From contig OX442317.1 in the NCBI GenBank assembly GCA_949358305.1, forward strand, positions 10,856,186-10,916,185: DNA of 60,000 nucleotides. The letters run 5' to 3'. The notes under the pieces were generated by a model. It made no database searches and was not told the DNA's origin. It worked only from the letters and a program-made list of their open reading frames with translations. Positions 1-60,000 of this stretch are shown here, in pieces; the first letter of the stretch is position 1, and each line of letters begins with the position of its first letter. The DNA comes from Strigamia acuminata (taxonomy: Eukaryota; Arthropoda; Chilopoda; Geophilomorpha; Linotaeniidae). The translations under genes were made by a program, and so were the position numbers.

Positions 1-2117
1 ACAATCAAATGGTTTTCAATTAAGAAGTCAAAAATAAATATGGTAGTTTTGCTGCATGTTTGCAGTACATTTTGGTAAGTATGTGTTAAGCTTGATGCTT
101 GGGGTTCGTTCCATTGGCACCTCTTACATTTGCAGTTTTGGCTTTACTGTAAAAATTGGCGGTAATTTTGTTTGTATTTTTGCATTGTCATGCCTGATGC
201 ATTGCCAATACAACAATTGGGGAAATTTTAACACCGTGATAATTTTTTTGTGAGCACCTTATACATATATGCCAAATATTATCATAAAGCATCATACAGG
301 TGTTATCCTTATTTTCCCATTTGATCACTAGAGCACATCAAATCTAGATCCAGACCCAATGCCACGACCTCTCTGTTCACCCCGACAAAAAAACGTCGTT
401 GTCCGACGATGACTTGTAAATGGTAATGGTTCTTCAATGCCATGTGCCATTTCATGGACAACTGCCTCTTCGACACTTGGGTCATGGACATTGGCATATT
501 TAGGGGGATTTCCCTCACTAAAACCAAATTCTGGGATCCACGGACGATCTGATCCACAATCACATCATCCAGCTCCTCCTTAGTCAAAAACCCGCACTGC
601 GATATACTTGTATTTCTCAACCAGCTCGACCGGTTGTCTCCTCCTTGATTCATACTTTCGATGTGCCGTCTAGGGTGTATCTATGAACTGAAAAAGTGTG
701 TCCACAGCATCCAAAATTGTGGCTAAGTTTAATGTCGTCACATCTTTGGGATGTAACAGTCGCTTGATCCTGTCAAACATCGCGAGGCCCACCGTCATTA
801 ATAACTGTTGATTTACCTGAAATCTTATCGTGTTCAATCATTTGTAAGTTTGTAAGTTCATGTTGTTTCCGGATTAACGTGATTTGTATGTGCGTTATTT
901 TGATAACTTATTTATGTATCATAACTGTTAACTACAATCCAGTTATTATTAGTGTCCTAATATTATGGTTAACCATGTGAACATTGATGTTGAAATGCAT
1001 ATTTGTAAGCTTGTTTCATTTCACTGTTGTCTGCTGTTGATGTAGATATCTATTACGGTAGTTATCCCTGGTTTATTGGACTATCATGACAAGTTTCTTT
1101 TATGTTTGTAAAGAACAAATCAACTTGAATTAATTGTTGATTTGCTCTAGCTATATGAATTCTGTAACAGTGTCGAGTCTAAATAGTCTCAATCCGTATT
1201 CTTTTTCTCTTTTTCGTTAATTAAAGATGGTGGACGCGATTTGCGGGACATACGCACATTTTCATAGAAGATTAGACTTTATTCTTGTAGTTTATAGCAA
1301 ACAACTACCAAACAAGTGGCAGCGGACGGTGGTTTCGGCAGGTGTCACTGCATTTTGTTGGATAAACGACCATTAGCGGCATTTTCAAGCGTTAGTTCGT
1401 CTCGTCGTAAAAACGCGACCCGAACGAGTGGAGTCCCAAAGGACAACAAAACGCCTGGAAAGTGATTAGGAACTCTTTTTAACGTGAGGAACAATGTTTA
1501 TTATGCGTGTTTTTCGGACATGTGTGTTATCTCGACGGCGCCGACCGGAATCGTAGAGACATACGTGTGCGCGTAGCGATTGGATATTCTCAAGAGACAG
1601 AGAACCACCAATTAGCACTCCGAGTGCGTTTGTGTACCGAAACAATACCGAAACAATACATATTTGAACTTCACAACACGAGTTAGCACTCCGGGTGTGC
1701 TCGCGATTATTTCGATTATCATTTTTGGAGTTTTTGCGACGCAAAATTCCGCAGCAGCGACAATTGAAAACCTGCCAACTAAGTGTAGATTTAAGCCAGT
1801 CGTGAAACTGTATAATATTAAGTGTTTGTTTGGTTTCCCTTAGTATCTTCAGCAAGCCTTCGACCAGTCGGTCATATTTGCAGTCGTATTTTGAAATAAT
1901 AATTGGCATTAACTAAAACTGTCCCGCGAGTCAGATCTCAATGGAAAGTTCATGCATTTATTAATTATTTTCAAATAATTTATCCCTTTAGAGGGATTTG
2001 CCCACGGGAAGTGTGATAAATTTCACCTTGTTTTTGGGGGAGTGTTTGTTGTGTAATTAAGCGTCACCGAGTTATATCTTTAAGTGCAATTCATCAGGAC
2101 TTTCTGTTTCATCTTGC
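1..2117. other. Unassigned sequence, probably upstream part of a copia remnant
   Basis: No confident gene is visible apart from a weak gag-like ORF (309-653, listed separately). Two short hairpins built on the same core, GCACTCCGAGTGC near 1616-1628 and AGCACTCCGGGTGTGCT near 1686-1702, lie upstream of the copia gag fragment. They could belong to a decayed LTR or leader, but I could not define LTR ends or a primer binding site. Confidence 0.3.
309..653 (-). pseudogene. Weak gag-like ORF fragment
   Basis: Open frame of 114 codons beginning with ATG. The stretch LTKEELDDVIVDQIVRGSQN (residues about 24-43) loosely resembles the conserved helix of retrotransposon Gag capsids, where an acidic run precedes a D-x-I/L-V-x-G motif. 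There is no zinc knuckle or protease beside it and no neighbouring ORF continues it. It may equally be a chance ORF, so treat this as a prompt for a profile search. Confidence 0.2.
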
Positions 2118-2435
2118 TATGTCGTCGTCAGAGGATAAAAACGACGATTATCGCTCAATCAAGAAATTGGACGGCACAAATTATGCAACTTGGGCAGTTC
2201 AGGTGCAGTTGTTACTGCAACAACAGGGAACTTGGAGACATGACCGGTAAAAAACCAGTACTACTACCAACGGCAACACCAAAAGAACAACGTGATTATG
2301 ATACAAGCAAAACCAAGACACATTCCACGATTTGTTTGAGTTGTGCAGAAGGTTGTTGCTGTTGCCCACGATACAGCCATGGAAGTGTGGAAAGCTTTGT
2401 CACAAAATGATCCATTAGGGTTAAATTTATGATGT
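2118..2435 (+). pseudogene. Copia-type Gag, N-terminal fragment (frameshifted)
   Basis: From an ATG at 2118 the frame reads an acidic start, then KLDGTNYATWAVQVQLLLQQ, which closely matches the K-L-x-G-x-N-Y-x-x-W opening of Ty1/copia Gag. The frame stops after about 40 codons. Homology resumes in another frame near 2360 as AHDTAMEVWKALSQNDPLGL, the typical A-x-x-x-W-x-x-L segment. In an intact element this protein forms the particle shell. Here stops and frame changes make it non-functional. A fold-back element interrupts the copia remnant 100 bp downstream. Confidence 0.75.
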
Positions 2436-2547
2436 TAGCGCATATTATTGCGCTGAGTTTACGGACACCGTCATCCTCGGGCTTCAGGTGTTAGAAAACT
2501 CCAAGTTCCTTTTGTACAACTGTTATTTAGATACCTTATATTTTATA

Positions 2548-3316
2548 CAGGGTGTCTCGCCGAACACCTACCAGGTGAATTATTTCATAATCATGTTAAT
2601 TCAAAAAAACTTTTGATTATGAACTGAAGTAAATGACATGTGACGAATTCAATGAAACATGTTAAATTCATGTGACATTGTTGCATCACTGTTTTGCAAC
2701 TCCTAACTTTTAAACCAACAATGTTACGCAAATAATGTCAATTGCAAAGTTGTAGAGAACCATCTAATTAGTCTAGAACTGTTCTTAAAAAAATTATCTC
2801 TGACTGAAAAGTTTTGAGGAAAAAAAGTTTGAAATGTTAGTCTATTCAGCTTTATAACCTAAAACTATCATGTGGAATGTATTCCCAAAATAAATTATTT
2901 TTTTTCGTTTGTGTTTCCTCTCTTCTATTTACAAGTATGACCCAATAAAGTGTTCTAATTGAGGATTAGCTTGGTTGCCCCAATAGTTTTAGGTTACAAA
3001 ACTGAGTTACAAAGCTGAGTAGACCAATGTTTCAAACCTTTTTTTCTCAAAACTTTTCAGTAAGAGATAATTTTTTTAAGAACAGTTCTAGACTAATTAG
3101 ATGGTTCTCTACAACTTTGCAATTGACATTTTTTTCGTAGCATTGTTGGTTTAAAAGTTACGAGTTGCAAAACAGTGATGCAACAATGTCACATGAATTT
3201 AACATGTTTCATTGAATTCGTCACATGTCATTTACTTAAATTCATAATCAAAAGTTATTTTGAATTAACATGATTATGAAATAATTGTCCTGGTAGGTGT
3301 TCGGCGAGACACCCTG
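2548..3316. mobile_element. Fold-back miniature element 1 (TA-flanked)
   Basis: The 769-bp unit starts CAGGGTGTCTCGCCGAACAC and ends with its reverse complement, flanked by TA on both sides (2546-2547 and 3317-3318). The inverted match is not limited to the ends: almost the whole unit is one imperfect palindrome folding near 2930. It encodes nothing. TA flanks and CAGGGTG termini suggest cross-mobilisation by a Tc1/mariner-type transposase, which is inference. It separates the two copia gag fragments. Confidence 0.85.
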
Positions 3317-3691
3317 TATTAATAACTTATACCTTACTATTTAGGTTTTGTAGTCTCAATCTGGTTCTGTTCTGTCTGGGGCAGGAGAATTCCAGGCATG
3401 TATTTGTGAAAAGATTAGCAGGTTAAACAAGATGTGGCTTACAAAGATGAAATGGGCCTAGTTAGGGCTATAGCTATAGCTGTAGCAGTGGTTAACACTG
3501 GCTAGGTGTAGAAGGGTGACATTGTCATCTAGGGATGATCGTGTCCAGATGAGATCCAGATGACAAGTGACAAGGGGAGGGGCAAAGTAGAATGAGTCAT
3601 TAAAACATAAAAATAAATGAAAAGTTAGAGATTAGATAGGGTAGAAATAATGTATGTGCAAATCCTGTGCATGAATAGATAAAATAGAGAT

Positions 3692-3945
3692 GCCACCGTG
3701 ACAGCTTTAAAGGCGGCTTACCAACCAACTACTAGAGCCCAAAAAGCCAGATTGCGCACAGAAATTCTCCAGATGAGACTTCTCGATGGTGAAGAAATGG
3801 TGGTTTTTACCGCACGGGTTGTATTTTAAGCACCAAATTTTAGAAAAAATTTGATTTCCCTTGGCAGAACGGACGAAGCTGGTTTATCAACTCATGTGAG
3901 AAATGGAAAAATGGTCATATTTAAAAACGGATTGACAAGCCGTCT
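3692..3945 (+). pseudogene. Copia Gag C-part and protease-end fragment
   Basis: The frame from 3692 reads AYQPTTRAQKARLRTEILQM and then RLLDGEEMVV, resembling the later helix of copia Gag. After a stop at about 3829 the same frame continues with FRKNLISLGRTDEAGLSTHV and GKMVIFKNG, matching the N-L-I-S-V-G-R segment that follows the copia protease and precedes integrase. The intervening zinc knuckle and protease are deleted. It continues the element seen at 2118 and 4530. Confidence 0.6.
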
Positions 3946-4165
3946 TTGATCGCAGTGAGAACAGGAGATCGAATGTATAAAGTTAATTGTCAGATTTTTC
4001 AAGATATATGTGGATCTTTATTATGAAGAATTAGGGGGATACTTTTACCCATTCTAAGCGGTGGCAAACCGAAATTAAACGCGCCACCTCCAAGAAGGTA
4101 AGATGCATAAAGTGTTGATAATTGATCGACTTCGCATTGTTTATTCGCGCGCACGTTTGCGGTTT

Positions 4166-4275
4166 AGTGCGCTAGTGTCAGGCAGTTTGTTTATGCACAT
4201 CAGCGACCCTTAGATTATTAGTGCGCAAGTGTCAGGCAGTTTGTTTATGCACATCAGCGTCCCTTAGATTATTAG
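4166..4275. repeat. Two-copy 54-bp tandem duplication
   Basis: The segment containing GTGTCAGGCAGTTTGTTTAT and ending TTAGATTATTAGT occurs twice in direct orientation with a 54-bp period and very few differences, indicating a recent local duplication. It lies between copia remnants and contains no ORF. Confidence 0.8.
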
Positions 4276-4529
4276 TCCGTTGACATGTCGCGGTGTGTTT
4301 GGGCTTTTACAGAGATTACTGTAATGTGTTTGCATTTGTTGTTTCGGTGAAACAACTTCTCGTATAAGTTAAACGGGAATGGCCCATATGCATTACTATA
4401 TTTATTTGTAGACTTGTTCTTTGTGTTTATCAATGTATTAGGAACCAAATAAGTTCCCTTATGTACTCTGCTTATGATTTGTTCTATGTTTGTGCTTTGC
4501 ATTCACTTCTGAATAAAAGTTTGGCGGCC

Positions 4530-4925
4530 ATGTTTGCCAAATTGTGCTGCAAACCAATTTTGAGAGTTTCCACCATTATTCACGTCAACCATCATGCAAC
4601 AATGGACAATATAAAGACTGATAATAGCGGAGAATTTGTGTCTACACAATGAGGTGAATATACTACTGAAATTGGTTGGAAATGTGTACCGACTAATCCG
4701 TATTTCCCCCCCCCCCTCCCCGAGATGAAATCCGTGGCAAAAAGGGCCAACCGCACCATTATAGGTTACCACCTAGGACAATGTTATTTGAAAATAGACT
4801 CCCACCTTCACTTTGGGCAGAATTGGCAGTAACAGTAGTTTACCTCAAAAACCATTTTCCCCACACTAGTATCAGAAGAAAAGTTTCATTTAATCTACTA
4901 GTACAGTATTCTTTAATAAACGGAT
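4530..4925 (+). pseudogene. Copia integrase fragment
   Basis: Around 4608 the sequence reads DNIKTDNSGEFVST, matching the second catalytic aspartate region (T-D-N-G-G-E-F) of copia integrase. A shifted frame continues with PEMKSVAKRANRTI, matching the P-x-x-N-G-x-x-E-R-x-N-R region but with the catalytic glutamate context degraded. LWAELAVTVVYLKNHFPHTS follows, the usual alpha-helical tail. Several stops interrupt it. It is part of the copia pol remnant that continues into the RT piece at 5095. Confidence 0.65.
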
Positions 4926-4927
4926 GT

Positions 4928-5065
4928 CACTTTGACTTAAGATGACAAAGATAAGTTGGTTTGTACTAATTTGATGGTGCTCTACAACTTTCTGATTGGA
5001 AATTTTGCTCTAACCTGATTGGTTTAGAAGTTAGCAAGTGAATGACCTTAAAAATGGCTTTCATG
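4928..5065. repeat. Fragment of a TA fold-back element
   Basis: The stretch with TTGACTTAAGATGACAAAGA and GGTGCTCTACAACTTTCTGA is the reverse complement, with differences, of the interior of the element at 17526-18085. No terminal CAGGGTG motif remains. It interrupts copia pol between the integrase and RT fragments. Confidence 0.6.
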
Positions 5066-5094
5066 ATCAAATTTGATGACATCGTTGGATTGCT

Positions 5095-5440
5095 TTATCA
5101 AAGTTGGCCTAGATGCAATTGCTCAGGAAATATTTGGAGGGAACCAGACTTTTGGGACATCCCCAAAGGTTACCAAAAGTCAACAAACCAACACAAATGT
5201 TGGAGACTACAAAAGGCGCTATATGGCCTCCATCAAGCATGTGGTATCAAAAACTACATGAGCGCCTACTTGATATTGGTTTTACCCTTATTAAGGGACT
5301 TAATTGTGTTCACAGTTTTGATTCCAAAACAGTTATATTTTACGTTGACGATATTGTTCTTTTTGCTCAAGATAATTTCCTGGAAAACTGCATTCTGGAA
5401 TGGTTAGAACATTATTTTGAAATTGTGAACTTTCGTCCAG
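5095..5440 (+). pseudogene. Copia reverse transcriptase fragment
   Basis: Two overlapping frames together cover the copia RT palm. One reads CWRLQKALYGLHQACG, the W-x-L-x-K-A-L-Y-G-L-K-Q-A motif. The other reads LLDIGFTLIKGLNCV and then VIFYVDDIVLFAQDNFLENC, with the YVDD catalytic motif near 5341. The frameshift between them and the absence of the fingers and RNase H show a dead fragment. An intact protein would copy element RNA into DNA. Confidence 0.75.
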
Positions 5441-5626
5441 TGCTTTATTGTTGGGTACTCGGACGTGCGGCATCGAAGCTCGCAACGTTACATCGCGCTC
5501 AGAAAGGTGTCTCATCACGAATTACGACGCCCACGGTTTGATTCACGCTTCCACACTATTTTTGACTATTTTATTTTCAGTTAGGCTCTACAAGGATTAC
5601 TGCCGGCGTCTCCATCGTCGGTTATA

Positions 5627-5915
5627 CAGGGTGGAAGAAAAGTCTGGTTCTCTACTAAATGTTTCTGAAAGTGCAGACAATGCATCTAATCTAATGATGG
5701 CAAAGCATTAAAGATGGGTGGAGCAATCTTTCAGTGACCCAAAATTTGACCTTGGGATGTTCCTTCTAGGTCATTGGAAAATTATCTTGGAAACCATTAA
5801 AAATAGACAGAAATTTCCAATTGTAAACTTGTAGAGCAACATTTATTTAGTCTAAAAATGACTACTCCTCAAATCTTTCACACTAAAATTTTTTAAGAAA
5901 ATTGCAATTTCCGAA
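5627..5915. repeat. Half copy of fold-back element 3
   Basis: Starts after TA with CAGGGTGGAAGAAAAGTCTG and matches the left half of the element at 22326-23082, including the TTTCTGAAAGTG and GACCTTGGGATGTTCCTTC segments. The right half is missing. It abuts the region into which the MULE at 5980 inserted. Confidence 0.75.
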
Positions 5916-5979
5916 AGTTGACACAAGTCAAAAGCCTATGGAAAAATGGCCAAAAGAGCATTTTTATGTTATTATACCT

Positions 5980-6175
5980 GGGCGGGGTTCAAATTTGCGA
6001 CCGTCAAATTTGCGATCGCTAAAATTGCGATCCTAAATTTGCGCGGACCAAATTTGCGCGGACCAAATTTGCGCGGACCAAATTTGCGACGTCCCAAATT
6101 TGCCACGTCCCAAATTTGCGACGCACATTATTATTAAATCTCTCCCAACAATGCGACCTCTCAAATTTGCGACGA
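5980..6175. repeat. Left MULE terminus with AAATTTGCG array
   Basis: The terminal inverted repeat runs into about nine copies of a 15-16-bp unit of the form AAATTTGCGCGGACC, later AAATTTGCGACGTCCC. The right terminus carries the same motif in the opposite orientation. Clustered subterminal motifs are typical of transposase binding sites, so that role is inferred. Confidence 0.8.
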
Positions 6176-6236
6176 ATAAAATTTTTTAACCGCACGATAA
6201 TTGAGTAGGCTCCCAACAATGCGACCTCCCAAATTA

Positions 6237-6357
6237 GACTGAAAATGATTGGAATTGAACAAAAAACGACTGAAAATGATTGGAATTGAACAAAAAACGA
6301 CTGAAAATGATTGGAATTGAACAAAAAACGACTGAAAATGATCGGAATTGAACAAAA
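6237..6357. repeat. 31-bp tandem repeat inside the MULE
   Basis: Four near-identical direct copies of a 31-bp unit beginning GACTGAAAATGATTGGAATT. They lie between the left terminus and the 3' end of the transposase gene. The right side of the element holds a different array of similar period (9056-9290). Confidence 0.85.
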
Positions 6358-6683
6358 ATCACGAAAAAGTTACCAAAAAACAACCAAAAATAACTAAAAT
6401 GGACGTAAATGTATCGAACATAACAGAAAATAACAGCAAATCAAGTGTGAAATTTTTTAATGATTAAGATTAAAGTTGTGGGCAAGGTTTGGGTTATTAT
6501 TTGGTGGTTTTCGGTCATTTTTGGATGGTTTTGTGGTCATTTTTGGGTGGTTTTGTTCATTTCTGATCATTTTCAGTGATTTTCGGTACGTTTTTGAACA
6601 GAATGTAATAAGGAAATAAAAATGTATTAATTATATTTAGAAAAAATTGTTTATTGAAATAGAACTTATTTGAAAAGAAGTGT

Positions 6684-8933
6684 TTAGTTAGCAAACAGTC
6701 TATGCAGATCTTCCCGCTTCGTGACCGTTATTCGACACACGTGACATTTCAACTCCACATTCACTACCACCGCCTTTTTTGCACAGGCTGCACAAACCAT
6801 GTGGCCGCACCTGTATGAGATGTTGCACTGGTATGTGCTACACAGCTGGCAAGTGAAGTCATTTGGTTCTCTGGTGGCAATTAAGTTTTCGACCGCTTGA
6901 GTCAAGAACTCAACCAACTCTGTTGCCAATGCGTGGACTTCTACGGGTAAGCGCTGAATGCGCCGTAAGCGTTGCTGTTCTCCAATTCTGTGAAACTCAT
7001 CCGGTGCAATACCCAATTCATCATCCGAATCTTCTCCAACAGTTATTACCTGTGGTACAGGTATTGCCTGTGGAATACGTGCAGCTAGGTTTCGTGTAGT
7101 GTGTCGGAGTTGGACAGGGGGCTCTAAAATATCGTCGATCGGTGATCTGCTACGTCGTTCAGCAACTTCTGGTTGTGGTGGCTCAGGCAGTCGGTTGCGT
7201 GGAGAGCGTCGGAGTTGCACAGGGGGCCGGTTGGCAGTGGTTGGCAGCGGGTGAATACGCGGGCGGCCACGGCGACGTGCCGGTGGATTGGGGTTGCGAG
7301 TTGTCGTCCGTGCAACTGCTGTTTGTGCGGTTGCTGCTGCGAGGGCGTCATCTAGATTGAACTGTGGTGGGTCCGCGGGCAGGACTGGGAGAACATACCG
7401 ACCAGTGACGTTCACCTGTGGGATTCGCGGCTCAACGGGTGGTGCGGCCAGCAAACCATTAGGGATCGCGCCGTTGCAATCCAGAGAAAAACCTTCCCTC
7501 ATCACGGAAACACGGTAGGCCATGGCCTTCAAAAACTCGAGTTCGTTTAGCGTACGGTCTTCGAACTTGGCCATTAGATTCTTTATACACGTATCATTCA
7601 GCAAGTACGACTTGCATTGCGGCTGTTGCGTTTCCAGACCACGCATCTCTTGTGCAAAATTAACCGTGGCTGTGTGGTCGACTTGCGATAAGGCGACCAC
7701 AAAGTGGACAGGGAGTGTATGTTTTCCAAGCGTTGCAGGAAGAGATGAATGCCACGACTCGAGACTGTTGTTCGTCCGATGTGCCAAACCAAAAACGCTG
7801 AAACGTGTGGCTGTGACTTCCACCAACCAGTACTGTCGAAAGTAGGCAAAAAATTCCGACATAAGATCAGCTAATCTGCCCACCCGCGCCGCTGAGTTCC
7901 AGTATGTCTCCACAACTTCGAGTGCTATCTCCGCCCTCGCAGCCGGTAGGTACACTATAGCCATGACTAAGTGAATCGCCGCCCACGCATATTCGTCGGT
8001 GCTGTAGAACGGTTGCAGGCCGAGCTTCATTGCCTTGCGGCGAAGTGATTCACAAAAGTGAAAACTGCAGTGCACAACTTGACACAACGGGAATGCTGAT
8101 TCAATTGATTTATACAATGCAGGCTCAAAATCTGTCATGAATGTGCTACCAGCTATAATAGAATCCATGATTACAGCCAAGTGTCCGAATAACCGCTCGT
8201 ACGCACAAGCAGACTTCCTAGTCATGAGACAGAAGCAAAATGGAATTAGTTTCTTTCCGACCATGCCCTGAACAGTGAGAAACTGGGTGAAAGAACCGTT
8301 GGCAGCATTGGCAAATTGCGGCACCACCTTAAACGTTGCGTCAGTATGATACTCCTTACACTTTGGCTGTATTTGTGCACACAGATCGCGGTTAATAAAA
8401 AAAACACTGATTGAGCCGTCTGCTGCAATCAATGTTGTGTCATAGATGTACGAAATCTGCTCCTCGAGGACAACTTCGTGCTTCTGTGTTTCAAAGAATT
8501 TGTAAAATTCCTTCATGCTATCAAGCTTTGGGATATCTCTTCTGCATAGTCTACTCAGCATATACTTGAAACGCGTATAGGGCTTCGCCGCCGCAACGTC
8601 CGGGTACTTTACGCACAGCTTATCATATTCGGGTTTCTTTGACGCTGATGGGTTAAGTTTTTTGCAGTTACTGACGAGTTCGTACGCAAATAATTTGGTG
8701 TTCACAGCGAGTGGAGTTGTGCCATGAGAGTGCGCAGTAGTCATATTAAACTCATGGGTGGTCAGATCGAGACGTCCGCGACTACGGCAAGTTTGCACAC
8801 AGCATCGCATTAACATTAAGTTGTCATCCTCAACAAACAGCTTATCTTCCCGAAATATAAATTTCTGACCGTCGTACCATTGTCGAGAATCGATTTTAGC
8901 GTGGGAAGGAATTTGTGTTAAGGAGGAAGCCAT
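6684..8933 (-). CDS. MULE transposase with FLYWCH-like, AT-hook and RING-type domains
   Basis: Uninterrupted 749-residue protein; the ATG is the first in-frame start, and a polyadenylation signal (AATAAA, minus strand, 6650-6655) follows the stop. Seen in order: an N-terminal FLYWCH-like region (about 18-72, conserved W, Cys pair and His pair); a MULE DDE core with Asp198 in HTDATF, Asp268 in FMTDFEPAL, a C-x-F-H block (289-292) and Glu392 in NNSLESWH; a basic proline-rich linker with an AT-hook core (RRRGRPRI, 553-560); and a terminal Cys/His cluster (C695, C698, C703, C709, H711, C714, C717, C730, C733) spaced like a RING finger. Family knowledge says the core cuts at the inverted repeats and reinserts the element in the nucleus. 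The RING end is unusual: it could be a ubiquitin-ligase module, or a zinc fold used for dimerisation or DNA contact. All three catalytic acids are present. Confidence 0.85.
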   Translation of the reverse strand: MASSLTQIPSHAKIDSRQWYDGQKFIFREDKLFVEDDNLMLMRCCVQTCRSRGRLDLTTHEFNMTTAHSHGTTPLAVNTKLFAYELVSNCKKLNPSASKKPEYDKLCVKYPDVAAAKPYTRFKYMLSRLCRRDIPKLDSMKEFYKFFETQKHEVVLEEQISYIYDTTLIAADGSISVFFINRDLCAQIQPKCKEYHTDATFKVVPQFANAANGSFTQFLTVQGMVGKKLIPFCFCLMTRKSACAYERLFGHLAVIMDSIIAGSTFMTDFEPALYKSIESAFPLCQVVHCSFHFCESLRRKAMKLGLQPFYSTDEYAWAAIHLVMAIVYLPAARAEIALEVVETYWNSAARVGRLADLMSEFFAYFRQYWLVEVTATRFSVFGLAHRTNNSLESWHSSLPATLGKHTLPVHFVVALSQVDHTATVNFAQEMRGLETQQPQCKSYLLNDTCIKNLMAKFEDRTLNELEFLKAMAYRVSVMREGFSLDCNGAIPNGLLAAPPVEPRIPQVNVTGRYVLPVLPADPPQFNLDDALAAATAQTAVARTTTRNPNPPARRRGRPRIHPLPTTANRPPVQLRRSPRNRLPEPPQPEVAERRSRSPIDDILEPPVQLRHTTRNLAARIPQAIPVPQVITVGEDSDDELGIAPDEFHRIGEQQRLRRIQRLPVEVHALATELVEFLTQAVENLIATREPNDFTCQLCSTYQCNISYRCGHMVCAACAKKAVVVNVELKCHVCRITVTKREDLHRLFAN

Positions 8934-9055
8934 CTTTCAAGCATAGATACAAATTAGTGGTGCACTGAATAATTTATTAAATGGAAAAGTTTACGAATGA
9001 CGTCATGATGATGGGTATAAACAAACATAAACAACTTAGAATTTCCGATACAATG

Positions 9056-9290
9056 TAAAAAGTTGTGAAAAATCATTCAAAACGATTTAAAAGTTGTGAA
9101 AATCATTCAAAACGATTTAAAAGTTGTGAAAATCATTCAAAACCATTCAAAAGTTGTGAAAAATCATTCCAAACGAGCAAAAAGTTGTGAAAATCATTCA
9201 AAACGAGCAAAAAGTGGTAAAAAAATTTTCAAAATGTGTAAAAAGTTATGAAAATTCTTTCAAAACGAGTGAAAGTTGTTTATGTTTGTG
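9056..9290. repeat. About 30-bp tandem repeat inside the MULE, framed by an inverted repeat
   Basis: Six to seven imperfect copies of AAAAGTTGTGAAAATCATTC followed by AAAACGA/ATTT. The array is framed by inverted copies of a segment containing AAACATAAACAACTT (about 9018-9043 and 9268-9290). It sits between the transposase start and the right terminus, so it could hold promoter or binding functions. That is inference. Confidence 0.75.
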
Positions 9291-9529
9291 TCTTGTTTTC
9301 GTCATAATGACTTAATCGTAAACACTGCCATTTACCGAATACCAAATTCCGAATATTTACCTAGAAAACAATTACGAGGTCGACGCGAAAAACGATAGGA
9401 AACGATCACGGTGCAACAGCGGTAAAGGCGAATGCAACAATGATACGGCAGAAACAATGGTACGGCAAAAACAATGATACAGCAGAAACAATGATTCGGC
9501 AGAAACAATGATACGGCAGAAACAAAGCT

Positions 9530-9758
9530 AAAACTCGTCGCAAATTTGGGACGTCGCAAATTTAGGACGTAGCAAATTTAGGACGTCGCAAATTTGGGAC
9601 GTCGCAAATGTGGTCCATCGCAAATTTGGGATCATTTCTTATTTTATTTTATTTTTTTATTTTTATTTTTTTTAATTCGTCGCAAATTCAGAACGTCGCA
9701 ATTTTGACACCAATTTTCACGATCGCAAATTTGGCGATCGCAAATGTGGTCCTACACC
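9530..9758. repeat. Right MULE terminus with inverted AAATTTGCG array
   Basis: About nine copies of CGTCGCAAATTTGGGA and variants, the reverse complement of the left-terminus motif, separated by a T-rich stretch (9636-9677). The last 40 bp match the left terminal repeat in inverted orientation. Confidence 0.8.
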
Positions 9759-9819
9759 TTATACCTTTATTACAATGCTTTTTTGCATTTTGAAACATTT
9801 GGCAATTGTTTCATCAACA

Positions 9820-10590
9820 ATGCCAAACAACAAAGGATTCACTGCTGATGAAGTGATAAAAATATGGAAAGTGAAAGCTGGAAGACTTACTAAGCTTACT
9901 CATGAAATTGCTAAGCTAGTTGATAAATATAACTGGAATATTATCAGTAAAAAGAAAACTAGCAACTTAAACCTCGATCAGGTAGACCAATAGTAACTAC
10001 AAATCGAGCTGATTGCAGAGTTTTACATTTGACAAGTAACTGTTCACATTCAGTTCAAAAAATCTATGATGTCTTTGATGAAAACAATAGTAAAAGTACT
10101 GTTCATAATCACATTCAAGCTTTCCCAATGATAGTTTATAAAATAAATGGCCGAACAACCAACTTTGAGACCTCAACATACTCAAGCCAAATTATAGTGG
10201 GCAAGGGTTCAGACAACCAAGAACAATGAGTGGTACAAAGTGATTTTAGTGATGAGAAGAAGTTGAATCTTGATAGTCCTGATGGTTTGGCTTACTATTG
10301 GCATAAAATTTGAAAGGAACCACACCTTTTTCAGAGCCCAACAGGGTGGAGGGTCAGTAAAGGTATGGGGAACTTTTGCCTTCAGGGGAAGAACTTATGT
10401 AGCATTCATTAGTGGCCGACAGAAATCAGAAAATTTCTGATTTCTGAATCAGAAAACACTAGATGAGTTTTTGCTTCCTGTTGGCCAACGAATTTGGGGA
10501 TACCTAATAGATATTTCAGCAGGATAATGCCACTATTCAATGGCATCGGTTTCTGTACTGCCCAAACATCTCTTTCCAGGTTAACCACTC
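9820..10590 (+). pseudogene. Tc1-like transposase remnant
   Basis: The ATG at 9820 opens a helix-turn-helix-like start (GFTADEVIKIWKVKAGRL). After frame changes the sequence reads VIFSDEKKLNLDSPDGLAYY near 10233, holding the first F-S-D-E catalytic block of Tc1 enzymes. A glycine-rich segment follows, and FQQDNATIQWH near 10516 matches the Q-Q-D-N-A second catalytic block. Multiple stops and frameshifts make it non-functional. No terminal repeats could be assigned. It lies directly outside the MULE duplication. Confidence 0.7.
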
Positions 10591-11047
10591 CTGTAGGGAG
10601 GTGCCAAAGAATGTCGCTAAATTTCCTAAAATTACTTGTGCCATCGTTGCAAAATTGTTTTGTTTATATCTAACGGAAATCGCTCAAATTCAAATTCAAA
10701 CCGTTAACTAATTCTTGCATCGTGACAATGCTTACTGCACACAACATGCGGTTGTTCTCACAATCGAATCCCATTTAAAGCCTCGTTCAAAACTCGATTT
10801 TGAACATTAGTCATCGAACCTTCATCTAAATCTGCACTACGGCATGGAAACTGTGATTTTAAAGCTTCTACAACCATTCTGGTAATTTTTTTAAATTATT
10901 TTGACATCTATTTGAGCCAAATTAATTTTAAAAAATTTAAAGGAAAGTAAAAGAAGCTTTAAAACCAGTTTCCATTCCTTAGAGCAGATTAAGATGGAGG
11001 TTCGATTTTGGATAATACTGACAATCTAGTCAAGGTGTGGGACTATA
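10591..11047. repeat. Imperfect inverted repeat in otherwise unassigned sequence
   Basis: Between about 10812 and 11008 two arms pair imperfectly: the left contains TCGAACCTTCATCTAAATCTGC and GGAAACTGTGATTTTAAAGC, the right their diverged complements. The loop is about 60 bp. No ORF or family is recognised. It is probably a small fold-back element. Confidence 0.5.
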
Positions 11048-11391
11048 CAGTGCGTTTCAAAAGTATAAAAACGGTAACAATTGTCTGGCTGTTCACAAAC
11101 CAAAAGGAGAAATTTATTTACTTCATTATTTATAACATCAGAAACAATTCTTAATATATTGGTCCAATTTTTATACAAAATTGTCAAACAAATCTTAAAT
11201 ATTCTGTAATAAAAAAAAATCAAATTTTTGGCTTATTTTGCTGTTACAAAAATATAGGAACATGTCACAAAAAATGATAATGCAAATGAGATTGACCAAA
11301 CAGATTAAAAATTTGACTATCAACTCATGAAATGACATCATATAGATGTAATTTTCTACATGTAATGTCACATTTTGAAAAATTAACCAAA

Positions 11392-11860
11392 ATGCCAAGA
11401 GGTAAACATCTGTCAAAGCTTGAAGTGTGCAAAATATATAACTTATATGAAGAAGGAAAGTCCTACAGAGCTATAGCTAGCAGTATTAAAAGGTCAACAA
11501 CAGCCATACATAATGTCATAGCCCAAGGTGATGATTATGGCAAATCCAAACAAACTGGCAGACCCCAATGTTTAACCCCAAGGGACAAATGGCAGGTATT
11601 TAAGCTGGCAACTAAAAAGTCTATGTCAACAAAGGAAATTTCAGCCCGCATTACCCCTCATGTCTCTCATACAACTATTTGGCAATGTTTAAAAAGCAAC
11701 AACAATACCAAATTCATGAAAATGAAGTCAAAATTGCAACTCACAAAAAACCACAAGGAAAACAGACTAGCTTGGGTCAGTCGATGCCAGACAGAGTGTT
11801 CTCTCTCATCAAATCAAAAGGTGATCCTACAACATATTGAAAGTTCCTTTTTTATTACTT
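11392..11860 (+). pseudogene. Tc1-like transposase, N-terminal DNA-binding part only
   Basis: From ATG 11392: MPRGKHLSKLEVCKIYNLYE and YRAIASSIKRSTTAIHNVI form a first helix-turn-helix; then KQTGRPQCLTPRDKW (the GRP-type linker) and KEISARITPHVSHTTIWQCL form a second. After LAWVSRCQTECSLS the homology ends and the frame runs into the right terminal repeat. The D-D-E catalytic domain is absent. The fragment could still bind element ends, but it cannot cut. Confidence 0.75.
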
Positions 11861-12077
11861 TTTCTGACATGTTCCTATATTTTTGTAACAGCAAAATAAG
11901 CCAAAAATTTGATTTTTCTGTATGATTTAAGATTGGTTTGACAAATTTGCATAAAAATTGGACCAATATATTAACAAGTGTTTCTGGTGTTAGAAATAAT
12001 GAAATAAATAAATTTCTCCTTTTGGTTTGTGAACAGCTAGACAATTGTTACTGTTATTATACTTTTGAAACACACTA

Positions 12078-12490
12078 CCGTCTTCCCCCGAATAAAACAC
12101 CATGGTGTTGTATTCGTAAAAAAACATGTAAGTTTGCAAAAAAAGGAAAATTGTTAATATGTGTTTATGACTATGATTAAAAAAACAAACAATATCTTGT
12201 ATGTTTTTATTTTTTGTGTTTTATTTAAAGTAAAAACAAAAAACAATAAAAATAAACTAAATAAAAACGTACATGTGCTGTATCGTTTGCGTTTTGGAAG
12301 CGTACACTGTACGTATTTCATAGCTTTTTAAAAATTCGAATATAACACCATGGTGTTGTATTCGAATATAACACCATGGTGTTATAGCTGAAGTGGTGTT
12401 ATATTCGAATTTTCGGTCAATGTTTTCAAACTTGCCATTTCGAACAAAACTCGAATACAACACCATGGTGTTATATTCGGGGGAAGACGG
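12078..12490. mobile_element. Miniature element A, nested in the Tc1 end
   Basis: TA-flanked 413-bp unit with inverted ends CCGTCTTCCCCCGAATA. Just inside each end is the 14-bp palindrome AACACCATGGTGTT, which occurs four times in the unit. No coding capacity. A diverged half copy lies at 13020-13151. Confidence 0.85.
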
Positions 12491-12492
12491 TA

Positions 12493-12606
12493 GGTGCATT
12501 CACGTGACGTAATTCCCATTGAATAACATATGTTATTCAATGGGAATGACATCAGGTTCAAACACGAAACGAGTTTTGCATACGTTTTAGAGTTTTTGAA
12601 TGCACC
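12493..12606. mobile_element. Miniature element B, 114 bp
   Basis: TA on both sides (12491-12492, 12607-12608). The inverted ends start GGTGCATTCA. The centre is itself a near-perfect palindrome, CCCATTGAATAACATATGTT continuing into its complement. The ends resemble those of the 547-bp element at 13464-14010, so B may be a short relative. Confidence 0.75.
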
Positions 12607-12898
12607 TACTGTATGTTTTATTGCAGAATTATAGTACAGTGTACATGAAGTTAAACAAGCCACTTTGGTGCAAAATTAAAAGCCAAACTTCTCACAGATA
12701 AAAAATTTATGCATTTGCATCAGGCTCCCATAGAGGTGCTGCAGACACTATCCCTCCAAATATTGGCCAACTTCCGTGATTTTTAACTCGTTTTTCATAC
12801 TGTCTGAATATTAATTTTACCTGCAAACGTCGTGACGTTGTATTGTGAATTTTTTTAGAAATTTCGGAAAAACCATGTAAGTTCAAAATATACAGTAC

Positions 12899-12990
12899 GT
12901 TTTCAATTCGTGTCCAATTCGTTTTCAATTTGTGTCCAATTCCTTTTCAATTCGATTCTTCCCGGCATCGAGCCTATAAAAAGCACACCC
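12899..12990 (+). promoter_or_regulatory. Possible TATA-type promoter preceded by 22-bp repeats
   Basis: Two and a half direct copies of TTTTCAATTCGTGTCCAATTCG (shown split: TTTTCAATTCG, then TGTCCAATTCG) end about 20 bp before GCCTATAAAAAGC (12972-12984). A C-rich stretch with TCCAGCATCACACCC follows, a plausible initiator. No ORF follows; element A debris does. It may be the remains of a transposon promoter. Confidence 0.3.
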
Positions 12991-13019
12991 CGCAACGCTT
13001 CCAGCATCACACCCATCAA

Positions 13020-13151
13020 TGTGCTTGAATACAACGGCATGACGTATTCGAACTGATGTTATATTCGATATTTTTCAAAAACTTCCAAAAACGCAAGTTT
13101 TTTAAAAAAACTCGAATACAACGTCATGATGTTGTATTCGGGGGAAGACGG
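13020..13151. repeat. Half copy of miniature element A
   Basis: Ends with GTATTCGGGGGAAGACGG next to TA, exactly like the right end of element A, and contains a diverged ATGATGTTGTATTCG palindromic core. The left terminal block is missing or unrecognisable. Confidence 0.65.
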
Positions 13152-13463
13152 TAACCTGGGTTTTTTTTTCTTTTTTCCTCCTAACAAGGGAAACGCAAAA
13201 CTAACCTATACCATTTTAATAAAGATATGCTGCTAAAACTCCCCCAAAACTTCTGAAAATGTGTCGTCGACAAAATGTTCATCAACGATTTTTTTCAAAA
13301 GCCCTTTCAAAGTCATTCACATCCATTTCATCAACATTTTCTTTTCCATTTGTTAAAATATCATTTAAACTGCAATTCATTTTTATGCAACACAACACGA
13401 CTTTAAAACATTTTAAGGCTTGATCGAAATACTTTAAAACGTGTAAAAATAGATTTTTCACTA

Positions 13464-14010
13464 AGCGCATTCAATAACTTTTCGTGTAAATTTTCGTCTC
13501 GCACGAATTTTTAGACGAAAAGCCTCGTTTCTGAATGTAATCGTTTATTTATGTAATCGTTTATTTAGCAAATAAACGATTGTTTAACCACATTGTTTAA
13601 CCAACTGCTGTGATTCCAGATCAAGATCTAGATCGTAATTCCCGCTACATGTCGCATAAGGGTACTTCGTTTCGAGATTTTTCTTTCCTCGCATTTTTAT
13701 TTTGTTTCAAGCCCTAATTATAACCAAGGTGATGATTATCATCATCATTCACCACAAAAAAAATAATAACAGCTGCAAAATTGTATTTACATCTCCAATC
13801 GTTGCGATCGATCTAACGGAGATCCAAGATGGCGGCCAAAATATGCAATTTGAACGAGAAAACTCGTTACACGGAGATTTAAACGACCTAAAAAGGTCGT
13901 GTATTTTCAGCCCGTTTTCAGCCTATTTAAACGAGCTTTTAAACGAGAATCTCGTTTAAAAGTTTGTGGAAACGGGTTTAAACGACCGTTTTGGAGTTAT
14001 TGAATGCGCC
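13464..14010. mobile_element. Miniature element with GCGCATTCAATAAC ends
   Basis: A 547-bp unit flanked by TA (13462-13463, 14011-14012), with inverted ends AGCGCATTCAATAAC and GTTATTGAATGCGCC. Next to the right end are repeated TTTAAACGAG-type words and their inverted forms. The only ORF (13702-13959) looks fortuitous. Confidence 0.75.
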
Positions 14011-14180
14011 TAGTGAAATTGACAAATACAAGTACAACATGATTGATAACATTCTTCAGAAGTAATAAGTTTACAACTGCAGTCATTACATCTCGACCAT
14101 GTAAAGGACAGGTGGTAGAGCCATTTAATAAATAAATAAATAAAAAAACCATTCAACAATCTACATAGTTATAATGTTGA

Positions 14181-14804
14181 AAGAGTTTGCGGAGATGCAC
14201 TTTTCCTTATAAATGGCCATCCTTATGACCTTATGGCGTCATAAGCACAAGGCCGTCTTTACACTTTTCAGCATTTTCCAGCATTTTTCTGTGCCCGGCG
14301 CCCTTCTGTGCCCATCAAGCCCCTGTGTCTGGGCGCCCCCCTGTGCCCGGCGCCCCTGGGCTGCAGCCCAGTTAGCCCAATGGTAAAGGTGGGCCTGCAT
14401 AAGCATAAGAATGGACTGTAAGCATAAGGAAAATGGATTTTTATGAGAGTACCTTATAAAATAAGGCAGCCAATCAGATGTCGTTTCCTTAAGATTTCTC
14501 AAAATGGCTGCCAACAATTTCTTGTCCACCTCAGAACTTTGCTTGAACAATTAGCTGGTAATAACATTAGAATTGTTGAAATCTAGTAGCGGTTTGAACA
14601 ATCACAATGTGATAAACCAAACCGCTACTTTTGTTGGTTCAAGGATTGCAATAATATGATGCTTTAAAGCCTTAACAAACTATGCACATGCTATGCACAT
14701 GCTATTACTTGCCACAACCAAGTTCAAAATCTCATAAGGTTATAACACTATAAGGTCATAAGGATGGCCAGTTATAAAGAAAAGTGCATCTCCGCAAACT
14801 CTGT
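14181..14804. repeat. Fold-back element with 60-bp arms and a C-rich core
   Basis: The left arm begins AGAGTTTGCGGAGATGCACT and continues TTCCTTATAAATGGCCATCC. The right arm is its near-exact complement ending GTGCATCTCCGCAAACTCT. Between them is a C-rich stretch with four spaced copies of CTGTGCCC(GGCGCCC) and an inner hairpin built on TAGCGGTTTG and CAAACCGCTA. No clear target duplication was found. Confidence 0.75.
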
Positions 14805-15417
14805 TAACTATTTTTATTCCTATACAGTATATCCAGTTACCTATCTATTCTGTGTGCAATAATACATAACTATGAATTACTGTGAATTAAATATCATTAC
14901 CTTCTTTAGATCTTCCCTTCTTTCGATGATCTCGATCCTACAATTAGCACAAATATGTATTTAATAACTGTAAATGAAATTTAACTAAGAATACTGAATT
15001 CAAATTACTATATTGGCTCAAATACTTGGTCCGTGCACAATTAACAAAATTGCCATAAAACAAGTGTCAATTGTGAAATGAGACAACATATTGGTATCAG
15101 CTTAAAGGGTTCACATCATCAAAATCTTTGAAAGCGATCTTTAAAATGCCCAAAAATTATCATTCAAAAATTGTTACAGGAAAGTTCTTCAAAATAATTA
15201 TTTAACACCTTGTTCGAAATGTTATTGATATTTTAAGTTATTTGTATTTGTAAGAAATGTTTTGTATTTTATAATTGCCCCCAAGTGTTATGTTTAGATT
15301 GTGATTAACAGGATGTGTCCATTTCCTGTCGTAAAAAATTTCGTGTTCTTGTATGTTTTGTTAAATGAGGTGTGTTACATTTTATGCCAATTTCCATGAA
15401 GATTTCAGAACCTCATA
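14805..15417. other. No gene seen
   Basis: AT-rich sequence with no convincing ORF, repeat or structured RNA. Confidence 0.6.
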
Positions 15418-16132
15418 CAAGTTAAATTCAAAAAACCTAGGACACGTAATGATCATGATGAAAACAAAAATTTAATGGCAAAATAATACACAAAATATTT
15501 ATACAATTAAAAAAATTCTTATGTGGAATTATTCCTCTAATACTTGTAGATGAACATTTACTTGTAAAGCAATTTATAAAATATTAATTAAAAATAGAAT
15601 AAATCTCATTATTCTTTTTCAACTTTTATTCAATATAACTGGGACATGTAAAATAAAAATAAAAAACCTGGGACACAGGGAGAAACAAAAGCAAAAGATT
15701 CCATAAAGTAGAAATCAGTGGAAAATAGCCACAATTAGTAGAAATAAAATCATAACCATGTCCTACTTTGTCTATTTTGTACGAGTATGATATAATCAAT
15801 CACTATTATAGCCTATTTAAACAATAGCTTTAGCTTGCACTCAAACAATGGCTCCAAGCTATTTCTATTGACATGCATGTGAAAATTGTTAAAAAACATG
15901 TAGAAAGCAAAGCAAAACGTGATATTTGATATATCAAGAGAAGTTGCCTTGGACCCATTGTTTGAGTGCAAATTAAAGCTATTGCCTCAATAGGCTAGTA
16001 GTGATTATATCATACAAAATATGCAAATTAGGACATGGTTTTAAATTTATTTCTACTAATTATGGCTGTTTTGCTCTAATTTCTACTCTTTGGAATCTTT
16101 TTCTTTTCTTTTTTCCTCATATCCCAGGTTCC
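15418..16132. repeat. Palindromic Tc1-derived element, copy 1
   Basis: Begins after TA with CAAGTTAAATTCAAAAAACC and matches, in inverted orientation, the right end of the copy at 45189-46145. Two halves fold on each other around 15860-15960; the arms include TTTGCACTCAAACAATGG and its complement. The extreme right end is truncated. No transposase sequence remains here. The longer sister at 45 kb still holds a transposase scrap, which ties the family to Tc1. Confidence 0.7.
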
Positions 16133-16690
16133 TACACAAAAAAATCATATATTGCAGATATATTCAACTTCCAGTCCACATAAATAGCAGTATATTTACA
16201 ATGTATAACCAATATATTTGAAATACTACTCAAATCCAGGTGTATGTGCTCACCTCTTTTCAGTGTGTAATCAGAATGTTTATTTAAAGTGTTTCAGATT
16301 TGTTACAACTGTCTCCAAATTTCAACAATTTACGATTTTCCGAAAATGTCAAGCCCATGCACTTTTCATCCGAATCGCCAACAACAATTTTCAACTTTTT
16401 CCAACTGCTTTCAACTTCTTCGTCCCCTAAGTCTTTTTTGTCGACTGCACCATGTGAGAATGATGAAGACAACGGGTTACAATGGTTGTCTAAACTAGAC
16501 TAACTTTATTGATCAGAACACATTTAAATAGAACAAATCCCTCTGTTGATTCTGAACCTCTCCGCAATCATCACTGTTCGTATTACGTGACGTTTTGTTC
16601 ATTTATTGTTTGATTAATGGACGAGTTTGTTCTCCACGTCTTCTTAATACTTTAAATTTTGATGCCCCTGTTTACTTTACTCGTTCTCAT
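16133..16690. other. No gene seen
   Basis: Only short overlapping ORFs on both strands (16218-16503) without recognisable domains. I consider them fortuitous. Confidence 0.5.
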
Positions 16691-17351
16691 TAGGGTTGCA
16701 CCGAATATTAAAAAAGCCGAATAACCGAATACCGAATATTCGGAACCGAATACAGTGGCCGAATATTCGGTATTCGGCCGAATAACCGAATAATAAAAAA
16801 TAATAAACATTTGGGGTGAAAAAAGTTATTTTATGGTGGAAAAGTGTTTTTTCACTGAAGAAAAAAGCCATTTTATGTCATCGTTATGTCAAATTTGCTA
16901 TAAAAATTCAGGTAAAATCGCAAATTTTAATGTAAAAATGGCTTTTTAAATGTAAAAACCACAATTTTTATGTAAAAATGACATTTTAAATGTAAAAGCG
17001 TCATTTTAAACGTAAAAACGTCACTTTTTCACCGTAAAAACGACTTTTTCCCCATATAATGACTTCGTAAAGCCAAAATTAAAATTATTTTGTCAAAATT
17101 GCATTTTTTCATTGAAAAATATAAAGTTTTCTGATGAAATGCAATTTATATAGTAGAAACTACGTAAAATAATCAGTATTTGTCCTAAAAAGGCGAAACT
17201 TTCCATTCAAATGTGCAAATTATTCTAATTTTCTAATTATTATGTATTCGGCCGAATATTAGGTTGATATTCGGCCGAATACTTAATATTCGGTTTTTTG
17301 GCCGAATAGGCCGAATAACCGAATATAAACCGAATATTCGGTGCAACCCTA
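16691..17351. mobile_element. hAT-type miniature element 1 (ACCGAATATT-rich)
   Basis: A 661-bp unit with perfect 8-bp duplications GTTCTCAT (16683-16690, 17352-17359) and inverted ends TAGGGTTGCACCGAATATT. Both ends are packed with CCGAATATTCGG-type words for about 100 bp. The centre is AT-rich with repeated TGTAAAAATGACATTTTAAA-like segments. No ORF. The 8-bp duplication and TA-GGG start fit non-autonomous hAT elements. Confidence 0.85.
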
Positions 17352-17525
17352 GTTCTCATGTTACTTTTTTTCCTTCTTCAATTGATATTACTTACCGATT
17401 ATGTTGCAACATTAACAATTTGCCTGATAATTTGGATCTTTTCTCCATCATATACTAATTTCAAAAGAGAATTATTTACATTCTACTGAATTGATTTAGA
17501 TTTGATTAGCTTTTGAGTATTTATA

Positions 17526-18085
17526 CAGGGTGAGTCAAAAGTCTGGAAACACCTTTTTTTCTTGAAACTGACCGAAGATATATCAATTCTATTTACGTAG
17601 GCATATAGGAACTTGATGGTGGGCTATCCAGTGGTGACCTTAAATTTGACCTGGAAGATCATCTTCAAGGTCATTCAATTCCTAACTTTTAAATCGTTTA
17701 AGATAAAGCAAAATTTCCAATTACAAAGTTGTAGAGCACCATCAAATTAGTACTATCCAACTTATCTTAGTCATCTTGAGTTAAATGTTTTCGTTTTAAA
17801 ATGAAAACAAATCAGCTGAAATAAAGTCAGCCATTGTGGCAAAAATTGAATTTCTGCTGCAAAAGTACTGAATTTCTTCAATAAATGTATTCAAATTTAC
17901 ATTATTATGTAAGTAAACAAGAAAACTCACTGTCTTTTTTTAATGTCTAAATTATTTTATTTTTATAAGAATAAAAAATTTCAATTTGCTGATTTGTTTT
18001 TCCTATATGCCTACATCAATAGAATTGATATATCTTCAGTCATTTTCAAGAAAAAAAGGTGTTTCCAGACTTTTGACTCACCCTG
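17526..18085. mobile_element. Fold-back miniature element 2 (TA-flanked)
   Basis: A 560-bp near-complete palindrome with ends CAGGGTGAGTCAAAAGTCTG, flanked by TA. The interior carries TTCCAATTACAAAGTTGTAG, a block shared with the other CAGGGTG elements in this window (2548, 22326). It is non-coding; the ORF 17943-18158 is a by-product of the palindrome. Confidence 0.85.
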
Positions 18086-18175
18086 TATATTGCTTTGTTT
18101 TGTTGTATTCTGTTTAATTCCTGGTTGTGTATGTTTTGCCCTGTCCCTCCCCTTGTAGGCTTAGGCTGTTGTAAG

Positions 18176-18975
18176 TAGGGTTTCTCTACCGGTATTTACC
18201 GGTATCAATAACCGGTATTTTTTTTTAAAAAACCGAATACCGAATACCGTCTTTATTTCGGTATTTTTACCGGTTTTTATTGGGAGAAAAATAGGGAAAA
18301 CACCGCCAAAATATTTCATTTTAGGGATGGAAATGGTCGGTTTTTAACTCTTTTTATTTTCAATTAATTATTATTGTTGTTTTTTATATTTTTTTTGAGT
18401 AAAGATTTTGTCCAATAGTAGTTGTAATATTTTTAGGAATGTAAGAGGCACGTGCTTGAGGAATTTGACTCACTGAGGTTCCCCTTTCCCTTTCTCTGAC
18501 CTTGTTTGATTCGGATCTAAAAGAGCAAGAAATTTATTTACAAAAAACTTCTCTACTTTATTATTATTTATAATTATTATTGTTATTACCATATTTAAAA
18601 AAAAATTCTCTCAAAATTATTGAAAGTTTTCTTGTATGTTTTAAAATGGCCTCAAAATTACAAACCCAATTGAAGAAGTGTGTTATTAACTTGACCCTGA
18701 ATTCTGTTTCATTAACTGGTTTAAGCAGACAAATTAACCAGAAAATAATTTTTTTTTAAATCAGAACATGAAGTGTATTAAAGATCGTATCCAAAATGTG
18801 ACAAAAATCTTCAGAAAAAAAAATATTTTTTAAAATTTTACTTTATAAAAAAGGAAAATAAAAATAAAAATATTTTATTTTACTTTATTACCGAAAATTA
18901 CCGGTTTACCGATTTTTTTGGACATTGAATACCGAAATACCGGTTTTTCAAAAAGTGCGTTTTTGAGAAACCCTA
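18176..18975. mobile_element. hAT-type miniature element 2 (ACCGGTATT-rich)
   Basis: An 800-bp unit with perfect 8-bp duplications GTTGTAAG (18168-18175, 18976-18983). The inverted ends are TAGGGTTTCTC, followed on both sides by clustered ACCGGTATT and ACCGAATAC words. The internal sequence is A/T-rich and non-coding. The end sequence, duplication length and subterminal word clustering resemble the element at 16691, but the words differ. Confidence 0.85.
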
Positions 18976-18983
18976 GTTGTAAG

Positions 18984-20425
18984 GGACAGGGTGACATTTT
19001 TGTGAATCAATAAACAAGCATTATTAAAATGCCAATTTTTATACCAAAAGTGAACAAAGATCATATTTCGTGGGACATTGGCTAAAAATTGGCTGGTTTC
19101 AGATTAAAAATTCAATTTTAGACCCAAACATCGTTTTAACGAACCGATTTCTCACATCCTTTGCAATTCGTTTCACTGTAATTTGAATGTGTAACATGTT
19201 GTAATGATACGAATCTGCCAAATCGTGTAATGATTTGAATCCGTATTGCCCCTAATACCTTGTTCTCACCAAACGAATCGAGTTTGTTTGGATCTGATCC
19301 GCCGGATCAGATCCAACAGAACAGAGTTCCAACAATCACTTGGATGGAATGCGACAGAGTGCTGGCATTGTTTATTGAATTCCAATCCGTGAATCAAGTT
19401 GTGGGAACTCGGTATTATGATATCAATCTTTAACATCTTGTAATGATACAAATCTGTAGTGTCCTGTAACAATACTGTATGTTCAAATGAATAGTGTCAG
19501 TTCAATCCGCAAACATCATCTATTCGGTTTCAGCTATTTTCAAATTTATTTTTCAACAAGGAGGGAAGTGTAATGCTACCCCCCCCCCCCCCCCCAGGAA
19601 CATAACCGTATCCCTTTTTTTAAGTATGTTGAAAACCTAATCTCAAATTTCATAAAATACAGTATTGATGAAAAATCCTTTCAAGAAATGAGTGAATCCC
19701 ATTCATACAAATAAGTGTCTTTTCAAAACAATTCAAAAATTTCTTTTAGTGTATTGTTATATTACACTATGCATGATATGCAGTTACAAATTGTGACAGC
19801 CCTGCACAAATTTTGAGCCAATATAATGATATAAAATCTTAATACATTAGTTATTAGTTAATCAGATACTGTAATCTAATTTTTTTTGAAGTAATGCATG
19901 CCTTGCTCTCTAAGTACTTTGTAATATTCAAACTGAATGCAAATTTAATATTAATGTTATTTAGTAATCACCTTTCTGCTTTTGTTTTTGTCAACATCAA
20001 CATCCTGATTGACAGATTCAAGGTCTTCACCTCCAGTAGTACAGTTACTCATCACCACTGAACTCTCCTTACACCTACCCTAAAAGTCAATTGCATTGCA
20101 CAATAATTTGTCACTGGTATCCCACATAACAAATAATACAGCTACTATATGGCAAACAAATTTCAAAAATGCTAAATTTAAATCAAACTTCCCATCACAC
20201 AATAAATATATCCTAAATAAGCCAGTGCATTAGCTTAGCTGTGTTTTAGCAAGCATTCCAAATATACACCATTTATTACCTTCTCCTCATAATATCCTTT
20301 GTCATCAGTTCTCTGTTTACCCAGCAGTCGGTCCGTCTCTTGGTCAGTGTCACATTCTAGATAAAATAATAAAGTGCAATCAATATTTCACATTATACAC
20401 ATTATAAATATGACTTTTATATATA
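18984..20425. other. Mostly unassigned; contains a 27-bp palindrome and a 17-base C tract
   Basis: No gene is visible. At 19289-19315, TGGATCTGATCCG is followed after one base by its exact reverse complement. GTAATGATACGAATCTG-like words occur directly repeated at about 19201 and 19440. A run of 17 C residues lies at 19579-19595. The rest is AT-rich. Confidence 0.6.
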
Positions 20426-20427
20426 TA

Positions 20428-20490
20428 CAGGGTATCCACAAAGTCTCTAGACAATTTGAAAAATTTATTAAAAATACAGAATAAAAATTA
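20428..20490. repeat. Possible terminus of a TA element
   Basis: TA followed by CAGGGTATCCACAAAGTCTC resembles the CAGGGTG start of the fold-back families, but no matching right end was found nearby. Probably a truncated copy. Confidence 0.35.
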
Positions 20491-20569
20491 GATACTTTTG
20501 TCGCCTTCTCCCTATGCTAGCACACATCAAAGGCGACAATTTTTTTGGTCAGAATGGTACATAACAAAG

Positions 20570-20718
20570 TATACTATACTCTTTCCACACTCAAGGTTGA
20601 CCCTGGAAGCTGGGCTCCCATTGGCCTACTTAGAAATGCAATGCAATATAGTTACATTGCAGTTCTACAGCCCAGCTTCCAGGGTCAACCTTGAGTGTGG
20701 AAACAGTATACCGGTATA
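20570..20718. repeat. Perfect 32-bp inverted repeat
   Basis: The arm 20585-20616, starting CCACACTCAAGGTTGACCCT, is exactly complementary to 20669-20700 across a 52-bp loop. Imperfect pairing extends about 15 bp further outward. The perfect arms imply either recent formation or ongoing homogenisation. Likely a very small fold-back element. Confidence 0.8.
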
Positions 20719-20858
20719 CACTAAATTTTTTTTCAATTTATGAATATATTTTTGGAGAATTTGTAATATGCACTGTTCAATTCAGATGTCAGACTGTTAG
20801 AAATCCCGGCTCGCCGGTGTACAACACTATTTTTATTTACAGAATTTGGCTCACATAT

Positions 20859-21437
20859 TGTTACGTGGATTCCTGGACTTTTTATGGATTTCCACGTGAC
20901 ATTTGTTTATGGAATTTTAGAGTGAGGAAGAGGGAAATGAACAGAGTCAGTTTAATGGTTTAAATTCAACTTCAGTCTTTTTATTAACTGGACAGACAAA
21001 GTCTGTTCAATTCCTTTCAATTCTTACAATTCTCTGAACATTTATTCATAACAATAATTGATCTCTAGACATCATTGGATTCACTGGCATTTTTACAAAT
21101 AAGTTAACACTTTGCAATGTTTATCAAATTCAAATTCAACCCCAGCAGCCTTCAGCCGTTCCCTTTAATGGGCGACATTCAGTTACTGAGTTATAAGAGT
21201 GTGTGTTGTCATGACCTAAAACAAAAAGAGAAGAGCTCTGTCGAGAATGGGCGGCAGTTTTATAGGAAATCTCCTATCGCCCCCGTAATCAAATTGATCG
21301 GTCCTATCACATGGCGGTGACGTTTTTTCCGAACGCCAGCGCCATCTGTGGCCGAAATTTAGCAACATTAATCGAATCTTATTCCTAATTACGCGTTACG
21401 GATCGCCTGTCATTCTGGGCGGTCCGTACGCGTGACA
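20859..21437 (+). repeat. Solo LTR of a Ty3/gypsy-type element
   Basis: A 579-bp segment starts TGTTACGTGGATTCC and ends GTACGCGTGACA, giving a short TGTTACG-like/CGTGACA inverted terminus. It is flanked by ATAT on both sides, fitting a 4-bp duplication. No coding sequence lies beside it. The TGTTACG start is shared with the LTR at 36466, but the bodies differ. LTR-LTR recombination is the usual way to leave one LTR alone. Confidence 0.6.
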
Positions 21438-21625
21438 ATATGGTTAAAGTAAAAAAAAAGTGTAAATGAACTCAGGCTTCAACTTCAGGTTGAAGTAGAG
21501 AATCATCACTGAGCAGGGTTAAATAGTGGCACGATACAGTTAGAATTGGATGAGAATGCGCTTTATTAAGGCGCAAAGAAATTAGTAGAAGGTTGACATT
21601 CTCGCTCTGCTGTTTATAGGGTGAG

Positions 21626-21965
21626 ACACCTTCATCAAGTTGGCCCCTCGAGTATTTGTATAAAGAAAAATAAACATTGGACTAGATAGCCCTTTCAATG
21701 AACTAAATAAAAATGTGATTTGTTTTGATTGGACTCACTTTCTTCCTATCACTTTTTTCACTTTTATGATTAATTTTGCTGGTCCATTGATTTGGGGGGC
21801 TGGCATCAAGTTGGCCCCTCACGATAAAAGTAAAAAATGTGATAGAAAGATAGTGAGTCCAATCAAAACGAATCACATGTCCATTTAGTCCATTGAAAGG
21901 GCTATCTAGTCCAATGATTATTTTTGTTTGGACAAATACTTGGAGGGCCAACTTGACGAAGGTGT
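21626..21965. mobile_element. Fold-back miniature element (ACACCTTCATCAAGTTGG ends)
   Basis: The left arm begins ACACCTTCATCAAGTTGGCC and the right arm is its diverged complement. Pairing covers most of the 340 bp. The word ATCAAGTTGGCCCCTC also occurs a third time in the centre (about 21805). No ORF of note. Confidence 0.7.
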
Positions 21966-22325
21966 TGGAAGCCTAGTCCACAGCTTGAATAGAGTTGGAG
22001 AAGCATTGATTTGGTGGCAAGAAGGCCCAGAAGTCACCTCTGATCACATGATTGACAGGTGTGTCAATTGTGATCAGGGATGGGACAAAAACAAAAAGAT
22101 TATGTTTGGAGCAATGGATTGTGCAAACATCTTTTGTGCATATATTATTAAGAATGAGTTGGCAGATTTTAAAGAAAATAAATAAAATAAAAATTCAATA
22201 TAAATTGGGATAATTGAAAATAAAAAATGGGGGTCAGTGTTGTGTAATTGATAAATGTTTCGCGTTAAACTGACATTGATTTAACATTGATGTAAAGTAT
22301 AAATTGTTTAAGATTTTGACATATA
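21966..22325. other. No gene seen
   Basis: The ORF 21928-22185 starts in the preceding element and has no recognisable domain. I do not accept it as a gene. Confidence 0.5.
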
Positions 22326-23082
22326 CAGGGTGGAACAAAAGTCTGGATTCCTACTAAATATTTCTGAAAGTGGTAACAATGCATCTAATTCAATGATGGC
22401 AAAGTATTAAAGTTGGGTGTGGCAATCTTTTGGTGACCCGAAATTTGACCTTGAGATGTTCCTTCAAGGTCATTTGAAAATTATCTCGGAAACCGTTAGA
22501 GATAGACTGAAATTTCCAATTGTAAACTTGTAGACCATCATTTGTTTAGTCTAAAAATGACTAATTCTCAAATCTTTTGTACTAAAAGATTTTAAGAAAA
22601 TCGCAATTGAAAAAGTAGTTTTGAAAAGAAAAAATCATAAAAAAATTTAGTTTTCTACCCATATCTCTGCAACGGTGCCAGATATGCAAATTCCAACCAG
22701 GGGAATCGATTTTTTGGGTCATTTTAGATCTAATCAGCACATTTTTGGCACTTTTCCAAATTTTGGCCATGTTATTCTTGGACTTGTGTCTACTTTTTCA
22801 ATTGCGATTTTCTTAAAATCTTTTAGTACAAAAGATTTGAGAATTAGTCATTTTTAGACTAAACAAATGATGGTCTACAAGTTTACAATTGGAAATTTTT
22901 GTCTATCTCTAACGGTTTCCGAGATAATTTTCAAATGACCTTGAAGGAACATCTCAAGGTCAAATTTCGGGTCACCAAAAGATTGCCCCACCCAACTTTA
23001 ATACTTTGCCATCATTGAATTAGATGCATTGTTACCACTTTCAGAAATATTTAATAGAGATCCAGACTTTTGTTCCACCCTG
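22326..23082. mobile_element. Fold-back miniature element 3 (TA-flanked)
   Basis: A 757-bp near-perfect palindrome with ends CAGGGTGGAACAAAAGTCTG, TA on both sides (22324-22325, 23083-23084). Internal blocks include GACCTTGAGATGTTCCTTCA and TTCCAATTGTAAACTTGTAG, each present once per arm. The half copy at 5627 belongs to the same family. No coding capacity; a transcript through it would fold into a long hairpin. Confidence 0.85.
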
Positions 23083-23455
23083 TATAATAATTTCATCAGA
23101 ATGTTAAAACTCGTGCCATTATTGTACATGATGTGAAATGTGTTTGTGATTAAAGAATTCGAATTGTCATAAATGCGCATGTATTTCGATGTATTTGATA
23201 TATTAAGTCTGTTCATTATTACTTGTTCGCGGTATGAGGGCGCTATATGTAATTTGATAACGTTCTTGTATCGTTCTAGTCTGTAATGATGATGTCAATG
23301 ATGACATCATCAGGTATTATGATTGTTTCTTATTTTATACAATTACATGTAGAAAACATAATTTATTCTGTGAATACTGTATAAGTTTTTGGTCATGTGA
23401 ATAAAACTTCACCATTCTGCTTATGTTTTCAACCACAACCCAGCGTTTTTTATTG

Positions 23456-23662
23456 TGCCAAATTCTGGCCAAATGCTAACCAAATTGTGGCAAAATTGTG
23501 GATAAATTCTGACCAAATTATGGCCAACTTGTGGCCAAATTGTGGCAAACTTGTGGGCAAAATGTGGCAAAATTCTGGCAAAAACGTGGCAAAATTCTGG
23601 CTAAATTGTGGCCAAATTCTGCCAAATTCTGCCTAACCTGGTCAAATTGTGGCAAATGTTCC
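23456..23662. repeat. Degenerate 12-bp satellite (AAATTGTGGCCA-like)
   Basis: About seventeen diverged units around AAATTGTGGC, AAATTCTGGC and AACTTGTGGC follow one another without interruption. In one frame the array encodes repeated N-C/Q-I-A/M residues, a by-product rather than a protein signal. Confidence 0.75.
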
Positions 23663-23677
23663 GGTTACTTAGCAGTA

Positions 23678-23862
23678 TCATTTCGTCGCCCTTCATTTTG
23701 TCGCCGTGTCATTTCGTCGCCCTTCTTTTTCGTTTTTTGTTGTTTTGGTTGTTCAACCGTATCATTTCGTCGCCCTTTTTTCGTTTTGGGTGTCATTTCG
23801 TCGCCAAAAACGGCGACGAAATGACCCGGCGACGAAATGAAGGGCGACGAAATGAAGAAACC
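23678..23862. repeat. GGCGACGAAATGA terminus-like array, copy 1
   Basis: Eight or nine copies of the 13-bp word TCATTTCGTCGCC, first in one orientation and then inverted around CGCCAAAAACGGCG (about 23802-23816). It ends GACGAAATGAAGAAACCCCG. The copy at 28915-29007 has the same order of words in the opposite orientation, as expected for the two ends of one element or two elements of one family. Confidence 0.75.
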
Positions 23863-24155
23863 CCGGCTGGATGACCCACGTCATCAGTTCGGGGTGGTTG
23901 GTGGTGGTAGTGTTGCGCATGCGCTTCAGATTTCGCTTGCGCAGAGGACAGTTTTCACTCCCGCAATCAAGGTCAGCCATTATGAATCCAACCTAAGCTC
24001 AGAACAAGTTCCAGGTCAACTGAACTAGAGAACTGATGTCATACTCCCATAATTCTTTGCCTTGTCAACACCCGATATTGCGATTGTTGTTAAACAATGA
24101 TAAAGGCCCAAATTTTATTTTTTTAACACAAAAAATATTTTTTTATTAGGCTCTA
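23863..24155. other. GC-richer stretch with promoter-like words
   Basis: Contains GATGACCCACGTCATC (an inverted GATGAC) and, 40 bp on, GCGCATGCGC (23915-23924), identical to the core of an NRF-1 type site. The transcript it might drive is unknown. No ORF is supported. Confidence 0.3.
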
Positions 24156-24551
24156 TTAAAAAAAAAATAAAACCCACTCAGTGCACTTGACCTTTAAACG
24201 ATTGTCAGCGCAATATCGCTCTACATTGTCATGACTCCGCAATCTAGTTCGATCCGGAGGGAAAAAATACACGTCAGTGACGTCCTTGGTTGCCCCAGAT
24301 TGCCAAATCATTTCAGAACAAGTCCACCTGCTCCCCACAGCCGGAGAACCAGGCGGAGGCTGACGTAGTGGCAAGGCAATATTAGGAGGTGGAAACAAAG
24401 AATGCGCCTGCGCTAAAGGGTGAAAGACCATAGGCGCAACAGGCAGAGATGGAGGAGGGGGAATAGTAGGAGGGACATTGCATGCAGGAGCACCTTGAGG
24501 AATTAGTGGCAATGGGTCGAAAATAAAATCCGAATCACCGATATAGCACCT
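24156..24551 (-). pseudogene. ORF with methyl-CpG-binding-like domain
   Basis: A 132-codon open frame without an ATG. The first part is proline-rich (PPTIPPPPSLPVAP). The second reads WTCSEMIWQSGATKDVTDVY, then FFPPDRTRLRSHDNVERYC. This follows the MBD pattern W-x-R-x-x-x-x-x-S-G-x-x-x-x-x-x-D-V-Y-Y-x-x-P-x-G-K-x-x-R-S-x-x-x-x-x-x-Y-L closely. The domain fold normally reads methylated CpG in the nucleus. Lack of a start and of flanking coding sequence suggests either one exon of a host gene or a captured or pseudogenised piece. I cannot tell which. Confidence 0.5.
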
Positions 24552-25439
24552 TCATCAGTGATCTCGATGCCCTCATAAAAATGAGGATGTCCCCACATGC
24601 ATTCCTCATCGAAACAAACATGTTTCGACTCGAAAACAGCTCTGCGGTTAGGGCGTAAAGACCGTTCCGATAAGCGATCGATCCGTAGCGCTCGATTAGA
24701 TACAAAAGTTGATAAATTTTGTCAACAGATGGCATTGGCGCTTTTATCTGTCATCGCCGCATCATCTGGTTGATTAACTTGATTGATAGGGGTGGCAGGG
24801 ATAGTTTTCTTCATTAAGTCCTGCCTATCTTTAGACAGTTCATTCTGGAGCTTCATCCAGGTATGGGCTCTCTCCTGCTTACACATAGGACCTGAAGTCA
24901 GCCAGCTTATGGCTTGGCTAAGGATGCCTCTTCTGATTAAATAACTTAGATAATTTGGTCACACATTGTTGATTAATTCTGTTTTATTCCAGATAGTGTA
25001 TTGCATTTAATGTTTAGTTTGTAAGTTAATGTAAAGCCATTTAATGTAAACTTTAGACAGTTCAAACTGGAATTGTCCGGTTTAAAAATATATAGAATTT
25101 GCATTTAAAACTTGAAACGTGAGTCAGTCTCTTTCATTCTTTCTTCAAAGCACATTACAAGAGTCAGATCCATTAAGGACATAAAACCACGTTATAATAC
25201 GCGATAACCCCGCGTATGAAAAGCATAGCCAATAACCACACCAGTCCAGGCTCGGTTCTCGAATCACTTTAAGATGTTTTGAGTGGAACAACCTTGTCAT
25301 ACCACAGAAAATAGGGGACAAGATTATTTTGAGACTTATGTGAGAAGTGGTTTTTGAGGTAAATCATTGAAACCGCGAGCTCAGCCCACAGCCCGCAATT
25401 CAAGGCAAAAAAGTCATCAAAAATAAGAAGCGCACGCCA
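24552..25439. other. No gene seen
   Basis: Only short ORFs such as 24535-24735 (minus), with no recognised domain. The sequence is otherwise plain. Confidence 0.5.
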
Positions 25440-25960
25440 TCAAGCAAAGTGCTCCGCGACGCCATTTTGCTCTGGTGTGTGAACATTCGTGTGCTGTGCT
25501 TTAATGCCGCGCTGGACCAAGAAATTTTCGAAGTTTTTTAAACAAAATCCGATGCCATTATCTGTCCTGACCGCTTTAATGCAGCCAGCCCCCCATAAAA
25601 CGTCCATACGGGCATGGAACTCCTTAAAAAGTTCAAAAACTTCACCCTTCGTTTCCATGGGCAAAACGAAGGAATAGCGGGAAAAATCGTCCACGGTCGT
25701 CAACAAATAACGAGCGCCACCCAAGAAAATAGTTTAGGTTGGACCCCAAAAGTCCACATGAAGTAAATCCAATGATTCCTTAGTGGAAATTCCACTTGTG
25801 CTCGGAAAAGAGGCACAGGTAGATTTGAGCGCGCGCACACAGCACATGCTGACAATGCAGAAGTAGAAATGTCTATTCCGGATGCATTCGGAGATTTTGT
25901 TAGCATTCGAGTTTGGCAGTGTATTTGTGAATTAATAGGAGACACATTCAAGTTGTTCAC
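25440..25960 (-). pseudogene. Copia integrase fragment
   Basis: Two overlapping frames. The upstream one (25700-25960) carries ISTSALSACAVCARSNLPVP, matching the C-x-x-C end of the copia integrase zinc domain. The downstream one (25440-25724) reads YLLTTVDDFSRYSFVLPM with the first catalytic Asp, then IKAVRTDNGIGF with the second, then HTPEQNGVAEH with the terminal glutamate. The frame change between them and the loss of everything after the core make it a dead fragment. Confidence 0.8.
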
Positions 25961-26701
25961 TCAACTTGATCCCAAATGGATCTGAAAAGAATTTTATTTA
26001 TCTGGGAAGAGGTAAACAAATTATAACCTCAAACCAGATACAAGATAGAAATAAAATAAACATAATAAAAAGTACATAATATGGCAATAGATGGCACTAA
26101 TACATAGTACTAAAATAAACATGCATAATACAAAGGAAAAACAAATCATGTAATATTCATTACAAAGACATGCGAAAAACTAAGATATAGAAAACTAACA
26201 TTCGGCCCACTCGCATGTCATATACATAAATTTCAAACAAAATTTCTTAAGAGCAGTGATATCAACAGCTTTTCTCATTATACCAGGTGGCCCACATAAA
26301 AGCGGCCCTACAATACACAAGAAGGATTACGAAGAGTGACTCAAAAAAATGTATTTACACACAAAATTAAATATACATTAATCATTAGCTGAGGACAGTG
26401 TTGTTTAATTGATGTTTCTAGTGCAGTTTTTTCCGCTCTTTCGTTTGGTGTTTAGTTTTTGACAATTCGAGCATTGGTTCTCGAGATATCTGCATTTTTT
26501 ATAAATTTTTGTCCAAATTTTCCAAGTTTGATGGCACTAGTTAGCTTGAATTTTAGATTTTGTGGTAATTTTGTGGATTTCTTTAGCAGTATCGGTACAG
26601 GTACACAGTACTTTTCAAAAAAATACCGCAATTTGAGACTGGTAACTGGTACCTTTTTTGGTACCATACGACTTTACTTTAGCAAAATCTCAAAAAATGC
26701 A
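25961..26701. other. No gene seen
   Basis: AT-rich. Two opposed ORFs (26452-26667 and 26459-26707) are mirror images of each other's reading frame and have no known domain. Confidence 0.5.
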
Positions 26702-26873
26702 GATTAAGCAGAATCTCAGAAAATTTCACAAAATCAAGCAGAATCTCAGAAAATTTCACAAAATCAAGCAGAATCTCAGAAAATTTCACAAAATCAAGCA
26801 GAATCTCAGAAAATTGCACAAAATCAAGCAGAATCTCAGAAAATTTCACAAAATCAAGCACAATCTCACAAGG
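26702..26873. repeat. 30-bp tandem repeat, about six copies
   Basis: Near-identical units of 30 bp starting AATCTCAGAAAATTTCACAA. Because the period is a multiple of three, both strands stay open, giving KQNLRKFHKI on the plus strand and a hydrophobic VKFSEILLDF repeat on the minus strand. Little divergence between units indicates recent expansion. No start context or flanking coding sequence supports translation. Confidence 0.85.
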
Positions 26874-27365
26874 AGACCGCAAGAGTGTGTAATTCACAAT
26901 TGTTAAAATTATTGTTAAATAAAGTATTCACACGACCTGAGCAATGTTTCTTTCTTATATTAAAATGCACCTCTCTGTCACATTGTTATAAACAGTTACA
27001 ACACTCACAAGGGGAGAGCACCAATAAGCTATCACAGATTGTTGTAATATTAAACAAGAAGGATTGTTATATCATGCTGAATGAGACCCTAAAATAATTT
27101 CATTCCATAAACAGCCAACAATGCAAACAATGAGCTCAAAGTTGGCACTATTTTGTCTGTGTATACATCAAATCTGAGCAATCAGGCCTAGTGTATGAAT
27201 ACTGTAAACAACAGTTGCTAGGTAAAAAATAGTCCCAAGATCCAAGTTCAATTTTATCATTTGAGATTCAATGATGTCATTTCCTCTTTTGATATCACAT
27301 GACATATGACATCAGAACTTTGTTCAACAACATGACTGTCTTCATGAAGACAATAATAGTTTGTA
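26874..27365. other. No gene seen
   Basis: Short ORFs only; nothing recognised. Confidence 0.5.
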
Positions 27366-27665
27366 GTGGTAGTCCAGTGGTTCAGGCAATGGACTAAGAA
27401 TCTTTCCACACAGGTTCAAATCCTGCTGTCTGTGAAAATTTTTTACTTTTATTTTTTATTTTTTTTTAGCAGTAATTTTAATGTTTGTAATTTTATGTTT
27501 GTTTTTAGAAAACTTTAATTAATTAATTTTAATTTTTTAACAAACATAAAATTACAAACATTAAAATTACTGCTAAAAAAAATTAAAAAATAAAAGTAAA
27601 AAATTTTCACACACACCAGGATTTGAACCTGTGTGGAAAGATTCCTAGTCCATTGCCATGTTAAC
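27366..27665. repeat. Palindrome whose two arms carry tRNA-like (SINE-like) sequence
   Basis: The left arm holds GTCCAGTGGTTCAGGC (box A-like), an anticodon-loop-like CTAAGAA, and GGTTCAAATCC (27414-27424, a good box B). The right arm (about 27530-27665) is the complement with few changes: GGATTTGAACC (27620-27630). The arms continue through a T-rich tail to a centre near 27522. A tRNA-Leu(AAG)-like ancestry is my reading of the loop; the anticodon stem is imperfect. It could be two tRNA-derived SINEs inserted head to head, or one fold-back element that captured a tRNA gene. Confidence 0.65.
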
Positions 27666-28022
27666 ACCACATTAAAATCTCTAATTAATTCCATGTTAGA
27701 CAGGGTGTACATAGTTATCCTAAGGCAGGGTAACTTTATTTGGTATTAAATGATACTAAATCATTGCCTACATTGTCATAAATCATTGTTAACCAACTGT
27801 TCTTAATTTTTTGAACCAGAGTGTTTTTTCATTTTAGTTGATTACGAGAGAAAAATAAAAGTTTCCATGTTAAAAATAAGGTTTCTTGCTTATTTTGATG
27901 TGAAAAAACGATTGGAATAGGTTAGAAAACCATAAAATGGCGAGATCATTTCAAAACAAACAAATTTCACGTGTTTCTAATTTTTTGAGTCGCACCTTAC
28001 GTGATCGGAAGATGCGGAATCT
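27666..28022. other. No gene seen
   Basis: AT-rich, no supported ORF or repeat. Confidence 0.5.
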
Positions 28023-28208
28023 ATGAGCCACTCTTGTGAAGACATTGAGGACACATTCGATTCCGACTGCGGGGAAAAATTAAGCCCGGTGCACACATTC
28101 GAAGAAACTGATGCGGACATTGTTGCATCGCCTCGGCCACGCTTGCGGTTGCGCGATGAAGAGCGTCAACCACAATCAGCGTTTGGAGTGGAAGGGGCAG
28201 CGCTGAAG
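28023..28208 (+). CDS. Hypothetical acidic ORF, possible exon
   Basis: An ATG starts about 62 codons rich in Asp and Glu (EDIEDTFDSDCGEK) with an Arg-rich centre (PRPRLRLRDEERQ). Near its end the sequence reads GCTGAAGGTATGTTG, a reasonable 5' splice site at 28208/28209. No downstream exon was identified. It may also be a copia hinge-region scrap. Not recognised. Confidence 0.25.
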
Positions 28209-28519
28209 GTATGTTGACAATATTTTGTCAATTATTACCTGTTCCTTGCTCGATCATAGATTCTCCAAGCATTTGTTGACTCTTTGTAATTCCTTTTTAT
28301 TGTTTTGCTTTCACTGCAAAAGGCAAATTGTTAATTTCAATGTGCAGAACATTGTGCAAATTGCAGTGCTTAGTACTGCTTGATTTGTATTGTATTTAAC
28401 CGCCACTAAAGTGTTCTCACTCTGACAAAATGTAACGTTTACGGAACATCCGCGATAGGACGTCGAACACGAAAAGTCACATTCGTACCAGCCGCTTCCA
28501 CACATTGCCAGAACGTTTT
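28209..28519. other. No gene seen
   Basis: No supported feature. Confidence 0.5.
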
Positions 28520-28735
28520 GCATCAGCTTGGTGCAACATTTGGGCAACACTTTTCACCCACACACCCACAAGCGCCCTGCACTTTCGGTTTGGCGCACTT
28601 ATTCGTGAAGTGACCCATTTCCCCGCACTTAAAGTATTTAACCTGCAATAATGGTCGGAAAACATTAGAATTTGTCCCGGGTGTCGTGCTGGTCAATTGA
28701 AGACTAATCGAAGATTCGGAACTGGTGCCTTTCAT
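28520..28735 (-). pseudogene. Gag zinc-knuckle fragment
   Basis: The minus strand reads SSISLQLTSTTPGTNSNVF and then YFKCGEMGHFTNKCAKPK. This matches the CCHC knuckle C-x2-C-x4-H-x4-C of retrotransposon nucleocapsids, except that the first Cys is Tyr, which would abolish zinc binding. A further Cys-rich tail (ACGCVGEKCC) follows. No adjoining pol on this strand. Confidence 0.6.
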
Positions 28736-28914
28736 TTTTAGCCGATTAAATTCCGAAGGTGTTGCGAACAGATGGAGGAAATGGAAAACAAATGTTTTGC
28801 TGATTCTTGAGATATAACGAGTTTCACTTCAATTTCGTCAAAGCTAAAAGCGTTGTTAGAAAAGATAAAAATTTTCCTTGCTCTTGTCTTGTAAAAGAGT
28901 ATTTTTCTACTAAT

Positions 28915-29007
28915 TTTCGGGATTTCTTCATTTCGTCGCCGTTTTTGGCGACGAAATGACACCCAAAACGAACATAGGGGCGACGAAATAAAGGGCGACG
29001 AAATGAT
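28915..29007. repeat. GGCGACGAAATGA terminus-like array, copy 2
   Basis: Contains the palindromic core CGCCGTTTTTGGCGACGAAA and further GGCGACGAAATGA words, ending CGACGAAATGATA. Read on the minus strand it reproduces the beginning and end of the array at 23678 (TATCATTTCGTCGCCC ... GACGAAATGAAGAAAYCCCG) with an internal deletion. Confidence 0.75.
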
Positions 29008-29895
29008 ATAATTAAAAACAAAAAAAACCGAAAGTATATTGAGTAATGAATCATTTGTATGTGTTGGGAGTGCAAATGATTATAGAAAATTTGTGTGGTG
29101 CAGAGTTGATGAAAATTGGAAAAAATGAGTGTTTGATTAAAACAGTGAAATTTCAACAATCACAACAATTCACGGGATGAGGTTGCATGTCATAAAATAG
29201 AACAGGCAAGATGTATATTGTGGTGGAGATTGCGGTTCTTTCTATTTGAGACCCATTAATTGGCTAAAAGTAGTGAAAAGTAGTAAAGGTAAAGTGAAAT
29301 TGGCCAGTTATTTGCTAAAAATCAGATGATCCAGTTAAAATCCGTACAAAATTGCATTAAAAGTAATAAAATCTCTTATAAAATTTGAAATCAATGCATA
29401 GTAATTTGCATAAGTGATAAGAAAGAGAGGTGACTCATTGTAGATGTTTGAGTTATATTTTTTTTTACAGATTAGCTGATTGAATATTAAGTAGAGTGAA
29501 GTTGAATATTTAATTATAGTAAACTAAAAAGATTTACATGTTTGAATTTGTTAAAAATATTTACCCAAGTTGAATTTATGTAACAAAATGAGGTTGTTTT
29601 GGAGGTTAAGAGTGGTAAATATTGAATGTTTGTTTACTAATGGAAAAGTTAATAATGATTTAATTGCAGGAAATGTTTTCTTTTTGGTTTATGTAGAGGT
29701 TTATGTTGATTTTGATGATTAATTTTGATTATTTTTCAGGAAATAATTTATTGTTTTGATTTTGTTGAAATTTATTTTGGATTGATGACTGAGTGTGTTA
29801 ATTAATTGTGCATAAGTTTATTTCAGGGTTGGTGAAAGTTGTGAGTTGCTACAGCATTTTGTGAATAAAGTGAAGGTGTAATTTAAGGCTTAACA

Positions 29896-31236
29896 GTGGA
29901 TCAGCCAGTTAAGTTGTCACAGGCGCAAGTGGATAATCTACTGGACTTAAAGAATCAAGAATTAGAAAGGGGATTAGCAAGGACAGTGGATGATTCCAAA
30001 GTAGCGTTTAGAAAGAGAAAAACAACTTCACAGTCGGAGCCTGAAATAAAGGAGGTTGAGCAAAATACTTCCACATTGGATGATAAAACTGTTTTTGCAA
30101 CCCCATTGAAATTTGCGCAATCAAAGTCTTTTCAATCAGTATTTGAATTATTAACACCAGTAAAATTAAAGGAATCCACATCAAAAGGAACTGTATCCAA
30201 GATGGCGGATCCAACAACAGTTTTGACTGATCTTCTCAAGGGTATTTTGATACAAAAGCGCGAAGTTGTTTGTTATGACACAGAAAAAGGTAACATCGAC
30301 CAATGGCTTGTGGCTTATGAAGCTACAATAGCATCAGACGATGAACAAGTGAAACAATTGCCGTTAGCCCTTAAGACTGACGGACTGGCATGGTTTGTGG
30401 AACAATATAAAACGAATCCAACATGGACTTGGAAAGAATGGAAACCACAAATCGAAAAGAAGTTCAGGAAAAGTCAGGAAAATGTATTGAACACTCTTCA
30501 TTTTATGAGGCATACAGAAGGTAAAGCTGATGCGTTTATGAAGAAAGTCTTGGCCGAATGTGCTTATGCGCGACCAGAACTCCCTGAGAATTTGAAGCTT
30601 AACTATATTTATCAAGGATTGAAGCCGGAAATGCAAAAAATGTTGATTACTGTATTCCCGAAGACTTTGGCGAATATGGAAGAGAGAATTAAGTTATTTG
30701 AAAGTCACAAGATAAAGGATCCAGCAGATGTTCTACTCGCGGCGTTCAGAAAAATCGTGGATGAAAAGGTGATCCCGGTAACAGCAGGTAAACTGAGTGG
30801 AACTGTGGGGACCCAACCAACCCACGCTGAGTTGTTAGCTGAAGTTGCTGATTTAAAGCAGCGACTATTGGAAGCTGAGTCAGTGGATCTGCTGGATGAA
30901 GAGTCAATATTGATACAAAATCAGTGGTATGCGCCAATAAGGAATAGGGGACAGTATAATCAAGGAGGTAAAAGTAGAGGCGGTAGACAAGGCTTTAATC
31001 CTAATTACAATAGTTATAATACTAACAATAATAGTAATAATTCTAATAACCGTTCATGCGGATGTTATCATCATTTCAGTTGTGAGTTTTACAATCCACC
31101 CAGGCAACAACAACAGCAACAGGAAAGAGGTGGAAGTAACAGCTGGAAGTGGAATAAAAAGAGGAGAAGAGGTGAAAATCCAGATGAAAACCCTAATCCT
31201 CAGGCGCAAACAAAGGACCAAAAGTCGAAAAACTAG
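29896..31236 (+). CDS. Gypsy Gag (start codon apparently lost)
   Basis: The frame opens after a stop at 29885. The codon where an ATG would be expected (GTG-GAT-CAG at 29896) is GTG, and the first in-frame ATG is at 30202 (residue 103). Residues about 111-290 show a Retrotrans_gag-like capsid: WLVAYEATIASDDEQVKQLP, AWFVEQYK, WKEWKPQIEKKFRKS, then YIYQGLKPEMQKML. The C-terminus is Asn/Gln-rich (YNTNNNSNNSNN, QQQQQQ) and basic. A canonical CCHC knuckle is absent, with only RSCGCYHHFSCEFYN in its place. Gag packages element RNA in cytoplasmic particles. Initiation at 30202 would still retain the capsid region. The GTG reading as a mutated ATG is inference. Confidence 0.75.
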   Translation: MDQPVKLSQAQVDNLLDLKNQELERGLARTVDDSKVAFRKRKTTSQSEPEIKEVEQNTSTLDDKTVFATPLKFAQSKSFQSVFELLTPVKLKESTSKGTVSKMADPTTVLTDLLKGILIQKREVVCYDTEKGNIDQWLVAYEATIASDDEQVKQLPLALKTDGLAWFVEQYKTNPTWTWKEWKPQIEKKFRKSQENVLNTLHFMRHTEGKADAFMKKVLAECAYARPELPENLKLNYIYQGLKPEMQKMLITVFPKTLANMEERIKLFESHKIKDPADVLLAAFRKIVDEKVIPVTAGKLSGTVGTQPTHAELLAEVADLKQRLLEAESVDLLDEESILIQNQWYAPIRNRGQYNQGGKSRGGRQGFNPNYNSYNTNNNSNNSNNRSCGCYHHFSCEFYNPPRQQQQQQERGGSNSWKWNKKRRRGENPDENPNPQAQTKDQKSKN

Positions 31237-34200
31237 TTGGACGGCCACAGAGAAATTGTTGCCATCCAAAGAAGAGGAAAAGACAAAAGAAGAACAGTAA
31301 GATAGTTATAATTGACGTTCAGGTATCAGAGTCATTGTTGGAAATCCCAGTAATTGTAAAAGAAGTGGAAATAAAAGCAGTAATGGACACTGGAGCCAAA
31401 CGGAACCTTTTGAGCGAAGAAGTGGCAATAGCCCTTCAATTGGATTATTCACCCAGCCCTAACATTAGGCTACGTGGGATAGGAAAGGATTTGGTAGTTC
31501 CAGTAGGTAAAGCGAAAATGAACATTGCAATTGGAAAACTGACCTATAGAGTGGAAGTGTTAATAGTGTCAGGATTTCATCATCAGCTTTTATTGGGGGA
31601 TCCATTCATGAGGTCAACGAGGACTGTCGTCGATTATGACTTACAAAAAATCTTTGTGGGCCGGAACAATGATAGTGGAGTAGAAGAAGCAGTTTTTCCA
31701 ATAAATAAGACATTTTCGGACCAGAGTTATGTCGCCAGAGTGATGAAGAATATTTCAATTCCACCAATGCATGAATGTGTTATACCAGTTTATTTAAATA
31801 CGGAATTAACTACAGAAATGTTTATGGAACCTTTAGGAAATGTAATAGATAGGTTTGGAATTTTGTGTTGTAAAACATTAACAAATTTTGAGTATGGTAA
31901 AGGAGTTCTGCGTGTGGCTAATCCAACGAACAAATCAGTCTTTTTGAAGGAGAAATCTGCAATTGGTAAGGCATATTACATTATCGAAATTGGGTTGTTG
32001 GATGAGAAGCAAGTGTATTGCACTGACTCCTCAACCAAAGCGGTTGAGTTGACAGATGAAAAGCAAGTACATTGCTTTGACTTTGACTCATCAATTGCTA
32101 AAGATAAAATGAACAAAAGCCAACAAGAGCAGATGAAGCAGTTACTTCAGAAGAACCAGGATAGATTTGCAGCCACAGACAAAGACTTAGGTAGAGTAAC
32201 GACATTTAAACACCGAATTAATACGGGGGACCATGATCCAATACATTTGCAGCCTTATAGACGTTCAATCGCAGAAAAAGAAGTAGAGGCAGAAGAGACC
32301 AGAAAGTTGCTTGAGATGGGAGTCATTAGGGAATCGGAAAGCCCATGGAGTGCGCCAGTACTTCTCATCAAGAAAAGAGACGGTAAATGGAGGTTTTGTG
32401 TCGATTGGAGGAGGTTGAACGCGATCACAAAGAAAATGGTATACCCACTGCCCAGAATTGACGATACGTTGGACCAACTGGCAGGGGCCCAGTATTTTTC
32501 GATGATGTATCTTATCCAAGGATATTATCAGGTCGAAATTGATGAACAAGATCGTGAAAAAACAGCGTTTACCACTTCAAGCGGACATTTTCAGTTTAAC
32601 GTCCTAGGAATGGGATTATGTAATAGCCCAGCTGCGTTTCAAAAATTGATGAATAAAGTGCTTGGTAATCTTCTTGGTAAGGTCTGTATAGCCTATATTG
32701 ACGACCTTATCATATTTTCAAAAACATTTGACCAACATCTTCAGGATCTCGATGCTGTCTTCAGTAAACTGCGTTTGGCAAACTTGAAGGTCAAATTGAG
32801 TAAGTGCACATTTGGTACTAATACCATCAAATATGTAGGCCACATTGTTGATTCTGATGGAGTGTCACCTGATCCACGTAATTTGGAAAGTGTTGCTAAA
32901 TTTCCAAAACCAACGAATTTAAAGCAGTTGAGAGGGTTTTTGGGTTTATGTTCGTATTATCGAAAGTTCATTCCAGGATTTGCGGACGTATCCAAGCCTT
33001 TAGCCAACTTAACTCGCAAAGATGAAGCTTTTGATTGGGGACCACCACTGGAAACAGCGTTTAAGGCCTTACGAACAGCTTTAGTTACGGTACCAGTTTT
33101 AGCACATCCAAATTTCGCTGAGCCATTCATTGTGTCGACAGACGCAAGTGCTTATGGACTTGGTGCAATTTTGAAGCAACGTATTAACAAGCAAGAACAT
33201 GTGATTTGTTACGCCAGTCGATTATTAAGTACAGCGGAACAGAACTATAATGCCACCGAAAGAGAATGTTTAGCCATAATATTCGGCATTAACAAGTTTA
33301 GACCATATCTTTACGGTAGGAAATTTACGATTGTAACAGACCATTCTGCGTTACAATGGCTGAGTAAGGTGAAAAATCCCAACGGTAGGTTGGCCAGGTG
33401 GAGTTTACAACTGGTAGATTATGACTACGATGTGGTGCACAAGTCAGGCAAGAAGCACACGGATGCAGAAGCTCTTAGCCGAATCCAAGAAGAGAGTGGT
33501 GAGGAAGAAAAAGAAATTATTCCCTTATTACTTCTCGAAAAACTCAACTTACCTGTCGAACAGCGTAAGGACGAGAAAATTTTGGAGATCATCACCGCAA
33601 TGGAGAACATTGAGCAACTTCCAAGAAACAGGAAACGTCCTTTAAAACAGTTCGTTATTCTGGATAACATTTTGTTTAGAAAGAAAAATTATAATTCTCT
33701 GAACATGGAAGGAAACCTTTTAGTAGTACCGCAGCATTTACGTAAGCAAGTGTTAGAAGAAATGCATGACGGGCTCGTAGGTGCTCATCTCGGCCTAAAC
33801 AAGACGTGGAAAAGGATTAGAGTAAGATTCTTTTGGCCGAGGATATATAGGGACGTAAGGAATTACGTACTCTCTTGTCCACATTGCGCAGGAAGTAAGT
33901 CCATGACCACTCCACAAAAAGGTTTAATGCAACCTTGGTCGACAATTTCAAGACCGTTCGAGAGGATTGGTATAGACACGTTAGGAAGCTTTCCAGTTTC
34001 AAATAGTGGAAATAAATTTGTTTTTGTAATAACTGATTACTTGTCACGTGCAGTCATCGCTAGAGCGGCTCCAGCATGTACAGCGTTGGAAGCAGCGAAA
34101 ACTCTTGTATTCGAGGTAATGCTAAAAGAGGGAAGTCCACGCGAGATACTCAGCGATAAGGGGACGGAATACAGGAACAAAATGATTAATGAAGTATCAG

Positions 34201-34460
34201 CACTGTTTAAATCCCAGCACAAATCTACTTCCGGGTACCACCCAAGGACCAACGGATTAACGGAAAGATTTAATGCGACATTTGCTAAAATGTTGACATG
34301 TTACACTAATAAAGATCATACGGATTGGGATGAATTTTTACCATTTGTCATTTTCTCCTATAATTCAGCAGTCCATGAAACAACTGGGTATACTCCATAT
34401 TATTTGTTGAAAGGTTATGAAGTTGATTTGAGTGTGGACGTGAACTTGAACCTTCCTTGA
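31197..34460 (+). pseudogene. Gypsy Pol: protease, reverse transcriptase, RNase H, integrase (inactivated)
   Basis: Lies in the -1 frame relative to Gag with a 40-nt overlap; AAAAACTAG at the Gag end is a possible slippage site, though not a canonical heptamer. Numbering from a TTG at 31335 (1,041 codons): aspartic protease Asp18-Thr-Gly; RT with YIDD at 454-457 but Tyr392 (codon 32508-32510) in the motif A block MYLIQGYYQV, where family members have the first catalytic Asp; RNase H acids near 603, 669 and 710; integrase zinc residues H811, H818, C848, C851; and core acids D881, D941, E977. The frame then stops at 34458, before the integrase C-terminal domain. Loss of the RT Asp and the early stop both predict no activity. 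The remaining motifs are otherwise well kept, suggesting moderate age. Confidence 0.85.
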
Positions 34461-35278
34461 AAGGAATTCACTCTTCGCACTTCTAGATTTATGCGGGAGA
34501 TGCAGAAGATTGCCAACGAAAGATTAGAATGGCAGAGTGAGAAAAGCAAGAGAAGATTTGATTTGGACAGAATTGTAGTGGAATTCGAACCAGGAGAATT
34601 AGTTTACTTGAAAACCCCAAATAGGAAAGTAGGGTTAAGTGAAAAACTCCTGCCACCATTTTCTGGACCATATGAATAGTTAGACGCACAGCGCCAAACG
34701 ATTATGAAGTAAGGAATTCATCAGGAAAGAAAACTAGCATTGTCAATGTTGAGCGTTTAAAACCATACAAGCCACGAGAGGAAATTCCAGAAACTATTCT
34801 GCAGGATTTACCACCAAAGAAGGTAACATTTTCTGATGAAGTGCAAGGAAGTTCGCAAAAAGACGATCAAAATGCGGAAATTGTGAAGAAAGACGAAGAT
34901 TCGCGAGATAAGCCTAAATTGAGTGCAAAGGAAAGGTTTATTACTGACGAGGACCAGATATCATTGAAATCACTCTTTGAATCTGAAGACGAAACGTCGG
35001 ATTCGCCGGTTCCAACTGAAAGAGAGCGATTGAAGGCATTATACGAGCCGAAAGAAATCGAGGAACGACAGGCGAAAAAGGAAGTTGATTTAGAACAGCA
35101 AAATCAGTTGTTAAAATCGTCGCCAGACGAAAACAAGAAGAATCGGTTGCAGAAACCATCACCAGGTGTCGCAAATGCTGTTAGCGCTGATACGCATGCG
35201 CGACGTCCTGTTGAAAGTGATTTCCGGTCACGCCGACTTAGATCGCAACCACGACAAGATTACACTGCATTTTACTAG
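34461..35278 (+). pseudogene. Gypsy Pol C-terminal remainder in shifted frames
   Basis: Just after the Pol stop, a second frame resumes with MREMQKIANERLEWQSEKSK and FEPGELVYLKTPNRK, the usual integrase C-terminal segment. It ends at TAG 34677, and a third frame continues with VRRTAPNDYEVRNSSGKKTS and VNVERLKPYKPR, the normal end of the domain. A charged tail (about 145 codons, rich in Lys/Glu/Asp) follows to 35278. Two frame breaks are therefore visible. Family proteins usually end soon after the LKPY motif, so the charged tail is an extra. Confidence 0.7.
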
Positions 35279-36445
35279 CTTTTCCTCGAGTGAACGCAAG
35301 TTATTTGCAGTGAGCGAGGGAAATAGTTATTCTTCAGGGTGTGATTGACGGAGATTTCGTGCATTTTTAGTGAAAGAAGGTACTTTTGTTTGACGAAATT
35401 TAAAACGAACGTTGACGAAACGTGAGGTGATTTTGATGTTGTATTTTCTTGTTTTTTCGAGGCGAACGCAAGTTATTTACAGTGAACCGAGGATAACTTG
35501 AATTTACTTGATGATTTGAAGAAATTTAAGACATTTTTCTGTGAATTTTGGACGATATTAATAAAAGTGTCAAAATGAGTGAGAATCGAAACGAATCTAT
35601 CGCCATTTTTCCAGCGAATAAAGCGAACTTTGCACATTTTCGAAATGTTAATTTGGCATTTAATTTTGAAAGTCAATAGAAATAACTTTGAATATTTAAT
35701 TGATTTAGTTGAAATAATTTGAATATTGTATAAAATTAGGAAAGTAATGAAATTTAGACAAATTGATTGTATATTATATTGGTCATTAATGAATTTTAAT
35801 TTATGAATTTAATTAATTTTTGTACATATTAAACTTGAATGGACGATATATCGAAGATAGGGACAACATGCGTCATGGCCATCCCATCGATCTGCGCCAG
35901 CGTATAGTGTACGAAATTCTACACGAGAGGCTAATCCCATTTGAGAAGGAAGAAAATCAGCCTTAATCGGACATTAAGTGTTGTGTGAAACTTTTTTTTT
36001 GTGTATTATTTGTTTTTTTTTTATTGTTTTGTCAATGATGTGAGCCCAGGTGTACTGGAGCGAGCAGAGACATTATTTTTTATTTATTATTTGAATTTGA
36101 TATTTTTTTTTTCCTCTCTCATTTTTGTTTAATTTTGTAATTGTTTTCATTTTCATTCACATTGAATGTAATATGCATTGTTTCTTTAAACCATTTAGTT
36201 TGTATAGAAAATTAGAAAACTGTAAACAAAAAAATTAATATAAGCATGTAAAAATACCAAAAAGTGTTGATTTTGAAAGTGTATTTTGTAATACTCGAAA
36301 CGATATTCTGAATTTCAGAGTGTGAATTTGTTTTAATTTACCTTTAATTTGAAGTGTATATTATTGTAAATGAGCATGGATAACACGTCCCAAGAGAATG
36401 AATAACACGTTATTGACTAGATTTAGTATATTGTTTTTGGGGTCC
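35279..36445. other. Non-coding 3' region of the gypsy element
   Basis: Two copies of GGCGAACGCAAGTTATTTAC/GCAGTGA-like words occur near 35290 and 35462. A 32-codon ORF at 35869-35967 reads HGHPIDLRQRIVYEILHERL. It faintly resembles the start of a paired-type helix-turn-helix, but it is too short to assign. The rest is T-rich. Confidence 0.5.
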
Positions 36446-36464
36446 AAAAAGCTAAAGGAGGGGG
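36446..36464 (+). other. Polypurine tract
   Basis: AAAAAGCTAAAGGAGGGGG immediately precedes the LTR start (one C between). It is the expected primer site for plus-strand DNA synthesis in this element. Confidence 0.8.
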
Positions 36465-36465
36465 C

Positions 36466-36953
36466 TGTTACGCGGTTGGCGAGCACACTGTAAGCCAGTT
36501 GTCGCCACCACGTTTCCGTACTCATTTGATCTGAATTAACTCATTAAATTCCAAATAGAGTTTGCCGTAAGCGAATGAGGTAATTAGTTTACCTATCAAT
36601 CATTAATATAACAGCCCAAACCTATTTAAGTCTGGGTTTGACTTAGAGATGACACAGAGCTTGTCAGGCAGTTATTGCCGTGGCATCTCAAGGTTTTGAT
36701 GTGATAGATTTTAGTGTTATTCATGCTCATAGAATTAAGATAGTTTTAGTTTAGTTTTAAGTTAGTCTTAAGTTAATTATCATTTGGAATTGCTTTATGT
36801 TTTATAATAGAATAAATATATTTTATATTATTTAAACATAACGAATGAGTCCTTCTCATTTACACCCCAAGTCATTAAACAAATGCAATTAGAACTTAGT
36901 TAAATAAATAGTCTTTTACGTGGTCAAACAGTAGTCAGTCTGGCCACGTAACA
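36466..36953 (+). repeat. 3' LTR of the gypsy element
   Basis: A 488-bp segment starting TGTTACGCGG and ending CCACGTAACA, with TGTTACG/CGTAACA as the short terminal inverted repeat. AATAAATATA near 36811 could serve polyadenylation. No second copy in the window. Confidence 0.75.
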
Positions 36954-38037
36954 ATATTGTCAAAACAACAGTATTTACAGATGTTTACATAGATGTTATG
37001 GAATTCCTTTGATTACACTTGATTGGGGAGAAATTTAGTGACTCTGGTCTGCAAGGTCTGAAGACATTCAGTAACACTTTCAAATCATTTAAATTTGTTC
37101 CAGTTGTATGAAATGGTGCTCTGGGCACGTCCACTACAGTGGGGGATAAAACTAAGTTAACAAACACATGTTGATTCTAACGGCTGTATCTCGGAAAAAA
37201 AGAGAGGAAAATTAATGAAATTTTAACTGGATACTTGTACAACATCCTACTTTATTCAACTAAAATTTTATCAAAATCTATCCATTAGTTTCTGAGAAAT
37301 AAATTTTTTTGTGAAGTGACATCAAAAATTAAAAGGCAAAAGAAAGTTAACAAACTCTGTGAACCATCGAAAAACGTTACAACAATGTTTGTGTCAACAA
37401 AAATATCTGTAACTGTTTTAAATTTTGTTCAATTTTTTTCATATTGCCACTAAATTGTAGCATTTTGATTGGTCTTTTCAATGAATAAAATGTTTTGTGT
37501 ATAAATTATTACTTAGACTGCAAAAAAAAATTTATTTGGAGTTTGAATTAGCTCATGTGGTGGCTGATCGAATAGTTTTTGCCAGGGGTTGTATTCATAA
37601 ACCACCCCAGTCATGGTTTTTGTTTTGCGGTTTTTGATGGTTTTTGATGTCATTCCGTTTAGAAACAGTAAAAACCGTAAAAACCAAAACATTGACCGTG
37701 CCTAATTTAAACACCAGTGCATGCAGAAAAGAGCCCTTATTAAAAATGACACCATTTATAACGAAAATGACTTAATCCTGGATTTTATAAACAAATGAAT
37801 AATACTCTTCGCTTTTGGAAGAAGTTACATGAGCCAAATTAAGTTTGTTTACAGGTTGAAATAGATGGACAACCATTTTGTTGTTCCAGGAAATCAAAAT
37901 GAATACTAATACTACATAAATGCAGATAAATGATGTTAAATATTTCACTTTTCTGAAAACTAGTGTAGTGTCCATGTAAACTTAGTGAAAGCGAAAGAAT
38001 TGGCAAGTTGTTTTATAAGTGAGAAGATTTCTCTTAC
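36954..38037. other. No gene resolved; may hold 3' exons of the minus-strand gene
   Basis: If the donor at 38037/38036 is used, further exons of the acidic-protein gene should lie here or to the left. I could not identify one with confidence. The small ORFs at 36985-37167 and 37772-37975 have no recognised domain. Confidence 0.35.
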
Positions 38038-39844
38038 CTTCATCTTGGCCATCATCATTTTTATGAAGCTTAATGCATCTTCCACTTGCATCGTCCATTA
38101 ACTTCTGGTGATTATATAGTGGTCTAGGAAGCCAGATGGGTTTTTCATTTTCAGTGCAGACTTCAGTGCATGATGGTTTCAATATCTTTGTTTTCAAAAT
38201 AGCTTGTTTAATTTCTTTAATTACATCATCTACTGATCCTTGCTTGCACAAAGGGTCTAAAAAATCTAAATTGACATTATCATCCATTTCGTGGGCGTAT
38301 ATTAATTCTTGGATTTCACCATTGTCGTTTCCATTCTTTCTGCACACACGTCTCGATATTTCTTTCTCAATTTGACTAATCTGTTTCTTTATGAGCAGCG
38401 CTGTTGGATTATCAATTTCTCTCAATTCCTCATCAGCATCACTAGCGTGACCACTGGACAAACCATCTTCAAGAACGGGCATACTGGAGCATAAGTGGTC
38501 GGAAGGAACACTCTCCTCGTTTTCATACGACACTTCACTTTCCAAGTCGTTGCTATCACAATCTGTGGTTTCTGGACTTAGTGTAAAATTACGACTTTGC
38601 CCAACTTGCTCACCCATCTCGGTTTCAGCTAGATCTTCGGTATCAGGATTTGTGCTGTTGCTTTCGGGCTCTTCGTCCAACACATCTACTAAAATTTTAT
38701 TAGTTATACAATCGTCCAAATAGTAATCAGAATAACTAGTTTTTGCCAATTCATTGATGGATTTTTTTGGACTCTCTTCGACAAACGACGTCTGGAAATG
38801 AGCCAATCTACGGCCTACATACAAACTACTGCTTTTTTTGTATTTCTGCGGTCTACTACAACCGTCGTCGGGCGCAGCTTCAGCTTCAGCTTCAGCTTCC
38901 TCATTCATTTCTTCATCAAATAGATTTTTCAAAGTGTCCTCTGTAGTCTCGTGAACAATTCTTTCTGGATGTCCCGGCCTCGGTCCATACCGTCTTGGAG
39001 AGCCCTCGTACTCGGCAATTTGTAAATTGTCGATTAACGACGAAGCCTTTTCTAATGTCCCATCTTCCGTTTCGATTGCGACAGTCAGCGGAGGCAAGTG
39101 ATCGTCATCTCCTTCGTCCGAACTCGATTCGTTAACCGCCATTGACTCGTCAATCGTTTTCACTTGAACCCAATCCCCAATATCATCATATATCACTTCT
39201 GATCCAGCAATCTGAGTTTCATAAACCACAGCTGTAGCTGTAGCTGTAGCTGTAGCTGTAGCTTCTGGCCTTTCGTACTGCTGGCACACCAGTTTCTTAG
39301 ACGTCACATCAATTTCATTTTTGCCAACCACTCGGTAATTTGAATCCAAATCTGCTTTCATTTCCCCACTTGCTTTGCCCTCTGAATTGACAGCACTGTC
39401 GTCGTTAATACGTTTTCTGGAGTGGCGGGTACGGTTTGTTGAAAAAACCTCTCGCCCACCGGCTATTTCAATTCGACTTTCCCGCAACTTAAACTCTTGA
39501 AATGAATTAATTTCCACGCTGTGCTTCTTGTTGCTTCCATCTTCTTTCTCTTCTTCGGCACAATTAATGCCAAACATTCCGTATGCACTAACCACTGACC
39601 GGTCTTCTTCGTGGCATTCATTTTTTACCGAATCCCCCAAATAATCGCCTTGTTCAAATATGCCATTCTGATCCAATACAATGTTGCCATTCTTCTCATT
39701 TGGCGCATACGTTGAACATTCTTCATTAGTAGTTTTGTTTAAATTCACGTCACTAGCGATTTTAGGTTTACACCTAGGAAATAATTGATTTATGTCCTCA
39801 TTTTCACTACTGTCTGAATTTGCAAGATCTAGGATATCTGTCAT
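38038..39844 (-). CDS. Acidic low-complexity protein, partial gene (large first coding exon)
   Basis: An ATG at 39844 opens 602 codons to a strong 5' splice site (GATGAAG|GTAAGAG); the 18 codons beyond it are intron read-through. A run TTTTTTTTAG about 50 bp upstream of the ATG could be a 3' splice site of a 5' UTR intron. The protein is Ser/Glu/Asp-rich and probably largely disordered. It has a Thr-Ala dipeptide run (195-205) from a GCTACA microsatellite, an acidic Glu-Ala run (311-324), a well-ordered-looking block NLQIAEYEGSPRRYGPRPGH (273-292), a predicted helix ALLIKKQISQIEKEISRR (482-499) and a final block WLPRPLYNHQKLMDD (571-585). I do not recognise the family. Codon use and lack of stops argue for a real host gene. 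It lies about 950 bp from EF2, head to head. Confidence 0.6.
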
Positions 39845-40441
39845 GGCCAGTTTCGCAATAATTTAAGGCACTCTTATGCGCAGTCACAGCAACATTGCCT
39901 AAAAAAAATATAAACAAAATAATCTAAATTAAAATTAACAAAATTAACAAAATTAAAATACATAAAGGAAGAAAACATCTCATTGCTATTTTTCTCCGAG
40001 TTTTTTCTGAAACTCAATGAAAATACAGTAGGCTAGTAAGTAACGCTAAGGCACCCGGCACGTTACCAAGAAAATTAAGTCCCTATATAGAAACAATCAC
40101 TAATTGGGTTAGAAATGGCGCACATAACACAGTATACAAACCACGCCAGTCAAGCAGGAATACCTACATATTGACCACATTTTTACGAAATGTACATCTC
40201 TTCCATGGTAGAAAATTAAAGCGAATTTTGATTTGATACGTACCAATTTTGAAAGAATTAAGCGAATTGAATATTGCCAAGGGTGACGCGGTTTTCTTTC
40301 CACCATTTAAAACATTCTCGAACCAGCCTTTCAGTATGAAAACGAGTCACCACTCATTCAAACTTTTTTATTTCAAACACAAGTATTTTCTAAAATTGAA
40401 ATTTTAATATTCATTATTTTTACTGTATGAAATTTTAAAAT
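39845..40441. other. Intergenic, 5' flank of the acidic-protein gene
   Basis: AT-rich. Only the possible UTR splice acceptor described above is seen. The ORF 40109-40306 (minus) has no domain. Confidence 0.4.
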
Positions 40442-40765
40442 TTACGCTTGGATGTATTTGTTTTTGTCGGTAAATTTCCGCAATCGGGGTTTACCTCGAA
40501 GCTTCCAATGCCAGCCGGATGTTCTAACACTCGCAGCGGAATTTGCTCGAACCATTTTCGCGTCATAAAATGTGCGTCTACAAGCTAGACATTTGAATGA
40601 TAATGTCGTCACTAGATAGTACACAGCCTCGTTTTTAACCCGATTACGCAAACTGATTTCACCACTGTCGACATTCAGAGTCGCAATAGGTTGAAATTCC
40701 TTTCCGCAGCGATAGTCTGCCATCGGTGCCACATTGCATCCATCCTCACTTGCATGAGAATTCAC
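40442..40765 (-). CDS. Hypothetical 107-residue ORF, divergent from EF2
   Basis: The ATG is 27 bp from the EF2 ATG on the opposite strand. The sequence has two Cys-containing patches, DYRCGKEF (18-25) and FKCLACRRTFYD (57-68), and a basic end (KLRGKPRLRKFTDKNK). It could be a short zinc-binding protein, a first exon of a minus-strand gene, or simply open sequence within the EF2 promoter and 5' UTR. No family recognised. Confidence 0.3.
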   Translation of the reverse strand: MNSHASEDGCNVAPMADYRCGKEFQPIATLNVDSGEISLRNRVKNEAVYYLVTTLSFKCLACRRTFYDAKMVRANSAASVRTSGWHWKLRGKPRLRKFTDKNKYIQA

Positions 40766-40792
40766 TTGTAGTTTTTATCAATTCTAACAAAA

Positions 40793-43700
40793 ATGGTAAG
40801 TAAATATCGAGTTTTTGGATGAAATGAATATTAATAGAAAGCAAAACGTGTTTGATAACATGGATTTAAACAGTTAATTTGATGGATGGCGATGGATTTT
40901 AATCGCCGCTTTGAAAGTTTTTTTGTTTTTTGAACAAAGCCATACTTATTTTTTGAATTTAAATGTAAAGTGCCGACCTGTCGCTACTTATTTATTTAGT
41001 ATTATTTAGTAACGGCATGGATATATGTGTATTTGAAGATTTAAGGTTTTAAAGCGACTTTGAGCTGAGACTGAGAGACGCAGATGTATCTATCTTTCTT
41101 TCTTTCCGAAAGCATATGTAGTAGCTACGTAGTGCATCGTGGCCGAATATAACCACTTTTTTTTCGTTTTGTTTTTTGAAATAGGTGAACTTTACTATAG
41201 ACGAGATTCGGGGTTTGATGGACAGAAAGCGAAACATTCGCAACATGTCCGTGATTGCCCATGTAGACCATGGGAAATCGACGTTGACTGATTCGCTGGT
41301 AGGCAAAGCGGGCATTATAGCGGCGCAAAAGGCTGGTGAAATGAGATTTACCGATACGAGAAAAGACGAACAGGAACGTTGCATTACCATCAAATCAACG
41401 TACGTTATTTGATTTGATCTATAAATTGGAATGAATTGTATTGAAATTATTAAATTAAATTAAATGTAAATTTCAGGGCTATTTCGATGTACTTTGAGGT
41501 GGAAGAGAAAGATTTGACTTTCATTAAGGAGGAATCGCAAAAGGAGAAAGTGACAAAAGGTTTTTTAATCAATCTGATCGATTCGCCGGGCCACGTTGAC
41601 TTTTCGTCGGAGGTTACGGCCGCCTTACGTGTTACTGATGGCGCCTTAGTCGTCGTCGATTGCGTGAGCGGTAAGTTTGATTGAATGAATAGCGTTTAGA
41701 TTGTGAACCGAAATGAATGAAATTTGTCGTTAGGAGTGTGTGTGCAAACGGAAACCGTGTTGCGTCAAGCAATCGCCGAAAGAATTAAGCCGGTTTTATT
41801 CATGAATAAAATGGACAGAGCACTGCTGGAATTACAATTGGAGGCGGAAGATTTGTTTCAAACGTTTCAACGTATTGTAGAAAACGTGAACGTTATTATC
41901 GCTACGTACGGTGACGAAACCGGCCCCATGGGAGATGTTAAGGTGATAAAGGCAAGAGAAAAAAAGAAGCGTTGTTCGATTTTGACTTGTTTGTTTCGCT
42001 TAAGGTTGATCCGAGTCGTGGTAACGTCGGCTTCGGTTCTGGTTTGCATGGCTGGGCGTTCACGTTGAAGCAATTTTCGGAGATGTATGCGGAGAAGTTT
42101 AAAATCGATATCGAGAAGTTGATGAAAAAATTATGGGGCGACAACTTCTACAATGCCCACACTAAAAAGTGGTCAAAAACTCGTGATGACGAAAACGGCT
42201 ACAAACGCACGTTTTGCATGTTTATTCTGGATCCAATTTACAGAGTAAGGGCAATTTGCAAATTGTAATGTAACCGTATGTAATGTAATGTAATTTGTAA
42301 TTGAACAACAAACAGGTTTTCGATGCGATCATGAATTACAAAACAACGGAAATTCCGAAACTGATTGAGAAGTTGAACATCGTTCTGAAGGGAGAAGACA
42401 AGGATAAAGATGGGAAAGCTTTGCTCAAGGTAAAACAAACCTTATCTTATTTCGACATAGGTACAAGATTAACTAACATTTGGTGTTAATTTTCATTGAA
42501 TTGTTTCAGATTGTGATGAGACAGTGGTTACCGGCCGGTGAAGCACTTCTGCAAATGATAGCCATCCATTTACCGTCTCCAGTAACGGCGCAGAGATATC
42601 GTATGGAAATGCTGTACGAAGGACCTCACGACGACGAGGCGGCAGTAGCCATTAAAACGTGCGATCCGAACGGACCTCTGATGATGTACATCTCGAAAAT
42701 GGTGCCGACCACCGACAAAGGCCGCTTTTATGCTTTTGGTCGGGTATTCTCGGGTACTGTGGGTACTGGGCAAAAAGTGCGAATTATGGGACCGAATTAC
42801 ACACCGGGAAAGAGAGAGGATTTGTACGAAAAAGCAATTCAAAGGTGAAATCTATTGAAATAAGTTTGCATGAATAGACTAATGTTATTATCACGTGATT
42901 GTGCAATATAGAACCATTTTGATGATGGGTCGCTACACCGAGGCGATCGAGGATGTGCCGTCGGGAAATATTTGCGGCTTGGTAGGTGTTGATCAATTCC
43001 TGGTGAAAACTGGAACGATATCGACATTTAAGGATGCCCACAACCTTAAGGTAGGAAGGGAAAAAATGATACTTTGATGTATGTTTTTCTTTTCAATTGC
43101 ATTTATTTATTTATTTATTTATTTTTACAACAGGTGATGAAGTTTTCTGTCAGTCCCGTCGTGCGGGTGGCCGTGGAACCTAAAAACCCTTCGGAATTGC
43201 CGAAACTGGTTGAAGGGTTGAAGCGTCTGGCCAAATCGGATCCTATGGTTCAATGCATCATCGAAGAATCGGGTGAACATATTGTCGCAGGAGCTGGCGA
43301 ATTGCATTTGGAAATCTGTTTGAAAGATTTGGAGGAGGACCACGCGTGCATCCCGATCAAAGTGTCCGATCCAGTCGTGTCTTACCGCGAAACTGTTAGC
43401 GAGGAATCTAGCATCATGTGTTTGGCCAAGTCGCCAAACAAACACAACCGTCTTTTTATGAGGGCCCAGCCCATGCCGGAAGGCCTTGCAGAAGATATCG
43501 ATAAGGTAATAATAGAATATGTGAATATGTGAACATGCAATATGTTATTTCAATTGTCGAATCGTTGAATTTGATTTTCAGGGTGACGTAACTGCCAGGG
43601 ACGATTTCAAGGCGCGCGCTCGCTACTTGACTGAGAAGTATGATTACGATATTACGGAAGCGAGGAAGATTTGGTGTTTTGGACCAGACGGAACTGGACC

Positions 43701-44514
43701 CAACATCCTAGTGGATTGCACGAAGGGTGTGCAATACTTGAACGAAATCAAGGACAGTGTTGTAGCTGGCTTCCAGTGGGCCACAAAAGAGGTTTGTTAT
43801 ATGAATAGTTTAATAGTATAATTGTGTAATGAATCTATCTCTTTCATTTGCCCAGGGTGTTTTGGCTGAAGAGAATTTACGCGGCGTCAGATTTAACATC
43901 TATGACGTGACTTTGCATGCCGACGCAATTCATAGAGGTGGTGGACAAATTATTCCAACTGCTCGTCGGGTCTTGTATGCGTGCATGTTGACAGCCGCTC
44001 CTCGAATGATGGAGCCAGTTTATTTATGTGAAATTCAGGTACGGGAGAACAGAAAAGCTGGATAGAATAGGATAGTAAAATGTAGTGACTGATGATTTTC
44101 TTGTTTGTAGTGCCCTGAAAACGCAGTTGGTGGAATCTATGGTGTTTTGAATAGAAGGCGCGGACATGTATTTGAGGAAGCGCAGGTTCCTGGCACGCCA
44201 ATGTTTTTGGTCAAGGCTTACCTGCCTGTTAACGAATCATTTGGTATTGAATATTGATATTGCTTTTTCTTCGTTTTATATCAAGTTTGCGCTCATCAAT
44301 GATTCACTTTTTTGCATTAGGTTTTACTGCTGATTTACGTTCTAATACTGGCGGTCAAGCGTTTCCACAGTGCGTGTTCGATCACTGGCAGATTTTGCCT
44401 GGTGATCCCTTCGATGACAAATCGCGTCCCTGTCAAGTTATTACCGATGCTCGTAAACGCAAAGGATTAAAAGAGGGCATTCCGGCGCTGGATCAATATT
44501 TGGATAAATTGTAG
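40793..44514 (+). CDS. EF2: Elongation factor 2
   Basis: Thirteen coding exons with GT-AG introns: 40793-40795, 41185-41399, 41477-41670, 41734-41942, 42005-42244, 42316-42429, 42510-42844, 42912-43050, 43134-43505, 43582-43791, 43856-44038, 44111-44243, 44321-44514. They add to 2,541 nt, or 846 residues, the normal length. The first coding exon contains only the ATG. The product is the cytoplasmic GTPase that moves tRNAs and mRNA through the ribosome. Seen: P-loop AHVDHGKST (26-34), Thr57 in the switch segment [10 protein letters not shown] (a known EF2-kinase target region), DSPGH (108-112), NKMD (162-165), and the diphthamide loop [11 protein letters not shown] with the modified His expected at 703. 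All introns but the first (389 bp) are 60-85 bp. No damage seen. Confidence 0.98.
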
Positions 44515-44533
44515 ATTTGTATTGATTCTTGAC

Positions 44534-44539
44534 AATAAA
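44534..44539 (+). terminator. EF2 polyadenylation signal
   Basis: AATAAA lies 20 bp after the EF2 stop codon, followed by a T-rich stretch at about 44556-44565. Confidence 0.8.
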
Positions 44540-45188
44540 GATTTACTCAAAAACTTATTTGATTTTTTTAATGTCTGTATCATTAAATCTGAACCATATT
44601 CGGATGCACATAGCATTCACTGAGCATTCACGGAGTCTTAATTTAGGAAACATGGGCAATACTACAAGTACAAGTAAAGTATGTCACTGATGAAAAGAAA
44701 ACAAATTATGCACATGTGCAAATCGGTATTGGAAGAAACAAGACTCGGAAATCATCTGTCTACAATACTTTTTTCTATTATACTGCATCGGAATCAGTGC
44801 CGATATTGCTAATTAATCAAAATTTTCTCAAATTTTCCATACATTATCCGAACTTATAGTACATCAATGCAGAGCACTGTTTGAAAAAGGGTCAAGTGAG
44901 CCAACCTCAAATAAAAAAATTCATGCAAACTTAGCATCGTTTTTAAATTATATTAAAAATTTACCTGGGTACCGTCATTTATTTAGACAGACATTTTTAA
45001 AAGATTACTTTGTTAATAACAGTTTTATTTTGGCAAAAATAAAATTGTGACGATGACGACCTAATAAAATACCATCGGACAAGGGCATCGGGTATCTAGA
45101 GTACGTATCCGTAGTCGCCTTTCAACAACATATTTAATATTCGGATTCGTTGTCTCCGTACTAGTCGTAGAAAAGAATAATCCCAGTT
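44540..45188. other. No gene seen
   Basis: AT-rich downstream flank of EF2 with no recognised element. Confidence 0.5.
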
Positions 45189-45478
45189 TAGTTTGCACTC
45201 AAACAATGGCTCCAAGCTATTTCTATTGACATGCATGTGAAAATTGTTGAAAAACAGAAAGAAAGAAAGCAAAACAAAACATGAAATATCAAGAGAAGTT
45301 GCCTTGCCAAACCCTTCTGTTGGTAGAATTGTCAAACAGTTCAAAACAACTGGCTCATTTGCAATTTAAGAAATCAACTTACAGGTAGACCAAAGATAAC
45401 TTCAAAACGAGATGGCAAAGATTTCTGCAAGATTATAAAATCCGATTGTCATTCAACAACACCTGCAGTTACTAAAAT

Positions 45479-45513
<35 letters not shown>

Positions 45514-46145
45514 GTATAACATGGGCTTATATAAAATGAGTAGCCCATCTCAGGGATACGCATCACAAGTAGAAACTGTAGATTTCATAGCAGATGACCA
45601 TTTTTTTAGTAACTGGTTGATAATTCTACCAAGAGAATAGCAAGTTCTCTTGATATTTCACGTTTTGTTTTGCTTTCTATTTGTGTTTTCAACAATTTTC
45701 ACATGTTATGTCAATAGAAATAGGTTGGGGCCATTGTTTGAGTGCAAACTAAAGCTATTGCCTCAATAGGCTAATAGTTATTATATCATACAAAATATGC
45801 AAATTAAGATATGGCTTTAACTTTATTTCTACTAATTATGGCTATTTTACACTTATTTATACTTTTTGTAATCTTTTTTAATCATGTCCCAGGTTTTTTA
45901 AATCTTATTTTATATGTTCCAGGCATTTTGAATTAAGGTTGAAAAAGAATAATGAGATTTATTCTACTTCTATCTGATATTTTTTAAATTGCTTTACAGG
46001 AAAATGTTCATCTACATTAGTATTAGAGTAACAATTAAACGTAAGAAATGTTTTAATTGTATAAACATTTTGTATATTATTTTGCCACTACATTTTTGTT
46101 TTCATCACGATCATTACGTTTCCCAGGCTTTTTGAATTTATCTTG
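45189..46145. mobile_element. Palindromic Tc1-derived element, copy 2
   Basis: Sister of the element at 15418. The right end CAGGCTTTTTGAATTTATCTTG next to TA (46146-46147) matches the left end of that copy inverted. The left arm begins inside the repeat (TTTGCACTCAAACAATGG). Between the arms are a Tc1 transposase scrap (45307-45480) and an (AAT)n microsatellite (about 45477-45511). The extreme left end is missing. Confidence 0.7.
45307..45480 (+). pseudogene. Tc1-like transposase helix-turn-helix fragment
   Basis: Reads KPSVGRIVKQFKTTGSF, then after a frame change GRPKITSKRDGKDFCK and HSTTPAVTKI. This is the S-V-x-R-I-x-K-x-F-x-x-T-G ... GRP segment linking the two DNA-binding subdomains of Tc1 enzymes. 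The catalytic domain is absent. Confidence 0.7.
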
Positions 46146-46848
46146 TACGTGTATAACTGATTAACTTCGTTCTTTAAGTCATGTGAAACATTTTTATAAG
46201 TTAAAACAACTTGATTAGATTCTTGTTCAAATTTACCACCAACGACTAATAGCATCATCTAGGAGCGTTCCTGTCTCTTGCTCGAATAGCACAAAAAACG
46301 AGGTTGCTCAGCAAAGCTCAAAGTGAAAACCAAGTTTGGGTTCGTCCGGCTTGGCTAGGATACAAACACCGTGTAACTCCTTAAAATCGCGCACATACAT
46401 CAAGATTTTGTTACGACGTTACGCCTTGTCAAAGGAAAAATCGACAAAATGAATGGCAATATGATTTAGTTGCAAACTTGAGTAATTTTTAAACAAAGTC
46501 GACGAAATGAAGCGACTTCATGAGGTTGACCGGCAGTCTGGTCAAACTTAAACTCGCGGTACATTTCATGCTGCTTAAAGCCGGGTAATGCAGTAAAATA
46601 TTTTTCTCGAGCCATTTCTTTACTACATTCTATGGAATTGCATAAAATTTTAGAAGAATTGGTCAAGATAACCACTCTCTGAAAGTTGGCTAAACAAAAC
46701 AAAATGTATTTTTCACATACGGTAATTTATTTTTACATTAATACATCACAATATATCTAATTCTGGATTAGTTATTCAATATAAACATGAAATCAAGACA
46801 TTGCACCCTGAGATTTGGAAAAAACAAACTATGTAATTTGATTATCTG
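46146..46848. other. No gene resolved
   Basis: A minus ORF of 78 codons (46466-46702) and degenerate coding-like sequence around 46300-46500 might be an old transposon fragment. I could not place either in a family. Confidence 0.35.
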
Positions 46849-49003
46849 TGTGACGAGAAAACAGGGTATGAATAAATTATGGAACATTGTTTAGGAATAT
46901 CTAAGGGATCAGGTTAGGCTGCGCTGCAACGTCAGTTGCGGCAAAGGCGGGAAAAGTATTCTTGAGTGACGTGAGTCACTTGAGAGGGAAAAAAGGGGGT
47001 CATTGGTAAGTGACCACAAGTAGTTTTAATAACTTTAGAGGCAGTAAGGTAAATAAAGAGTAAAATGATTGTAATAAAACATCTGACTTCGATTAACACG
47101 CGACAGCATAAGTTGATAGAGTGTAAATGAATAAATGTATGAATGAGCCAAACACAAGTGTGTAATATAAATGAATAAACTAATCTAATTTAATAAGTCC
47201 AAATGAACAAACAATCCAAAATATATATGTATACAAATATGTACAAATATATCGGCGCTAGTAACAAGGCCTCCAATACAAGTTGGGGTAATATAAAGAC
47301 ATAAAAATATACTTAAATACGCTGACACACTTTAGACTGTTGGGTGCATGAGGAATTCATGGCCCAAGGCTAAGAGGGGAAGCAAACAAGAATAAAGAGT
47401 AAGCGCTCTTTTAATTGCGCTACACGCATGTGTAAAGGGGGAATTAAAAGGGGCAATAAAATGGCGGCTCAATCAATGTTTCTTCGACTGCAATTCGGTT
47501 CGGCTGCAATTTTGGTATTAACAGGTGTCGTCACAAACATATATTGGCCTTGAAGAAGACCAATGGAGCTAAAACTTAATGGTTATTAATGCAAGGGATT
47601 AATAAGAGTGCAAACTCTTATTTAATCGGTTTGGTGGGTTTGAAGACCCAAGAAAATGGCTAAGAGAAAAGCAACACAGCCATTGAGTGTCAAATTGAGG
47701 CGGCAGAGCCTTCTGCTAAACTTATTAGGCTTAACATTGAAGATTAACCATTATTCAACAAGACCTGGCTAACCGTGTGCAAGGTGTGTTTTGAGCGAAT
47801 GCTCTAGCGGCGCAAAGGACAGCTACACACATTGAGGTAGTCACTGATTGCTCAGTGCTAAGTATCTATGTGTAGCAACTTTGATAAGAAGGATTGTAAC
47901 ACATTGAGATGCAAATCAATTGCTTGATTTGAAGTGCTATGTCACAATAACCATAGGATGAGGTAAGGGGAATTTCATATCAAAATGATATGGTTCCAAT
48001 GAAAATGAGTATAAGGAGTGATTAGCTAACAGTTGACAATACAAAAGTAAAAGGTAACCACTAACAACTCACTCTTGATTTAAGAGCCATTGAGGGCTTG
48101 ATGAAATTCATCAAGACTTGCTAACTAATAATTCAAGAGTGTAAATGAAACATGGCTTACCTATTTACACGAATCCACGGTCAACAGTCATTGAGTCCAG
48201 TTGTTCAAAAGGGTTGAGGGATTTTGGCGGGAAAATCCACCAACAAAGCCAGGGCGGCAAAGTTGGAGTAGAGGCAACAAAACCTATCTTTTCTCCTTCA
48301 TCTTCACCTCCAGTGCCATCCTGCTTCCCCAGCTGTCAACTAGAGGAAGCTTTACACCGTTGCTCAGTAATTCAATACCATATAAGCTCGAGTGTTGGTC
48401 GTAGGGCACAACAACTAAACCAGCGATAGTGCGTCAAAACTTGACGCACAATATAAAGTCAAACCAACAAAGGCAAAAACAGAATATGTGTATAGTCAAA
48501 ATAATGGGCAAAATCCTAGAGGAAACTCTGTGCAGAGTTTATATAGACAAGTGAAACAATACCTCATTGGAATGGAACCAATGGGGTAAATAAACCAATA
48601 ACAACAAGGGTCTTGCCTCATTAGTATGAGGCGGGAATAAAACCACAAAGCACATACCTCATTAGTATGTGGTGAAGGAGGGGAGACCAAGCGTGGCGAG
48701 GTCAAGAGTACTCTTGGCCTTGCAAGGTCATACTGGTGTTGATAAACAACACTAACACTGAGTTGGCATAGAGCGGCTCCACTGAGCAGTGAACCAAGAT
48801 GGCGACCAAGGAAAGAAAGAATACTCTTTCAACTGTAATATAAACATAACTTATGACCCGTGAGCCTTAGGGCTCACTTATATGGTCTAGGACTCATATA
48901 AAGCTTAATCAAATAACGTAACCAAGCATACAAAACTCTGAATAATAAATAAAGTATTTATTCGATCTCCAATACAAACCTACGGTAATTTGGTACCGTC
49001 ACA
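46849..49003 (-). repeat. Possible long LTR (TGTGACG...CGTCACA ends)
   Basis: The segment begins TGTGACGAGAAAACAGGG and ends GGTACCGTCACA, so its tips are a 7-bp inverted repeat of LTR type. It lies where a 3' LTR of the minus-strand outer gypsy element would be expected. Against it: no polypurine tract adjoins 49003, no short duplication is visible, and the hairpin-rich character continues past this border. A second copy to the right of the window would settle it. Confidence 0.3.
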
Positions 49004-49470
49004 CGTGCTCCAGGAAAAGTGCATTCGTCCCACGTATGCATCTAATATACCGGAAACCTAATTGAAAGACTATGATATAAGGAGAAAATTTTTATTTGGG
49101 GAGTAAAGACTCCCCTAAAAACTCTTGGGGTGCGGCCTGCACCCCTACAATTGACTGGGTGTCATAGCACCCGTAAGGATAATTTGTTACAGTTTAAGAG
49201 ATTGGCAACCGAGGTCCAGAAAGAGCGGACAAGCAGCAACAGGCTCAAGTTCGACTGTTTCAAAATACATGCTAAAATAAGGTTAAGAAAATCAAAATTA
49301 GGTAGGCATCTCGGCATCGAGATGGTTCCGGGGTTGAAGACGTGGACCGGCCAAATGGTCCAACAGTAATTACTCGGCCCCGGAAACTAGTTCATTAGGA
49401 AGTAAAAATAATACATTTGAAATTTTAAGACAAATAGAATTAACCAGGCGTTACCTGCTGTTCGCAGGGA
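46920..49470. other. Dense tract of short perfect inverted repeats (hairpin array)
   Basis: At least 37 different short inverted repeats follow one another. Examples with positions and arms: 46965-46980 AGTGAC; 47583-47605 TTATTAAT; 47601-47622 AATAAGAGT; 47822-47876 GCTACACA enclosing 47842-47857 CACTG; 47912-47931 CAAATCAA; 47976-47992 CATATCA; 48097-48115 CTTGATGA; 48139-48170 GTGTAAAT; 48219-48238 GGATTTT; 48429-48449 GTGCGTCAA; 48523-48540 AAACTCTG; 48615-48632 GCCTCAT; 48703-48716 CAAGAGT; 48860-48877 GTGAGCC; 49098-49115 GGGGAGT; 49127-49145 GGGGTGC; 49307-49324 CATCTCG. Stem sequences are all different, loops are mostly 0-10 nt, and some hairpins overlap or nest. No ORF. It could be a structured RNA, an LTR or UTR of the adjoining retroelement, or the product of template-switch mutation. 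Confidence 0.8.
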
Positions 49471-49792
49471 ACATACGTCAAACCGAATTACACAATAATA
49501 TATAAAATAAAACGGATATTTATATATATCACACAGGACTAATATCAGCAGAGTTACATTGCACGAAAACCTTAAATTAACATACACAAAATAATTAAGC
49601 AAGAAAACACAAATGGTAAACATACAGACCAATAATGGAGATCTCAATGTCTCTTATGGCCCGCAAGGTCACAAAATTACTAATTAATACAACAAAATGG
49701 AACTTATCACAAAACAAACAGAAATACAACAAAATTTAAACATGCACAGAATCTGAACATGAAGTAAAGGCGATACGCATAATCTGATACGC
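49471..49792. other. No gene seen
   Basis: AT-rich spacer between the hairpin tract and the cysteine-rich ORF. The hairpin density drops here. Confidence 0.5.
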
Positions 49793-51403
49793 CTACACGT
49801 CTTGAGCCATGTCGGGGGCAGGTGAGTTGGGAGCGGTAACATAGACATTCATGTCGCAAGGGGGTGTGTGTTCGGCCTCCACAGAAAGGTTCAACGGCAC
49901 ATTGGGAGGATCTACCGACAAAATTGGAGAAGTTGGCCGAACGGCCGTAGTAGTCAAATTACTCATGGAGTCGGTTAAATCCTCGACTTGAAAAAAGTTG
50001 AAGGGACGCTCGGGAATTTGTCCGGAGAAAACGGGTGCATTTAAACCTATTTGGTAATTGTCAAAGGACTCGATAAAGCGGACAGGATCTCTGGCAAAGG
50101 CCGACGGGATGTGCTGCATCCACACCCTTGTCATCGTTCTATTCAGAATAAAGACGCGTTCCCAACTGGCGTCCCATACATCACATCGCAGGTGATAGTG
50201 TGGATTAAGGGACGTGGCCTCCACAATTAACTTCTGGGCCCTCCTGAGTTTGTTAATTAAAAACACATACCCATCATAGCGCTTGGTGATGCTAAAAATA
50301 GCCTTTCCCACCTTGAAAAGAAATTCGCTCAAAGTTGGGACCAATCTACGAGCGCGCGCTAACTGACGGTCGGGAGCAAGCAAGTTAATCTCACAAGAAA
50401 ATTTGGGTAAAGCAAAATCCTCCGGAATCTCGACATCCACGTAAGGGGACATTATTACGCGTTCGTAACTTTCGGGTTTAACGGAACGCTGCGCAGCGTC
50501 AGCCTTAGCGGCTGCCTCTAACAACTTGACGTGAGCAAGGGCCGATGCGAGCGCATCAGAAAGTAACGCGATTTGTTTGTCTTTTGCGTCAGCGGAGGGG
50601 GCTCTGGGTGCAGAGCTACCTGCGGGCTCAGCCAAAACTCTATCTAAATGCTCTTTAATCGTTTTGATGTTCCACTCGGCATCGGAAGGGGAGTTTTTAC
50701 CAAAAGTGAACAAATTAGTGGCGGGTTCCGTAAACAACTGCCCATGTGGGGACGTAAGTTTCTCGCACTTCTCGCAAAGGGACCAGCGGCGGGCGCTATT
50801 TGACCATGCGGTCATGACAACTATATTCTTGATGCCTGCGGTCCAGGGAGTTCCTCGCGGACGTTTGCCATCGCCTAAACAATTTAGGCACGCTACTAAG
50901 TGCTGCCCCCCGACCGCACCACACAACCAACTACAGCCTGTGCACAGGGGGCACGACACATATATACTAGTGTCAAATCTAGGTGTAGCATGCGGGCGAC
51001 CGTGCTTCACATCCCAGTCACATTTGTCTCGTCGCTTATTAAGTAACTCAACCGTTTCGGCGGAAGCATTTGGGCGAAGTTCGCGCCAATCGTAACTATG
51101 CGATAGGCCAAGCGATAAAAGGGGGGTAACTGTAGATACAGTGGGAGCCGTTGATTCGGGGCGTACAAAATCACCATAAGGGTTTGTAGGCGAATTAGGG
51201 GTTTGAAAGCGAAGTGCACCACGAGCATTACCAAAACTGCCTCGAGAGGGCGGTGGAGTCGACTGTTCATCGGAAAAGTTCTTGGTGATCTTGACGGGTG
51301 GGTCTTCTGTTAAGGAGTCCTCCGATCGGGCAGACAGCATGCGTTTCTTAGGGTCCGGGTTCATTCTTGAGGGCCGAGATCCGAATGGACGCCTGGTATA
51401 CAT
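49793..51403 (-). CDS. Cysteine-rich ORF, candidate third ORF of the outer gypsy element
   Basis: The first ATG in the frame is at 51403; the frame itself is open from 51448, giving 536 or 551 residues (numbering below from 51448). The N-terminus is Pro/Ser/Arg-rich. A cysteine cluster follows: C166, C169, C172, C176, H183, C187, C190, then C225 and C228 (CPLCTGC, CLNC, CEKC), which looks zinc-binding. Residues about 288-322 are Ala-rich and probably helical (DKQIALLSDALASALAHVKL). The remainder (345-490) looks folded, and the end is Pro-rich. No signal peptide or membrane span, so not an obvious envelope. No family recognised. Once the younger insertion is removed it lies about 1.2 kb downstream of the outer pol on the same strand. 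The long unbroken frame with good codon use suggests selection or youth. Confidence 0.65.
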   Translation of the reverse strand: MYTRRPFGSRPSRMNPDPKKRMLSARSEDSLTEDPPVKITKNFSDEQSTPPPSRGSFGNARGALRFQTPNSPTNPYGDFVRPESTAPTVSTVTPLLSLGLSHSYDWRELRPNASAETVELLNKRRDKCDWDVKHGRPHATPRFDTSIYVSCPLCTGCSWLCGAVGGQHLVACLNCLGDGKRPRGTPWTAGIKNIVVMTAWSNSARRWSLCEKCEKLTSPHGQLFTEPATNLFTFGKNSPSDAEWNIKTIKEHLDRVLAEPAGSSAPRAPSADAKDKQIALLSDALASALAHVKLLEAAAKADAAQRSVKPESYERVIMSPYVDVEIPEDFALPKFSCEINLLAPDRQLARARRLVPTLSEFLFKVGKAIFSITKRYDGYVFLINKLRRAQKLIVEATSLNPHYHLRCDVWDASWERVFILNRTMTRVWMQHIPSAFARDPVRFIESFDNYQIGLNAPVFSGQIPERPFNFFQVEDLTDSMSNLTTTAVRPTSPILSVDPPNVPLNLSVEAEHTPPCDMNVYVTAPNSPAPDMAQDV

Positions 51404-51848
51404 CTGGTACGTAACTTCCGGTGGGTAAAAACAAGAAACAGTCAGCAAAAGTTAACCAAATCTTAAGCCTACGAAAGTGTGTTGATCGACTCATGACAGA
51501 ACATAATAACTACGAGTAGGTGAAATAAATTTACAGGGGAAAAATAATCGTTTTCATACAGACAGGAAATAAACCGTTCGCTAGGGACATCTAGGGATAA
51601 ATTTTAGAAAAAGGTCTGAACAGATCAACGCCACCTGGCGGTAAAGATGAGCAAAAGGCGCCATTTTCTAACGGAGCGCGTGGTAGAATTACGCCGAAGT
51701 TTTTAAACTGCCTAAATTTTTACGGGAAATTACGCGAATTTGATTTATAACAGCTCCTAGCGAAACATTCGCTTAAATACAAATAAATTTCATATACCGA
51801 ATTAAATCTTAAGGGCTAAGTGGCGGGTAAATGTGCGTGTCATGTGAC
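51404..51848. other. Outer-element spacer, left of the young insertion
   Basis: No gene. Ends at the GATCC target site (51849-51853) used by the young gypsy element. Confidence 0.5.
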
Positions 51849-51853
51849 GATCC

Positions 51854-52039
51854 TAATGTGTTCCTATCGTCGAATAATTGATGAAAGTGGATGAAATTAT
51901 GAGTGGTCAAAATAAGCAGCCATGTCTTAGTTGGAAATTAACATAAGTGTTTTAATAAATTCAAAAAGTACAGAGGGCGCTCGCGTAAGCGGGCGCGTCA
52001 TAAAATAACGTGAATACAAAATGGAGTCAGGACACTCCA
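51854..52039 (-). repeat. 3' LTR of the young gypsy element
   Basis: On the element strand it starts TGGAGTGTCCTGACTCC and ends GGAACACATTA. The sequence is identical to the 5' LTR at 56664-56849. Unusually short for the group, and ending TA rather than CA. Confidence 0.9.
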
Positions 52040-52182
52040 TCATCCCCTTAATTGGGAACCAACCAAGGGAGCAATTCAATACAAAGTAAATTCAAAAGTT
52101 ACAATAAACAAAATGTAAAGTCAAAAGATCGAATTACAATAAAAGATTCAAACAATTACAAAACTCAATACATTATTTCAAT

Positions 52183-55100
52183 TTACGAGAAACCGTAAAA
52201 GTCCGTTTGTTTTCTTGTCCTTGTTGGCCGTGGAGAGCGAGCAGCTTGCGGAGGTGGCGGAAGCGCAGGAGGCGACGGCGGTAGAGGAGGAAGCAACGGG
52301 GCAGGAGATCTCGGAGGTGAGTTTGGAATAGGAATATTAGGTTGCGGCGAATTAGGAGCAGGGAGTTGGGGTTGAGCTTGTACAGCTGGCGGAATCTCAG
52401 TGGAGGTCTGGGGCATAACGAATGGGCCCGACTGACGCTCATCCCCTTCAATTGAGCGATACGGTGAAATTGTCGATCGTTTCCGCAACTGGTCAATGTG
52501 TCTCGACCACAAAACTCCATTCGCAATCTCGATAGCATACGTGGTGGAGGAAACCTTCTCCTTGACGACCCCGGGGATCCACTTGTCCGTGTGGCGATAG
52601 TCGCGCACGTACACCAAATCGCCGACATCGAAACTGCGCGCCGTTTCCATAAGTGCGGAGTCCGGCAACAAGCGAGGGTTGAGCAGGTGAAGCCGCGTGC
52701 GCATCGTGCGCTGCAGGAAAACATCAGCGGGCGTCAGCTTGGTCGTGGCGTGAGGTGTCGTCCTATAGGAGAAAAGGAACTGGCGGAGGGAATCAACGAG
52801 GGAAAAATTCAGATTCACAAATTTTTGCATTTGTCGTTTAAAAGTTCCGACAAATCCTTCGACGGCTCCATTCGTAGCTGGGTGATATGGTGGTGAAAAG
52901 GTGTGGCGGATGCCATTTTCCTCCAAAAATTCTCGAAATTCGAATGCAGTGAACTGCGGACCGTTGTCCGAGTGCACGTGAATCGGGAGGCCATAGCGAC
53001 TAAACCAGTCTTCCAAGACTGCAATCGTTGCAGCTGCTGTGGTGGTCGTCATCGCGTTCACCTCGCACCATTTCGATTTGGCGTCGATTCCGAGCAGAAA
53101 TGTTTTGCCGAGGAATGGCCCGGCGAAGTCGATGTGCAGTCGACCCCAGACTTCTTCAGGAATCGGCCATCGTACAGTCGACGTTCGGGGTGGATCAGGC
53201 AGTGTCCGCTGACAGGCGTCGCACGCACGCACAACGCGCTCGATATCGGCGTCAATCGCCGGCCACCAAACAGTGGAACGCGCCAACGATTTTGTGCGCA
53301 CAATTCCAAAGTGACCTGCGTGCAACTCGATTAAAATCGAGGCGCGCAAGTCCTCGGGCACGACCAACCTATCATTGAGAAAAATAAAGTCGTTAAAAAG
53401 GGAGAAAGCATCTTTGTGCTTTTGGAATTCCCGCAACTCGGGCTTGTGTTTGGGCCAGCCATCGCGCACGCAACGAAGGACTTCTTGCAAAATTGCATCT
53501 GCAGCATAAGCTGCTTGCAACGATGGTTTGGAGACAGGGAAATCTGAAATCGAGACTGAAAAAATATTGTTAACCTCGAAGTCAAAATCTTCGGACAAAT
53601 CCACGAGTGGTTGAGGGTTGCGCGAAAGACCATCCGCAATGGCGTTGTCCACTGCCGGCAAATGTTCGATCAAATAATCGTATGCCGACAAAAAAATGGC
53701 CCAACGATGCAGACGAGCGGCAACCACTTGGTTACATCCCTTTTTGTCTCCAAAAATAGACACCAAGGGCTTGTGGTCAGTACGAAGGATGAAGCGTCGG
53801 CCGAACAAGTAGTGATGAAACTTCCTTATCCCGTATACGATGGCGTATCCCTCCCTCTCGATTTGGGCGTAGTTCCGCTGAGCAGCCGACAGCAAAGACG
53901 ACGCAAAAGCAATTGGCAAATGGTGTCCGCTCTTGTCGCGATGGGAAAGGAAGGCGCCAACTCCCACGGGGGAGGCGTCCACGGTCAAAAACACTTCTTT
54001 CAACTGGTCGTAATGGGTGAGGGCCGAATCAACCGACACGGATTCGCGCACTTTCAACCAGGCGGCTTCGTGCACATTCTCCCACTTCCAATCGACGTCG
54101 TCGCGCGTCAAGCGATACAGCGGCTCGAGGAGAGTTGACAAATCTCGAATAAATCGGCCGTAGTAATTTATAAGTCCGATAAAAGACTTCAACGATGTTA
54201 CATCCGTTGGACGCGTCGCATTTTTAAGTGGGGCGATTTTGGATGCAATTGGGGCAATACCGTGCTTCGAAATACGAAAGCCCAAGAAATCAATCTCGTC
54301 TTGCAAAAATTGGCACTTGCCTCGATTTAAAGTGAGTCCAGCGCCATCAAACTTGCCAAGTAAACCGTCCAAATTATGAAGATGAACCGAGTCCGAGCGT
54401 CCAGTTACCGCCGAGTCGTCGATAAACGGCTGGGTATCGCCAACATCTGCCGTCAAAATATCCATTTCGCGCTGGAAAATTGGTGGAGCTGTGGAGATAC
54501 CGTAAAAAAGACGATTAACGCGGAAAAGGCCCAGGTGAGTGTTGATAGTGCAAAGTTCTTGGCTTGCTGCGTCCAACTCGAGCTGATTGTACGCCGAGTT
54601 CATGTCAAGCTTCGAGTACGATTTACCACCCGAAAGTTTGGTTGTGACATCAGCAAAAAGGGGCAGCGGGTACGAACAAGGCAGCACGGCTTTATTTACT
54701 GTCCGATTATAGCAGCCGGCGATTTTAATAGTTCCGTCGGACTTGCGCACGTGCATGATCGGGGTTGCCCATTTTGACGACGCGACAGGCGTGATGATTC
54801 CTAAGTCCTGGAGTCGTCGCAATTCCTTCTCGAGTGCGGGTTTGACCGACAGTGGCACCGGGTAAGCTTTCAAAAATATAGGTGGAAAATCTTTATCAAC
54901 AGCTATACTTACCGGTGCCACGTTGTACCGGCCAATTTCATCGCGGAAAACGTGTCGATGTTTGTCCAAAATCGTTCGCAACGTCTCGAGATCAGCTGCA
55001 CTGGCGGAGCATTGCGGCGCAGCATCTTTAGCTGCCGCAGCCACAGGAGGAAGCGATTTATACGCAGGGGCAGCAACAATCGACGGGAACGACGGCGCGT

Positions 55101-56481
55101 CTTGGGGCGCAGTAGGCACTTCCGCCTCGCGAGTTGGAGCGACGGCGGCGGCAAGTATATCGCCCGTGTTGTCAGTGTTCGTTGCCCGACGTTGTTTAGC
55201 ACGACGTCGTGCGGATTTCGACGGAATGCCAGCGGAGGCGCGATAAACGACGGCGCGCAACGCCGCACCGGCCGCATACAGCAGGCCGAGTTCGTCCATC
55301 CAATCCCTGCCCAACAGCGGAACTTGACCGTGCTCGGCGACACATAACGGAAGATGATACTTCTTTCCGTCGTATTCAACCGGCACAGTGCAAACTCCAG
55401 CCATGGGCAATGCGTGGCCGTCATATGAAGACAGCTCGGTGTCAAGTGACTGCAACTGAAATTTCGAAAAATATTTAGCGTGCATCTCGCGACTGATTAT
55501 TGTCGCTCCGGCTCCGGTGTCCAGTTCCATCCAGAGCAGCTGGTCTGCCACGCGCAGCTCGAGCACCAACGGTTTGGTGTGACGGATCGAAACGGCGTTC
55601 ACCGCGGTCGGGGTTTTAATTTTCTCCGTGCGCACGGTGTAAAAAGTCAGCTTTCTCGGGGCGGACACGGTCGTGTGATGCGCGGACGTAGACGATTTCG
55701 ACGCGCGGCAGACGGGCTTGATGTGGCCCTCGACGCCACAGCCGTGACATTTGGCTGTGCGGAAACGGCACTCGTCCTGTCGGTGTCCAGACCTGCCGCA
55801 GTGTTTACACTTTTTCGTTTCGTGCTGCGATTTGGTGTTGTCCGACTGGTGGTGTTGGCCGCCGGAGCCTCTCGAGGGACGTCTACCGTTTTTCTGCGAA
55901 TGAAAAGAGGATTTGGAGGAGTTTCCGGGTTTATTAATTTGATGGATCGTTGATGGTGCGTCCACGAAACTGGAAACATCTGCCCCAGCAATCTCTGCAG
56001 AAGTGGCCGCCTCGAGCGCCTTGGCGAAGGTCAAGTCCTTTTGCACATATAAGGTTTCTTGTACTTGCCGCATATTTAGGCCAACGATGAACTGATTTCT
56101 CATTTCGTCGTCCTGATTATCCTCGAAATTGCAGTATTTGGTGAGGGAATGAAGGGCCGCCGCGAAGTCGCTAACAGTCTCGCCCTTATTTCGTTTACGG
56201 TTGCGGAACCGCACAATTTCGCCTTGCGCAATGGGCTTCGGTTTTTGATGTTTTTCCATCAGGTCCACTATTTCCTTGTACTTCATGGTCGTGGGGTTCT
56301 TTGGCCGGGTCAAATCGACGATTTTCGCGAACGTGGCCATTCCCACGCACGACAAAAGCGTGCTCACTTTGTCGGCGTCGTCGACGACTTTGTTGCAGGC
56401 GAACACGCAACTCATTTGAAGCACGTACGTCGCCCAGTCGTCCTGCGGGTTGTATTTCTCGGGGGTTCCCGACAACGGCAT
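52183..56481 (-). CDS. Gypsy Gag-Pol polyprotein, 1,432 residues, single ORF
   Basis: The ATG at 56481 is the first in frame. In order: capsid-like Gag (10-165); two CCHC knuckles (C225-C238, C245-C258); aspartic protease DTGAGAT (321-327); RT with KLDMNSAYNQ (catalytic D626) and FIDDS (686-690, D688 and D689); RNase H acids D835, E876, D902, D949/D950 region; integrase zinc H1054, H1057, C1087, C1090; core acids D1118, D1172, E1208; and the GDLVYVRDYR C-terminal segment. A proline-rich tail (about 1360-1415) replaces any chromodomain. No stop or frameshift. Departures from the usual RT consensus: KIAGCYNRTVN where GDY is common, RLFYGIS where LPFG is common, and FIDD rather than YVDD/YLDD. 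Gag and Pol in one frame means no frameshift is needed, so their ratio must be set otherwise. Confidence 0.95.
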   Translation of the reverse strand: MPLSGTPEKYNPQDDWATYVLQMSCVFACNKVVDDADKVSTLLSCVGMATFAKIVDLTRPKNPTTMKYKEIVDLMEKHQKPKPIAQGEIVRFRNRKRNKGETVSDFAAALHSLTKYCNFEDNQDDEMRNQFIVGLNMRQVQETLYVQKDLTFAKALEAATSAEIAGADVSSFVDAPSTIHQINKPGNSSKSSFHSQKNGRRPSRGSGGQHHQSDNTKSQHETKKCKHCGRSGHRQDECRFRTAKCHGCGVEGHIKPVCRASKSSTSAHHTTVSAPRKLTFYTVRTEKIKTPTAVNAVSIRHTKPLVLELRVADQLLWMELDTGAGATIISREMHAKYFSKFQLQSLDTELSSYDGHALPMAGVCTVPVEYDGKKYHLPLCVAEHGQVPLLGRDWMDELGLLYAAGAALRAVVYRASAGIPSKSARRRAKQRRATNTDNTGDILAAAVAPTREAEVPTAPQDAPSFPSIVAAPAYKSLPPVAAAAKDAAPQCSASAADLETLRTILDKHRHVFRDEIGRYNVAPVSIAVDKDFPPIFLKAYPVPLSVKPALEKELRRLQDLGIITPVASSKWATPIMHVRKSDGTIKIAGCYNRTVNKAVLPCSYPLPLFADVTTKLSGGKSYSKLDMNSAYNQLELDAASQELCTINTHLGLFRVNRLFYGISTAPPIFQREMDILTADVGDTQPFIDDSAVTGRSDSVHLHNLDGLLGKFDGAGLTLNRGKCQFLQDEIDFLGFRISKHGIAPIASKIAPLKNATRPTDVTSLKSFIGLINYYGRFIRDLSTLLEPLYRLTRDDVDWKWENVHEAAWLKVRESVSVDSALTHYDQLKEVFLTVDASPVGVGAFLSHRDKSGHHLPIAFASSLLSAAQRNYAQIEREGYAIVYGIRKFHHYLFGRRFILRTDHKPLVSIFGDKKGCNQVVAARLHRWAIFLSAYDYLIEHLPAVDNAIADGLSRNPQPLVDLSEDFDFEVNNIFSVSISDFPVSKPSLQAAYAADAILQEVLRCVRDGWPKHKPELREFQKHKDAFSLFNDFIFLNDRLVVPEDLRASILIELHAGHFGIVRTKSLARSTVWWPAIDADIERVVRACDACQRTLPDPPRTSTVRWPIPEEVWGRLHIDFAGPFLGKTFLLGIDAKSKWCEVNAMTTTTAAATIAVLEDWFSRYGLPIHVHSDNGPQFTAFEFREFLEENGIRHTFSPPYHPATNGAVEGFVGTFKRQMQKFVNLNFSLVDSLRQFLFSYRTTPHATTKLTPADVFLQRTMRTRLHLLNPRLLPDSALMETARSFDVGDLVYVRDYRHTDKWIPGVVKEKVSSTTYAIEIANGVLWSRHIDQLRKRSTISPYRSIEGDERQSGPFVMPQTSTEIPPAVQAQPQLPAPNSPQPNIPIPNSPPRSPAPLLPPLPPSPPALPPPPQAARSPRPTRTRKQTDFYGFS

Positions 56482-56663
56482 AATTCACGGCAAAAAAAAA
56501 AAAATTTCGATGAAAACGGCACAAAAACTCACGATACAAGGTGCTAAGCCTAACGGTCAACGCGTGGTCAGCAAGTCCAATTTGACATCAAACGACGGGA
56601 AAAACACACAAAAAGTCACAGAAGATCGTGGATTCTTTGTTGAAATTCATACCTCGTCGCCAA

Positions 56664-56849
56664 TAATGTGTTCCTATCGTCGAATAATTGATGAAAGTGG
56701 ATGAAATTATGAGTGGTCAAAATAAGCAGCCATGTCTTAGTTGGAAATTAACATAAGTGTTTTAATAAATTCAAAAAGTACAGAGGGCGCTCGCGTAAGC
56801 GGGCGCGTCATAAAATAACGTGAATACAAAATGGAGTCAGGACACTCCA
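56664..56849 (-). repeat. 5' LTR of the young gypsy element
   Basis: Identical to 51854-52039. The internal boundary at 56663/56664 is followed, on the element strand, by T and the primer-site-like TGGCGACGAGG. Confidence 0.9.
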
Positions 56850-56854
56850 GATCC

Positions 56855-57683
56855 TACATATGAACATGCGTTCATTTACCGATAATATACATTTTGTGAG
56901 TGCTAATCACTAATTTCGACAGATAACTTACGCGTTTGAAGTGACTATGAATAAAGAACGAGATCTTTCGAAAAGTAGTGAAGCGAACGCTTTCGATGTG
57001 GCCGTGCTGAATAACCAAGTGAGAAACGATCGGAACGGATCGTACGATCAGCGATAAATTAGCGACGAAATCGAAACTAAACAAAATTAAACACAACAAT
57101 CGGTAAATTATTACCGTAAAATCAATTACAAGAGTAAATAACTACCGAAATATGGTGAAAACAACGGAAATCCAACTATCGGGTCGGGTAAGCGAGATGA
57201 TCGAAGTGAAACTAACGTGTTGCGAAGTGACAAGTCAAGACTGGACAATGGATGTAAGTCGAGATACTAAGGGATTTGTCGAGAACAATAGCGTGGCTGA
57301 TGACGTCAGAAAAGATAACGCCGAGCGTAGTAAGAATCACAAATTCTGAGTTTGAGATGGAGTCAAAGGTCGACCACTAATTGTTTTCAGCTGAGAATGT
57401 AGTCTGATCTACTAATCCGAAAGTAAGAAGTTGGAAGTAGGGGAATTCTTGACCCATATACACGAAAACTTGCATAAATATCAAATATGAAACGAATAAA
57501 TTTTTTGAAAGCCAACCTTAAATGAGATTTCTAACCTTAGAATTCACTAAAATCTTTTCTACTAAGCGATGCGTAGGCTAAAAATTAGATAGACAACTTG
57601 GGATCAAATTGGAAATAAAATCGCAAATAATTATTTACTAAAAGATTTCGAACAAACCGCTTTCGATGCGAGATTTCCCAAAT
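56855..57683. other. Outer gypsy 3' spacer, right of the young insertion
   Basis: Lies between the outer pol stop and the insertion site. No supported ORF on either strand; AT-rich with scattered TCGAAAC-like words. Confidence 0.5.
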
Positions 57684-60000
57684 CTAACTGAGATTTTGCG
57701 AATCGAGACACGTGACGAAGTCGTGCGCATAGCGCTTGTTTGCAACACGTGGTCGCTTCGAAGTTCGGGGTTCGACGTCATCACATCTCGGCGTTACAAC
57801 ACGCGTGGTAAGCGGAGTGACGTCAGTCGCGAGTTCCATTGGTTCCGCTGGCTCCGAACTTGGACTTGGTAAATTTTCATCGTATTCCATCCAGCTGGGA
57901 GTTGGATGTGCCGAATCGGTGCCGTGTGTTTGGTTTTCGACCCACTCTTCAATCGGGTATTCCGGTAAATAGGGGGTGAGATGCTTGATATTAATAGAAT
58001 TCTCTATTGAGCCATCTTCTAACTTTTCTAAACGATACGCGGTACCGCCTAATATCTTTATAATTTTCCAGGGTCCGTCTCGTACTTCAGCCATTTTTGC
58101 TGAAAACTGCCGGTCGGCATTTGACAAGTGATGCGTCTTTCGCCAAACTAAATCGTCTAAATCGAACGTTCCGATCCGGTATTTCTTGTGATGTATTTTC
58201 CTATGTTTCTCATAGTTTTCTTGAATTTTAGCGAACATCACGTTTTGTGCGAGGCGAATTGTATTCTGAATCGACGCGATATACTTCTCGGGATCGTTGG
58301 GGTCGAGTTTGACGGAGTTATTAAGCGTGTTTGGATTCCAAGGCGGCGTAACTATCCTTCCAGAATTTAGTAATAAAGGTGTTGAGCCTGTTGCCTCCGA
58401 AATTGACGTACGAGTTGCAAATGCAAAATCGTGGATGAGTTCGTGCCAATGTTTGTGCACGTCAGTGAATAATGCCACCATCACCTTCAAATTCCTGTTG
58501 GCTCTTTCTGTCGGGTTTGCCGACGGGTTGTAGGTGCTTGTGTGTTTTACTGTTATGCCCTGTCGTTCACAGAATTTTCTGTAAATCAGGGCGCAGAATT
58601 GGGGACCATTATCGCTTATAATCTTTTTGGGTGAGCCATGTCTACATGCGACCTCATGTAGCTTCTCGACGATTATTTTTGCCGAAGCTGTGTGTAAAGC
58701 GAATACTTCTATATATTTTGTAGCGTTATCCATAATGACAAGTAACCATTTAAACTTATTACCGGGTTTGGGACCCATTAAATCTACAGTGACCGTTTCC
58801 CACGGAAATGTCATACCTAAAGGCACATATTCGCCAGCAAGGGGCTTTCTTTGTAGTGGTTTGTACATTTGGCAATGTTGACAACCCGTCACATAACCAC
58901 GTACGTCACGGGACATACCAAACCAATGATATAACATTTTTGCTCTGTCCAGAGTCTTTGCTACACCTGCGTGGCCTGCCATAGGGTGCCCGTGGCACGC
59001 AAATAACGCACGCTTAAGTAAACTGCGAGGCATTGCAGCCTTGAACCCATTTCCAGTATCTAATAATTCCTCGTCAAATGTCGGAGCGAATCTCGCAAGT
59101 AAATCGCCATCCATCATGTAATGGCGACACAATTTTTTAAAATCTCGTAAATGCAATTTATTATTTTTGGGCAGCTCATCTTTAGAAATGAACTGAATTA
59201 TGTCATACAAAAAGGGGTCAGCACGTTGTGCGTTTATAATTTCGTCGCGGGAGGGCGGAACTGTCTTTAACGCATCTGTGAGTGCAGACATTAGGGTTTC
59301 ATTGCGTTTGCAATTTTTGTCGGTCTTTTTTGTTGTGTCTAAGAAATTTAAAATGTCAGTTGAAGTTAACTCGTCAGGGCTACCATCCCCCTGTGTTTCA
59401 ACAGAATTGACATACTCAATTCTGAGGGAACACAACTGTTCTTTAGTTTCTTTCGAAACACTAACGCCTTTATTTCTATTTCCGGTCCACTCGGGCCAGT
59501 ATTGGGTCACTTCAGTGTGTTCTACGTGGTCAGTAGACGGGATATGCTCTTCAGAGAGCGGGGCTCGGGAGAGGGCATCGGCAATTTGGTTATATTTGCC
59601 CTGGCGGTATTCAATTTTGAACGCGCCAGACTGTAGTCTCGTGGCCCATCGACCAAATCGTCCAGAGGGTTCTGGCGACGTCATAAGCCATTTGAGTGCC
59701 TGCGCGTCACTTTCCAGTTGAAAAGTGGTATATTCGAGAAAGGGGCGAAATCGGTCGACTGCCCAAACAACAGCCAAACATTCAAGTTCCGGGGTATTGT
59801 AGCGGACTTCCGCTCCTTTCAACACGCGGCTAGCGTATGCTGCCGGTTTTAAAACCTTTTTTCCATTTAATTCGACTTCTTGCATGAGGACAGCTCCTAA
59901 ACCGTCATGACTGGCATCAGTCTGAATGACGAATGGCTTATTCAGCTCTGGGCGGAGTAAACAACCATCAGTCATAAGTTTTTCTTTTAAAGTTGCGAAC
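57684..60000 (-). CDS. Ty3/gypsy Pol, C-terminal part (outer element), runs off the window
   Basis: Open from the window edge to the stop at 57684; the first ATG inside (59975) is internal, because the frame continues upstream as ATLKEKL. Numbering from there: RNase H (FVIQTDASHDGLGAVL, D20; E63 or E65 region; D90; D133 in IADALSR), integrase zinc domain (H330, H335, C365, C368), core acids D398, D455, E490, then FDLDDLVWRKTHHLS and NSINIKHLTPYLPEYP of the C-terminal domain, with a Ser/Pro-rich tail. No breaks are seen in 763 codons, so the element may be fairly young. The RT, protease, Gag and 5' LTR should lie to the right of the window. Its 3' region carries the inserted 52-56.8 kb element. 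Confidence 0.9.
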   Translation of the reverse strand, partial: FATLKEKLMTDGCLLRPELNKPFVIQTDASHDGLGAVLMQEVELNGKKVLKPAAYASRVLKGAEVRYNTPELECLAVVWAVDRFRPFLEYTTFQLESDAQALKWLMTSPEPSGRFGRWATRLQSGAFKIEYRQGKYNQIADALSRAPLSEEHIPSTDHVEHTEVTQYWPEWTGNRNKGVSVSKETKEQLCSLRIEYVNSVETQGDGSPDELTSTDILNFLDTTKKTDKNCKRNETLMSALTDALKTVPPSRDEIINAQRADPFLYDIIQFISKDELPKNNKLHLRDFKKLCRHYMMDGDLLARFAPTFDEELLDTGNGFKAAMPRSLLKRALFACHGHPMAGHAGVAKTLDRAKMLYHWFGMSRDVRGYVTGCQHCQMYKPLQRKPLAGEYVPLGMTFPWETVTVDLMGPKPGNKFKWLLVIMDNATKYIEVFALHTASAKIIVEKLHEVACRHGSPKKIISDNGPQFCALIYRKFCERQGITVKHTSTYNPSANPTERANRNLKVMVALFTDVHKHWHELIHDFAFATRTSISEATGSTPLLLNSGRIVTPPWNPNTLNNSVKLDPNDPEKYIASIQNTIRLAQNVMFAKIQENYEKHRKIHHKKYRIGTFDLDDLVWRKTHHLSNADRQFSAKMAEVRDGPWKIIKILGGTAYRLEKLEDGSIENSINIKHLTPYLPEYPIEEWVENQTHGTDSAHPTPSWMEYDENLPSPSSEPAEPMELATDVTPLTTRVVTPRCDDVEPRTSKRPRVANKRYAHDFVTCLDSQNLS

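Follow-up and report, generated by a model that had tools for sequence, protein, structure and literature searches.

The hairpins that crowd positions 46920-49470 of a 60,000-nucleotide stretch of Strigamia acuminata DNA (contig OX442317.1; hereafter, the window) are real, and they do not form one array: they are divided between the 3' long terminal repeat (LTR) of a Gypsy-type retroelement and the noncoding DNA beside it. We lean, with measured confidence, towards the reading that the R region of this LTR is a cis-acting RNA leader containing a predicted intron and that the hairpins of U3 are palindromes in the DNA. The identity of the LTR, the conserved pairing, the preference for the sense strand, and the invariance of splice-site-like motifs all emerge from comparison among related copies.

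The LTR (2155 bp, 46849-49003) is the 3' LTR of an element of about 15 kb on the minus strand. Its two termini are the inverted repeat TGTGACG/CGTCACA, the same LTR stands at both ends of the element, and TCTG at 46845-46848 is found again directly behind the 5' LTR (in locus L034), a 4-bp direct repeat representing the target site duplication. Searching the genome (237.5 Mb, 157 contigs) with 46920-49470 as the query yielded 47 matches; a second copy of the window LTR lies 18 kb away (C5:10921066-10923149), and another LTR pair, on C3, spans 15 kb. With Pfam, gag with a zinc knuckle followed by PR-RT was read in locus L033, and the outer pol ends with RNase H and integrase at 57684-59975 (minus strand). 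Between the outer integrase and ORF3 sits a younger Gypsy element with identical 186-bp LTRs (51854-56849, minus strand). ORF3 itself, a Cys-rich frame of 551 aa downstream of the integrase, occupies 49793-51448 on the minus strand, and the 3' noncoding part of about 0.8 kb (49004-49792, minus strand) contains the stems at 49098, 49127, and 49307. The Ty3/Gypsy features seen are thus paired TG..CA LTRs, a target site duplication, a gag zinc knuckle, and the PR-RT-RH-IN order; a stretch starting with TGG begins 2 nt after the 5' LTR, where a primer-binding site would be expected. Visual inspection of 57 nt before the 3' LTR showed no recognisable purine tract, an absence that counts for little beside the other features. 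An eEF2 gene of animal type lies at about 41.2-44.5 kb of the window. A tRNA scan of the whole window found none, and an Rfam scan of 46500-50000 at E<=1 returned no match except one sub-threshold snoRNA match.

For comparison, 28 LTRs were taken from the window and from the genomic loci retrieved; 23 were distinct, and 13 representatives were analysed; these are 71-97% identical to each other, the window LTR being 73-88% identical to the other twelve. All alignments start at 46920 and thus lack the last 71 bp of U5 (46849-46919). Seven of the 13 fall into a single clade of the tree and some copies look recombinant, so that independent events are fewer than the alignment cells counted below. 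TATATAA is present at LTR position 448-468 in all 13 (48539-48545 in the window), as is AATAAA or ATTAAA at LTR position 1695-1810 (47189-47194 in the window). From these positions, R would extend over about 1.35 kb (about 48515-47166) and the palindrome-rich promoter part, U3, over 48516-49003, both on the minus strand, with the transcription start and the poly(A) site being guesses from motifs. An extra AATAAA is found at the start of U3 in 13/13 LTRs.

An earlier, sequence-only reading had claimed that hairpins here exceed chance, and this is borne out: 46920-49470 contains 17 perfect stems of at least 7 bp (loops of 0-10 nt), compared with a mean of 1.6 and a maximum of 6 in 200 dinucleotide shuffles, and all 14 stems of 7-9 bp listed in that reading are among the 17. 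Its figure of at least 37 hairpins is plausible as a tally of short stems, because 45 stems of at least 5 bp (24.5 in shuffles; maximum 34, n=50) and 27 of at least 6 bp (5.5; maximum 12, n=50) were found, although about half of the 5-bp stems are expected by chance. Its picture of one array did not hold, the stretch being an LTR with two kinds of hairpins plus a 3' noncoding part. Counted by segment, the excess falls in U3 (7 stems vs 0.35 expected; shuffle maximum 2, n=100) and R (7 vs 0.90; maximum 5), and is weaker in the 3' noncoding part (3 vs 0.59, with a shuffle maximum that is also 3). No excess over shuffles was seen in U5, the internal 5' leader (a segment that still included the last 71 bp of the LTR), gag, PR-RT, RH-IN, or ORF3. 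Stem-dense 1-kb bins also occur elsewhere in the window (7-11 stems each in bins 13, 16, 17, and 18, compared with 10 in the 48-kb bin), and the host DNA at 1-29000 likewise exceeds expectation in short stems (91 vs 32.8), which might be taken to favour chance or base composition as the source of the hairpins. That explanation, to which we give next to no credence, is refuted by the 17 stems against a mean of 1.6 and at most 6 in 200 shuffles, and by the other genomic copies that the sequence-only reading had proposed to seek: each of the 13 LTRs of this genome carries 9-22 stems, compared with means of 1.0-1.6 (maxima 3-5; 60 shuffles each).

The stems of R are kept by compensatory changes, and the alignments provide strong evidence of a structure. 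When pair probabilities were averaged over the 13 LTRs, 252 column pairs of the sense strand passed 0.5 and 117 passed 0.7, where column shuffles (blocks of 60, n=3) gave 11-33 and 0-3, respectively; the antisense strand is also rich in conserved pairs (218 and 113), because any set of perfect stems must give them. Across the 245 helix pairs, 55 cells lack any pair, compared with 483 in simulation (minimum 359), and 45 pairs covary, compared with a mean of 19.8 and a maximum of 37 in 200 tree-based simulations, for a structure chosen on the very sequences scored. Forty-three of the 45 lie in 47540-48395 and 2 in U5, and none was found among the 55 pairs in 9 helices of U3 in the 13-LTR alignment. 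At 47815-48165 (13 sequences), 98.7% of the cells of 64 predicted pairs are paired, slid versions of the structure pairing in 35-43%; 24 pairs are doubly changed vs 15.0 in shuffles, a value reached by 0/500 shuffles, and further pair types show no excess (46 vs 47.7). Hence, the conservation of stems by paired changes in homologues, on which the hairpin claim had been staked, holds for R and fails for U3.

A strand test on helices chosen on the sense strand gave 264 vs 35 in favour of sense, a biased comparison that the antisense-chosen set reverses (192 vs 61). As the choice of helices by strand biases G-U counts, the strand conclusion is carried by a hold-out test, in which pairs with a probability above 0.7 from one of six references were scored only in relatives with less than 82% identity. 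In R (47540-48400), 942/1167 double changes in sense-derived pairs still pair, and one-sided changes leave 723 standard pairs, 225 of the wrong-strand G-U type, and 592 broken; for antisense-derived pairs, the corresponding values are 525/760, 390, 505, and 647. In U3, 91/176 double changes pair in the sense-derived set (one-sided, 270 standard vs 157 wrong-strand) and 52/141 in the antisense-derived set (274 vs 249). Perfect stems taken alone show a smaller sense preference (800 vs 503 cells). Fold z-scores of both strands in 9 LTRs, which the sequence-only reading had also suggested, favour sense at 47820-47989 (-4.66 vs -1.42 for antisense) and 47990-48199 (-3.20 vs -1.89) but are about equal on both strands at 48200-48515 and 47540-47700 and near zero at 47166-47539, and U3 and U5 fold better as antisense. 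By these comparisons, the R part behaves as conserved sense RNA. Two of the origins offered in the sequence-only reading can now be judged: its suggestion of a structured RNA with several stems, or an LTR belonging to the outer element, proved apt, with the LTR at both ends of the element and R behaving as conserved sense RNA, and a footprint of repeated template switching is not borne out, because one-sided changes in R prefer the sense-strand G-U type, a preference that DNA copying would not produce. If reverse transcription had produced the hairpins, through template switching or quasipalindrome correction, perfect stems and paired changes would likewise result; nevertheless, we regard this origin as highly improbable, given the strand-specific G-U tolerance in R, the pair-by-pair changes in the alignments, and the fact that gag, pol, and the internal 5' leader, all parts of the same RNA, are not enriched in stems.

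The hairpins of U3, by comparison, look like promoter DNA palindromes, namely inverted CCAAT boxes and a palindrome at TATA. Three CCAAT/ATTGG boxes precede the TATA motif at the same LTR places in 13/13 copies, and two of them form an inverted CCAAT hairpin upstream of it (48560-48590, minus strand). We favour this reading because compensation is missing and the CCAAT and TATA motifs lie inside palindromes. Extending it to the whole stretch, so that all hairpins would be DNA palindromes serving as binding sites and none would act as RNA, fits U3 in its lack of covarying pairs, its better antisense folding, and its CCAAT and TATA palindromes; it is contradicted in R by the compensatory changes and the sense-strand preference, and we consider it very unlikely.

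Within the structured part of R lies a predicted intron of 501 nt (47660-48160, minus strand), with donor and acceptor motifs in 13/13 LTRs. The predicted 5' splice site, GGTAAGCC (48154-48161, minus strand), is invariant in the 13 LTRs and has the top 5'-splice-site score in 6/6 LTRs scored. At the predicted acceptor (47660), TAG or CAG before CCA follows a pyrimidine tract in 13/13 LTRs, and TTCAATG or CTCAATG stands about 25 nt upstream of it, again in 13/13. RNAalifold pairs the donor GGUAAG with CUUACC about 195 nt downstream (columns 5-10 with 206-212; 47961-47968, minus strand), a pairing kept in 13/13 LTRs, with the exact CTTACC in 12/13. These pairs show no covariation across the 13 LTRs and, because they hardly vary, do not prove the pairing; span-limited folding prefers another donor partner near 48049-48061.

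Two to four units within the predicted intron appear to share one stem and internal-loop plan, in which an outer helix is followed by a short 5' strand, a variable hairpin, and CUCAAUG (or CUAAAUG), which continues into the outer helix. Unit A (48072-48139) has an outer helix, an inner hairpin at 48095-48117, CUCAAUG at 48088-48094, and 12 covarying pairs in two helices; unit B (47897-47944) has CUCAAUG at 47902-47908 and 3 covarying pairs in the outer helix; unit C (47822-47876) has an outer helix, an inner hairpin at 47838-47860, CUCAAUG at 47830-47836, and 8 covarying pairs; and the weaker unit D (47671-47780) has an outer helix, a variable insert, CUCAAUG at 47681-47687, and 5 covarying pairs in two helices. 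All lie on the minus strand, as do a hairpin between units A and B (47974-47994; 3 covarying pairs), two R helices upstream of the donor (48323-48395; 6), and R helices downstream of the acceptor (47542-47627; 6). With a covariance model trained on nothing but unit C, unit B is recovered in the window (E 1.2e-5 in 3.3 kb) and, over the loci, in only 4/13 LTRs (two with E near 0.001, one 0.12, and one partial 2.2); the model finds neither unit A nor unit D in the window or the 13 LTR loci, and these two were classed with the units on a visual reading of the alignment. In unit C, 98.8% of cells are paired in 10 LTRs and the 23 doubly changed cells exceed all 500 shuffles, the number of doubly changed pairs (6 vs 5.0) not being above them. 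CTCAATG occurs 5 times in the LTR, compared with 0.16 in shuffles (maximum 2 in 500); since the most frequent 7-mer of a shuffled LTR averages 4.8 occurrences, the weight of the motif rests on its fixed place in the units.

More distant relatives trace part of this structure. Positions 3903-4154 of locus L036 match R at 48249-48507 with 63.5% identity, and of 47 R pairs checked there, 31 remain standard: 24 are unchanged, 1 has changed on one side, and 6 on both. Another 5 show the wrong-strand type, and the remaining 11 are disrupted. All 9 pairs survive in helix 48429-48449 and 1 of 7 in helix 48224-48243; in the two helices at 48323-48395, 14/20 pairs remain standard, 6 having changed on both sides. 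GGTAAG is absent from the DNA read of L036 and L038, and CUCAAUG units were not seen beside the L036 match or in L038; therefore, the intron module may be confined to the 13 LTRs compared here. A donor-like GGTAA occurs elsewhere in L036. The best-folded stretch of that locus (about 1800-2200, sense strand) is unrelated to the window LTR. Locus L035 belongs to another family (family X; about 40 LTR places), which bears an ORF3 relative matching in the Cys-rich part and has an unrelated LTR, the start of which was inferred from match limits; this LTR has 11 stems vs 0.97 expected (maximum 3) and, similar to the window U3, has hairpins both at TATA and at an inverted pair of CCAAT boxes. Comparison of L035 with its one diverged relative yielded only 1 compensatory pair.

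ORF3 had no match in Pfam (E<=1), in PDB, or among the 7992 protein-database candidates scored, and its AlphaFold model was unusable (mean pLDDT 31.8). In the genome, the frame is 95-99% identical in three LTR families and 43-46% identical in two (249-391 residues). Against L017, 18 amino-acid differences vs 49 synonymous codon differences over 391 codons point to purifying selection. There are at least 85 genomic matches, several of them with internal stop codons; 38 of the 85 are confined to roughly residues 115-244, which make up the Cys-rich part (33-37% identity).

How the limits of transcription, the use of the splice sites, the masking of the donor, a binder, and a function might fit together we infer as follows. 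Pairing of the donor with the intronic CUUACC would mask it, so that a share of the transcripts stays unspliced. Located inside the predicted intron, between its donor and its acceptor, the units would be present only in unspliced RNA and could mark it; ORF3, Gag, or an export factor of the host might then bind them and direct such RNA to export or packaging. Because R stands at both ends of the RNA, one and the same fold may also control poly(A)-site suppression by U1 at the donor. The putative function would thus be to keep genomic RNA unspliced and to handle its polyadenylation, export, or packaging. A bolder and quite speculative version, which we consider possible and not probable, is an invertebrate counterpart of Rev/RRE: the four-unit array (…UAG … hairpin … CUCAAUG…) in the donor-masked R intron would bind the Cys-rich ORF3 for export or packaging of unspliced RNA, and relatives of ORF3 with the Cys-rich part in common (38 of the 85 genomic matches) would serve at least one other, sequence-unrelated, hairpin-rich LTR family.

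Two other functions for an RNA leader deserve weighing. The R structure might be mainly a signal for Gag packaging and dimerisation, with the splice-like motifs minor or unused. The R structure persists in relatives whose LTR adjoins gag sequence and whose inspected stretch lacks ORF3, and retroelement leaders commonly carry such signals, as far as a literature listing indicates; however, the invariant donor-like and acceptor-like sites in 13/13 LTRs would be left unexplained, and we hold this reading to be rather unlikely. The leader structure might otherwise control gag translation, for example through internal entry, given that R, U5, and the internal leader place about 2.9 kb ahead of the gag frame. 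The internal leader next to gag is without stem excess (1 vs 1.8), which speaks against this decidedly unlikely possibility.

The reading that we favour, a cis-acting RNA leader with a predicted intron, has partial precedents in other retroelements. In foamy virus (PMC3694450), a splice donor lies in R upstream of the poly(A) signal, in both LTRs; U1 at this donor suppresses the 5' poly(A) site, structure presumably blocks U1 in the 3' LTR, and R measures 193 nt. The window LTR likewise appears, from motifs found in 13/13 copies, to have a donor before the poly(A) signal in R; here, however, the element is of the Gypsy type, R would be about 1.35 kb long, and the whole predicted intron with its repeated units would lie inside it. 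Caenorhabditis elegans Cer1, a Gypsy/Ty3 element, has splice sites in its genomic RNA, and the 517-aa Cys-rich CERV encoded by its 3' ORF is needed for export of unspliced RNA (PMC10309623); the study raises the question of whether other LTR elements use their 3' ORFs in the same way, and the excerpts available of that paper describe no RNA target array or named RNA target of CERV. ORF3 is also 3' of the integrase and Cys-rich, and we set it beside CERV by description, with no claim of homology.

Structured RNAs that mark unspliced RNA for export include Rex/Rev response elements and constitutive transport elements (PMC2664473, PMC3694450, and PMC10309623); in HTLV-1, the Rex element is a stem-loop within the LTR (PMC2664473 and PMC3694450), and the MPMV and Rev export systems are recounted in PMC10309623. 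In the Rfam scan (E<=1), nothing in the R of the window matched Rex/Rev elements or NXF1-type constitutive transport elements, and ORF3 is a candidate binder only. R stem-loops conserved in structure are known in gamma-, beta-, and lentiviral LTRs, with one to three loops described in the sections available of PMC2664473 and PMC3601003, so that the kind of feature is already known; the R studied here also has stem-loops, amounting to about a dozen helices with covariation. What sets this R apart as new is its size, a unit that recurs, a predicted intron lying entirely within it, and its place in a Gypsy element that also carries ORF3; in the parts of the literature reached by our search for a closer system, nothing similar turned up.

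Elements with splice sites must retain and export unspliced genomic RNA, a task for which Cer1 has a known protein (PMC10309623). In the S. acuminata element, a foamy-virus-like R layout appears in a Gypsy element, and an RNA structure supported by sequence comparison, splice-site-like motifs within it, and a candidate partner protein come together in several near-identical copies, turning the means by which such an element may retain and export its unspliced RNA into a testable question.

The outer element, a Gypsy element of ~15 kb on the minus strand, is itself interrupted between its integrase and the downstream Cys-rich frame (ORF3) by a younger Gypsy element (51854-56849), the two LTRs of which are identical and 186 bp long each. 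Near-identical copies are clustered at 10.903-10.952 Mb of the contig holding the window (C5 of genome G000), starting at window position 46849, with 100% LTR matches at five places within 50 kb. The surrounding DNA carries a MULE transposase frame (6684-8933) flanked by tandem arrays, and, at 29896-34460, a second Gypsy element, which reads along the plus strand, with a pol frame recognized through Pfam (31335-34460) and, upstream of it, a 446-aa frame that, judged by position only, is probably gag. Also present are a 620-aa frame with CAGCTT/AGCTGT hexamer repeats (37982-39844), for which no Pfam match was found, and the host eEF2 gene (41185-44514), which comprises several exons; the one that was tested resembles vertebrate eEF2 very closely. 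In the host part of the window (1-29000), short perfect stems (at least 7 bp, loops of 0-10 nt) are in general excess, with 91 against a shuffled mean of 32.8, and are densest at 13-18 kb.

Within the 3' LTR of the outer element, AATAAA occurs at 48957-48962 (LTR position 42), the very start of the putative U3, and is present in all 13 representative related LTRs, the window's included; a poly(A) signal would be odd at this location. Locus L036 of the same genome contains a distantly related LTR (63.5% identity, sense positions 3903-4154), in which the hairpin at 48429-48449 is kept with 9 of 9 pairs and other helices of R are kept in part through double changes. Another ORF3-bearing LTR family (L035:1323-2900) is unrelated to the window's LTR; its U3 is likewise rich in palindromes (6 against 0.22 for the same stem class), which include an inverted CCAAT and one at TATA.

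LTRs related to that of the outer element also bound abundant elements of ~7.7 kb (L021-L030 and others). Here, gag sequence adjoins the 3' LTR, no ORF3 was found within the ~1.6 kb read beside it, and the elements are perhaps non-autonomous. Some longer elements with the same LTR type contain an ORF3 relative with an internal stop (C1:18284728 and C10:5653862). The Cys-rich ORF3 proteins form a family, comprising the window's frame (49793-51448, minus strand) and at least 85 matches in the genome, with frames often of ~519 aa; the window's protein, the sole member searched, had no database match. Between locus L012 and the window, ORF3 is 97.6% identical and R only 80.7%, a contrast suggesting that the LTRs have either been exchanged through recombination or evolve very fast.
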